Assembly (NCBI GenBank): GCA_036873755.1
Contig: JAVTVY010025197.1
Coordinates: forward strand, 1 to 64,000
Source: Hanleya hanleyi
Taxonomy: Eukaryota > Mollusca > Polyplacophora > Lepidopleurida > Hanleyidae
Direction of reading: 5' to 3'
DNA length: 64,000 nucleotides
Part shown: piece by piece, positions 1 through 64,000 of the stretch
Numbering within the stretch: the first letter of the stretch is position 1
How the letters are laid out: each line of letters starts with the position of its first letter
Translations under genes and position numbers: made by a program
Notes under the pieces: model-generated
What the model was told of the DNA's origin: nothing
Seen by the model: only the letters and a program-made list of their open reading frames with translations
The model's database searches: none

Positions 1-3000
1 CATCGATGAAGACATGAAAAACACTTTGTTCTCAATGGGTCATGGTGGGTTCATCGATGGACACATCAAAAATCTCTGTTCTTAAGGAATCATGATGGTT
101 CCATCGACGAAGACATGAAAGATGGACTCATCAAAATCTCTTTGTTCTCAAGGAATCAGGATGGTTCCATCGATGTACACATAAAAAGCCACTTGGTCAT
201 GGTGGGTTCATCGATGGACACATCAAAAATCTCTGTTCTCAAGGAATCATGATGGTTCCATCGATGAAGACATGAAAAACACTTTGTTCTCAATGGGTCA
301 TGGTGAGTTCATCGATGGACTCATCAAAGTCTCTTTGTTCTCAAGGATTCATGATGGTTCCATCGATGAAGACATGAAAAACACTTTGTTCTCAATGGGT
401 CATGGTGGGTTTATGATGGACTCATCAAATCTCTTTGTTCTCAAGGAATCATGATGGTTCCATCGATGAAGATATGAAAAACACTTTGTTCTCAATGGGT
501 CATGGTGAGTTCATCGATGGACTCATCAAAAATCTCTGTTCTTAAGGGATCATGATGGTTCCATCGATGAAGACATGAAAAAACACTTTGTTCTCAATGG
601 GTCATGATGTTTCCATCGATGTACACATGAAAATCCCCTTTGTTCTCAATTGGTCATGATGGGTTCATCGATGTACACATAAAAACCACTGTGTGCTCAA
701 GTGGTCATGGTGGGTTCATCGATGGACACATCAAAACCTCTCTGTTCTCAAACGGTCATGATGGTTCCATCGGTGTACACATAAAAACACTTTGTTCCCA
801 AGTGGTCATGGTGGGTTCATCGATGGACACATCAAAACCTCTCTGTTCTCAAGCGGTCATGATGGTTCCATCGGTGTACACATAAAAAAGCCACTTGGTC
901 ATGGTGGGTTCATCGATGGACACATCAAAAATCTCTGTTCTTAAGGAATCATGATGGTTCCATCGACGAAGACATGAAAGATGGACTCATCAAAATCTCT
1001 TTGTTCTCAAGGGATCAGGATGGTTCCATCGATGTACACATAAAAAAGCCACTTGGTCATGGTGGGTTCATCGATGGACACATCAAAAATCTCTGTTCTT
1101 AAGGAATCATGATGGTTCCATCGACGAAGACATGAAAGATGGACTCATCAAAATCTCTTTGTTCTCAAGGGATCAGGATGGTTCCATCGATGTACACATA
1201 AAAAGCCACTTGGTCATGGTGGGTTCATCGATGGACACATCAAAAATCTCTGTTCTCAAGGAATCATGATGGTTCCATCGATGAAGACATGAAAAACACT
1301 TTGTTCTCAATGGGTCATAGTGAGTTCATCGATGGACTCATCAAAGTCTCTTTGTTCTCAAGGATTCATGATGGTTCCATCGATGAAGACATGAAAAACA
1401 CTTTGTTCTCAATGGGTCATGGTGGGTTTATGATGGACTCATCAAAATCTCTTTGTTCTCAAGGAATCATGATGGTTCCATCGATGAAGACATGAAAAAC
1501 ACTTTGTTCTCAATGGGTCATGGTGAGTTCATCGATGGACTCATCAAAAATCTCTGTTCTTAAGGGATCATGATGGTTCCATCGATGAAGACATGAAAAA
1601 ACACTTTGTTCTCAATGGGTCATGATGTTTCCATCGATGTACACATGAAAATCCCCTTTGTTCTCAATTGGTCATGATGGGTTCATCGATGTACACATAA
1701 AAACCACTTTGTGCTCAAGTGGTCATGGTGGGTTCATCGATGGACACATCAAAACCTCTCTGTTCTCAAGCGGTCATGATGGTTCCATCGGTGTACACAT
1801 AAAAACACTTTGTTCCCAAGTGGTCATGGTGGGTTCATCGATGGACTCATCAAAACCTCTTTGTTCTCAAGGGATCAGGATGGTTCCAACGACTATTAAA
1901 GACATGAAAAAACCCGCTTTGTTCTCAAGGGGTCATGATGATTCCATCGATGTACACATGAAAATCCTCTTTGTTCTCAAGTGGTCATGGTGAGTTCATC
2001 GATGGACTCATCAAAACCTCTTTGTTCTCAAGGGATCAGGATGGTTCCATCGATGTACACATAAAAAGCCACTTGGTCATGGTGGGTTCATCGATGGACA
2101 CATCAAAAATCTCTGTTCTTAAGGAATCATGATGGTTCCATCGATGAAGACATGAAAAACACTTTGTTCTCAATGGGTCATGGTGAGTTCATCGATGGAC
2201 TCATCAAAATCTCTTTGTTCTCAAGGAATCAGGATGGTTCCATCAATGTACACATAAAAAAGCCACTTGGTCATGGTGGGTTCATCGATGCACACATCAA
2301 AAATCTCTGTTCTTAAGGAATCATGATGGTTCCAACGACTATTAAAGACATGAAAAAATCGCTTTGTTCTCAAGGGGTCATGATGATTTCATCGATGTAC
2401 ACATGAAAATCCTCTTTGTTCTCAAGGGATCAGGATGGTTCCATCGATGTACACATAAAAAACCACTTGGTCATGGTGGGTTCATCGACGGACACATCAA
2501 ACATCTCTGTTCTTAAGGAATCATGATGGTTCCATCGATGAAGACATGAAAAAACACTTTGTTCTCAATGGGTCATGGTGGCTTCATCGATGGACTCATC
2601 AAAAATCTCTGTTCTTAAGGGATCATGATGGTTCGATCGATGAAGACATGAAAAACACTTTGTTCTCAATGGGTCATGGTGGGTTCATCGATGGACTCAT
2701 CCAAAATCTCTGTTCTTAAGGGATCATGATGGTTCCATCGATGAAGACATGAAAAACACTTTGTTCTCAATGGGTCATGGTGAGTTCATCGATGATCTCA
2801 TCAAAATCTCTTTGTTCTCAAGGGATCAGGATGGTTCCATCGATGTACACATAAAAAAGCCACTTGGTCATGGTGGGTTCATCGATGCACACATCAAAAA
2901 TCTCTGTTCTTAAGGAATCATGATGGTTCCAACGACTATTAAAGACATGAAAAAATCGCTTTGTTCTCAAGGGGTCATGATGTTTTCATCGATGTACACA

Positions 3001-6000
3001 TGAAAATCCTCTTTGTTCTCAAGGGATCAGGATGGTTCCATCGATGTACACATAAAAAACCACTTGGTCATGGTGGGTTCATCGATGGACACACCAAACA
3101 TCTCTGTTCTTAAGGAATCATGATGGTTCCATCGATGAAGACATGAAAAAACACTTTGTTCTCAATGGGTCATGGTGGCTTCATCGATGGACTCATCAAA
3201 AATCTCTGTTCTTAAGGGATCATGATGGTTCGATCGATGAAGGCATGAAAAACACTTTGTTCTCAATGGGTCATGGTGGGTTCATCGATGGACTCATCAA
3301 AAATCTCTGTTCTTAAGGGATCATGATGGTTCCATCGATGAAGACATGAAAAACACTTTGTTCTCAATGGGTCATGGTGAGTTCATCGATGGACTCATCA
3401 AAATCTCTTTGTTCTCAAGGGATCAGGATGGTTCCATCGATGTACACATAAAAAAGCCACTTGGTCATGGTGGGTTCATCGACGGACACATCAAACATCT
3501 CTGTTCTTAAGGAATCATGATGGTTCCATCGATGAAGACATGAAAAAACACTTTGTTCTCAATGGGTCATGGTGGCTTCATCGATGGACTCATCAAAAAT
3601 CTCTGTTCTTAAGGGATCATGATGGTTCGATCGATGAAGACATGAAAAACACTTTGTTCTCAATGGGTCATGGTGGGTTCATCGATGGACTCATCCAAAA
3701 TCTCTGTTCTTAAGGGATCATGATGGTTCCATCGATGAAGACATGAAAAACACTTTGTTCTCAATGGGTCATGGTGAGTTCATCGATGATCTCATCAAAA
3801 TCTCTTTGTTCTCAAGGGATCAGGATGGTTCCATCGATGTACACATAAAAAAGCCACTTGGTCATGGTGGGTTCATCGATGCACACATCAAAAATCTCTG
3901 TTCTTAAGGAATCATGATGGTTCCAACGACTATTAAAGACATGAAAAAATCGCTTTGTTCTCAAGGGGTCATGATGTTTTCATCGATGTACACATGAAAA
4001 TCCTCTTTGTTCTCAAGGGATCAGGATGGTTCCATCGATGTACACATAAAAAACCACTTGGTCATGGTGGGTTCATCGATGGACACACCAAACATCTCTG
4101 TTCTTAAGGAATCATGATGGTTCCATCGATGAAGACATGAAAAAACACTTTGTTCTCAATGGGTCATGGTGGCTTCATCGATGGACTCATCAAAAATCTC
4201 TGTTCTTAAGGGATCATGATGGTTCGATCGATGAAGGCATGAAAAACACTTTGTTCTCAATGGGTCATGGTGGGTTCATCGATGGACTCATCAAAAATCT
4301 CTGTTCTTAAGGGATCATGATGGTTCCATCGATGAAGACATGAAAAACACTTTGTTCTCAATGGGTCATGGTGAGTTCATCGATGGACTCATCAAAATCT
4401 CTTTGTTCTCAAGGGATCAGGATGGTTCCATCGATGTACACATAAAAAAAGCCACTTGGTCATGGTGGGTTCATCGATGGACACATCAAAAATCTCTGTT
4501 CTTAAGGAATCATGATGGTTCCAACGACTATTAAAGACATGAAAAAACCGCTTTGTTCTCAAGGGGTCATGATGATTCCATCGATGTACACATGAAAATC
4601 CTCTTTGTTCTCAAGGGATCAGGATGGTTCCATCGATGTACACATGAAAAAGCCACTTGGTCATGGTGGGTTCATCGATGGACACATCAAACATCTCTGT
4701 TCTTAAGGAATCATGATAGTTCCATCGATGAAGACATGAAAAAACACTTGTTCTCAATGCGTCATGGTGGCTTCATCGATGGACTCATCAAAAATCTCTG
4801 TTCTTAAGGGATCATGATGGTTCGATCGATGAAGACATGAAAAACACTTTGTTCTCAATGGGTCATGGTGGGTTCATCGATGGACTCATCCAAAATCTCT
4901 GTTCTTAAGGGATCATGATGGTTCCATCGATGAAGACATGAAAAACACTTTGTTCTCAATGGGTCATGGTGAGTTCATCGATGGACTCAAGGAATCTGTT
5001 CTTAAGGGAACTTAAGGGATCATGATGGTTCGATCGATGAAGACATGGACTCAAGGAATCTGTTCTTAAGGGAACTTAAGGGATCATGATGGTTCGATCG
5101 ATGAAGACATGAAAAACACTTTGTTCTCAATGGGTCATGGTGGGTTCATCGATGGACTCATCCAAAATCTCTGTTCTCAAGGAATCATGATGGTTCCATC
5201 GATGAAGACATGAAAAACACTTTGTTCTCAATGGGTCATGGTGGGTTTATGATGGACTCATCAAAATCTCTTTTTTCTCAAGGAATCATGATGGTTCCAT
5301 CGATGAAGACATGAAAAACACTTTGTTCTCAATGGGTCATGGTGGGTTTATCGATGGACACATCAAAAATTTCTGTTCTTAAGGAATCATGATGGTTCCA
5401 TCGACGAAGACATGAAAGATGGACTCATCAAAATCTCTTTGTTCTCAAGGGATCAGGATGGTTCCATCGATGTACACATAAAAATCCACTTGGTCATGGT
5501 GGGTTCATCGATGGACACATCAAAAATCTCTGTTCTTAAGGAATCATGATGGTTCCATCGATGAAGAGATGAAAAACACTTTGTCCTCAAGTGGTCATGG
5601 TGAGTTCATCGATGGACTCATCAAAATCTCTTTCTTCTCAAGGAATCATGATGGTTCCATCGATGAAGACATGAAAAACACTTTGTTCTCAATGGGTCAT
5701 GGTGGGTTTATCGATGGACACATGAAAAATCTCTGTTCTTAAGGGATCAAGATGGTTCCATCGATGAAGACATGAAAAAACACTTTGTTCTCAATGGGTC
5801 ATGATGTTTCCATCGATGTACACATGAAAATCCCCTTTGTTCTCAATTCGTCATGATGGGTTCATCGATGTACACATAAAAACCACTTTGTGCTCAAGTG
5901 GTCATGGTGGGTTCATCGATGGACACATCAAAACCTCTCTGTTCTCAAGCGGTCATGATGGTTCCATCGGTGTACACATAAAAACACTTTGTTCCCAAGT

Positions 6001-7660
6001 GGTCATGGTGGGTTCATCGATGGATTCATCAAAACCTCTTTGTTCTCAAGGGATCAGGATGGTTCCATCGATGTACACATAAAAAAGCCACTTGGTCATG
6101 GTGGGTTCATCGATGGACACATCAAAAATCTCTGTTCTTAAGGAATCATAATGGTTCCAACGACTATTAAAGACATGAAAAAACCGCTTTGTTCTCAAGG
6201 GGTCATGATGATTCCATCGATGTACACATGAAAATCCTCTTTGTTCTCAAGTGGTCATGGTGAGTTCATCGATGGACTCATCAAAACCTCTTTGTTCTCA
6301 AGGGATCAGGATGGTTCCATCGATGTACACATAAAAAGCCACTTGGTCATGGTGGGTTCATCGATGGACACATAAAAAATCTCTGTTCTTAAGGGATCAT
6401 GATGGTTCCATCGATGAAGACATGAAAAACACTTTGTTCTCAATGGGTCATGGTGAGTTCATCGATGGACTCATCAAAATCTCTTTGTTCTCAAGGGATC
6501 AGGATGGTTCCATCGATGTACACATAAAAAACCACTTGGTCATGGTGGGTTCATCGATGGACACATCAAAAATCTCTGTTCTTAAGGAATCATGATGGTT
6601 CCATCGACGAAGACATGAAAGATGGAGTCATCAAAATCTCTTTGTTCTCAAGGGATCAGGATGGTTCCATCGATGTACACATAAAAATCCACTTGGTCAT
6701 GGTGGGTTCATCGATGGACACATCAAAAATCTCTGTTCTTAAGGAATCATGATGGTTCCATCGATGAAGACATGAAAAACACTTTGTTCTCAATGGGTCA
6801 TGGTGGGTTTATGATGGACTCATCAAAATCTCTTTGTTCTCAAGGAATCATGATGGTTCCATCGATGAAGACATGAAAAAACACTTTGTTCTCAATGGGT
6901 CATGGTGGGTTCATCGATGGACTCATCAAAATCTCTGTTCTTAAGGGATCATGATGGTTCCATCGATGAAGACATGAAAAACACTTTGTTCTCAATGGGT
7001 CATGGTGGGTTCATCGATGGACTCATCAACAATCTCTGTTCTTAAGGGATCATGATGGTTCCATCGATGAAGACATGAAAAACACTTTGTTCTCAATGGG
7101 TCATGGTGGGTTCATCGATGGACTCATCAAAAATCTCTGTTCTTAAGGGATCATGATGGTTCCATCGATGAAGACATGAAAAACACTTTGTTCTCAATGG
7201 GTCATGGTGAGTTCATCGATGGACTCATCAAAATCTCTTTGTTCTCAAGGGATCAGGATGGTTCCATCGATGTACACATAAAAAAGCCACTTGGTCATGG
7301 TGGGTTCATCGATGGACACATCAAAAATCTCTGTTCTTAAGGGATCATGATGGTTCCATCGATATACACATAAAAACCACTTTGTTCTCAAGTGGTCATG
7401 GTGGGTTCATCGATGGACACATCAAAGCCTCTTTGTTCTCAAGGGGTCATGATGGTTCTATCGATATACACATAAAAACCAGTTTGTTCTCGAGTAGTCA
7501 TGATGATTTCATCGATGTATACGTAAAACCACTTTGTTGGTCATGGTGGGTTCATCGATATACACATGAAACCATCCTTGTTCCCAAGGTGTCGTTATTG
7601 TTCCATCGATGTACACATGAAAGGATCATCGTGGTTCTAACGATTCACACATCCAAACAT
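1..7660. repeat. 51-bp satellite array
   Basis: A tandem array of a ~51-bp monomer fills this stretch and runs off the left edge. Each monomer has a GGTCATGATGGTTC-like head, the 8-bp palindrome CATCGATG, an ACACAT(A/C)AAAA segment and a TTTGTTCTCAAG tail. Dimers are spaced 102 bp (for example the CAATGGGTCAT at 291 and 393). Higher-order duplication is visible: a diagnostic TTCATCGACGGACAC variant recurs at about 2481 and 3475 (~994 bp), and a GATGTTTCCATCG block recurs near 605, 1622 and 5797. Because 51 is a multiple of three, short open frames with a 17-residue period occur on the plus strand, but TAA in the common GTTCTTAAGG variant stops them often. I read it as non-coding satellite DNA. 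Confidence 0.95.
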
Positions 7661-9050
7661 CTTGAATGATAAGGGACCGTGATGGTACCTACTATTTACA
7701 CATTAATCCTTTTTGTTCACGGGATCCTGATAATTTCATCTATGTACATATTCACAAAATATCATGGCGAATTTATCTATGAACACATCTCAACGCATCT
7801 TTTTTCACAAGGAATCGTGAGCACATTATATGTACATCTACCTTTTCGCGAGATATCATGGTGGTACCAACTATTTACACATTTTTTATTCAGAAGGGAT
7901 CATGATGGTTCCGTCTATGCACACAGTAATACCTCCTACTCACAAGGGGTCATGGTGGCAACAACTATTTACAAATTAACCCTTTTTCCACAAGGGATCA
8001 TGATGGTTCCGTCTATGTACACATTAAAGCCTCATTTTCACAAGGGGTGATGGTGGTACCAACTATTTACACATTTTGTATTCAGAAGGGATCATGATGG
8101 TTCCGTCTATGCACACAGTAATACCTCCTACTCACAAGGGGTCATGGTGGCAACAACTATTTACAAATTAACCCTTTTTCCACAAGGGATCATGATGGTT
8201 CCGTCTATGTACACATTAAAGCCTCATTTTCACAAGGGGTGATGGTGGTACCAACTATTTACACATTTTTTTATTCAGAAGGGATCATGATGGTTCCGTC
8301 TATGCACACAGTAATACCTCCTACTCACAAGGGGTCATGGTGGCAACAACTATTTACAAATTAACCCTTTTTCCACAAGGGATCATGATGGTTCCGTCTA
8401 TGTACACATTAAAGCCTCATTTTCACAAGGGGTGATGGTGGTACCAACTATTTACACATTTTTTATTCAGAAGGGATCATGATGGTTCCGTCTATGCACA
8501 CAGTAATACCTCCTACTCACAAGGGGTCATGGTGGCAACAACTATTTACAAATTAACCCTTTTTCCACAAGGGATCATGATGGTTCCGTCTATGTACACA
8601 TTAAAGCCTCATTTTCACAAGGGGTGATGGTGGTACCAACTATTTACACATTTTTTATTCAGAAGGGATCATGATGGTTCCGTCTATGCACACAGTAATA
8701 CCTCCTACTCACAAGGGGTCATGGTGGCAACAACTATTTACAAATTAACCCTTTTTCCACAAGGGATCATGATGGTTCCGTCTATGTACACATTAAAGCC
8801 TCATTTTCACAAGGGGTGATGGTGGTACCAACTATTTACACATTAAGCTTTGTGTTCACAAGGGATCATGATGGTTCCGTCTATGCACACAGTAATACCT
8901 CCTACTCACAAGGGGTCATGGTGGCAACAACTATTTACAAATTAACCCTTTTTCCACAAGGGATCATGATGGTTCCGTCTATGCACACAATAAAGCCTCC
9001 TTTTCACTAGTGGTCATGATGGCAACAACTATTTACACATTAAGCCTTTT
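7661..9050. repeat. Diverged satellite, 192-bp higher-order repeat
   Basis: This continues the satellite with diverged ~48-bp monomers. A four-monomer higher-order unit repeats almost perfectly: the marker CCGTCTATGCACACAG occurs at 7911, 8103, 8296, 8488, 8680 and 8877, spacings of 192-193 bp and a last one of 197. Within each unit the sub-monomers alternate GGTTCCGTCTATG(C/T)ACACA with GTGGCAACAACTATTTACA or GTGGTACCAACTATTTACA. The near-identity of the copies compared with the older 51-bp array suggests recent local amplification. Confidence 0.93.
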
Positions 9051-9237
9051 AGGCCATGAGCCCAAGTCCTGAATTATGTCTATAAATGAAGTTTCGTTAC
9101 AAATTTCTCTGCAAGAAAAAGCTTGAAAACTTTGCACGTGAAAAGACAATACCCATACAGTACTTTTGGGATAAAAAATGAGTTGCCTGCAGACATTTGC
9201 AACGAAAGGTTCATTCCTGAGACTTGACCCATGGCCT
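9051..9237. mobile_element. Small insertion in the satellite (candidate MITE)
   Basis: A 187-bp stretch with no similarity to the satellite interrupts the array, which resumes at TTGTTCACAAGGGATCAGG. It begins AGGCCATG and ends CATGGCCT, an exact 8-bp terminal inverted repeat. A T-rich flank on both sides could be a short target duplication but cannot be told apart from the repeat itself. The family is not recognised. Confidence 0.45.
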
Positions 9238-9374
9238 ATTTTGTTCACAAGGGATCAGGATGGTGGCGTCTATGCACATTCACAGAGGATCATGGCGGTA
9301 TTATCTATGTACACATGAAAATCTTTCTATTCACAAGCCATAATAATAATTTCATCTATGCAGATTAACCCTAT
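9238..9374. repeat. Degenerate edge of satellite array
   Basis: The last diverged monomers are recognisable by GTTCACAAGGGATCAGGATGG, ATCATGGCGGTATTATCTATG and TTCATCTATG. The array ends at the G-rich tract that opens the next repeat. Confidence 0.75.
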
Positions 9375-9383
9375 GAGACAAGG

Positions 9384-11415
9384 TGGGGTGGGGTAGGGTG
9401 GGGTGGGGTGAAGGGGGGGGTCCTCCCAAATTGTTCACTACAGACTCGGAACGAAGAGAACAATACAGTTGAAACTTATTTTACTTTTTCGTGGAGGATC
9501 ATGGGAAAATTCAAAATGGCGACCCTAAATTGGCATTTGCTAAAACTAAGTACTCTCTATAATAATAATAATTAGTGTTTGGGAGAAAATTTCGAAAAAT
9601 TGAATCAAAAAGATTGGTAAACATGAGATTGATCTAATCAAAACCCCTCGGCTTTCCCCAAGTTCTATGTGGGATGATCAAGATATACCGGTAGTTGGTT
9701 ACATTCAGGCATATAGGACAGAAATAGAAAATTATATATCTGTAAAGAGGCATAACTCTGAAAATATGGGTCAAGGGGAGGCACTTTCGATAGGCGTCTG
9801 ACTTAGCACTCTGTATAATAAGAACCGAGAATGTACCGAACACAGATCTGCAGATATAACTCCATAAGCCGAGGCGAGTAATCATTTGTTGGCTTGTAGA
9901 ATACAGCAATATAAATAAGTTTCCAAAATATAGTAGCTATACCGAACACAGGTCTGCAGATATAGTTAGCTACATTCAGGCATATAGGACAGAAATAGAA
10001 ATTAATATATCTGTGAAGGGGCATAACTCTGTAAAATATGGGCTGTGGGGAGCTACTTTCGATAGGCGTCTGACTTAGCACTCTGTGAAATAAGAGCCGA
10101 GGCGAATAAGCTGTACCAAATTCGGGCCTGCAGATATAACTTGTACATTCAGATACAGATAACAAAATCGGAGATTATTACATCCGAAAGGGGCATAACT
10201 TCATAAGCCGAGGCGAGTAATCCTTTGTTGACTTGTAGAATACAACAATATAAATAAGTTTCCAAAATATAGTAGCTATACCGAACACAGTTTTGCAGAT
10301 ATAGTTGGTTACATTCAGGCATATGGGACAGAAATAGAAATTAATATATCTGTAAAGGGGCATAGCTCTGTAAAGTATGGACCGAGGGGAGCCATTTTCG
10401 GAGGCATCTGACTTAGCACTACTGTGAAATAAGAACCGAGATAAATAAGCTGTACCGAACACGCATATGCATATAAACTTGTACATTCAACTACAGATAA
10501 AAAAATCCGAGATCTTACATCCGAAAGGGGCATAACTCCATAAGCCGAGGCGAGTAATCATTTGTTGGCTTGTAGAATACAGCAATATAAATAGGTTTCC
10601 AAAATATAGTAGCTATACCGAACACAGGTCTGCAGATATAGTTAGCTACATTCAGGCATGTAGGACAGAAATAGAAATTAATATATCTGTGAAGGGGCAT
10701 AACTCTGTAAAATATGGGCTGTGGGGAGCTACTTTCGATAGGCGTCTGACTTAGCACTCTGTGAAATAAGAGCCGAGACGAATAAGCTGTACCAAATTCG
10801 GGTCTGCAGATATAACTTGTACATTCAGCTACAAATAACAAAATCGGAGATTATTACATCCGAAAGGGGCATAACTCCATAAGCCGAGGCGAGTAATCCT
10901 TTGTTGACTTGTAGAATACAACAATATAAATAAGTTTCCAAAATATAGTACCTATACCGAACACAGTTCTGCAGATATAGTTGGTTACATTCAGGCATAT
11001 AGGACAGAAATAGAAATTAATATATCTGTAAAGGGGCATAACTCTGTAAAATATGGGCCGAGGGGAGCCACTTTCAATAGACGTCTGAGTGTTGAAAATT
11101 TGGTGGTTGTGTCTCAAGCGGTTTTGCCTAAAATGCGGTAACGGACGGACGGACGTACGGACAGACAGACCGACGTACATGGCGACGACAATACCCCGAG
11201 GCCAAAACAGCCGAGGGGTAAAAATGGCTTTCGATAAAATGACGTCACTGTGACATATTTTTGTGGAGGTTGGCCCAAAGTAATAAAAAGTTATTGTGGA
11301 AATCATATGCCCAACCATTTGGTAACCTAGTGTGCTTATCGTCGCTTATTGTGCTTCTGTCGCTATATTGGACCTACCAGAGGGTAAAACGGGATATTAA
11401 CTTATTAAGAAAGTG
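9384..11415. repeat. Large tandem repeat, copy A
   Basis: This is the first of two tandem copies of a composite repeat. It opens with a GGTGGGGTGGGG tract, then a block containing TTCACTACAGACTCGGAACG and AAAATGGCGACC. Next come four ~338-bp subunits, marked by GTAATC(A/C)TTTGTTG near 9881, 10219, 10551 and 10892. It ends with a GGACGGACGGACGTACGG segment, a CCCCGAGGCC...GGGGTAAAAA hairpin and ACTTATTAAGAAAGTGTT. Minus-strand open frames of up to 154 codons span the subunits. They repeat with the DNA and show no domain I recognise, so they are not called as genes. Confidence 0.85.
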
Positions 11416-13167
11416 TTGGTGGGGTGGGGTGGGGTGAAGGGGGGGGGGGGATTCCTACAAAAATTTTCACTACAGACTCGGAACGAAGAGAACAATACAG
11501 TTGAAACTTATTTTACTTTTTCGTGGAGGATCATGGGAAAATTTAAAATGGCGACCCTAAATTGGCATTTGCTAAAACTAAGTACTCTCTATAATAATAA
11601 TAATTAGCGTTTGGGAGAAAATTTCGAAAAATTGAATCAAAAAGATTGGTAAACATGAGATTGATCTAATCAAAATCCCTCGGCTTTCCCCAAGTTCTAT
11701 GTGGGATGATCAAGATATACCGGTAGTTGATTACATTCAGGCATATAGGACAGAAATAGAAAATTATATATCTGTAAAGAGGCATAACTCTGAAAATATG
11801 GGTCAAGGGGAGGCACTTTCGATAGGCGTCTGACTTAGCACTCTGTAAAATAAGAACCGAGAATGTACCGAACACGGATCTGCAGATATAACTTGTACAT
11901 TCAGATACAGATAACAAAATCGGAGATTATTACATCCGAAAGGGGCATAACTTCATAAGCCGAGGCGAGTAATCCTTTGTTGACTTGTAGAATACAACAA
12001 TATAAATAAGTTTCCAAAATATAGTAGCTATACCGAACACAGTTCTGCAGATATAGTTGGTTACATTCAGGCATATGGGACAGAAATAGAAATTAATATA
12101 TCTGTAAAGGGGCATAGCTCTGTAAAGTATGGACCGAGGGGAGCCATTTCGGAGGCATCTGACTTAGCACTACTGTGAAATAAGAACCGAGATAAATAAG
12201 CTGTACCGAACACGCATATGCATATAAACTTGTACATTTAACTACAGATAAAAAAAATCCGAGATTTTACATCCGAAAGGGGCATAACTCCATAAGCCGA
12301 GGCGAGTAATCATTTGTTGGCTTGTAGAATACAGCAATATAAATAAGTTTCCAAAATATAGTAGCTATACCGAACACAGGTCTGCAGATATAGTTAGCTA
12401 CATTCAGGCATGTAGGACAGAAATAGAAATTAATATATCTGTGAAGGGGCATAACTCTGTAAAATATGGGCTGTGGGGAGCTACTTTCGATAGGCGTCTG
12501 ACTTAGCACTCTGTGAAATAAGAGCCGAGACGAATAAGCTGTACCAAATTCGGGTCTGCAGATATAACTTGTACATTCAGCTACAAATAACAAAATCGGA
12601 GATTATTACATCCGAAAGGGGCATAACTCCATAAGCCGAGGCGAGTAATCCTTTGTTGACTTGTAGAATACAACAATATAAATAAGTTTCCAAAATATAG
12701 TACCTATACCGAACACAGTTCTGCAGATATAGTTGGTTACATTCAGGCATATAGGACAGAAATAGAAATTAATATATCTGTAAAGGGGCATAACTCTGTA
12801 AAATATGGGCCGAGGGGAGCCACTTTCAATAGACGTCTGAGTGTTGAAAATTTGGTGGTTGTGTCTCAAGCGGTTTTGCCTAAAATGCGGTAACGGACGG
12901 ACGGACGTACGGACAGACAGACCGACGTACATGGCGACGACAATACCCCGAGGCCAAAACAGCCGAGGGGTAAAAATGGCTTTCGATAAAATGACGTCAC
13001 TGTGACATATTTTTGTGGAGGTTGGCCCAAAGTAATAAAAAGTTATTGTGGAAATCATATGCCCAACCATTTGGTAACCTAGTGTGCTTATCGTCGCTTA
13101 TTGTGCTTCTGTCGCTATATTGGACCTACCAGAGGGTAAAACGGGATATTAACTTATTAAGAAAGTG
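11416..13167. repeat. Large tandem repeat, copy B
   Basis: This is the second copy of the unit at 9384-11415, with the same G-rich start and the same terminal GGACGG/hairpin/AAGAAAGTGTT block. It has three rather than four ~338-bp subunits (markers near 11969, 12307 and 12648), lacking about 280 bp relative to copy A. The last ~560 bp of both copies look identical by eye (10845-11415 against 12590-13167), which indicates a recent duplication. Confidence 0.85.
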
Positions 13168-14188
13168 TTAGGTCGTGATTTTACGTTTGAAAAAGAAAGC
13201 ATATACCGTACTTGTTTCACAACGAATCTTCAAGTTAAAATGTCAGTACATGTATATTAAATATAATGCTTGCTGTTTCCAAGGACCACCGTTGATGGCC
13301 TACTTACCGCAATATGTGCATGGAAATGATTCGAGGTAACAGAATTCCACAGGTTCCGAGAATGGACAACCGACAGTTGGATTATCTCAGAAGAAACTAA
13401 TAATATACAGGAGAGAAATCTGGTCAAAGTTTCTGAGTATCGTTTCCAATATAAACGCGTCTAAACTAAGGCCACTTTCTCTGTAACATGGTGTTACGTG
13501 ATTAAATACTAGTGGCTGTTCTCGGTATTGGGTTGTTAGTCTGGCTCGCACAGTCCATTTACAATGCTCGACAAAAACCCTCGATGAGTCCGGTCCGCAC
13601 ATGTTATTAAACTGGACAATTCCTTCCTTTCAACACCTTATTGTCCTTTCACAAAACATATAAAAGCTCACATAATAGTTGTAAATCGAGCGATAAAAAT
13701 ATTCACAACAAACCAGCTAGTTGAATGTATTAGTCCTTGAGATACATGTGTTCATTCTGTTGACGATATATTAAGACCCCATTAACATGATTAAAGAACT
13801 TTGTGTGTAACTATTTAAGGATTACAAACGCTACGAGCAGCTTAATGCGCTCCGATGATCTCTTGAGGCTTTCGCAAAAAGGATCGACGAAAGTAATGCC
13901 CCATATTGCTATATGGTTAACGTTTGTGCCCGGTCAATTCTTCGGTCAAATAGAAGTTTCATGAATACACTATACTTTTCTTGGATCAAAGAGAAGATCA
14001 AAGATTAATAACAGAAGCGGACATAGACAGGTTTATATATTAACGGTAAAAGTATTGACGATCTTGGCGGTAAAGGGGCTGATAATGAAATAAGCACTAT
14101 ATAAATCTATATACCGGTATGCCTTTCACATAAGAAGCTATCTCTATATAAGTTTATTAAGTTTATATACACACTTATAGACTACCAA
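13168..14188. other. No feature recognised
   Basis: AT-rich DNA without a recognisable gene, RNA or repeat. The only open frames are short (up to 71 codons) and look random. Confidence 0.5.
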
Positions 14189-14330
14189 AGTTTTGTCAAT
14201 TTTGGCCTAGTTTTTATTCTATTGACATTTAATTCAACTTCAAAGTTCAAAACTGTGAGTTGCTCGATTTTGTAAAGAATTATTTCATCAATTGACAATA
14301 GAATGCGAACTAGACCAAAATTTATAAAAC
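14189..14330. repeat. Short foldback repeat
   Basis: Imperfect inverted arms of about 42 bp lie at 14189-14230 (TTTTGTCAATTTTGGCCTAG...) and 14289-14330 (...CTAGACCAAAATTTATAAAAC), separated by ~58 bp. It may be the remnant of a small inverted-repeat transposon. Confidence 0.5.
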
Positions 14331-15600
14331 TGAGACACGGATTTCCTGTTGGAGTTGTCTTCCAGAGGAAATGATGAAGTATACGTTACAATAAGTTGAA
14401 TACTTTTTGAAAATAGCATTTAAAAACTTAAAATTAAATTTTAAATTATTTTTTTTTAATTTCAAATATCTTCGCAATCTACAGGTTTACAGTAAACACA
14501 TTTATATAGTCGGAATGTGCTTTCAAGAAATATATACATTACCATAGCTCTGAGGCATATCTTAGCTGTATAAAGACAAGTTGTAGAGGGTGTGTACAAG
14601 TGTGTGCAGGAGGGCTCAGTATCTTCAATATAAATAAATATATGCTTGGTTTCATTGCAGCTTTATTACTGAAAATAACAGGAGAGTTGTGAGAATTACC
14701 TTCACGAAAGTAGAATAGAATTCGGGTTATTCATATTACGTCACATTTGGTCACTCACAAAATATCTATTAAGGAAGATGCCGGTTTGAAAGGAAAGGAG
14801 TCCGTTAGGGAATATAGTCCGCTGGCTATCGATTAACCCAGATAAAACTTCTTTCTAACACGTGAATAGGGAATAGCATACAGCCTCTCCTATGAGAAAG
14901 CTCAGGATGTCGGTTTATTCGGAAAAGTAATATTTTCACAGTTATCATAGACATTGAGTTAACCACAACCCCACCTACTCCTCTGGGGAATTTTGAAGAC
15001 AGTGTTTGTCTGAAAGCACAGCTTCTTACCTGTTGAATAACGCTTGTTTGCACTTTGGGCATGGGTGCGTTTGCCATTTAGAGCCTTTTACATCTGGGTA
15101 TCCCCTCCCCCAATTTTCAATATTGAATAATAAAGATTGGGAGTAGGGTTATGGTTATAATTTTTTCCAGTCTATTATTTCATCAAACTGTAACATATTT
15201 GGTGTTATTTGATACATGAATGAATAATGTCTAACATAGTATACGATTTTGACGGATATATCCGAAATTGGTATATGATTCTGACGTAATGGTTACGTCA
15301 CTCATAATATAGTTCATACTTTCTGCTTATTGCTGATTGTGGATCTTAACTGAACGAAAGTGTGATGAAAAATGTTTTGGTCGCATTATGTGATATAAAG
15401 ATTTGTTTGATATAAAGTGGTAATTGGGGTACGACCAGACAACATTTTCACTTTTGATCATTAACGTCATGCATGACGCCACATGCGCCCTGTGAGATCC
15501 TTCAGGCCTAATTCATTTATTCCCAGTAACATAACTCCAACCAGGAAAAACATAAAAAGTCTAATTTGCTGACTTCATAGCTCAACATATGTGACCTACT
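14331..15600. other. No feature recognised
   Basis: AT-rich, with no coding signal I can defend. A minus-strand frame at 14826-15077 (83 codons) has no recognisable motif. Confidence 0.5.
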
Positions 15601-16210
15601 TTGAGCTTATTTACATACTATTCTATACAAAGGGTAGATTCAGCATGGATAAATTCAACATGGCGGTCATGTGGGTCTACAGACATTTTTCTCACCAAAT
15701 TATTGAGACGTCAAATTTGCGGCATTTGTCTTTCCGCAATTCATTCATTCATCGCATTTAAGCTATTTTGGGTTAATAACCCAATATTTCGGACTACCTT
15801 GAGTCAATTTAGCACTTTTCTGGGAGAAGCACCATGGGCAAATCCAAAATGGCGGCCATCATATGCTATCTGAAATTAGTGTATCTCTTTCCAGTAGGAA
15901 TATTTTTGTATAGCAGATGATATTTTTCACAAGATTGGGCTCATTCATACCAGAATCAGTTATGTCAATCTCAGTATGAGCCAATTTGCATAACTTTCCA
16001 GGAGGACAATAAGAAAAAATTCGAAATGGCGGCCATAAAAGGTAATCTGATATCCACGTTTTCCTTCCAATTTCGGTACAGTTTCACCTTAAAAATGCAC
16101 ATTGGAGCTACTTCACCCCATCTTGAAGCACACTTCATCCTGATCGATTTGCTTAACGCCACAGTTTCTCATTTCATGATCATTTGAAGATTATATTACA
16201 TTTTGATAAT
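15601..16210. repeat. Degenerate AAAATGGCGGCC repeat
   Basis: Three loosely similar blocks each contain a (C)AAAATGGCGG(C/T)C core, near 15656, 15846 and 16023, preceded by CATGGGCAAATCC-like or GGACAATAAGAAAAA-like sequence. They resemble the ATCATGGGAAAATTCAAAATGGCGACC block of the 9.4-13.2 kb repeats and are probably old members of the same family. Confidence 0.5.
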
Positions 16211-16430
16211 TCAAAATAGGAGCAATGCGGGTAATTTGTTTTGCTCTTTTTAACTATTTCTTCAAACAAGTAAATGATTGAATAAAAACTCTTTCCCAAC
16301 TTATCATTATAGGTGTTTTGTATAGCTTTCTGTTTGAAGCATTGTTAGCAAATTGCTTTTTAAGGCCCTAGGTGCTATCTAGAACATTTTATATCTACAT
16401 TCTTGTGCTTTATTATTCTCATTTTTTAAC

Positions 16431-16436
16431 ATAACC
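16431..16436. repeat. Target-site duplication, left
   Basis: The hexamer ATAACC lies directly outside the left end of the 16437-23292 element and is repeated exactly at 23293-23298. A 6-bp duplication is the family rule for Maverick/Polinton integration. Confidence 0.9.
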
Positions 16437-18402
16437 AGTAGTAGGGAAAGGACGGGACGGCTCAAGTTTTCCAGGGAGGTAACTCTTGGTTCCCCTTTTT
16501 CCGCCAGGGGGCGCCACCAGTCCCGTATGACGTCACTTCCGGTCTGGGTGAATGAAGCGTGACCTGTGAACATGCCGTATGACGTCACTTCCGGTCTGGG
16601 TGAATGGCGCGTGACCTGTGAACATGATAGGATATGTACTGACCTGTCTGTGGGTTTTTTCCACAATGTCGTTCACCTCCGTGTCTCTTCGGTCAGGGAG
16701 AATGGAGCGTGACCTGGGAACATGATAGGAGATGTACTGACCTGTCTGTGGGTTTTTTCCACCATGTCGTTCACCTCCGTGTCTTTTCGGATGGGGTTTT
16801 TCCCGCCAGAATTTCGCTGTCGTCTGGTTGGGGTTGTCACGTGCCGAACACCTGGCTCCCCGAATTGCAACATTGTTGCACGTTCGCTACAATGTTGCAT
16901 TTCCCGCCAGAATTTCGCTGTCGTCTGCTTGGGGTTGTCACACGTGCCGAACACCTGGCTCCCCGAATTGCAACATTGTTGCACGTTCGCTACAATGTTG
17001 CGAAGATGTCACGGAGGTGCCCCAAGATGTCACGGAGGTGCCCGAAGAGACACGGAGATCCCCGAAGGGGGCAAGAGGGGTCCCTAGTGTACCGATTGGG
17101 TCGTATGAGGTACAATGTGAAGCATTCGTGAAGGGGCATCCGATGGGCTGGGTGTGGGGTTGGAATATGGTCATTCTGCGCATGCGCGGTACACCAAGGG
17201 TATGGAATAGACGTTTTGGGGTCTAGGGGAGCCACTAGTGGGTCGATGGAGTCGTATGAGGTATCAATGTGAAGCATTCGTGAAGGCGCATCCGACGGGC
17301 TGGGTGTGGGGTTGAAATGTCGTCATTCTGCGCATGCGCGGTAGACCAAGGGTATGGAAATAGACGTTTTGGGGTCTAGGTGGGTCCCTAATGGGCCGAT
17401 GGGGTCGAGTGAGGTATCAATGTGAAGCCTATGTGAGGGGGCATCACACTGGGTGGATGTGGGGTCGGAATAGCGTCATTCTGCGCATGGGCAATAGAGA
17501 AAGTGTATGAAAATAGACGTTTTGGGATGTAGGTGAGCCCCTAATGAGCCGATGGAGTTGAGTGAGGTATCAATGTGAAGCCTATGTGAGGGGGCATCCG
17601 ATTGGACTAGGGTCTCGGCCTTTGTCCACATTCTGCGCATGCGCAGACAGGGAATTCTGGGAAAAGGGTGTGGAGATAGACGTGTTAGGGTTTAGGTGAG
17701 CCCCTAATGATCCTATGGTGTCGTATGGGGTCTTATTTTGAAGCTGTCGTGAGGGAGCATCCGCCTGGGCTAGTGTGTCTTTCGTTGTGAATAGTCTGCG
17801 CATGCGCAGTCTGGCCGTAGTATAGAAATAGACGTGTTGAGGTTTAGGTGGGCCCCTATTGGGCCGCTGGGATCGAGTGAGGTATCAATGTAAGGCAGTC
17901 GTGAGGGAGTATCCAACGGGCTGGATGTGACGTGGAACTGACGTCATTCTGCGCATGCGCAGTAGAGAAAGTGTATGGAATACACGATGGAGTCGTATGA
18001 GGTCTTATGTTGAAGCTCTTGTGAAGCAGCATCCGATTGGACTCAGGGTTCGTCCGTGTTCAAGGGTCTGCGCATGCGCAGTCTGGTTGTAGCATAGAAA
18101 GCAGGCATGTTGGGGGATGCGTGGAAGTGTGTGTGTGTGACCCACAACTAGGGGTCCCTGGTTGGGGTTGGGTGGTGGTGGTGTGGGTTCTGCGCACAGA
18201 CGTCACTTCCGGGTTTCACTAAAACTACCTTCCAACACAGAAGAGTTCCAATGTTCCCCCTTAGACGTAGGGTCCGGATGTTCAACATCCGGGGTTTTTC
18301 CGGCCCGGCCCCACCCCGCTCCGCCCCGCCCCGGCCGCAGCGCGCGCGGCCGCAGCGCGCGCGCGGATTACTCCGGCCGCGCGCGCGCGGGTTATCCGGA
18401 AG
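16437..18402 (+). repeat. Left ~2-kb terminal inverted repeat
   Basis: This is the inverse complement of 21300-23292. From the outside in it holds: AGTAGTAGGG; CRE/ETS-like sites (TGACGTCACTTCCGG at 16528 and 16580); two ~105-bp copies of a block with TTTCCCGCCAGAATTTCGC and the GCAACATTGTTGC near-palindrome (16795-17000); seven tandem ~152-bp units; a further GACGTCACTTCCGG near 18200; and a CG-alternating, GC-rich inner end (18300-18402). The right copy has only one GCAACATTGTTGC block and eight tandem units, so the two arms have diverged. Confidence 0.9.
17100..18110 (+). promoter_or_regulatory. Array of NRF-1-like palindromes, left arm
   Basis: The core TGCGCATGCGC(A/G) occurs at 17177, 17329, 17482 (mutated to GGGC), 17634, 17797, 17950 and 18069. 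Spacings are mainly 152-153 bp, with one of 163 and one of 119. The full form TGCGCATGCGCA is a perfect 12-bp palindrome and fits the established NRF-1 consensus YGCGCAYGCGCR. Every unit places it within a similar context (GTCATTC before it, a TAGACGTTTTGGGG-like segment after it). Binding and promoter activity are inference. Confidence 0.7.
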
Positions 18403-18584
18403 TGCGCGGCATCACCGGAAGTCCGCGGATGAATGTCGGGTCAAAAGGTCAAAGGTCACATCCAGGTCAAAAGGTCTCCCTTTCGGCAAGGTTCGGCAAC
18501 AATGTTGCGGCATCGATATACAGAGCTTGAACACAAAAAGGGGATTGTAAATTAAACTGGGAAGGATGGGCAGGTCCATTTGGA

Positions 18585-18742
18585 CCAATCAGCGGTCGAG
18601 AAAAAGAGCCAATGAGCGATCGTAAAAGAACCAATGGACGGGTACTAGAATTTCGCTCACGTCTGCGCCTACATCCGGGTACTAGAAGGCTTTCGCCTAC
18701 GTCCGCGCCTACATCCCGGCACTTCTATGTAGGTGTATAAAA
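18585..18742 (+). promoter_or_regulatory. CCAAT/TATA promoter of the capsid transcript
   Basis: Three CCAAT boxes (18585-18589, 18609-18613, 18631-18635) precede a TATA box, TATAAAA, at 18736-18742, about 150 bp downstream of the first box. This is the usual RNA polymerase II order. Transcription would start near 18765 and read through the capsid and protease genes to the AATAAA at 21119. Between the boxes lies a short direct repeat built on GGGTACTAGAA and CGCCTACATCC. Confidence 0.7.
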
Positions 18743-18764
18743 GTGGGAATATTTAGGGCATTGC

Positions 18765-19088
18765 TGCATTCATTGGCCTGACCAGCCTGAGCCTGCCTGA
18801 CCAGACTGAGCCTATCTGACGAGAGAAGCTACTTGCCTGAGCCTCACCAGCCTGAGCCTGCCTCACCGGAGCTATACCATGAGACGTGGAGAAGATTTTC
18901 CAGGGGATCCAGGAGCGCCTCCGGCGCTGTAATCTTTCTTGTTGTTGCTCTCTTTTTGCACAAACCCATCAGAATAGTACGTATCACGGACTACACCCGT
19001 AGAGCTACGTCTAGGCGCGCATGTGTGACATGGTCTATAAAACACGTGCCTCTGGATCTCACACCTTCATTTCTACGGTTGCAGAGCC
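18765..19088 (+). other. Leader region with small open frames
   Basis: The stretch between the predicted start site and the capsid gene begins with imperfect repeats of CCTGACCAGCCTGAGCCTG. The first ATG (18879) opens only 17 codons, ending at 18932 (reads MRRGEDFPGDPGAPPAL). It could be a leader ORF, a remnant of a small virion protein or chance; I cannot decide. Pyrimidine-rich sequence ending in CATCAG near 18970 resembles a splice acceptor, so a spliced leader is possible. Confidence 0.35.
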
Positions 19089-20491
19089 ATGACGGACATC
19101 CATCCCTATGCGACTCGCATTTTACAGCATGCGACATTTGGACCTGACCATAAATACGAGGGTCAGACAGAGTGTGTGTCATTGACCGTTCGTCATTGGT
19201 TCGTCCAACAGTGAATTTGATTTGTGGACCGTCCCGCCCACACAGACCAGTGCCGAACAAGGATTATGGGTGGAGCATCTCCCGCTCTCCAGCATCAACG
19301 AAACAGGGCCCATCGAGTTCACCATCAGTAATGCGGATACGGCCTATGTGGATTTAGCCCATACATACTTGTATGTGAAAGCCAAGATCGTCAATGGACA
19401 ATCGTCAATCGTCCAGAATCGTCGACCAAGCAACGGTGGGCCCGACGAATCTCTGGCTGCACTCGATGTTTCAACAGGTGGATATATTTCTCAGCGACAA
19501 ACTCATCAGTGACTCGACCAACACGTACCCCTATCGAGCCTACATCGAGACGCTGTTGTCGCATGGGCGAGAGGCTAAAAAATCTCAACTGACAGCCGCT
19601 TTATTCTACCAGGACACAGCCCAGCATATGGGCGTAGAGAACGACAATGTGGGATATAACAAACGGAAGGCTTTGACCGCGAACGGCGTCTCGGTGGATC
19701 TCATGGATCGATTGCACGCAGACATCTTCATGCAAGACCGGTACCTGTTGAACAAGATCCCCATCAAAATCCGACTGATACGGGCGCCTCCGACCTTCGC
19801 CTTGATGGCCACTAACGTAGACGGGCATGCAGCTGACTATAAGATTGTCATCCAAGACGCAGTCCTGTATGTCCGAAAAGTGAAACCGAATCCAGCCGTT
19901 CAATTGGGACACCTCAAAGCCTTGGAAACAAAACCAGCCCAGTACCCTATCCGACGTGTGCAAACCAAAGTGTTCTCTGTGTCTGCTGGAAATATGAGCG
20001 CCAACAAAGAAAACCTGTTCCTGGGGGAACTACCCAAGCGATTGATCCTGGCCTGTGTGGAAAATACCAGTTTCAGCGGAGCCTACCCAGAGAACCCGTT
20101 TGACTTTAAACATTTCGGCATCAATTTTGTGGCCCTGCATGTGGATGGACAACAGGTCCCAGCCACGGCCTTAACACCGAACTTTGGGCGCGCGAATTTC
20201 ATTCGAGCCTATCAGAGCCTGTTTACAGCCACCGGTCAAATCAACCAGGACGAAGGGAATATGATCAGTCGGGAGGACTACGCGAACGGATACACGTTGT
20301 TCTGTTTCGATTTGACCCCCACCTTAGAGAACGCCCATCAGCTGGCCCTCGCCAAGCAAGGCAGTTTACGGTTGGAGATCCACTTTGCACGAGCTCTCCG
20401 GAGCACCGTCAATGTGATCTGCTACGCCGAGTTTGACAACATCATTCAAGTGGACAAGGCGCGCAACGTCCTGTGTGACTTTGCCACCTAA
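19089..20491 (+). pseudogene. Maverick/Polinton major capsid protein (F54H12.2-like), frame-broken
   Basis: The product would be the virion's major capsid protein. The 3' part is a clean 365-codon frame ending at TAA 20491, with the family's conserved WLHS, STNTYPYRAYIE and LTAALFYQDT segments near its N-terminus and a long hydrophobic, beta-rich body. The N-terminal ~60 residues lie in another frame from about 19210 (PPTQTSAEQG, GPIEFTIS, YVDLAHTYLYVKAKI), so a frameshift falls near 19395-19430 within a microrepeat of ATCGTC. A second break lies upstream: the ATG at 19089 opens a 41-codon frame stopping at 19214, and the frame preceding SEFDLW has no ATG after the TGA at 19183. Total length (about 425-460 residues) is normal for the family. 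It sits 1 bp upstream of the protease ATG. Family assignment comes from recalled motifs; a profile search would confirm it. Confidence 0.82.
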
Positions 20492-20492
20492 C

Positions 20493-20965
20493 ATGGATAC
20501 AGACCAGATAACCACCGTGCTGGAGAATGACCCAGAGACACGTATGGTCTTTCAAGGGGTGTTCGCCCGAGATGTGTTCCCATTATACCGTGTGTATCCT
20601 GCTGCTTACGTTCTCAACACGGACCCGATGGATCGGCCCGGTGAACATGGGTGGGCGTGTATTTGACAGAACAGCAGGGCGAATACTTTGACCCTTACGG
20701 CCTGCCACCCCTCCATCCCGATTTAACAGACTTCATGGATCAAGGCACAGAGACGTGGTGTTGGAACAGTCAAACGTTGCAAAGCCTGACCAGTAGCGTG
20801 TGCGGACAATATTGCTTGTTTTACCTGTACCATCGATTCCGGGGAAGACCCTTATCTACCATCGTACAGATGTTTGACGAGTACCCCAAGGCCGAGGACC
20901 GAGATGTACTCGTATATGACTGGGCCGCCCATCATTTCAATGTACAAGCCCCGTTCTGGGCATAA
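20493..20965 (+). pseudogene. Adenain-type cysteine protease, frame-broken
   Basis: This maturation protease (C5/adenain family) would cleave capsid precursors. It starts at ATG 20493, one base after the capsid stop, and ends at TAA 20965, about 157 residues. The first frame covers about 57 residues, reaching GEH, the position of the catalytic His, then runs into TGA at 20664. The second frame carries EYFDPYG (the acidic member of the triad) and QSLTSSVCGQYC, with Gln and Cys seven residues apart as in adenovirus protease (Gln115/Cys122). A one-base loss next to the His codon explains the break. All active-site residues are therefore present, but not in one frame. Only this protease and the capsid gene occupy the element. 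Confidence 0.85.
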
Positions 20966-21085
20966 GTTCTTTCAATGTACAAGCCCCCCTGTTCTGGGCT
21001 TAAGTTCTTTCAATGTTCAAGCCCCCTGTTCTGGGCTTAAGTTTTATCGATTTCAATGTACAAGCCCCCTGTTCTGGGCTTCAGT
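20935..21085 (+). repeat. Tandem copies of the protease 3' end, hairpin-forming
   Basis: The segment TTTCAATGTACAAGCCCC...TTCTGGGC(T/A)TAAG begins inside the last codons of the protease (20935) and recurs at 20970, 21008 and 21051, period 35-43 bp. The later copies can pair AAGCCC with GGGCTT around an 8-base loop. The array lies between the stop codon and the poly(A) signal, so a transcript would carry three stem-loops in its 3' UTR. Confidence 0.8.
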
Positions 21086-21118
21086 TTTCACGTGGTTGTT
21101 CTCACGTTGTTGCTGTTG

Positions 21119-21124
21119 AATAAA
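21119..21124 (+). terminator. Polyadenylation signal of the element
   Basis: AATAAA followed by an A-rich run, 150 bp past the protease stop. It is the only clear signal downstream of the two genes. Confidence 0.6.
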
Positions 21125-21299
21125 AAAACAAAATGAGATCTCACCCCAAAAAACCCTGTCTTGTGTGTTTTCTATATGAGCATAATGCATGAAGGCTATA
21201 CCAGACATGTGGGGATTCGGTGAAACTGGCTTCGAACACCGTGGAGAAAGTAGCCCATCGGTGGCCTAGGATAATCCGAAATTCACCCGCGCAGACGTG

Positions 21300-23292
21300 C
21301 GGCCGGATAAGGCGCGCGCGCGCGCTGCGGCCGGGGTAACCCGCGCGCGCGCGCGCGCGCTGCGGCCGGGGCGGGGCGCGGCGGGGCCGGGCCGGGCCGG
21401 AAAAAACCCAGATGTTGAACATCTGGACCCTACGTCTAAGGGGGAACATTGGAACTCTTCTGTGTTCGAAGGTAGTTTTAGTGAAACCCGGAAGTGACGT
21501 CTGTGCGCAGAACCCACACCACTACCACCCAACCCCAACCAGGGACCCCTAGTGGTGGGTCACACACACACTTCCACGCATCCCCCAACATGCCTGCTTT
21601 CTATACTACGACCAGACTGCGCATGCGCAGACCCTTGAACACGGACGAACCCTGAGTCCAATCGGATGCTGCTTCACAATAGCTTCAACATAAGACCTCA
21701 TACGACTCCATCGGACCCATAGCGACCCATGTCGGCGCCAAAATGTCTATTTCCATACACTTTCTCAACTGCGCATGCGCAGAATGACGTCAGTTCCACG
21801 TCACACCCAGCCCGTTGGATACTCCCTCACGACTGCTTTACATTGATACCTCACTCGATCCCATCGGCCCAATAGAGGCCCACTTAAACCTCAACACGTC
21901 TATTTCTATACTACGGCCAGACTGCGCATGCGCAGACTATTGACAACGAACGACACACTAGCCCAGGCGGATGCTCCCTCACGACAGCTTCAAAATAAGA
22001 CCTCATACGACACCATAGGATCATTAGGGGCTCACCTAAACCCTAACACGTCTATTTCCACACCCTTTTCCCAGAATTTCCTGTCTGCGCATGCGCAGAA
22101 TGTGGACAACGGCCGAGATCCTAGCCCAATCGGATGCCCCCTCACATAGGCTTCACATTGATACCTCACTCAACTCCATCGGCTCATTAGGGGCTCACCT
22201 ACATCCCAAAACGTCTATTTTCATACCCTTTCTCTATTGCGCATGCGCAGAATGACGATATTCCGACCCCACATCCACCCAGTGGGATGCCCCTCACATA
22301 GGCTTCACATTGATACCTCACTCGACCCCATCGGTCCATTAGGGACCCACCTAGACCCCAAAACGTCTATTTCCATACGCTTGGTCTACCGCGCATGCGC
22401 AGAATGACGATATTTCAACCCCACACCCAGCCCGTCGGATGCGCCTTCATGAATGCTTCACATTGATACCTCATACGACTCCATCGACCCACTAGTGGCT
22501 CCCCTAGACCCCAACACGTCTATTCCATATCCTTGGTGTACCGCGCATGCGCAGAATGACCATATTCCAACCCCACACCCAGCCCATCGGATGCCCCCTC
22601 ACATAGGCTTCACATTGATACCTCACTCGACCCCATCGGTCCATTAGTGGCTCCCCTAGATCCCAAAACGGCTATTTCCATACCCTTGGTCTACCGCGCA
22701 TGCGCAGAATGACCACATTCCAACCCCACACCCAGCCCATCGGATGCCCCTTCACGAATGCTTCACAATGATGCCCCATACGACCCAATCGGTACACTAG
22801 GGACCCCTCTCGCCCCCTTCGGGGATCTCCGTGTCTCTTCGGGCACCTCCGTGACATCTTGGTGCACCTCCGTGACATCTTCGCAACATTGTAGCTAACG
22901 TGCAACAATGTTGCAATTCGGGGAGCCAGGTGTTCGGTACGTGACAACCCCATGCAGACGACAGCGAAATTCTGGCGGGAAAAACCCCATCCGAAAAGAC
23001 ACGGAGGTGAACGACATCGTGGAAAAAACCCACAGACAGGTCAGTACATCTCCTATCATGTTCCCAGGTCACGCTCCATTCTCCCCGACCGAAGAGACAC
23101 GGAGGTGAACGACATTGTGGAAAAAACCCACAGACAGGTCAGTACATATCCTATCATGTTCACAGGTCACGCGCCATTCACCCAGACCGGAAGTGACGTC
23201 ATACGGGACTGGTGGCGCCACCTGGCGGGAAAAGGGGAACCAAGAGTTACCTCCCTGGAAAACTTGAGCCGTCCCGCCCTTTCCCTACTACT
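21300..23292 (-). repeat. Right ~2-kb terminal inverted repeat
   Basis: This is the inverse complement of 16437-18402. From the inside out it holds: an alternating CG block (21305-21365) and GC-rich tract; GGAAGTGACGTC near 21490; eight tandem ~152-bp units; one GCAACA...TGTTGC block near 22890; TGACGTCA at 23194; and the terminal CCCTACTACT. It is slightly more regular than the left arm, with all eight units present. Confidence 0.9.
21600..22710 (-). promoter_or_regulatory. Array of NRF-1-like palindromes, right arm
   Basis: (T/C)GCGCATGCGCAG cores lie at 21618, 21770, 21923, 22086, 22238, 22390, 22542 and 22695, spacings of 152-153 bp with one of 163. The same 163-bp unit appears in the left arm in mirror position (17634 to 17797), confirming common descent. 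The outer three begin CGCGCATGCGCA, still within the NRF-1 consensus. Confidence 0.7.
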
Positions 23293-23298
23293 ATAACC
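23293..23298. repeat. Target-site duplication, right
   Basis: ATAACC, an exact repeat of 16431-16436, directly outside the terminal CCCTACTACT. Confidence 0.9.
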
Positions 23299-24734
23299 TC
23301 AAAGAATGTATATGTCTAAACCAAACATCTTCATAGCATAATTTAGTTGTGGAGATGGGCAACGTCCTTCAGTTGGCCTGAATAAATACGGACATTTTGC
23401 AACGCGAAATGCTTCAGTCGCCCAGATTCTCTTAGAATGAACTGTATCTAGCTGAATAAACAGAATAAATATGCCCAAATGTGAAATTGATTAAGGTTTT
23501 TTTTTCAATTGATGGATATACAGTTATTCAAGATACATTCAAAGAAGAAATGCCAATGGTCGGCAATGACAGCCATGTTAGATAAATGGTCCGAACAAGG
23601 CTGATTCTACATTTCTCCTATGACGTATTGGCATATGGAACAACGTGTCCCACACACAACTACAATTACTTTGAATGAGGACTTGCATGAATCACATTAA
23701 CATGTGCTCAGGACGAGCTATTGACCGGTAAACTAACGTATAATTACAATAAATATAATGATTTTTTTGTTAAATTTTCAGTTCACAATATTCGTTTGTT
23801 TTCTTATTTAATCGTTAATTTGCATCTAAGCATTAATTATTATATATATTTAATCGCACCCATAATTACAGATAATTTTGAGTTAGGGATGAGTGGGTGA
23901 GTTGGACTTTTTCCATCACTTTTTGGTCATAGCACGATGTTGTCTACTTGTTCCAGGACACCAGAGTTCCCGCAATTCATATTATCCTGGACATCAATCA
24001 GCCCAGCCAGTCACCCATCCAAGTCCATCTTCACAACGTCAAGGTTCTATTTGTGAGCCAAAGGCGAACAACGTCAAGATTTCCATTTGTGAGCCAATTA
24101 AAGGCGAACCCTTGACCATCTTGCATAGCAGACCGCGTTCCGCCCACATTCCAGTTATGTGACCTAGAAAAACTGCGCTGATGGTAAAATACGTTAAGGT
24201 TTTACTTTCTGTGCTAAACTATTCGCTGATACCGAATGTAAAATATTTAATCCAGCATGCATAACAATAAAATATTAATGGATAGATCAGTGACATTTTG
24301 TAGAATTCCGTGCTTTATTTCCGCCAATTCAAGTCCTTCAGTGGGAAGGTGAGTCGGATACACTGACATCGCGGACCGCCTTTAAAGTTTCAGTGTTTCC
24401 TACATTTGCCTGGCTTGTTGAACGTTTGATAGTAGATGAATGGGTTTATTTTTTCTTCAAATAGATTTTGTTTAAAACTATATTTCCTTTATATTTATTA
24501 ATGTTCATGGTTGTTGAAAATGTGCGTGTTCATCTGCCACCGGGTATCCCACAAGTTATGGTGTTTTCGAAGCTCGTGAGATTAGTACAACAGTGTTTTT
24601 AATTTAGTTTACTCGGAGTTTCGAGTGCCATCGGCACATGGATCAAGGATTAAGGATCGTCACTATCGCCATGGTCGCGGTAAACAAGTGATATGATTGG
24701 TCAATATATGCAGAATGTTGCTTTACAGCTGAAC
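23299..24734. other. No gene recognised
   Basis: AT-rich host DNA. The only pattern is a short direct repeat near 24030-24110 built on AACGTCAAG, ATTTGTGAGCCAA and AAGGCGAAC. An 89-codon frame at 23893-24162 overlaps it and shows no recognisable motif. Confidence 0.5.
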
Positions 24735-24923
24735 ATAAGATAGATAAGACTTTATTTGCTCCTTATGCCCGAAGGCTAATGGCACAGCATGTTAAAACAA
24801 ATAAATATTTCAAATAAATATATAAAGATTTCCAGGATATACCTATAAGTGGTCGAGGGTAGATCGCCTATCATTTGGCCACAGGGGAGACATATAGTAG
24901 ATAAACATATACATGTATGGACT

Positions 24924-25087
24924 ACACGCTTAAAACTAAAGTGTTGAAACTTACTCGTAAAGTGTTGAAATAACCCTTTAAGTGTGTCCACAGGGACTGC
25001 TCTTTAAGTGTTGTCCCTGTGGACACACTTAAAGGGTTATTTCAACACTTTACGAGTAAGTTTCAACACTTTCGTTTTAAGCGTGTA
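24924..25087. repeat. Near-perfect palindrome in the LINE 3' UTR
   Basis: Arms of about 75 bp (24924-24997 and 25013-25087) are separated by a 15-bp spacer. Each arm itself repeats AAGTGTTGAAA and AAGTGTG(T) motifs. The transcript would fold into a long hairpin. The arm sequence includes TAAGGGTTATTTCAACAC-like blocks not expected of ordinary LINE 3' UTRs. Confidence 0.85.
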
Positions 25088-25226
25088 CGAGTCTTTCAAA
25101 TACTCAAAGCATTCGTATACATATCTCGCTACACTGTTTACTACTGCTTGGATGGTTGTACTCATTATCCATCTAAATAGGGAAATAGTATCATCAAATA
25201 AATTTAATAAATATGGTCCGATACAG

Positions 25227-27275
25227 TTAAAGAGTTTCTCTCTGGGGTTGTAATCTCGTGCATTGCAGGAGAAAGTGCTTCTCATCTTCAACAACCTTAC
25301 AGGTGAGACAGAGCCGTTGTTCACGAGGTATATTATGATAGCGCCCCTTTTCAATTTCCAATTTGTGGGCACTAATTCTGAGCCGTGTCAGGGATACACG
25401 ATGGTGTCTATTTGGTATAGAAAAAATTGCATCCCCACCTCCGAGTGTTTCCTTGAAAGTACTGTAAGTCTCCAGTTTATTACATTCAGAGATCTTACTT
25501 TTCCAGAGTGTAACAAATATATTAGTTAAAGTTTTCCGAATAAAGTTTAGGGTTGATTTTGGGGAATTACAACCTTGGTTCTCCCACAGATATGCACAAC
25601 CAGTCACGGAGAGAGTTTTTCTGATGAAGGTAACCCAGTTACAACAGTTTGGGCTTCTAGCAGCTTCAATTTGTTCGAGGTAGGCCTTATGGATCAAAGT
25701 ACTGGGGCTGGATGATACAATATGTAGAAAGAAGCTGATACTATTAACAATTGCGGCAACCTTCAGAGGAGTTCTTCCTAGTTCACCAAGTACCGCCATG
25801 TTGACAGATCTGGAGTGTACTCCAAGTATCTGTTTACAATATCTCATGTGGACAGCTTCCACCTCATTAACCTTGAGCAAAATATCTGTAATTTCTTTAT
25901 CTTTATCTATGTAACCTGCCCACACTTCTGAACCATACAGTAAAATGGGTTGTATTATACAATCAAACAGTTTACATGATAGACCAATATTAATTTCATT
26001 CGGGTTAACAGCATTTCTCAGAGCAAAAATAGCTTTTCTAGCTGTACAAGATAAGTTTGTAATGGCTTGGTTAAAGTGGCCATTACTATGTAATATAACC
26101 CCAAGGTATTTGTATCTGTTAACACATTTGACCTGTTCACCATTTATACTGAAATAATGGTTAATTGACTTATTAGTCCCAAAAGCTACCACTTTGGTCT
26201 TGCCTAAGTTAACAGATAGGTCCCATTTGTTAATAAACATACCTAATTTGTTAAGTTTTCTTTGTAGATCTTCTTTATCTAGCGACAACAAGACAATATC
26301 ATCGGCATAGGCCAAACTATGTACAGGCTCATCCCACAGGACTGGGGACTTGTCAGTGTCCAATTCAGTCAATAAATAATTAATATATATATTAAACAGT
26401 ATTGGGCTTAACACGTTGCCCTGATGGACACCACGTGTAATAGGAAAACTGTCGCTTAGACAGGTTAATGACTTAACTCTAGCATTACTACATGTATACA
26501 TGGACTTAATAATGCTATAAATGTTACCAGTTATACCAGCTTTCTGCACTTTAAGGAATAAGGCGTCATGCCAAACCGAATCAAAAGCTTTGGAAAAATC
26601 GACAAAGCTAGCATATAATTTGTTTTTCCTACCTGTATACTTATCTATTAAAGTTTTCATAACAAAGATATGATCCGTTGTTCTACAGCCTTTCTTAAAT
26701 CCTATTTGAGACTTTGATATCAGATCATTTTCTTCTGCAAAATTGATAATGCTCGTGTTGAGAATAGAACAGAACAGCTTCCCTAGGCAGCTGTTGAGTG
26801 TTATACCCCGGAAATTATTGGTATCTGATGAACTACCGCTTTTGTGTATTGAAACAATCAGACCAGTTGACCATGCCTGAGGGAAATGACCAGAGAGCAG
26901 GATTCTGTTGAAGAGTAGTAATAGAATGTTCTTAATTAATGGGTATGCGGCTTTTACCATTTCGTTACTAATTGAATCATATCTACTGGATTTTCCATTC
27001 TTTAAGAGTTTCACGGCATCTGAAATTTCCTTTGCTACTATGGGCAAGTTCAGGTTATCGTCCAAAGGTGGAAATGTACTACTGTTTTCCAAATCTGACA
27101 ATTCCTCCCTCACTTCATCACTGCCCGACTGCATATTTGCAGGCTTAGAGCTATGCAGTGACTTGTAATGGTCAAACCATGTACTAATATCAATATTTTG
27201 GGCAGAGTTCCCTTTGCTCTCTTTTTTCAGCTTCTTGGCAGTGTTCCAGCAAGATGCAGGGTCACTTTGAGACAC
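25227..27275 (-). pseudogene. LINE reverse transcriptase ORF (partial)
   Basis: An open frame of 682 residues; the frame stays open on its 5' side to about 27430, so 27275 is not a real start. It would copy the LINE RNA at the target site. Visible motifs: FRGITLNSCLGKLF (about residues 155-168), GFKKGCRTTDHIF (192-204), FVDFSKAFDS with the first catalytic Asp (D226), RGVHQGNVLSP (281-291) and YADD (323-326). A C-terminal CLTC...H4C zinc-like motif lies near the end. The catalytic core looks intact, but the ends are in other frames, so I treat the element as dead. The clade (CR1, jockey or RTE-like) cannot be fixed by eye. Confidence 0.85.
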
Positions 27276-27610
27276 AGCATTGAGCTCGTTTAAAAGTGTC
27301 TGTCGGTACTGTGTGCTGCACCGCTTAGTTTTAATTCTGTACTCCTTATGTTTTCTGAAAAAAAATTTCTTCAGGTTGGGATCATCACTGTTGCGATTAT
27401 AAGCATTATTAAGGCTCCGAGTTCCTTATTTAGAGACTTACACTCTGTGTTGTACCATGGCTTGTTAACTGGATTTGGCACCAGTGATTTGCTCCTTGTA
27501 TTAACTTATTTTTTAGTAATTTTTATAATCAAATATAATCAAATATTTCCTTAATACAAGAAAACTCCCCATAAAGGTCTCCTAGTGTCCGTCCATTCAA
27601 AATCCTACAT

Positions 27611-28585
27611 TGATGAGACTGAAAAGATACAGTGCCCAAACGCACCAGGGGCTATATATCTATCACAATCTAGGTAAACCAAGATGGTATTCCGTAATAT
27701 TATATCTGAGTTTACTGAGATTGTATCTATCATAGAGATAGAGATACCCCTGGTTTAAGCGAGGATGATCCAAGTGTTGACCGGGTTCAACTGGTGTAAC
27801 CTCACTTGCAAAATGCACATTTGCATGATTCTCCTCGCCATGTGCAAATCATTCTATGGAACTCATTTTTGTCAGAGGCCGTCCGAAAAAATGTGTTATA
27901 GTCATTTAGTGCATTATATAACCTTTCCAAAAATAGCAAATATTCCATAGTTTGAAGTACCGGTATATAACTATTCACATGGAGGCTCACGGACTACATG
28001 GGTTATCTTAACAGTCTACTGACTGCATTGATGTGTCAATAAAAATATTTCTTACGTCCCATGAATATAGCCTGGAACGTACGATTAGCCGAACCTCTCA
28101 AAAAGATAAACATAAAGAAATAATGAAACTACGTATTCCGCATTCACCCCCAGAAAACGATTTAGATTTTTATCCTCCCGTCAAATTTGAAGGGAGGTAA
28201 CTCCTTCCGTCTCAAAACTGTTGTGGCTGGGAAGTGAACAGGTGAAGGGAAGTGACAGACGAAACAGATTTTAGTTTGGTTAAAGAAAAGGTACGTATAT
28301 GTCTGGGATATCATCGTTCGTGGAACAACATTACTCATCTCACGCCGACAAAAACAACCTGGCATTTTCGTTGAACTTTGAAGTTGTTGAAATTGAATAT
28401 TGAATGTACTGTCGAAATATGGACCTTTCATAATGAAGGAATATTGAAATTTCCATTGTTTTTGAAATACTTCAATAATGTGTATCAGTTTATTGTTTGT
28501 TAGAAATGAAGCCAAATAAACAGCGATACAAACTTTTAAAAACATCCTATTATATGTTTGTGTAGTCCTTGCTAAATTCTCTGCT
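27611..28585. other. No gene recognised
   Basis: Host DNA with no supported gene. A GAGGTAACTCC-containing block near 28190 and a GAACAGGTGAAGG near 28225 look like splice donors. A non-coding first exon of COPS7 could lie here, but I cannot support its position. Confidence 0.4.
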
Positions 28586-29034
28586 GAGCCTTGCTCGACA
28601 CGGAGCCCCTAAGCCTTAGTTATTTTATAATACTGTTAAATGTATGTAGGATCTACCAGTTTAACCGGCAAAATCGATTTACCTGCCGAACCGAAATGTC
28701 CGGCAGTCAAAAATGATAATTTATACTCCATTTCTTCTACTCACAATAATGAGACCCATCTTTTAAGTTAAATCTCGGACTTGGAATCCGTTCTAAACGT
28801 TCCATGGGTAGTTTATTCGAGAGTTCTCACAGCTTTCCTGAATCCAGAAGACAAATTTTCCGCCATGTTTAAAGTCTTCAGCTAATGAAAAGTCACTACC
28901 GCTATATTCTCCGCGTTCAGGGTAGGTCCAGCTGCTAGAAGATTTTGCCGGTTAAACTGGCAGACCCTACATTCAATATAAATCAGTACCCGGTATTATA
29001 AAATATCTTGTAGGGGCTGCGTGTCGAACTAGGC
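28586..29034. mobile_element. Inverted-repeat element (~450 bp)
   Basis: Arms of about 90 bp at 28586-28678 and 28939-29034 pair over CTCGACACG(G/C)AGCCCCTA, ATTTTATAATAC and CCAGTTTAACCGGCAAAATC. The centre is non-coding. It is a MITE-like element of unknown family, with no clear target duplication. Confidence 0.75.
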
Positions 29035-29146
29035 TATGGCATGCTGCATTTAGCTCCGGTCACAGGGGCTCGTTACCATTGTTAATTGATTAATTATGTT
29101 GATTGGGTGGGGACCATGGTCATGAAGAAAAGGAGAAGGGCAGACA

Positions 29147-29820
29147 CTCAAGTCAGTGCGGTTGTCAACCATGCTCCCAAAGCTCAGGTTTTATAACCTG
29201 TTTTCTAAAATATCGAATAAACTTCATCTCAAACAGAACAAATGGTTAAATTGTATATATTACCGCAGCGTTTTACGCTCTGACGTCTTCGGGTGGATAA
29301 GTGCATTCCGTCGTCAAAATTCTAACCTATCTTTCCATATTCACCATTTCCAGAGAACGGACAAGACCACCTGCCAACTGGGTTCGTCAGGAGCCAACTT
29401 GCAGCTGATTAGAGACACACATGTACTATTCTTTACTCCCTCGAACACCCACCCCCTAATCAGCCAACACGCACCCCCTAGTCAATCAACACCCACCCCC
29501 TAATCAACCATTTTCATTGGTAACGAGTATCTGTGGATCTCAGATCAGCTATGAGTTCACTCCTGGTGAAGCCAGCTGGCTGTGGTCTCGTCCGTTCTTG
29601 GGCACTTTCGCAAGACTTTTTATCCGGGTTAGAATTTGGTGGAGAAATGCACTCATCTGTCCAAGGAGGCCAGGCCGGAAAAAGCTAAACTAAGATACAT
29701 GCAATTTAACCATTTATTGTTCTGTTGGACATGTTTGAGATGAAGTTTATTTAATTTTTGAGAAAACAGTTTATAAAACCTCAATTTTAGAAGCGTGGTT
29801 GGCGACAGCACCGACTTGAG
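29147..29820. mobile_element. Inverted-repeat element (~670 bp)
   Basis: Arms of about 110 bp: 29147-29260 (CTCAAGTCAGTGC..., GGTTTTATAACCTGTTTTCT, AATAAACTTCATCTCAAAC, AAATGGTTAAATTG) and its diverged complement at 29700-29820. The centre contains a short C-rich minisatellite (29440-29510, unit about 22 bp with CACCCCCTAATCA). Non-coding; family unknown. Confidence 0.75.
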
Positions 29821-30468
29821 CAATATGGAACTCTTCATCACAGGAGGTGTGAATTGGTCACTGAGTGAGGTGCACATCAGAGTCTCATCAGTGTAACTGA
29901 TCCCTAGTAGTATTTTATCTACGGTTTGACTAAGAATGGATCCCCTGTTTCATACACTATAATGTTACAACTGACTGACCATGCAGTTGGAGTTGGACTC
30001 ATTATAAGCTTGTCTAACATAGATACAAGCTGGATACATTGATGGATATATTTGCATCTATAAACATGATTGGTCTTCCTCCTTTGACATGTTTGATCAG
30101 GGTTAGCAAGTCTAATGCAAAAGCAATGGGCAATTCCCACTATGGTTCAAGTTAATCCCTGGTCAAGGCTTTCTGGCCTCAATGGCAGCGGGCAGTGCAC
30201 AGACACATGGCTGGTCGCTTGAGCTGCGGTTCATCAAGCTGCGGGCTACACTATGTCTTTAACCCAGAATATATTTTTGATCGATGAAACTGGTATATTT
30301 TCGACCTGAACGAAGGTGCCAAAATTATCATAAATGTTTAAGCTTATTGGTCCTTTCTTGGAATAGTAAGAATATTTGATCCATTATATCATATTTACAC
30401 CAGTTACATTGTATCAGTAGTTGAAAAACCCACTCCATGTTATAAACATAGGGGAGAGATCATGAGAA
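29821..30468. other. No feature recognised
   Basis: AT-rich DNA upstream of COPS7 with no gene, RNA or repeat that I can support. Confidence 0.5.
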
Positions 30469-30628
30469 CATCTACATGTAACATGTCTAATACACATGGA
30501 AAACACTTGTTAGTGTTTGGGTTAGAAAGTAATACTAAGAATCCCATCTACATGTAACATGTCTAATACACATGGAAAACACTTGTTAGTGTTTGGGTTA
30601 GAAAGTAATACTGAGAATCCCATATACA
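30469..30628. repeat. 76-bp direct duplication
   Basis: Two almost identical 76-bp units at 30469 and 30545 (CATCTACATGTAACATGTC ... GGTTAGAAAGTAATACT), followed by the start of a third. Confidence 0.85.
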
Positions 30629-31206
30629 TGTAACTTGATCATTGGAATGAAAAATCCTACTCAAGACAAGTGGAAGTCATTTCAACCAACATGACCAAGC
30701 TGATAACATATATAGACTCTTTTCCCATATGATTTGAATTATTAAACTATAGTGCTAGGCTGTGAACATTAGTGGCGTGCATCAAGCTGCCAGTTCATAC
30801 TATGTATCATCATCCATGTGTCCTCTTTGCAAGCCAATGTCTGTCACAACATCAAGAATTCACGATTCAAGAAATTTTATTTAAAGTCGGTTGTCAGTTT
30901 TAAAACATGATAAACATTAGCTCTAAGCGAGCTACATGTATTTTACCGACAAAAAATGGCCAATGTGGGATCATGAAGTTAACTATATGAGTTTTACGTG
31001 GGACATGGAATCAAATGAGAATATGTTATACTTCATGTAGTTTAATTGCATATTGGTTATTCAGCCTTGTATTAAAGTTAAGTAAGTACATGTTTCCATT
31101 ATAAATGACTGGCCTTCCTCAGTGCTGATTTGAGTTTAGCAGTGTGTAATTAATGATAATGGTTCTTTTATTTGCTTATTTCTTTTTTTTCTTCTGAATT
31201 TGTCAG
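30629..31206. other. Region upstream of the first COPS7 coding exon
   Basis: The end of an intron: a polypyrimidine tract (TTATTTCTTTTTTTTCTTC) leads to TTTGTCAG at 31199-31206. No other feature is seen. Confidence 0.5.
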
Positions 31207-31216
31207 ACATTATACG

Positions 31217-34200
31217 ATGACGGAGACTCAGAAAACTTCTGGGAATGCCCTTGAACAGTTTGTTCTGTTGGCCAAGTCTGCGAAAGGAGCGGCCGCAGTC
31301 AGCCTGATCAAACAAGTGCTGGAGGCTCAGGGAGTTTATGTGTTTGGTGAACTTCTTGACATGCCCAACATTCAGGAGGTAAGTATGGTCAATGCTTGTG
31401 TATAGAATATCTCAATGTCAAGTATAGTGGCATGTTCTTTCATCATGAAGGTTCATCATTTGGGGGCACGGTTTTTAGTCCAGTGGTTATCATCTCGGAC
31501 TCTCACCAATGCAGCCCGGGTTCGATTCTGCACATCGTCGACTGGGCCGTATGTGCGATTGGGTTTCTGGTCCCAGGCCGTGCTCGTGGGTTCTCTCCGG
31601 GTACTCCGGCTTTCCTCCCACACTGAAAAACCAGATGTATGATTGTGAGATATGTATCTGTGTATAAATGTGCTCGGCACAGTGGAAGATTGGCGTATAG
31701 CCAAACTGGCTACCGAGGGTAAAGAAAGTTACATTATCATTATCTCATTTTCCATCTTTGCCATTGGTCACTCATCCAGCTCATGCTCATATGCATTGGA
31801 CAAAATAGAGACTGGAGTTGTTCTTTTATATTCATTAAAACAAATACAAATAAAATTTATATTACATGTACATGAACACTCAATATTAGGTTTTTGTAAA
31901 AGGCCAAATATACGCAATTTGTTTATTTTTGAAATGCCTGTCTTGAGTTGAGGTCATATAATGCGATAGTGAGTTCTGTTCTTATGTCTGTCCATCCTTG
32001 GATAACTTTTTTTAGCTGAGAGATATCTCCAGTTCTTGGTCATGGATTAGTACCAAACTTTGGGTATAATTAGTACCTTACTCATGCAGCAAAGAGGAAC
32101 CCTATCCATTTCGAGGTCAAATGATCAATGGTTAAGGTCACTGTGGCAGAATGTCGGTAAATCATTGAAAATGAATGCTGGAAGCCTGGTAAGTGCAGTG
32201 ATGTGAATTGTGACGGTGAAGAAGCCGCCCACTGATTTTTATCCCTCGGTCAATTTTACCCAAAAAGGTTTTGTCTGCATGGTGTTTCCATCTGTCGGTC
32301 CATCACAATGAAGATTTATTGTCAGGCTTTCCAGGTTCATACATGTATAAGGTAATACCTTTTGAAGGATTACATCTAGGGTCTCTAAATACATACTACA
32401 AAGTGATTGACTAAAAACCTTTCTAATATGACTGACCTTGACCTGTTTTATCACCATCAAATTCTAATTATTGCAATATCTCTAATGAACATGGTTAGGC
32501 TCTCCAAATTCACATTACAGCACATATGCAACTGGTGATGGACTAGAAGCAATTAAGTTAACCCATCATTACCTATTTTATCAAGGTCAATTTTTTGTTA
32601 AATCAGTTGTTTTAAGATTGTAGGTAGACTTTTAATATTCATAATATATACTGGTTTTGGGCTAGAAGGATATACAAGTTGACCTACCTGATCTATTTCT
32701 TCAAGGCCAAATTTTAATTATATGTAGTGATATCTTTTGTTGGATTATAGCTGTAGGTTTTCCACATTCAGACCATATGTAACTGATGATGGATCAGTTT
32801 ATTGAATATGACTGTGATGATATTTTATGAAGGATCATTGCTGAACTCTCAAAATGTGTGTTTACTGAGTTATCTCACCAGTATCATTCTGTAATACATT
32901 ATCCATTATACAGTGTTCATGTATTGTATGTCCTGAAGGAAAATAGTAGACTGCTATGGTATAGTGAGTTAGGTTGTGACATGGCTTCATGACCTGGTGT
33001 TAACATGTCCAACCATTCAACATACATGTATTAATAATACATTTAATCCATGTTGTGTTTTCCTCCTCAGCTGGCTGGTGGTCCTCAAGCACCGTATCTC
33101 AATTTGCTCAATATATTCGCATATGGTACATACAGTGATTACAAAGGTGGGTGAAAGCTCACTGTTTTTACAGGCCTAATACTCCTAAGTCTAATCTTAG
33201 CAGCTTGATCTCCTGTTTCCAATAAGAGATCAAATATATAACCTTTTGTCAAAATAAAGTACTTATTTCTCTTGATTTACAATGATTTTGAATGAATTAA
33301 GCTAAACATTTGTACGTTGAGTTTTTTTCAAAACTTCTGATGTTTTAATCACGAAACGTACCCATTTGGGTATCGGTATTTTCTTGTACGCAGGTCATGT
33401 TAATGGATACCAGCACTGATGTATACATGTATGTTGATCTGAATTGTTTGTTGTATTCCAGCTAACAAGGCTAATCTACCTGAACTAACCCCTGTCCAGC
33501 TCACCAAACTCTCTCATCTTACCATTGTGTCCTTAGCAACAAAAACCAAGGTGAGAATTACTTTACACTATTCATGTGTTCTCTTCAGTAAGCAAAACAC
33601 CATAATATACATTCACTGTTATGCAAGTAAGTTAGTAAAATAAGCAATTCATTCATTATTAATCTGTATTTCATATATTGGTGAGTGGGCAAGATCAGTA
33701 ATTCATTCTTATACCAGTAAGTAAGCAACATTAGTAATCTGCATTTCATACGATACAACGTCAGTAATTCATTCTTATACTGGTAAGTGGGCAACTCCAG
33801 TACTCTGTATCCATTCTTACATGGGTAAGTGGGCAACTCCAGTACTCTGTATCCACTCTTACATGGGTAAGTGGGCAACTCCAGTACTCTGTATCCATTC
33901 TTATATGGGTAAGTGGTAAGTGGGCAACTCCAGTACTCTGTATCCACTCTTACATGGGTAAGTGGGCAACTCCAGTACTCTGTATCCATTCTTACATGAG
34001 TAAGTGGGCAACTCCAGTACTCTGTATCCACTCTTACATGGGTAAGTGGGCAACTCCAGTACCCTGTATCCATTCTTACATGGGTAAGTGGGCAACTCCA
34101 GTACCCTGTATCCATTCTTACATGGGTAAGTGGGCAGAATTAGTGACCTAATCCATTCTTATACAGGCATGACAGGTGAGTGGGCTAGATCTTTAATTCA

Positions 34201-37200
34201 TTCTGATATGTACCAGTAAATGCGCTTTATCATTAATTCAATTTAATAGTGGTAAAGTGGCAACAATAATAATGTGCATTCATTCTTGAACAGGTAAGTG
34301 GGCAACATTAGTCATCTGCATTTCATATACCGCTAAGTTAGCAACATCAGTAATCCTTCTTATACCAGTAAGTTGGCAACATCAGAAATCTACAGTCATT
34401 CTTATACCAGCAAATGGGTAACACCAGTAACCTAATGCATCCTTATACCGATAAGTTGGCAACATCAGTATTATCTGCAAGCAGTCTTATACCATGTATA
34501 CTGGAAAGTGGGCAATATCTATAACCTACTTTCATTTGTGTACTGTTAGGTGGGCCTGCAACTTCAGTAATCTGGTGATATTGGTAATCTATCATCAAGA
34601 TTCATCAGTAATGCCACAATCATTTCCATCAGGGAACAGACATCAGTAATCTGCATTGATTTTCATCACCAACAGACCTATCTGTACGTACAGTTTCATT
34701 GGTGACAACCATCAGTAATCTGCATTCATATTATCCGTGATCTGCAGTCATTTCACCAGTGATTGACAACAGTAATCTACATTAATTTTAATTGTGGACA
34801 GACATCAGTAATCTACATTCATTTTAATTGGGGACGGACATCAGTAATCTACATTCATTTTAATTGAGGACAGACATCAGTAATCTACATTCATTTTAAT
34901 TGGGGACGGACATCAGTACCGGTAATCTACATTCATTTTAATCAGGGACAGACATCTGTAATCCAGGCCTTCAAGTGCCTCCTATATTTTCCTATATTTT
35001 TGAGTCATTCCTATATTTTCCTATATTTTACTCAAAACCTCCTATATTTCCTATATTTTGACTTTTTCTCATGAAAACTTTCATCAATGCTCTGTCATGA
35101 GTCAAACTGGCATGAGGAAATACATTTCAGCAAAAAAATTTCGACAAAATTTCGGCAAATATGAAAACATTTCAATCTCTCTATGCTGAATCAAATAACA
35201 GAACAGGTCACCTGAAAAACCACCACTATGACCGCATTCAGTGAAAGTTATTTGATTAAAGTGATCATAAGCCCGCAAGTAAAGTTTCCATCAAATGAAA
35301 GACCATTGCCAATAGTGTGGGAAAATATTTATTGTAATTTTTTACGATTTTATTACACAGAGTAAACTGCAAATAAAGCATGGTTTTCTATGGTGGTCTG
35401 TGGCAATCATATCTAGGTCCAGTGACGTCACACTGCCTTAATACATATATTTCAAACTTTGTATGCACTTTCCAATGCTTGATTCAAGCTTAAGGTGTGT
35501 ATACTTTGAGTTTCAACACAGACTCACTGTTCCAATGTGCATGTTTCAGCAAAAATCAGGGAAATTAAATGCAAGATTCAAATTGACTTGACACTTATGA
35601 GTTACCATCTCTCAGATTTTGGTGAAACATTCACATTGGAACAGTGAGTCTGTGTTGAAACTCAAAGTATGCACACCTTAAGCTTGAATCAAGTATTGGA
35701 AAGTGCATGCAAAGTTTGAAATATATGTATTTAGGCCGTGTGACATCACTGGACCTAGATATGACATCCTCGCGAGCCAGTGTATCAATCGATAGGCTAC
35801 GATCGGTACACTGGCTTGGTTAGTTACTGATAGCAGTTCTTGATATAAATAGCTGGATGGGTATCCGCTAAACTGAACCAATCAGTAAGCGCGCTGAAGC
35901 AGCTCATCAGGCCAATCCGCAGCGAGGTTTGAGATTTGACAGGTTTGAATTTCATCGCCGGCCAGACTACCTTTGAAGTTAGGCTGAAATCGACATCGGC
36001 TGTCAAAGCATAAACCGCAGCCTTCAGATATCAAAACAACCACTGGGGATGAAATGTACGAGATTGTGTAATAAATGCAACACCTTGAGAACTCATCCGA
36101 ATCATCAAAAATGTCCAGGTAAACCCTCTTCGAGGATTTAGGGGTTACCTGGACGTGTGCAGATGAGATATGATTGCAACAGACCACCATAGAATACCAC
36201 GCTTTATTTGCAGTTTACTCTGTGTAATAAAATTGTCAAAAAATTACAATAAATATTTTCCCCACACTGCAATGGTCTTTCATTTGATGGAAACTTTACT
36301 TGAGGGTTTACGATCACTTTAAACACCAGAAAACTACCAAGTTTGGCACATACAATGTGGTACAGACAGTCTTACACTGCTTTAATTCCTATATTTTCCT
36401 ATATTTTATTCAGAAAATTCCTATATTTCTCCAAATTTCCTCCTATATTTTCTCCTATATTTTCACTGTGAGCCACTTGAAGGCCTGGTAATCTACATTC
36501 ATTTTAATCAGGGAACAGACATCAGTAATCTGCATTCATTTTAGTCGATGACAGACATCAGTAATCTGCATTCATTTCATCAGGGACAGACATCAGTAAT
36601 CTACATTCATTTAATCGGGGACGGACATCAGTAATCTACATTCACTTAATCAGTGATAGACATCAGTAATGTGCATTCATTTCATCAGTGACACACATCA
36701 GTAATCTGCATTCATTTTAATCGCAGACAGGCTTCAGTAATCTGCATTAATTTTTATCAGGCATACATCAGTTATATAAATTCATTTTAATTGGGGACGG
36801 GCTTAAGCAACTTACATTTATTTTCATCAGGGACAGACTTCAATATTCATTTCATTAGGGACAACCATCAATAATCTGCATTCATTTTCATCACTGACAA
36901 ACATAATCTGCGTTCATTTCATCAGCGAAAGACATCAATAACCTGCATTTGTTTAATCAGTGACAGTCATCAATAATCTGCATTCATTTCATCAGTGACA
37001 GACATCAATAATCTGCATTCATTTCATCAGTGACATCAATAATCTGCATTCATTTCATCAGGGACATACATCAATAATCTGCATTCATTTCATCAGTGAC
37101 ATCAATAATCTGCATTCATTTCATTTGTGACAGACATCAATAATCTGCATTCATTTCATCAGTGACGTCAATAATCTGCATTCATTTCATCAGGGACAGA

Positions 37201-40200
37201 CATCAATAATCTGCATTCATTTCACCAGGGACAGGCATCAATAATCTGTATTCATTCCATCAGTGACAGACATCAATAATCTGCATTATTTCATCAGGGA
37301 CAAACATCAATAATCTGCATTCATTTCATCAGTGACAGGCATCAATAATCTGCATTCATTCCATCAGGGACAGACATCAATAATCTGCATTCATTTCATC
37401 AGTGACAGACATCAATAATCTAGATTCATTTTCATCAGGGACAGACATCAATAATCTGCATTCATACCATCAGTGACAGACATCAATAATCTGCATTCAT
37501 TTCATCAGGGACAAACATCAGTAATCTGCATTCATTTCATCAGTGACAGGCATCAATAATCTGCATTCATTCCATCAGTGACAGACATCAATAATCTGCA
37601 TTCATTTCATCAGGGACAGACATCAATAATCTGCATTCATTTCATCAGTGACAGACATCAATAATCTGCATTCATTTCATCAGGGACAGACATCAATAGT
37701 CTGCATTCATTTCATCAGGGACAAACATCAGTAATCTGCATTCATTTCATCAGGGACAGACATCAATAATCTGCATTCATTCCATCAGTGACAGACATCA
37801 ATAATCTGCTTTCATTTAATCAATAATCTGCATTCATTTCATCAGTGACAGACATCAATAACCTGCATTCATTTCATCAGGGACAGGCATCAATTATCTG
37901 CATTCATTTCATCAGTGACATCAATAATCTGCATTCATTTCATCAGTGACAGGCATCAATAATCTGCATTCATTTAATCAATAATCTGCATTCATTTCAT
38001 CAGTGACAGACATCAATAATCTGCATTCATTTCATCAGGAACAGACATCAATAATCTGCATTCATTCCATCAGTGACAGACATCAATAATCTGCATTCAT
38101 TTCATCAGGGACAGACATCAATAATCTGCATTCATTTCATCAATGTCAAACATCAGTAATCTGCATTCATCCCATCAGGGACAGACATCAATAATCTGCA
38201 TTCATTCCATCAGTGACAGACATCAATAATCTGCATTCAGTCCATCAGGGACAGACATCAATAATCTGCATTCATTTCATCAGTGACAGACATCATTAAT
38301 CTGCATTCATTTCATCAGGGACAAACATCAGTAATCTGCATTCATTCCATCAGGGACAGACATCAATAATCTGCATTCATTCCATCAGTGACAGACATCA
38401 ATAATCTGCATTCATTCCATCAGGGACGGACATCAATAATCTGCATTCATTCCATCAGGGACAGACATCAATAATCTGCATTCATTTCATCAGTGACAGC
38501 CATCAATAATCTGCATTCATTTCATCAGGGACAAACATCAGTAATCTGCATTCATTCCATCAGGGACAGACATCAATAATCTGCATTCATTCCATCAGTG
38601 ACAGACATCAATAATCTGCATTCATTCCATCAGGGACGGACATCAATAATCTGCATTCATTCCATCAGGGACAGACATCAATAATCTGCATTCATTTCAT
38701 CAGTGACAGCCATCAATAATCTGCATTCATTTCATCAGGGACAAACATCAGTAATCTGCATTCATTCCATCAGGGACAGACATCAATAATCTGCATTCAT
38801 TCCATCAGTGACAGACATCAATAATCTGCATTCATTCCATCAGGGACGGACATCAATAATCTGCATTCATTCCATCAGGGACAGACATCAATAATCTGCA
38901 TTCATTTCATCAGTGACAGCCATCAATAATCTGCATTCATTTCATCAGGGACAAACATCAGTAATCTGCATTCATTCCATCAGGGACAGACATCAATAAT
39001 CTGCATTCATTCCATCAGTGACAGACATCAATAATCTGCATTCATTCCATCAGGGACGGACATCAATAATCTGCATTCATTCCATCAGGGACAGACATCA
39101 ATAATCTGCATTCATTTCATCAGTGACAGCCATCAATAATCTGCATTCATTTCATCAGGGACAAACATCAGTAATCTGCATTCATTCCATCAGGGACAGA
39201 CATCAATAATCTGCATTCATTCCATCAGTGACAGACATCAATAATCTGCATTCATTCCATCAGTGACAGACATCAATAATCTGCATTCATTTCATCAGTG
39301 ACAGACATCAGTAATCTGCATTCATTTCATCAGAGACTGAAAACAATAATCTGCATTCATTTCATCAGTGACAGGCATCAATAATGTGCATTCATTTCAT
39401 CAGTGACAGACATCAATAATCTGCATTCATTTCATCAGTGACAGACATGAATAATCTGCATTCATTTCATCAGTGACAGACATCCATAATCTGCATTCAT
39501 TTTCATCAGGGACAGACATCAATAATCTGCGTTCATTTCATCAGTGACAAACATCAATAATCTGCATTCACTTTCATCAGGGACAGACATCAGTAATGTG
39601 CACTTCATTCAATTCATCATTGCCAGACACAGGGGACAGGCTTTAGTTGCTATAACCAGGAAATACCCTAATTATCAGCATACATATTTGATAGATAAAG
39701 ATGTAAGTTTTGTACATAATTGGTACTACGTGTACATGAAGACAGTGTATATTTCTGACTTCATTCTATAAATCAAACTTCATGCTCAGATGAGAAGTTT
39801 TGCTTTATGTTTCTGTGTATATTTTTCTCTGTTTGTTTTGTTGGTGTAATTTATCCAGAATTTAATGTGTATTCCTTGTCTCTTTACAGAGGATTCCATA
39901 TTCCGTACTACTTAAAGAATTAGACGTGGAGAACTTGAGAAAATTAGAGGTAAATGACTACTGACAGAGCTGCATAGATATAAAACATGTATTATTTAAG
40001 AGTGGAATATTTACAATTGACATTTCTTAAGAATAAGGTGAGTTCTGTTTCACTTTTACATCAACACTTGGAATATGAAATTGAATTATTTAATTTAGAG
40101 GAACTATGATATATTACCATACATGCCATATGGTTGAGGTTTACTAAAACATTGAATGAGAATTATAATTGACAAATTAGCAGAGTTAAAGTCAAATTTG

Positions 40201-43200
40201 AGAGCACTCACATTGACCATGCATTCATTTAAGTTACATGTACTTCAGGCTTCTGATGTGCAGAAGATGTTCAGAACAATGGAAACATGGTAAACTTGGA
40301 CAGTATTCTTGAGCTGTCAAGTTACTCAGGTGTGAGAATAGCCAGGTTCACTCATGTGTCAGCTTAGACAGGTTTACTCAGGTGTGAGATTAGCCAGGTT
40401 CACTCAGGTATCAGCTTAGACAGGTTCACTCAGGTGTCAGCTTAGACAGGTTCACTCCGGTGTGAGATTAGCCAGGTTCACTCAGGTGTGAGATTAGCCA
40501 GGTTCACTCAGGTGTCAGCTTAGACAGGTTCACTCAGGTGTGAGATTAGCCAGGTTCACTCAGGTGTCAGCTTAGACAGGTTCACTCAGGTGTGAGATTA
40601 GCCAGGTTCACTCAGGTGTCAGCTTAGACAGGTTCACTCCGGTGTGAGATTAGCCAGGTTCACTCAGGTGTGAGATTAGCCAGGTTCACTCATGTGTCAG
40701 CTTAGACAGGTTTACTCAGGTGTGAGATTAGCCAGGTTCACTCAGGTATCAGCTTAGACAGGTTCACTCAGGTGTCAGCTTAGACAGGTTCACTCCGGTG
40801 TGAGATTAGCCAGGTTCACTCAGGTGTGAGATTAGCCAGGTTCACTCAGGTGTCAGCTTAGACAGGTTCACTCAGGTGTGAGATTAGCCAGGTTCACTCA
40901 GGTGTCAGCTTAGACAGGTTCACTCAGATGTGAGATTAGCCAGGTTCACTCAGGTGTCAGCTTAGACAGGTTCACTCCGGTGTGAGATTAGCCAGGTTCA
41001 CTGCGGTGTCAGCTTAGACAGGTTCACTCAGGTGTGAGATTAGCCAGGTTCACTCAGGTGTCAGCTTAGACAGGTTCACTCAGGTGTGAGATTAGCCAGG
41101 TTCACTCAGGTGTCAGCTTAGACAGGTTTACTCAGGTGTCAGCTCAGACAGGTTTATTCCGTTGTCAGCTCAAACAAGTTCACTCAGGTGTCAGCTTAGA
41201 CAGATTTACTCAGGTGTCATCTTAGACAGGTTCACTCAGGTGTCAGCATAGACAGATAGACAGGTTCACTCAGGTGTCAGCTTAGACACGTTTACTCCAT
41301 TGTCAGCTCAGACAAGTTAACTCAGGTGTCAGCTCAGACAGGTTTACTCAGGTGACAGCTTAGACAGGTTTACTCAGGTGTCAGCTCAGACAAGTTTACT
41401 CAGGTGACAGCTCAGACAGGTTTACTCAGGTGTCAGCTTAGACATGTTTAGTCAGGTGTCCGCTTAGACAGGTTTACTCAGGTGTCAGCTTAGACAGGTT
41501 TACTCACATGTCAGCTTAGACAGGTTTACTCCATTGTCAGCTCAGACAGGTTTACTCATGTGTCAGCTTAGACAGGTTCACTCAGGTGTCAGCTTAGACA
41601 GGTTTACTCAGGTGTCTGCTCAGACAGGTTTACTCCGTTGTCAGCTCAGACAAGTTTACTCAGGTGTCAGCTTAGACAGGTTTACTCAGGTGTCAGCTTA
41701 GACAGGTTTACTCAGGTGTCAGCTTAGACAGGTTTACTCAGGTGTCAGCTTAGACAGGCTATCTGTGTTTTGTCAGTACAATAGTGTACCAGCACTGTGT
41801 CCAAATTTGGCTTTCTGTATAGAAATCATAAATTTATAATATTTTTTGTTTTTTCTTCACCAGGATCTGATCATAGAATCTATATATGCAGACATTATAC
41901 GGGGTAAATTGGACCAGAGGAATCAACAGCTGGAGGTGGACTATGCCATTGGTCGAGACATTCGTCCATATCAGGTGTCAGAAATCATGACAGTTCTCCA
42001 GGAATGGTAGGTAGTTCTAGAATGTTTGATACAAGTTTTTGGTAGATATACAAGATCTCCTTGAAATCACTCCTCTAACATGTCTAATACATGTTGCATC
42101 CATACCAAGACTTCTAAGTCCTGTAACTAACCAATAGTGAGAGAGGTGAGGAAGTATTAGGAGATGAAGGTAGAGGTTATGAACTCTCATCGTCCCTGTT
42201 ATCACTTTCACAGACTGGGTTGATGATCTCCGAATGAATCACCACTTTGGAAAAATGAAGAGTAATTGTTTTGTAATTCCTTAAGTTTTGAGAAATAAAT
42301 TATTTCTCGTTTTATGCAGTACTGTTTGTTATTCTGTCCATCATGTCCATCTGAAGAGGGGTGATGTTGACCATCTGTATAACAGTAATTGGTTAGGAGC
42401 TAGCAGCACGATGGACAGTTTGACACCTGAGCACTCATATTGCTTGTATCAACATTAACAGACCTATCCAGTACAATTGCCCCTCTTTATTACAGGTGTA
42501 CAGGCTGTGAAGTCGTGTTACAAGGGGTGGAAACACAGATAACAAAAGCTAACACATGTAAAGAAAATAACAACAAAATAAAGGCACAGATAGAACAAGA
42601 GGTAAAATCATTTGATCCTTTCAATTCATGCCATTACTGTTATATTGTTTTTGTTTATATTGTTTTATATAGAGCTTGTTTTTTCCACTTTTCAGAAGTT
42701 AGATGTAATCAGCCTCAAAATTGATGGATTTTGTAAACTCCCCCGTTTGTTTTTCAGCAGTGAAGTTTGCTAAATCAGGTATCATATGTGATGATAGTGG
42801 AATCGCTAATATCTTGTCAGAGAAATTTGACAGGTTTTCTGTCTCGCTATTGTATGTGTGTTGTATGCGGAGAGGAAAATGACGTAGCAATGCTCACAAA
42901 TCTGACTACTGAACAGCTTCAGCCATGGGATAATGTCATGGCTCATGCCTGGGGTTCGGTGGATTGGCAGAGCATATGTAGGCAGAACATACCACTCGAG
43001 TATATGCTTGATGACATGGCCATTGAAAAATAAACGGCATACCATGCTCTTTTTAAATAGCAATTCCTCCCAGTTTCTCGTAGATGGTAGAAACAAGTTT
43101 AGATTTTTTTTGGTCAAATGTTGTATTTTGTACCTGATTTCAGCCTAGATTACAGGCTGTGCTTACATGTACATGTTTGTCTGGAAATAGAATTTTAACT

Positions 43201-44701
43201 TGTTCCCCACGTGTTGGCATCTATAGGCGGATCGGCATGACAAACAATCCCAAGCAAGATCTTGAGGCAATGTACCCACATACCAAATTTGGAGAGAAAC
43301 TGTTACGGTTTTCAAAAGTTATTGTCCAGAAACAAAATTTAACTTGGTGCCTCCTATCAGCGGATTGTCATGAAAAACAATCCCAAGCGAGATTTATCCA
43401 CCAAATTTGTGACCGAATCCAATCAGTTCTGCAAGTCGAACAGATGGACTCCTAATAGTATAGTCTCCCTCGGGCCCTTCCGGTGTTTTGGGTTGATCAA
43501 ATATATTACGACAATTAAGATGTCAATGAAATGATACAAAATGAGATACCGATGGAGGTTGCTCGTGTATTTCAGAGGTGATCAAATTTATTAGACTGAT
43601 TAATCATATTAATTGAAGCCAGAATTTGGTGGCCATGATTGGATGTCAGTAGTCTGATTGATTTATTAGAGTGTTTAAATAGTATTGTACTATTTCTGAC
43701 TTGGTGCTTGTTTGGAACCTCAAATTTTGTTTTCTATTAACTCCACTCAATCTGCATGGCATGAAAGTGGGGCGATAATGTAGTGTTCAAGGCGTTGATA
43801 ATCTTAGAGGGACAACCACCTTGGAATACCAAATCTGCAGATTATATTATAACAAACAGAAGCAGACAATTGTGCAGATTACTCTGTATTTGCATTGCAA
43901 AAGACCATATGAAAAGTAGTTCCTGGTTGTTAAAGACAGTGATAATGTTCTATACTCAGTGTTCATAGACAGCTATGACTGAACAATCCCAGTAAAATCA
44001 AACAAATGAGACAAATCAAAAACATGTAGAAAATTGTGAGGACTCATTCACAGTGACATGTAAATTTGTATTCACAGCGACTTGTAAATTTGTATTCACA
44101 GCGACATGTAAATTTGTATTCACAGCGACATGTAAATTTGTCAAAAGAAAATTGTGTTGTATTTTGCCGGTTTAACTTCTATGTAATGTAATAATCATCA
44201 CAGAAGATTCTATCCACAAAATTATCAAACAGTAATTCTGTAGATACTGTTTTCGTATGTGATAATAGTTTGGCATTCATGGTGTATTTGCAGGTTGGGA
44301 ATATCAAGAAGACGTTGAAGAGCACACAACAACAGGACATGGATGAACAGATGGTCATAGATAGTAGAGAATTACCAGTACAACAGGAAAAGGCTGCCTC
44401 AAAGAAAACATCAAAAACAAAAGGGTGCGTTATTCTTGGAAAAGCATGGAGAACCTCTTGGGTTTCTGGGTATATTTAAATGGGACCCTGTTAAGCAACA
44501 ATTGACAGTGTTTGACCTGTTGAATTGAAACATTTTCTTAGGTTATTCTCACGGATTTCCACTAAGTACCACATGCATTTAAGCTTTGTGATGCTGGTCT
44601 GCAAATTGTGTTGTTATGGTTCTCCTGATCAAATGTGTACCAGTACACTTTTTTTTTCTCCATTTTTCAGGCTTCGTGGCAGTGGAAAGCTTTGGAAATG
44701 A
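31217..44701 (+). CDS. COPS7: COP9 signalosome complex subunit 7
   Basis: A subunit of the COP9 signalosome, the complex that removes NEDD8 from cullin-RING ubiquitin ligases. Eight coding exons: 31217-31378, 33071-33146, 33462-33550, 39890-39949, 41864-42006, 42496-42601, 44294-44424 and 44671-44701. All introns are GT-AG and the phases join cleanly to 265 residues, close to animal COPS7A/B (about 264-275). The start [20 protein letters not shown] follows an acceptor (TTGTCAG) at 31206, so a non-coding exon lies upstream. The helical N-terminal part and PCI/winged-helix domain (exons 1-5; [49 protein letters not shown]) precede a Lys/Gln-rich tail in exon 7 ([22 protein letters not shown]). 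No break is seen. Recognition is by recalled family similarity; the exon structure is read directly. Intron 3 (33551-39889) is unusually stuffed with repeats. Confidence 0.95.
31462..31745 (+). mobile_element. tRNA-derived SINE in COPS7 intron 1
   Basis: The head resembles a tRNA gene: a box A at 31476-31489 (TAGTCCAGTGGTTA) and a box B at 31518-31528 (GGGTTCGATTC), spaced as in RNA polymerase III promoters. It is followed by a conserved-looking core with GGGTTCTCTCCGGGTACTCC and TTTCCTCCCACA, a tail domain and an ATT-rich 3' end near 31740. The head does not fold as an intact tRNA. It lies in sense orientation in the intron. Confidence 0.8.
31980..32840. repeat. Degenerate intronic repeats (~130 bp)
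   Basis: COPS7 intron 1 holds weakly conserved repeats in which ACTGGTGATGGACTAGAAG-like, (T)ATTTTATCAAGGTCAA-like and AGGCTCTCCAAATTCAC-like blocks recur roughly every 125-130 bp between 32300 and 32840. They are preceded by a TTAGCTGAGAGATATCTCC block. Probably an old dispersed repeat. Confidence 0.5.
33725..34150. repeat. 42-bp minisatellite with a splice-donor motif in each unit
   Basis: Near the start of COPS7 intron 3, about ten 42-bp units read (A)CATGGGTAAGTGGGCAAC, TCCAGTACTCTGTATCC and A(T/C)TCTTA. Starts at 33821 and 33863 fix the 42-bp period. Each unit contains GGGTAAGTGG, which matches the 5' splice consensus. Because 42 is a multiple of three, a 176-codon minus-strand frame runs through it with a 14-residue period; it is not a gene. 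Confidence 0.9.
34151..34957. repeat. Diverged minisatellite (CAGTAATCTACATTCATTTTAAT)
   Basis: Degenerate units carry a GACATCAGTAATCTACATTC core at roughly 37-42-bp spacing, becoming regular towards 34800-34957. It is the left part of the array that resumes at 36488, the two being split by a transposon insertion. Confidence 0.8.
34964..36487. mobile_element. 1.5-kb inverted-repeat DNA transposon inserted in the minisatellite
   Basis: The ends are CAGGCCTTCAAGTG and CACTTGAAGGCCTG, perfect complements, flanked by GTAATC on both sides (34958-34963 and 36488-36493), a likely 6-bp target duplication. Subterminal regions carry many CCTATATTTTCCTATATTT repeats. A second pair of arms (about 35258-35400 and 36170-36315) continues the inverted repeat. 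A nested pair (35408-35560 and 35614-35764, with AGTGAGTCTGTGTTGAAACT) forms an internal hairpin. No transposase frame is seen, so it is non-autonomous; the superfamily is uncertain. Confidence 0.85.
36488..39605. repeat. 35-bp minisatellite with a 210-bp higher-order unit
   Basis: About 85 units of ~35 bp (ATCAATAATCTGCATTCATT, TCATCAG(G/T)GACAGAC), with some 27-28-bp shortened units where the ACAGAC part is lost. From about 38320 to 39200 a six-unit block repeats exactly every 210 bp: the variant ACAAACATCAG lies at 38321, 38531, 38741, 38951 and 39161. It fills the rest of COPS7 intron 3. Confidence 0.95.
40310..41758. repeat. 26/52-bp minisatellite in COPS7 intron 4
   Basis: Units of 26 bp alternate: CAGGTTCACTCAGGTGTGAG plus ATTAGC, and CAGGTTCACTCAGGTGTCAG plus CTTAGA, giving a 52-bp dimer on the left side. 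After about 41100 only the CTTAGA type remains, with TTTACT replacing TTCACT. CAGGTGTGAG and TTAGACAGGT resemble splice donors and acceptors. It ends 105 bp before coding exon 5. Confidence 0.95.
43190..43450. repeat. Dispersed ~140-bp repeat (AACAATCCCAAGC family)
   Basis: Two partial units in COPS7 intron 6 share GGATCGGCATGACAAACAAT, CCCAAGC(A/G)AGATCTTGAGGC, CCAAATTTGGAGAG and TTTTCAAAAGTTATTGTCC. The same family forms the tandem array at 62455-63360 in RCC2. Confidence 0.75.
44046..44141. repeat. 24-bp tandem repeat
   Basis: Four copies of ATTCACAGCGACATGTAAAT plus TTGT, starting at 44046, 44070, 44094 and 44118, in COPS7 intron 6. Confidence 0.9.
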
Positions 44702-45170
44702 AGTCAGCTTGGAAGATATTCTCTGAGAAGTTGAACTGAAAACGGCATTCATAGTCTTGAGCCATGTTTGCATAGTGATACATTTCCAGATATCAACCTG
44801 AATACAGAATAATTTGTGTGCACATTGTTAATGGAAAATTCTTGCTGTGAAGAGAGACAAAATTGAAACATCTCTCCCATATTGCCGTCACAACCAGAGG
44901 AATGACAATGTATGCATCTCTGCCACTGGCCTGACCTGTCCAATGAAATCACCCAGAAGTATACCTTCCAATATTACCATGCTTAGTGATGTAACTCAGC
45001 CTCTGACTTATGTTAAAGCATGATGGAACTCCCTGTTCAATATAACATGTGTATAGGCATTTCTGTATTGTGTTGTCCTTTTACCTGTAGTAGGCCTACA
45101 TTTCTCCAAAGCAATACCATCACTTCATGAACATGCCGTATCACCAATACAGCTCAACCATTATCAGGTC
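44702..45170 (+). other. COPS7 3' flank
   Basis: Probably 3' UTR and downstream DNA of COPS7. No canonical AATAAA is seen before the inverted-repeat element; two AATAAA motifs occur inside it near 46888-46898. Confidence 0.4.
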
Positions 45171-46951
45171 GGAGAGAACTACTACTCTAAAATGGAGGTA
45201 AATACGAAGCTGCGCATCTGAAAACCCCTCGGCTCTGGGCGCCAGCCATTCATAATGTATTCAATATGAAGCAAGACTTCAGGAACACCAAGCAGTCAAG
45301 TGACAAATATACAGATTATGGAAATTTTTTCCATCTAACCGGTATTCATTACATAAGTCTGTTGATGCATCGATGATGTATACCAAATTTTACATCGAGC
45401 ATTTGAAAATTATTAGTGATAGAGATCATTAATGATTTCACATAAATTAAAGATGGCCGCCCATCCTTCCCACCACTCAGAGAAACTGATGTGGTTATTC
45501 ATTGCAAGTCTCTTGATACATGGATGCTGTATACCAAGTTTCATATAGAACACTGAAATGGTATCGAAGATATACATCATTAAAGATTTTGCATAAATTA
45601 AAGATGGCCACCAAGGTTTCCACCCAATCAGAAAAACCAGAACTGTCTATTGATACATCGATGATGTATACCAAATTTTACATCGAGCATTTGAACGGTA
45701 TCAGAGATATAGATCATTAATGATTTCACATAAATTAAAGATGGCCGCCCAACCATCCCGCCACTAAGAGGAACTGATGTCGTTATTCATTACAAGTCTC
45801 TTGATACATCGATGCTGTATACCAAGTTTCATATAGAACACTGAAATGGTATCAAAGATATACATCATTAAAGATTTTGCATAAATTAAAGATGGCCACC
45901 AATGTTTTCGCCCATTCAGAAACGCCAGAACTGTCATTTATCGTAAGTCTATTGATGCATCAATGATATATACCAAATTTTACATCGAGCACTCGAACGG
46001 TATCAGAGATCATTAATGATTTCGCATAAATTAAAGATGGCCGCCCATCCATCCCGCCACTCAGAGGAACTGATGCAGGTCTCTTGATACATCGATGCTG
46101 TATACCAAGTTTCGTATAGAACACTTGAATGGTATCGGAGATATATATCATTAAAGATTTTGCATAAATTAAAGATGGCCACCAAGGTTTCCACCGAATC
46201 AGGGAAAGTGGTTTGGTCATTCCTTTGAAGTTTCTTGATGCATCGATGATCTATACCAAGTTTCACACTGAACAGTGACATGGTACCTAAGATACACAAG
46301 ATTGATGATTTTGCATAAATTAAATATGGCCGCCAAAGTTTCCAACCAATCAGGTCCAGGTTCAATAGGGTTCTGGGCCATGAGCATATGGATGTGCAGT
46401 GCAAGTTTGGTGTGCCTAGGTTAAGTCGTTCTAAAGATATCTTGGTAACGAGAAAGCTGTGATGGTTTCGCATAAATTAAAGATGGCCGCCAAAGTTTCC
46501 AACCAATCAGGTCCAGATTCAATAGGGTTCTGGGTCACGAGCATACGGATGTGCATTGCAAGTTTGGTGTGCCTAGGGTAAGTCGTTCTAAAGATATCTT
46601 GGTAACGAGAAAGGTGTGACGGACAGACGGACGGACGTACATGACGACGACAATACCCTTCGGCCAAATTTTGGCCGAGGGGTAAAAAGTCATTTTTGCC
46701 CAATAAAGTCAAGAATATTTTGAAGAGAGACATCCGCCATTGTTGATCATGGACCATATCCACATCGGATCATACGTTTTATTTTCCATTACAAATTAAG
46801 GCTGCACACTTTCATTGGAAAATCAGTTACGACATGTAACAAAATATAAGCGAAGTCGCCTGTCAGAAGATTTTGGGATGTTATGCTGAATAAATAAAGT
46901 TACCAAAACGGCCTTTTTTACCTCCATTTTAGAGAGGTAGTAAGTTCTCTC
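45171..46951. mobile_element. 1.8-kb inverted-repeat element with internal tandem units
   Basis: The ends are inverse complements: GGAGAGAACTACTACTCTAA and AATGGAGGTAAA at the left (45171-45203), and TTTACCTCCATTTTAGAG through AAGTTCTCTCT at the right (46917-46951), differing by a small indel. The interior is tandem units of ~150-300 bp with CATAAATTAAAGATGGCC(G/A)CC, TATACCAA(A/G)TTT and TCTTGATACATCGATG. Near its right side is a GACGGACAGACGGACGGACG segment followed by the palindrome CGGCCAAATTTTGGCCG and GGGGTAAAAA, the same terminal signature as the 9.4-13.2 kb repeats. No coding frame is credible. Confidence 0.75.
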
Positions 46952-46954
46952 TAA

Positions 46955-48018
46955 CTCGATCATCAAGTGTTGCCTTCAACGAGTAATTGTTTGTGACAGG
47001 TAATTGTGACTGTACAGTTGGTATTACTCATAACCTAGTATGAAGGATTATATAATACTGATATATGTATGTACCAATGACCCACATGTAGAGTTCTGAA
47101 TGCTGTGAAGGTTATTTTGGAGCCCAACTGGTAACCATCTGGGTCATCTATACGCCGCAAGACTGACCCTGGAATCAGGTGTGTTGGAGCCCTGTAGATC
47201 AAGGTATAAAGATATGGAGGTATCAATCTGTGCATCAGTGTTTTGTCTGTCTGAATCAGACCGGTACGAGGACGAATTGGTGTGACTCACAAAATATAAT
47301 TGATAACGGATCTGCTTTAAGTTGTATTATCAGTCTTGTCCAGGATATTACTTGTTTAAATGGGATGTGTTACCAAGCCTTGCCGATAGAATTCAGGGCA
47401 CCAGAATAAAAGTACATCACACATGCGTTTTGCTGTATTGGAATTAGATATTTTCCTTCAGTATATAATGTAAATTCCACTGGATAAACATGGATTATGG
47501 TAGAACAGTAGTTCATGTGCTGTCTTTGGTTTCATAACCTGTAAAAGACCTGGTCAAAACCAATTCATATGGTTATATAATGTTACCTTTATTCATGAAG
47601 TTTCTAAATACACATTTAAACTATCAATATTGGAAAAATTCAGTTCAAAAATTACATCTTACATTGTACAATGCAACGTTATCAAATACAAACAATAAAA
47701 GAATGACCGTAAATATTGCAAGAACAAGAGGAAAATTTACACGACTTCAACCCGTTGTTCTAAGAGGTTGCTACTGATGATACAAGAGTAAAATTGTTGA
47801 TCAATTTACCGGTATAATACACCAAGATGAGAATGGTTGATGGCTTATAATGTTACATGATTGTACCGGTGTTGCACACATTGGAACGGAATCAAGAATC
47901 AGTTGCAAAAGGCCCATTCATGACCGTGACAGGAACGCATGACACAAACCTCACTGCTACCACCCCCGCCCACAGAATTACCCTTACAGCATCATACATA
48001 CTACGCTGATAAACAGTG
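46955..48018. other. Intergenic, nothing recognised
   Basis: AT-rich DNA between the convergent genes. Short frames (under 80 codons) show no motif. Confidence 0.5.
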
Positions 48019-48772
48019 TGTATCACTGACGTCCCTACTCTCCTTGTTTCCCCCGCCGATTCACATCACATATTTCACGCCTCTTGGCCGTAAGGGGGAA
48101 CTCTGCACAGGCCAACCACCAATGACCAATGAATATCACTCTTACGGAAGAGTCTTGGCAATATGAGTTGTCTCCCTTTTCAAACGTTCATATGTCGTGG
48201 ACGGCAAAACAGCTCTAATTACGTTAATTTCGGAGTTGAGAGTGAACAGATTTTTGGATAACTTCCTTCATTGTTTAGTAAGGTTCGTCAACTGATTGCA
48301 AACATTTGTTCACTGATACCTTCAAATAATTAACAAATAAATCCCTGTAAATGTTGTTAATATCCCACTGATAAGATCACGCTTTATCGTCATGAGTATA
48401 TATAAGGAGATCAAGCTGCCTAGAATGATAACGTAAAAAAAACGTTCAATTGTTTCAGATTTTGAATTGACTGTTGACTTTTAATAAAGACGGGGAAAAG
48501 TTCCTTTGAGAGATGCGGTAAGAGGGCGTGTCGCTGTCAAAATATTGGCATGGCTTCCACACTACGCGAGAGTCGTGATCTCACTATCATGAAGGCAGGA
48601 CGTAATTTTGATCACGTGAGGTAGTTAGCCAATCGTGGTTAGTATGAGGAATGTGGTTATCTCCGAGCTATTACGGCACGGCGATTGGGTAACCAGATAA
48701 AGCACCCCCTTATGGCCAAGAGGCGTGAACTTGGCGATGTGAATCAGGAGAGTAGGGATGTCAGTGATACAA
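48019..48772. mobile_element. Candidate inverted-repeat element (~750 bp)
   Basis: Arms at 48019-48098 (TGTATCACTGACGTCCCTAC, TTCACGCCTCTTGGCCGTAA) and 48704-48772 (inverse: TTATGGCCAAGAGGCGTGAA, AGTAGGGATGTCAGTGATAC) pair imperfectly. The centre is non-coding. Confidence 0.6.
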
Positions 48773-51588
48773 GCTGAATAGTATGAGCATACATACATAC
48801 CTAAAGGACCTACAAAACATGGGTCTTATTTATTTGTTTTGTACATAACCTTGTGTTAATTGTAAAAATCATTATGCAGAATTTACATGAAATCATTATG
48901 TTAAGTACAAGTATACACATGAAAGAGTAAGGATCCAACTGACCAGTTCAGGGACTGGGACAAAATTTCATGGAATACTGGTACCTCAAACTGAGACGCC
49001 TATGGATTTTGAATATCTGCCAGTCAATTCACTTTTATTTTCTTTGCAGCATCTCAAGTTCCAAGTTATGGATTGGTATCTGTGGGGCAAGCAACAGCCA
49101 TATTCATTTGGAAGTCAAAGGCCAAGGTCATCCTGGCCGGAAATTGAAAGAATCGTTAAAACTTGATATGTCTGCAGTATAGTTCAGGGTGGGGTTAGAT
49201 GGGTCATTTTTCAGATATATCACAAATTCATGACAAAGAAGAACAAGCTTATTGATTTTGATTGTTTCTGTCCACCTGTTGAATTTGATAACATCAAAAG
49301 TTCTACATGTGATATCTACAGCTGTAGGATGAACCAACTTGTGGTATTCTTTAGGGCTGTTCCAGAAACAAAAGTGTGTTTGAAGGTGGGGTTTAGACCA
49401 TTCAATTCCATGGTATATGAATGGAGGGTGCACGTGTTTTAGTCTTCCAACTTCAGTGATGGGGTGGGGGAATATGGTATATGGGTGGCTGGGGTCAGAA
49501 ATAGTGTTCCCCACCACATGGACGTTTGTTCATTCTACCACATTTACAACACAACGATAACAAATCAATAACATGATGTAAAATGTCCTAAACCAATCAC
49601 ATATCCCCAAAAATATAGTAAAAAGAAGAAAATACTGAAAAGATATAAAGAAGCATATTGAACTAAAATGTGTGTATTGTGTCAGCTGTGGACAGAATAA
49701 ATAAAATACATACATAATAAACCATAAACTGTAACAGAAAAGATTGCCAATCATGGTTCAGTCATTGAAAATACACATTTTTCTTGTCACCATGGCTACA
49801 GATCATATGTCTCTGGTTAGATCCTTATCTGGATCAAACTTTTTGTTTGGCACTTTATCTCCAAAGAGAAAAATTGCTTGATATTTCTCACTGTCTAACA
49901 TACATAATCACATTCTGAATGAACTGATTCAGCTATCAGTGGTCCCAACCAGTAATCAACAGAAAATATTTGGGTCATGTCCAGTATCTATGACAGACTG
50001 GAAACACTTTCGTTCTCTACATCAGCCATAGGAGCCACTCTGTCCATATTATGCCAGGATATAAACTATCACCATAGGTAGCTACTACAAGTTCTACAGA
50101 TATATGCTAGGGTAGTGCAGCTCTCTATAATTAGTGACATCAATAAGGAAGGCAGGTTTGACTAATTACCACAGGGTAAATTTTAGTTACCACAAAATAA
50201 TACATTTAGTTTTTGTCAAAAAGCAATATTCTTTCTCTCACTCCTGCCAATATTACTTCAGCGATCATGACAACCCGAGTTGAAACATTTGACAATCTGA
50301 GTTGAAACAACATTTAACCACCTATTTTTTAACAGATTACTATGATTTCACATTATTTGTGACCTTTCATAAAACCGAGTGCAAAGGATGATGCTGATCG
50401 ACATTCAAAATGTTGTTCTAACTCCAATTATTGAAATAATATTGACAGAAATAAGATAGTTCGCTCTTTGGTAAAAAATGGCTATTCCATTACTTTGTGG
50501 TTGACATCATGGGATTTGTCACAAAGATCCAAAGTCAGAATCTGGGGAGATATTTCTATGCAAATCTCTAACTGGAGAAGGAGTAGATGTGTTTAAACAC
50601 TACAGGTGTACAACTCACTGTTTGGTACCTATTCCAAATGATGACCCAAACCTGATAAACCAGTAACAGATGGACAGCTACAAGACTAACTGTACATCAT
50701 GCGAAGTGATGGAATTGACCCAAGAAAATTTCTTGGCAAGCATCTGATGCTATATATTAAGACCTGGCATTGAAAAGTGAGTCCTAGTATGGTTGGGGGG
50801 TGGTATTTTTACTGTACACCAAGCACTCCTTTTCAATGAGTATACATTCAATACTCATGAAGATACCCGTAATTAGGCATACCAGTATCCCTTTGGATAC
50901 CCTTGGAAAATATCCCAAAAATATTGGCAAAATCTTCTCTCTCTGTATCCTAGCAATTGCATTCAATTATGCAACATGTGGACAAGTTATTCACCATAAC
51001 CATAAAGAATACATAATGGATAATAATTGTGAACTTGGAAACCCATGTGAATACTGGTCAAACAGTTTACTGGATTCAAATGGATAGCCCTGATGGAGAG
51101 GAAAAGTGAGGCTAGTACTCTTGTACAGTAGAGGTGGGAATTACACTACTAACACATAATTGTTCTTTGGCAATCATTATTAAATATATATGGTACCCTA
51201 AAACTTACACAAGCTGTACATTTACTGTACAATGTAATACTTGTATCTGCAGTGAACAGAAATTGTACATAATAAACTATGAGGAAGATTTGGAACAGTG
51301 AATTCCACAGATTCACTGAACATCTCTGAGAAAATGGAAGAATAGACCGACATGGATATGTATCGCATATCAATCGAATAACCTAACATGAATAGGAAAT
51401 GTACAGTATTCAAAAATAACTGGACAAGATATCAAAGTCCCATGATCTGACATGAATAGTCCCCATCTAGCCAATAAACAATGAAAAAAGTTTTATAGAA
51501 ATAGTGGACCATGGGATACCCTCTATTGATTGGTCAATGAAATTTTCAAAAAGAAATCGGTGATTATCATTGGTCTGTGGAGAAACTT
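48773..51588. other. Intergenic, nothing recognised
   Basis: About 2.8 kb between the convergent genes. All open frames are below 130 codons and none has a recognisable domain. Confidence 0.5.
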
Positions 51589-51762
51589 CAGCTTTCTGTA
51601 AAGGTTTATTGTTCAGACAGGTGTGACAGGCTGGCCATAGCACAATTCAGCTTTCTGTAAAGGTTTATTGTTCGGACAGGTGTGACAGGCTGGCCATAGC
51701 ACAATTCAGCTTTCTGTAAAGGTTTATTGTTCGGACAGGTGTGACCGGCTGGCCATAGCACA
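51589..51762. repeat. 59-bp tandem repeat, three copies
   Basis: Units start at 51589, 51648 and 51707 (CAGCTTTCTGTAAAGGTTTA ... GGCTGGCCATAGCACAA), almost identical. The minus-strand frame over it is a by-product. Confidence 0.92.
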
Positions 51763-53540
51763 AGAAAACGAGAAAAAATCATCACCCCTTTCATCATTAC
51801 AAATATCATTCATTCCTTGTGACCAGATGTCATAACCATGGTAACAAAAGTCAAACAGAAAATCAGTGTTTGTTCATCTTTGCTTCAAGAAATACAAAAT
51901 ATGAATCTCTATCTAAAATAACATACAGGCATATATGACAATGAACATACATCTGTATTTACATGGAACATGTTCACAATAGATTCCACAAAGATATCAC
52001 TAACTACGTGTACGTGTATTAGTCAAGATCATCGTACTGTCAAGATCAAGTCATTTCATGATATGCAACTATTTTGATTTTCGCCGACTCTCCCTTGAAA
52101 CCTCCAAACACACGATCATTTTATTGCCAATATTGCATCTCAATTTGGTCCCAAATTACAAACAGCATTTGACACAAGTTTGTCAGATCACATGAGTAAC
52201 ATGGTTGAAGTTCATGTATCTCCCTTGATTATGTCAATTAAAACTAATCTCCCTTGTACGTACCACGAGGCCGACTGTCCTTATCATGCCTATAGCGCAA
52301 CAAAATTTCACCAAGTTATGCACCATGCCATGGTACACATCCCATGTAGTTTTTTTTAATGAAAACAACCGACAATATTTGGTAACACCAAGTTAATCCC
52401 ATTCACATGGCATCAGATTGGTCTACCCTCAGTTAGACTCTCAGATTGCATTGAGATTGTGAACACGCAACAGACCGTGTTTGTATGCATGATTCTCGGT
52501 CAATCAACACTTGCCGTTACGAAAAGAGTGGAGTGAGTACCGCTAATATAAAAGCATGTAACGTGAGCTCTTTTTCAAATAGAGCATATACATGTAACTT
52601 GTTCATTCTTCTATAAGATACATTGGATGCATTTTCCATCTCTGTTGTGTACAGATAAATGCTTCCAGTGTCCATCAAACCTGAATGTTCATGCGTGCCG
52701 CATAGTTCGGCCAAAGCCGTCAGAGCGTGTTACTCTGAAAATGGGAGAATGACTCAATCCATGAGGGAGCATTTCAAGTATCCATATGTTTTTCAAATTA
52801 CAATTTTCTTTGTTTTCAAGTAATGAATTGTAAAACTGTTAAATGGACTAACATTATCAAGGAACAATTCCATCTTGTCCAAACAAACCTAATGAAATGA
52901 TGCAATTACTTGAACAGGAAGATGTTAACAAGAACTAATGCACCAAGAAAAGCAGATATACATATATACATGATCATAAAAAGTGCAATGAAAACTTGTT
53001 TATAATCAACACCCGAGTGAACAAACTTGTACAACCATGCTAACTGATTCATCACCATGGTTACATTGCATTTAATTTATGAAGAGATTACTCATCAGGT
53101 CTCTGGTGGTCTCATCTTAACCCAGTGTTTGTTCCCCTGCTTCAGGACTTTGTGCGAGTTTAGCTCCCTTTGAATCCTTCTCCATACAAAGAATTAGTCC
53201 AAGGAACCTAACTCAGAAGAAAACTTGCCACATAAAAGCTGAGGTTCCCCATCCATATTAGCCCTGGTCCCAATCAATGTCTTAAAATATTTCCATCACT
53301 TGCTTTAATATACATGTCCATGTACAGCACTTTCATGTTATGTATAATTTTGTCTGTCTTCTCGGGTGTTGGTTTAGACAGGTCCTAATGTGTTTATTCA
53401 AACCAACTTTAGGCTACATATAAAGTGGTACAATATATTACAGGTAAACTGTTCTTGACTCAAAATATGAGGTATGGAAATATAGGGAAGCAGTTTCTTT
53501 GGTTTATAGTTATAGAGGTGAACCAGTTGAGAAAATATGA
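51763..53540. other. Intergenic, nothing recognised
   Basis: No gene or repeat supported. Confidence 0.5.
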
Positions 53541-53544
53541 TAAT

Positions 53545-53990
53545 GGAAAGGATAAGGACAATGGAAAGGTTAGGGGCACTGGAAAGGGTAGGGGCACTGG
53601 AAAGGGTAGGGGCACTGGGAAGGGTAGGGACAATGGAATGGGTGAGGACAATGGAAAGGGTAGGGAAAATGAAAAGGGTCAGGACAGTGGGAAGGGTACG
53701 GAAAATGGAAATGGTAAGGGCAATGGAAAAGGTAGGGACAAGGGAACAATGGAAAGGTTAGGGGCAATGGGTGAGTGAGTGAGTGAATATGATTTTACAT
53801 TGCTTTCAACTTGAAGGGTAAGGACAATGGTAAGGGTAGAGGCAATGGATAGGGTAGGGGCAATGGAAAGTGTAGGGACTATGAAAGGAAAGGGTAGGGA
53901 CAAGGAAAGGGACAATGGAAAGGGACAATGGAAAGGAAAGGTAGGGACACTGGAAAGTGTAGGGACAAAGGAAAGGGTAGGTATCAGTCA
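53545..53990. repeat. Purine-rich 18-bp minisatellite
   Basis: Units of 18 bp (and multiples) built on GGAAAGGGTAGGGGCACT or GGTAGGGACAATGGAAAG run to 53766 and resume from about 53815 to 53990. The strand is almost pure purine with frequent GGG runs. Frames run through it because 18 is a multiple of three; they are not genes. The two parts are split by a ~45-bp insert that starts GTGAGTGAGTGAGTGAATAT. Confidence 0.92.
53768..53812. repeat. GTGAGTGAGTGA-type dispersed repeat fragment
   Basis: GTGAGTGAGTGAGTGAATAT, then GATTTTACATTGCTTTCAAC. A close relative lies at about 61699-61737 (GAGTGAGTGAGTGAAAATAA, TTTAACGTCGCTTTCAAC). A related fragment (TTTACGCACACAGCAATATT, TCAGCTATATTA) occurs near 55306-55338. 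I associate this family with molluscan genomes. Confidence 0.6.
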
Positions 53991-54448
53991 AGTTTTAGGA
54001 CTGTCTATAACATGTACAATGTGTCACCACAATGTCAATTAAGTTCCGTCCTAAAATACCAAGTCCAAGTATATTGTACATGTAAAACTAGAGATTCTGA
54101 ATTTCGGCATATAAAATGCAAGATCAATGTTTCCAACCATTATCATATGGACTCGCAGTTCAAGGCCTCTTTACATTGCACTGTTGTATGTGACAACAAT
54201 ATCAGTAACTGAACAGATTGTTATATGTCCCTTGTGGTGTTACACCTAGATAAGACACCACAACTTCACTAATGGTCCCAAAACATAGCATCTCCACAAC
54301 TGACCTGGCCAAATAACTCAATCCATAAAGGATCATATAATATCATCAACGTCTTTCCATTCAATTAATCAGCACTTAAACCATCAACCATAATTCCTGA
54401 ACGGATAACCTCTAACACTATCGTCAGACACACCATCTGCATTAATTC
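53991..54448. other. RCC2 3' flank
   Basis: DNA directly downstream of the RCC2 stop on the minus strand, presumably including its 3' UTR. No clear poly(A) signal was fixed. Confidence 0.4.
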
Positions 54449-57400
54449 TTATGGCTCGAAAACCGGCAGTTTGTCCAGTTTCTGTTGGTCAGCCTCGGTG
54501 TCCGCGCGGGCAATGAGAAGAGTGGTACCATACCCACAGGCCACACTATGGACATAGAGTCCATCTAGGATCTTCATTTCTTGGGGTGTTGTGGATGATC
54601 GTGGTTTGCCATCTCCATAACCCTGTCAATGCACAAAACATATTCAGAGTATTAAATAAGGTGCAAAGTGTGATTCAAGATGTTTAACTAAAGAGCTTAC
54701 TCCGTACTAAAGTCTGTAAAATCTCCAATATTTCAGTAAGAAATACTGAACTGATTAATTTATTAAACAAAATTTATTGAAATGGTACGAAAGTATATAT
54801 TTTTATATCATAATACATTTTCTTTCTCTCAAAGTTAGGGGCTGATCAAAGTTATTCATGAGGTAATCAAAATTTGGAGGACATCCATTGAAAGTTAATA
54901 GCAATTTGGAGGACATCCATTGAAAGTTAATAGCAACAAATTTGGGAAATTCATACTCATAAAGGTTGTCATGATTAATTTGGCCCTCATGACAAACAAC
55001 ATTTGAAAGCTCACAGGCTCAGGACCAGCATTGGAGGCACGACCTACTTTATCCCAGATAGAACTTAACATTTAACAAAGAGGCAAGACCCAGATTACAA
55101 AATTTTTCACTTTGTCTTACCAGCTCCCCATAAGTAGGACTGGGACCCCAACTGATGACGCTCTCATCTGCTGCCACAACGATACTCTTGTTGCTGAAAT
55201 ACATACATACAGCTCAATTACTTGGTTAGTGCACTTCATGTTAACAAACAAGAGCATAAAATGACATACATATCTGGTTTAACAACAAATTGTCCGAGCA
55301 GGGTATTTACGCACACAGCAATATTTCAGCTATATTATAGCAACTGCCCTATTACATACAATTCATTATATGCTCACTATACGGTTATTATCATTCCCCT
55401 AGGTTAATTGCCTTTTCACGACAAGCTGCCTGGGAAGCTGAAGTCCTATGTTTCCACACCCGGAAACCCCATGGGTCAATTATCATCATACATACATACT
55501 TGGCAACAGACAGGCCAACACATAAAGACATGATAATCTAACAGCTTCAATGGGAGCATCCGAAAATATTCCAGAACGAAAATGGGAACTTTCATGATAT
55601 ACTTTTGTTTCTCCTGAAGTTTTCCACAACTGTACAATACTCTTGACCCTTAAATACATGGGTAAATCATTTTCATTGGGGACATGGTACATAACAAATC
55701 ATAGGATATTGAGGGATGAATGCTGTGAACAAAATTTCATGATCCTGGAGGGGGCAGAACTATAGCGAGACGAAATCAAGCATTCAAGGCCCATGTCTCC
55801 CCAAAATTAAAGAACGCATTCTGAAGAATTTACTCACCAGCACGCCACACTGCGTACCCTCCAACCACTGAGGTCTTGTACCAGTTTAGGGTACATGGCT
55901 GCCTCTCCTGACGATTTGGTCTGACCCCACAAATACAAGACACCTGTCAAATACAAACAAATCTAAATAGAGTGGACAAACTTGTGTTGGTTTACTCAAC
56001 TTTACCCAAAGGGAGACAACTCTGTAATTTATATTATCTCCCTTTGACTGCAAAAGGATTAGCCACATATTCAAAGATTAATCTCTGATCAAAATTCTGG
56101 AGGCACAGTGAATGTTTTTCTAACTCAAGAACACTTGTCAAATACAGCTATAATCCCGCTTGTAAGTGCTACCTTCTCATACACTGTTTAATATTTCAGG
56201 TCACTTACCTAATTCGCTGATTGCTAAACAGAATGTGCTGCCTGAATAAATCTGGGTGGCACCCCGTGTAGGTCCTTCAAAGAACTTTAAATGACGTGGC
56301 ACCATTTCATCTTTCTGTTCGGAGTGTCCCAATCGACCGTAACCACCAAAACCCCAGGTAAATACCCTCTTTAAAGAATCCACTATAAGCTGTGAGAATA
56401 CAAATCAAAGTACTGATGTCGGGTTTACTTGCATCAGAGGGGTTTATTAGTCCCATATTTGTGATCATTTAAGCGAGGAAAGGTGGTGTTCGCTTTACAT
56501 AAGGAATCTTCCTCAAGCTGTTCGGTTTGTAGGGCCAAACTTTCACTTTTATCAAAATGATATGAAATGGACCATTTTGTACAGCCTATACATGCTGAAT
56601 TACAAGACACGAAATAATGAAGGGCTGCAGATGCACGAAAACGGATTTATGGCGCACCATAGGTTCATTGGCTTATTTTCGTATTTTTATGCACTTTTCG
56701 GTGCAGATTTTCTTTTTGTTACAAAAATAGGACACCTGTATCCAAAACCAATTTGAGCAACAAATAATTCTGAAATATTCAGTCTAAATAAGCTGTGTGT
56801 ATCAAAAATGCATTGAAGACGATTCCCTATATCTAAAGTTAACACCACCTTTGTGATCTTACAACAAAAGTTCCACGGATCGGTTGTCGATGGACCATGA
56901 AGAATGGCGTGACCGCAATATAGAAGGTTTTTGTGGATACATCTCTATATAGGATGTGTATGCACATTTTTATCTAGAGCATAAAACTTCGACTTTTGTA
57001 AAATGTGGATACGCATCCTATATAAGAGATCCACATTTATATAATTTCCATACTTATTTAATCTGTGAGAAAATGAATCTACTAAAAGTACATCCAGACA
57101 AGAAAATCTTCAGACGTCGCAATCTCCGACAAGTTCAGAAAATTCGCTATTCTCCTACTCCACGATCATTTTTCTAACAACTCTTGACTATAAAACAAGA
57201 TACTGTCATACTCATAGTGTTATTTTAAATGCTAAATAATCACGGTTTTACAGAAATGCCTTTAAATTCATATGGATTGGAAAGAAAAACTATAAATCTA
57301 GAAAACGAGCCGATCTTATTTAGTTTCATTGAATTCATATGTCGTGTAAAAAGTTTACTGGTTGGTTGAACAACGTGTGGGCGGAGCCAATATGTACTGT

Positions 57401-60400
57401 TCAGCCAATCAAATTCACGATTACTTGTACTCTGGGAAATTCAGACTTGGGATGAAAGTTCAGCATTGACGGGATCGAAATATCGTATCTCTTTCTCATC
57501 CATACCAGCAAAAGGAAAACACCCCAGGTTTTTATTCTTTGTAACCATAATCAGATATGTAAAAGAGTTTTGTGCAAAAGTGCCAGTCGTTCCTATTTCG
57601 TTTTGTTGAAGAAGATCGACGGAGAAGACACGTCAGACACTTGAAAAAATAACGAAATCTGTCCCAAAAACTTTCGCCAAAATTTCTGCCAGAGTTTTGT
57701 CGCAATTTTATTCAGTTCTCATGCTGATAATTGATCAAGTAAGGTGGAAGTAAAAATGTGGATACATCACCAAAAAATCATGTGTATCCACAATTTGGAA
57801 ATTTCTTGTTTTCGGTGATTTTAAAATGTGGATACGCATACATAATTTGTATCCACAAAAAATCGCTACGTGGTTACGCCTGGAGAATGACTACGGCGCA
57901 CCCTTCCCGCCGTAACAAATGATACCGGATAAAATAGATTGGAAAGGCAAATTTTAAAGGAAATTGTAAAGGTAAAATTTACTGCGATAATGTACCAATT
58001 ATCACGTTCAATGCACAAGCTACCGTACCGTGCATTGCACATGTGTATATGACTGTCAGACAGAAGTACGGTATTTTTTATGAATGCTGTAAGGGGCATC
58101 AAATGAGAACAGTCTCCGTGCAGGAGATCAAAACTACACATGTGCAGAAGAAAAAAGAAAAACTGAAAAGTGATACTAATGTAGGTTTACCCTTGGTAAA
58201 CCCGACAAAAATCACATATGAGACATTTTTGGATTCACATGTACATGTATCACTACGGTAATTCCCCTAATAATTCGATCTCCGGAAGTGCAGCAAAAAT
58301 GGCTTATATCTGGAAATATTCTTCATGGCACCAGCTACAAAGTGTCACATTTTGTTATTATACGACTTTTCTTTAATTTAAATGAAGAATGGGAATGCTA
58401 CCTTTTCTCTGTGTTTGAATAATAGAGTTGAAAAGTGAACTTCTTGTGATTGAATTATTAGGGGAATTACCGTATCTACAATTTCGTTTGCACTTAATAC
58501 GAATGAAACATGAACAACAGGCTCATAATAGGTGTAGGGAGTCTGGGGGTTCATCCTCTCACAGCTCATGCCTTACCGCCTAGTGGGTGCCCTAGCATGT
58601 GATTTTCGCTCTATTCAGAAACTCTTGTTGCAGTGACATTGTCATATGGAGTAAGTGGATATTTCATCAATCATCAATTTTTTTATTGCCGACATCTTGT
58701 GCCTGACTTTGGCAGTGTCCAGTTGTGCCCAAGCATGTGATTTCTGCCATACTGTGTGATTTGTGCTGTACCACATTATTTATGCCTCATCATGTGATTT
58801 GTGCCCAATCACATTATTCGTGCCTCATGTGATTTGTGCCCAACCACAATATTTGTGCCTTACCATGGCAGTTGTGACATACCACATTATTTGTGGCTCA
58901 TCATGTGATTTGTGCCCAACTACAATATTTGTGCCTTTAATACCATGGAAGTTGTGGCATACCACATTATTTGTGTCTCATCATGTGTATACATGTATTT
59001 GTACTTACCATGCGATTTGTGCTGTATCATGGGATTTGGCAGTACCACATTATTTGTCCTTTATACCTCAATAGTTGTGCTGTATCATGTGGTTTGTGCC
59101 TTTACATTATTTGTGCCTTATCCACATGATATGAGCTTCACCAGATCATTTGTGCCGTACCACATTATTTGTGCCTTACCGCGTGATTTGTTCCACATGC
59201 GACTCCTCGAACTTCTACGTCTGTAATTGGGATAATATAACCCTCTTTGCTCTTCTCTATAAACACATTCACTTTTCTCGGCGACGTTTCACACTTGAAT
59301 GACAACTTGTTACTCGTGACGAAAAACTTCCCATCAGTATTGTGACCTGAAGGAAGTGAAGGAGAAGATGTTTAAATATATTATGTAACACTGTATCAGG
59401 AGGGTGGAATACTCAAATTACCCCGAAATGCATTAACGCTAATTAGAGTTGGCCATCAATTTGCCTGTGGATAGAACAAGGTTGAAGAAAGGTGTAGTCT
59501 TACAGTAAAACTTTCGTGGACAAGGTAGACAACAAAAGCACCAGGACGGACTATAAATGAAACAGCATGTCCTTGTTTGAAGTGATTCAAATGATGCCAT
59601 GGTTTGGGATGGATAGTAAAACCATGGCTTACTTACAAGTAATAGGATCAACATAGAATGAATGGAATTGAAACGTTTTCCTTAATATCCAAGATCATTC
59701 TCTTTGACAAGGCTGGCGGGGGTCATGTGACTCACCTAGTTGTCCAAACTCGGGACATCCAAATGAGTAGAGATTACCGCGGATGTCTGCGACCATAGAG
59801 AACTCACCACCACACGCCACTTTACGAATGGGTGGTCCCTTATAATGGATCTAGGGAACAATATAACATGGAATATTCAAGAGGTCATCTCTGCATACAG
59901 CGCAAAAGCAATGTCATAACAACGTTAAGATCACCAAATATGCATATATTTTTGAGATACATGTTAACACCCAATATTGAACATGTTGAAGAGCAGATAT
60001 TTGTGCAGGATATTGGATATTTGGTGGTTGACATTACTTAGTAAAACTGTACAATTTGTGATCAAGAACAACTATTTACGGTAAATCCTCTATTAATTCA
60101 ATAACCCTATTAAAATTCAATCGCCCCAATTACTGGATTACATCCTATGTCCTCTATCATATCAACAGTTGCATACAGGAGGGAAAGAAGCTAATAAATG
60201 AGAATAGTTTTCTGTACATTGAACATATACATTATTTGATTGCCCAATTACTTCTGCAGGTCAGGTTTATCCATCTTCATTTTATCCAGCCAATTTCTAC
60301 ATTCCCACTTCGAACCTGCCTTGATTTATCTGACCCCTTCAGCGTTCAAAATCTGAGGTGTAAGTTTCACCAGCTAACGACAGAAGAACCAATCAGAACG

Positions 60401-63400
60401 TACACATCGATTGCAAGTGAAGTCACATAGATTGACATCATCCTCTATTATCGGCGTCCTTCCTCCTAATATGGTGCCCACTAATTAGGTCAGCCAATCA
60501 ATAACGCTCTTGTGCGACCCATTTCGAATTTCAAATGTTTTCGAGGTCAGTGACGTCTCGTGTCTATTTATAAGTTATTTGAACATTGAAGGGGTCCAGA
60601 TATATCAAGGGAAGTTCGAAGTGGGAACATAGAAATTGGGTGGATAAAATGAAGATGGGTTTATCCAACATGTGTCCAGTTTCTGTAATTTAATGTCATT
60701 AAGAGAGGACTCACTCGTGTTGGACTAGGCACAAATGGACTCTGTAAGCCTAAACCAAGCTGGCCCATCTTATTGTCTCCACAGGCTATCACCCGACCCT
60801 TATCTGAAAATAGAACCAAGTAAGAACTAAAGTTTATTGAACGCCAATGTCCCATCCTCGGCAGTCCTCTCTCTCACATACAAATTTACATGAAACACAA
60901 GTGTAGTTGAACTTTCATAAATTGCTTCAAAATCAATCCTAAACACCAAAAGTCCATCGTGGCATGAACATCTCCAAAAGTTAATCAGATCATTGAGTCA
61001 CTGATGAGAACATCCTCGAAAAGTTTCAGATCTATAGCTTTAGGCTGTATTCCCCTCAAAAGATTCATGGATGGATGAACAGAACAGAAGCCAGGCGCCC
61101 CTTCTACTTCACAGAGAAAGGCATAACAATACAAAACAAGGAGAAAGAAAGGAGGGACCCTGGATTGTGGATCCTCAAAGTCAAACCCAGCTGTCCCATT
61201 TTATTGTCTACAGAGGCTACCACCTGATCATTCTGTGCAAGTAAGAACGGTCCATACTTCATGTAATGATAAGAAAATAAGGCATTATAGTCAAGTCCGA
61301 GGACAACAATGGTAGGCCTTACTAATCGTCAATCTCACAATTTAACACTGCAGGAATCCACAGGAATCGAAAGCTATCATTTGTATTCAGATTGCTGAAA
61401 TTTTATGGAAATCTGTAAGATTCCCATGAACTATATTGCAGGAATGCTGACAAGAATCATTTTCCCATGGACAATCAAGCCCTGAATGGGTATAGATCCA
61501 GAGCTTATCAGCTGTGTAATGACCAGGACAATAGGTCCTTACATGATGTATCGACCACCAGGACAATATGTAACCCGCAAAAAGCAGCAATCATGGATTT
61601 CTTTCTTCAAATAACATAGTTTACTATTAAACTTTGATTATACATGTATATCAAAGGGGAGTTTGGATTTGTGGAACTGGTTACAAACTATATACAGTTG
61701 AGTGAGTGAGTGAAAATAATTTAACGTCGCTTTCAACACTATTACAGTCAGATGACGACAATACCGACGGTCACGGATACGTAAAGGGGAACAACTTTGC
61801 TGACATACCGGTAGAGGGCGGAGTGCAGAGGGGGTCAGATTTATCCTGCAGCCATACGATAGCTTGCGACGCTACGAATATATACATTTTGATACATTTG
61901 TATTATGACGTTCTCTTGTGACGTTTGTTATTTGGACCGCCAACAATGGTATCGCGAGTGGCGTCATCACAATATGGATTGTTGCAACGTCATAGCGAAT
62001 GATCGACGTCACAGAAGAACATACCAGATTCTTCAATTCATTTGGACTAGAAATATATATCTTACATCATACAACAAGAGCGCCTCGTGTGTCTGTCAAT
62101 ATGTTAGGATAGTCACTCTGCAGTACATCTGTTTTAATTTCATTTTGGCCGCCCATTTATCGAACTGGAAACCGTTTTGCGTCAATTTCCTTTGATCCAC
62201 CATGTTAACAATCTTGGATCTGACCCCCAAGCAGTCACGCCCTCTGCCGTGACGTTGGTAAAGTTGCTTCCCTTTGTACATCCGTGACCGTCGGTATTGG
62301 TTCCTATTACTTTTCACACCCGGAGGCCACATGGTTAGGGTCCTATTCCTTTTCACACCCGGGACCCAGTCCCACACCCGAGATCAAATACGATCGAGGA
62401 GGCATCCCTTTTGCATGTAGAGGAAACATTCATTATTTGTGAAGAGAGTAATAACGTAAAACTTGGCCAAAACAATTTTAACATGCCACGAAGGTGGTGC
62501 CACATATAAAAGAATCAGTACAAAAACATTCGCAAACGTAACTTGAGGGAAGGTACTCATAACCCAAATTCGGAAAGAATCCGTTCAGGATTTCAAAAGT
62601 TACTGCCTGGAATTGCAATTTTAACTTGGCCCACAGGTGGTGCCAACTAAGGTGGATTGGTAAAAAAAAATCCCAAACGAGATGTTGAGGCAAGATCCCA
62701 CGAAATTGGAATAAAGAACTGAATCTGTTCAGTTTTACCAAAAAGTCAACTTGGCCCACAGGTGGCACTACCTACATGTATAAGCAGATCAGAATGAAAA
62801 ACAATCCCAAGTAAGATCTTCAGGCAAGGTACCCATATAACAAATTTGAAAAGAATCCATTCAAGTTTTTAAAAGTTATTGTCCGGAAACGCAATTTTAA
62901 ATTGGCTCCCAGGCCGCGCCAAAAAAAAGCAGATCGGCATGCAAAAACAATGCCTAGCGAGATATTGAGGCGAGGTACCCACATAGCAAATTTGGAAAGA
63001 ATCGGTCTGGGTTTTCAAAAGTTATTTCTGGAAAAACTGCATTAATTTAGCCCCCAGGTGGCGTCACCACCTATACATGAATCAACATGAAAAACATAAT
63101 CTCAAGCCAGATCTTGAGCCAAGGCACCCAATTTGGAAAAAATCCTTGAGGATTTCTGGAAAAGTAAGTTTAATTTGGCCCCCAGGTGGCACCACCTAAA
63201 GGCAGATTGGCACGAAACACAATCCCAAGAAAGATCTTAAGACCCACTTAGCAAATTTGAAAAAAATCTGTTTGGTTTTCAGGAATTATTGTCTGGAAAT
63301 GAAATCTGAACTTTGCCCCCAGGTGGCGCCACCTATAGGTGGGTCGGCACTAAAAACAACCACATGATGTTGTTATACCTGTAGCTCCTGGAGATGGCAC

Positions 63401-64000
63401 AGAGATATTCGTGAATTAATGTATCTAAATGTATGTCAGTGATTCTAAAATCTGCAAGGCCAGTGTCTCTGTGAAATTCATTTGTGGGAGATCTGTACAT
63501 ATACATGTTCCAGGGCCTAATATCACCATACTGTGCATGACTGAATGGCATGACTGTAAACCATGCATTGAATGTACTTCAGATGCAAATGGTCAGCCAC
63601 AGTGACCTTTCTGAGTCATGAACCAATCACTTATGTGCTATCTATGCAAATGAGAATATGGAAATTGGTACCCAAACAGAGACGGCCAATTTACCCAAGT
63701 TCAGATGAGAAATTTGTATAAATTGTAGAAAGAATACAAGTATCCAGTTTCGGACAGAGCTGAAAAAACAATAGGTGTCTTCCCCAGGACAGAAGAAATA
63801 TGCACCACAAATTTAAAGTTGATTGACAAAGGCATTCAAAAGTTACCTGACGGTAAAGAAGTGGGATATAGAAGAAGCAGCGGAATAAGCAGAAGAAAGA
63901 AGAAACTGACAAACACAAGAGGCGTCCCTAGCTTTGAGCAGCTTGCGTTCATGTATCAGGTCCTACCTGTCAGGAAGAGGGTGTGGTTTTTGCCACAGGC
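54449..64000 (-). CDS. RCC2: RCC2 (TD-60-like RCC1-repeat protein), 3' portion
   Basis: RCC2 is a seven-bladed RCC1-repeat protein linked in animals to chromosome passenger behaviour, Rac1/Arf6 signalling and cell spreading. Coding exons on the minus strand in transcription order: 64000-63967 (partial), 60803-60715, 59850-59736, 59346-59180, 56389-56209, 55943-55838, 55193-55121 and 54622-54449. All join in phase across GT-AG introns to about 312 residues, the C-terminal ~60% of a ~520-residue family member. Blade signatures are visible: ACGKNHTLFLTDKGRVIACG, NKMGQLGLG, SFGCPEFGQLG, VFIEKSKEG (RCC2-specific loop), VFTWGFGGYGRLGHSEQKDE, LYLWGQT and SWGPSPTYGELGYGDGKPRS. The stop is TAA at 54449-54451. 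The N-terminus lies outside the window. No break is seen. Confidence 0.95.
56904..57884. mobile_element. Candidate ~1-kb element with TGTGGATAC inverted motifs
   Basis: It lies in the RCC2 intron between the exons at 56389 and 59180. The outer arms pair loosely (GGCGTGACCGCAATATAG... with ...CGCTACGTGGTTACGCC), both leading into TTTTTGTGGATAC. Inside, TGTGGATAC and GTATCCACA recur in opposing pairs (near 56933 and 57003, 57754 and 57789, 57826 and 57849), one pair with ~40-bp arms around TATATAGGATG. A 73-codon plus-strand frame (56956-57177) has a basic C-terminal end but no known motif. Confidence 0.5.
58254..58474. mobile_element. 221-bp MITE with perfect 23-bp terminal repeats
   Basis: It starts TACGGTAATTCCCCTAATAA (58254) and ends in the exact inverse complement (58452-58474), 23 bp without a mismatch. 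If the outer TA on each side is the target duplication, it fits a Tc1/mariner-type MITE. Non-coding, within an RCC2 intron. Confidence 0.85.
58735..59185. repeat. Minisatellite (CATGTGATTTGTGCC / CCACATTATTTGTGCC)
   Basis: Alternating half-units of about 17 bp, CATCATGTGATTTGTGCC and TACCACATTATTTGTGCC, with variable spacing. It fills the last part of the RCC2 intron and runs up to the donor-side edge of the exon at 59180. Confidence 0.85.
61759..62300. mobile_element. Inverted-repeat element (~540 bp)
   Basis: Arms of about 87 bp: 61759-61846 (CAATACCGACGGTCACGGAT, AACAACTTTGC, AGAGGGCGGAGTG, GGGGGTCAGAT) and the inverse at 62213-62300. It sits next to the GAGTGAGTGAGTGA fragment (61699-61737) in an RCC2 intron. 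No coding capacity. Confidence 0.75.
62455..63360. repeat. Diverged tandem array, ~130-145-bp units
   Basis: Six or so units marked by GGCCC(A/C)CAGGTGG(C/T)(A/G)CCA-like starts near 62633, 62752, 62904, 63049, 63177 and 63313. Each continues with AACAATCCCAAG(C/T)(A/G)AGAT and CAAATTTGGAAAGAATC. Same family as 43190-43450. Located in an RCC2 intron. Confidence 0.8.

Follow-up and report, generated by a model that had tools for sequence, protein, structure and literature searches.

A 6.9-kb Polinton insertion in Hanleya hanleyi as a probable deletion derivative of a polymerase-less Polinton family

Does a Polinton/Maverick insertion that has nothing but a capsid and a protease gene between long inverted repeats belong to a mobile class of its own, or is it a single decayed copy? 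The question is raised by a locus in a 64,000-nucleotide stretch of Hanleya hanleyi DNA (contig JAVTVY010025197.1; here, the window). A preliminary description had suggested that the element may be a satellite-like or interfering form that makes its own shell and borrows replication and integration from a helper. Our analysis indicates that the window element is very probably a decayed copy that descends by internal deletion from a Polinton family with many members but no polymerase (family B). This family would in turn rely on a second one (family A), whose PolB would replicate it in trans.

The insertion and its two broken genes

The insertion is 6,856 bp long (16437-23292) and carries the marks of Polinton/Maverick integration, namely a perfect 6-bp target-site duplication (TSD) and AGT-repeat ends inside inverted repeats. 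Its termini are AGTAGTAGGG...CCCTACTACT, of the AGTAGT type. The terminal inverted repeats (TIRs) measure about 1.96 kb and are 96.9% identical over 1,798 aligned bases (1,756/1,812 identical in a separate comparison), and the two arms differ by unit-length indels within tandem repeats of ~152 bp. The matching ATAACC hexamers, the terminal sequences with intact ends and the ~2-kb inverted repeats had all been described correctly. The features are as follows.

16431-16436, no strand: left target-site duplication ATAACC (sequence)
16437-18399, + strand: left TIR, ~152-bp internal repeats with TGCGCATGCGCA-like palindromes
18400-19088, + strand: leader; 18730-19088 is common to 39 other scored places (best 40 of 3,434)
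18736-18742, + strand: TATAAAA in the leader (read by eye)
18879-18926, + strand: relic of the first 16 PolB codons of family A, then L-stop
19089-19135, + strand: start (~15 codons) of an accessory gene that encodes ~108 aa in the parent family; 279 bp are absent here
19133-19202, + strand: segment placed after the accessory gene in relatives
19203-19204, no strand: main deletion junction; the part lost starts behind the accessory gene and reaches approximately MCP codon 12
19205-20491, + strand: major capsid protein (MCP) gene, start missing, two frames (19210-19407, 19394-20491)
20493-20965, + strand: adenain-like cysteine protease (PRO) gene, two frames (20493-20663, 20651-20965)
20935-21088, + strand: four tandem copies of ~38-43 bp, beginning inside the protease 3' end
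21119-21124, + strand: AATAAA polyadenylation-type signal (read by eye)
21340-23292, - strand: right TIR, inner edge approximate
23293-23298, no strand: right target-site duplication ATAACC (sequence)

Both gene assignments of the preliminary description, a Maverick-type capsid and an adenain-type protease, are borne out. The MCP is of Polinton type, with 865 protein matches (best 58% identity), and its model (365 aa, mean pLDDT 79.8, pTM 0.83) has many strands; against the PDB, the MCP profile gave a single weak match, to a major capsid protein (E 0.92). The adenain-like PRO had 8 protein matches, and a profile made from the window piece and eight relatives matched ASFV S273R (3.9e-12) and adenain 1avp (4.8e-4) in the PDB. 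Pfam assigned no family to four window pieces from MCP and PRO, PHROGs none to two pieces, and Rfam none to any part of the window.

We searched the window by tblastn with 19 Polinton ORFs, 10 of them from our main reference gene set, the genome-contig locus L001, and 9 from L002 and L003. Only MCP and PRO were recovered. Protein-primed PolB gave no tblastn match in the window, where just the 16-codon relic is seen, and rve integrase and packaging ATPase gave none in the window copy. A lone match of the L003 MCP at 23953 (E 0.064) is regarded as chance. The earlier count of just two genes is therefore right as far as tblastn matches go, but neither gene is open: MCP and PRO are each split over two frames, the MCP lacks its start, and the leader of ~0.8 kb between the left TIR and the MCP holds relics of two other genes. 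The copy probably does nothing now. An apparent new gene in the 5' region of the window element was rejected; this region corresponds to the left leader of family B and contains the PolB relic and the start of the ~108-aa accessory gene.

In the accessible text of PMC8097293, intact vertebrate Mavericks are 12.7-24.6 kb long and carry PolB, ATPase, integrase and capsid genes between TIRs of 46-1,447 bp. Shared with the window element are the (AGT)2//(ACT)2 ends, 6-bp target duplications, adjoining MCP and PRO and protein families; the element differs in its length of 6.9 kb, its ~1.96-kb TIRs and its two broken genes, and the 12.4-kb family B copy described below differs in lacking PolB.

Siblings, short forms and the deletion junction

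If the two-gene layout were that of a mobile family, other copies should share its junction, and we searched the 2.48-Gb genome for them. A match across 18420-21300 was given by the window alone, and in 39/39 cases the other long matches start at 19205 or 19206 (best 40 of 10,024 first-look candidates scored). Of the other leader matches, 39 in number, none extends across the junction (best 40 of 3,434 scored). No sibling with the window's junction was thus present among the scored candidates (best 40 per search), from which a diverged sibling could escape. Of 39 MCP loci found, 29 were read; 28 of these have the minor capsid gene upstream and 26 have PX. The proposed two-gene mobile family is not upheld, and the outcome is the one that the preliminary description had foreseen for a single decayed Polinton: because other copies hold the missing genes and no scored candidate shares the junction, the layout is a one-off deletion product, and on present evidence a mobile class of two-gene elements does not exist.

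Two further short derivatives have intact ends and perfect TSDs. One (C27785) is 6,045 bp long, is flanked by GACCAG and carries PX-MCP-PRO; the other (C8333) is 5,581 bp long, is flanked by TATGAG and carries a partial minor capsid gene followed by PX-MCP-PRO. Each of the three short forms, the window element included, has a junction of its own. As such capsid-end derivatives recur, these forms may conceivably have some advantage or mobility.

In the window copy, the sequence right behind the accessory gene is joined to about codon 13 of the MCP; the MCP start was lost through this founding deletion itself. Only MCP and PRO survived because both genes adjoin the right end. The deletion may have arisen when protein-primed replication switched templates, or else through gap repair, and could have preceded or followed insertion.

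Family B and its polymerase-bearing relative

The lack of PolB in the parent family B is read from one copy followed end to end, itself decayed, and from the spacing in four others. That copy (C46875:135438-147868) is 12.4 kb long with a perfect TSD, GGGCTC, and is ordered left repeat, leader with PolB-start relic, accessory gene, ORF183, integrase, ATPase, two small ORFs, minor capsid, PX, MCP, PRO and right repeat. PolB gave no match across its four stretches, no ORF in it exceeds 314 aa, and no replication gene was seen. Its integrase, ATPase and MCP are each matched in pieces, and a stop lies in the minor capsid range. In the B leader, the first 16 PolB codons of family A survive in shortened form.

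Families A and B are 94.4% identical over the outer 432 bp and 89% in the leader. PolB marks lie on at least 74 contigs and the dispersed B marks on at least 112, with overlap on 2, where more than 12 kb separates the two kinds of mark and their strands are opposite (best 40 per list). Two long A copies (C16829 and C38163) measure 14.3-17.1 kb by their paired ends, and the ~10 kb behind PolB is room for a full gene set. A third A copy (C12237) is 7.7 kb long and has no such room. It was rejected as proof of a polymerase-only element; it seems to be a deletion form of A, because in 39/39 other places the similarity to it ends at PolB query base 620.

Selection was analysed on MCP and PRO. The MCP frame reaches at least 430 aa in 14/29 loci and the PRO frame at least 150 aa in 27/29 (stop to stop). 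Private changes are mostly replacements in 13 open MCP copies (60 N, 30 S, pN/pS 0.59) and neutral-like in 27 PRO copies (29 N, 8 S, pN/pS 1.0). Shared changes in MCP lean toward silent (4 N, 5 S, pN/pS 0.24) and those in PRO more weakly so (6 N, 3 S, pN/pS 0.56), both being too few to weigh.

Alternative readings and comparison with known systems

The intact ends, the TSD, the presence of two genes only and the existence of two further capsid-end short forms could speak for a functional two-gene satellite class, in which selection keeps MCP and PRO while replication and integration are borrowed. We consider this highly improbable, given the MCP start lost at the junction, the frame breaks in both genes, and three short forms with three junctions and no sibling among the best 40 scored. 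A full B copy might also have landed at ATAACC and lost its middle later. The TSD and repeats would look alike under either order, and none of the scored candidates proved to be a sibling; nothing direct speaks against it, although the three short forms with intact ends would suggest deletion during replication. We hold the chances of this order of events to be even.

Family B itself can be read in three ways. It could be a passive non-autonomous derivative that is mobilised through its ends alone, its capsid and integrase genes being relics without a role, as the 15/29 MCP frames that are broken or fall short of 430 aa and the private MCP and PRO changes would suggest; the open frames in 14/29 MCP and 27/29 PRO copies argue the other way, as does the silent lean of the few shared changes, and we think this reading rather unlikely. 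It is more doubtful still that A and B together make up one split (bipartite) Polinton, with PolB and accessory genes on A and integrase, packaging ATPase and virion genes on B, the two sharing ends and each needing the other. In that case one PolB and one packaging system would serve both, as in segmented viruses, and the window element and the 6.0- and 5.6-kb forms would be deletion products of the B half. The B copy without PolB, the similarity of the A and B ends and leaders, and the two-contig overlap of their marks agree with a split; however, the long A copies leave room for a full gene set, and the 7.7-kb copy without it seems to be a deletion form. Likelier than a split, and to our judgement about evenly balanced, is that B is a satellite without a polymerase, one that makes a shell and depends on a complete relative. 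Replication in trans would then come from the PolB of co-resident A, which shares the outer ~430 bp and the leader. The satellite first suggested for the window element fails there, since other copies hold the missing genes, no scored candidate shares its junction and the founding deletion took the MCP start; a weaker form of it, own shell with borrowed replication, fits the 12.4-kb B copy beside A.

Virophages have their own capsid and replication genes and are parasites of giant viruses. Like these and other satellites, B would have its own capsid and depend on another element for part of its replication, but it would rely on a relative with the same ends rather than on a giant virus. Bidnaviridae are ssDNA viruses with a two-segment genome and a parvovirus-type capsid, whereas A and B are integrating transposons. 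If A and B were split, the likeness would lie in one PolB that serves several linear segments whose ends resemble each other (PMC4061559). Polinton-like viruses, according to the accessible text of PMC11071308, have a double jelly-roll MCP and encode other replication proteins, while PolB and rve integrase are missing from most of them; B would share the MCP type and the absence of PolB, but its copy retains rve integrase and shows no replication gene, its largest ORF being 314 aa. In the literature searched (including the accessible text of PMC8097293, PMC6431247, PMC10294476 and PMC11071308) we found no description of a Polinton that has integrase and capsid genes but lacks PolB, a weak negative with most subscription papers outside its scope. 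Single-protein and profile scans of viral contigs gave no confirmed relatives; genome contigs gave five related loci, all in bacterial MAG records, which are probably animal contamination.

Taken on its own, the window element is ordinary decay. Family B, if our reading is true, is a Polinton that lost its polymerase, kept its integrase and full shell set, and dispersed beside A with near-identical ends; it would represent an animal-type shell-making satellite, or genome splitting, among Polintons. With A and B, a single genome offers a concrete candidate pair of helper and satellite in which to ask whether, and for what, Polinton capsids are used.

Structure and gene content of the window element

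The window element is a 6,856-bp insertion with the termini AGTAGTAGGG...CCCTACTACT, flanked by ATAACC hexamers and bounded by inverted repeats of about 1.96 kb (96.9% identity over 1,798 aligned bases); the hexamers, ends and ~2-kb repeats of the preliminary description are all present at 16431-23298. The features of the window are:

195-7538, 36489-39609 and 40324-41758: long tandem arrays (units of 51/101 bp, 35 bp and 26 bp)
16431-16436 and 23293-23298: ATAACC target-site duplication (TSD)
16437-18399 and 21340-23292: inverted repeats
19210-19407: N-terminal part of the major capsid protein (MCP), in a different frame (tblastn)
19394-20491: 365-aa frame, Polinton MCP
20493-20663 and 20651-20965: adenain-like protease (PRO), split over two frames
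25227-27425 (-): 732-aa open frame, putative non-LTR reverse transcriptase (resemblance by eye only)

Tandem units of about 152 bp occur in both arms, and indels of unit size distinguish one arm from the other. Fifteen TGCGCATGCGCA-like palindromes (at most one mismatch) occur in the window against 0.03 expected, all of them within these repeats. We take TGCGCATGCGCA, arrayed in both arms, to be the NRF-1 consensus, and the five copies of TGACGTCA in the arms to be CRE/ATF sites; that host factors use them is a guess. G+C is 47-53% across the element versus 35-44% in the rest of the window (2-kb steps). The element shares end motif and duplication length with vertebrate Mavericks, which have an (AGT)2//(ACT)2 motif and a 6-bp target duplication (PMC8097293).

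The MCP frame has 865 protein matches (best 58% identity), and in a tree with 120 listed matches it clusters with five database proteins (support 0.97; 52-54% identity); named relatives are chiefly from molluscs, a tubeworm and echinoderms. The second PRO piece, used with eight relatives as a profile against the PDB, matched ASFV S273R (E 3.9e-12) and adenain (E 4.8e-4). A tblastn search of the 64-kb window with a set of 19 Polinton reference ORFs yielded no further Polinton genes; the loci L001, L002 and L003 that supplied these ORFs, like L004, are animal-type Polinton contigs in bacterial MAG records, presumably host contamination. The element had been described as holding just two genes: only MCP and PRO are indeed found, but each is broken into two frames. 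By eye, the stretch from the upstream stop to conserved MCP sequence has no in-frame start codon, and therefore a normal shell protein was probably never made from this copy.

Deletion junction and short derivatives

The central part of the element (18420-21300) served as query against the 2.48-Gb assembly (52,793 contigs). Among the best 40 of 10,024 candidates, only the window itself matched over the full length, and all 39 other long matches (93-98% identity) start at 19205 or 19206. With the leader (18730-19300; best 40 of 3,434), the 39 other places align from 18730 to about 19135, none continuing into MCP, and in 12 listed rows about 19133-19202 resumes some 280 bp downstream. The window copy is thus missing two stretches: 279 bp that make up most of a ~108-aa accessory gene, and all sequence from directly after that gene to about MCP codon 12. 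A mobile two-gene family had been proposed; no sibling with this junction appeared among the 40 places scored per search, and the window element, judged from these alignments, is a one-off decayed copy.

Of 39 other MCP loci, 29 were read with flanks of up to 1.5 kb. Upstream of MCP, a minor capsid gene is present in 28 and PX, the gene between minor capsid and MCP, in 26; L045 lacks both, L046 is rearranged, and PX was not seen within the flanks of L064. Stop-to-stop frames reach at least 430 aa for MCP in 14 loci and at least 150 aa for PRO in 27. Eight of the 39 (C17738, C8329, C28395, C13096, C13620, C6375, C40568, C41608) have an inverted part of the left leader directly after PRO, an arrangement that resembles a copy of the left end placed at the right one.

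Two further short elements, C27785:4031-10075 (TSD GACCAG; PX-MCP-PRO) and C8333:5122-10702 (TSD TATGAG; partial minor capsid, PX, MCP, PRO), have junctions different from each other and from that of the window; the C27785 junction was found once only (best 40 of 2,779 scored). These three independent losses, each of which keeps both ends, show that capsid-end short forms recur (n=3), the right-hand genes surviving because they adjoin the right repeat.

The parent family B

The B copy C46875:135438-147868, read as four adjoining pieces each analysed separately, is 12,431 bp long (TSD GGGCTC; repeats 97.9% identical) and encodes, in order, leader, accessory gene, ORF183, integrase (rve, E 1.1e-10), ATPase, two small ORFs, minor capsid, PX, MCP and PRO; leader and accessory gene align to locus L068 at 90%. 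PolB was not found in the four pieces, where the longest ORF is 314 aa, nor, in the 1.5 kb of sequence read beyond the match, at any of nine B leader loci. The copy is decayed, with integrase, ATPase and MCP each matched in pieces and a stop within the minor capsid range. Its layout agrees with the left end-to-MCP spacing of C9729 and C14977 (8.76 and 8.49 kb; about 8.55 kb in C46875) and the leader-to-PX spacing of C12963 and C14168 (5.2 and 5.3 kb; about 6.0 kb); in C15358, tandemly repeated, end-to-MCP is only 5.3 kb.

Some places duplicate one insertion (C28899 has the flank of C46875's right end, and C41452 and C26967 have a flank in common), so the number of places does not equal the number of insertions. 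On C15358, C22063 and C16829, elements or their capsid ends are duplicated in tandem, with shared flanks where these were read. The accessory protein (L068:1860-2183; nine loci, L067-L075) has 68-108 aa, 108 in six loci, with a hydrophobic C-terminal segment in most; that of L068 has no Pfam match.

The polymerase-bearing family A and its tie to B

PolB lies 0.74-0.94 kb inside six family A ends (L009, L013, L020, L021, L022, L034), of which L021 and L022 are both on C16829 with a common flank. A lengths estimated from paired ends are 17.1 and 14.3 kb on C16829, where both share the TSD CACGCC and the flank, and 15.9 kb on C38163 (left flank outside the sequence read). A 7.7-kb A copy, C12237 (flanks CTTCTC/GTTCTC, one mismatch), was read except for 1,995 bp in the middle of PolB and 520 bp close to the right end; it holds PolB and a CARD-type gene assigned through 94% similarity to L008. 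It also looks like a deletion form, because all 39 other places among the best 40 stop matching it at position 620 of the PolB query. In this copy A seems to have a left-hand counterpart of the short forms.

The inward CARD-domain gene at A's non-PolB end (L008:2473-2892, C17181; Pfam E 1.8e-15) encodes a domain of apoptosis/immune-signalling type; ends L014, L016 and L019 are 90-94% similar. Another element's end has a RING-finger-like gene (L028:716-1039 (-), C38163; C3HC4_3 26.4 bits, below the cut-off of 27), with a Polinton-type integrase about 150 bp outside that element.

The outer 432 bp of C12237 and C46875 are 94.4% identical, and the leaders of L020 (A) and L068 (B) 89%. In five of six A ends the PolB frame opens with the 16 residues MRRGEDFPGDPGAPPA and continues (L034 has two substitutions); these residues recur in the window and at seven of the nine B leader loci, two of them with one substitution, and are followed there by leucine and a stop; two of the nine lack an exact string match, and C46875 has a shorter variant. 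Because B leaders retain this PolB start, we infer that B derived from a PolB-bearing form. In the window (18879-19100), a GT at about 18929 and a CAG at about 19083, placed by eye, could splice the relic in frame onto the accessory gene, in which case the B accessory protein would have PolB's first 16 residues.

The two PolB searches together hit 80 places, spread over 74 contigs, and the three B searches hit 112 contigs (best 40 per list); only C14251 and C23173 overlap, their marks more than 12 kb apart on opposite strands. A's protein-primed polymerase may copy B by acting on the common ends, deletions would come about through template switching, and B's integrase and ATPase would serve B itself. 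Changes in MCP (13 open B copies; private 60 N/30 S, shared 4 N/5 S) and PRO (27 copies; private 29 N/8 S, shared 6 N/3 S) are a weak guide to selection on the B capsid genes, compatible with recent use or with drift. Repeat-arm divergence is 2.1-3.2% in seven elements (two being one duplicated insertion), similar in A, B and short forms, and gives no age in years because of gene conversion and unknown rates.

The novelty lies in a Polinton family that carries integrase and shell genes, has no polymerase and coexists with a likely helper. If that helper is without shell genes, the A/B pair would be something beyond a Polinton variant.
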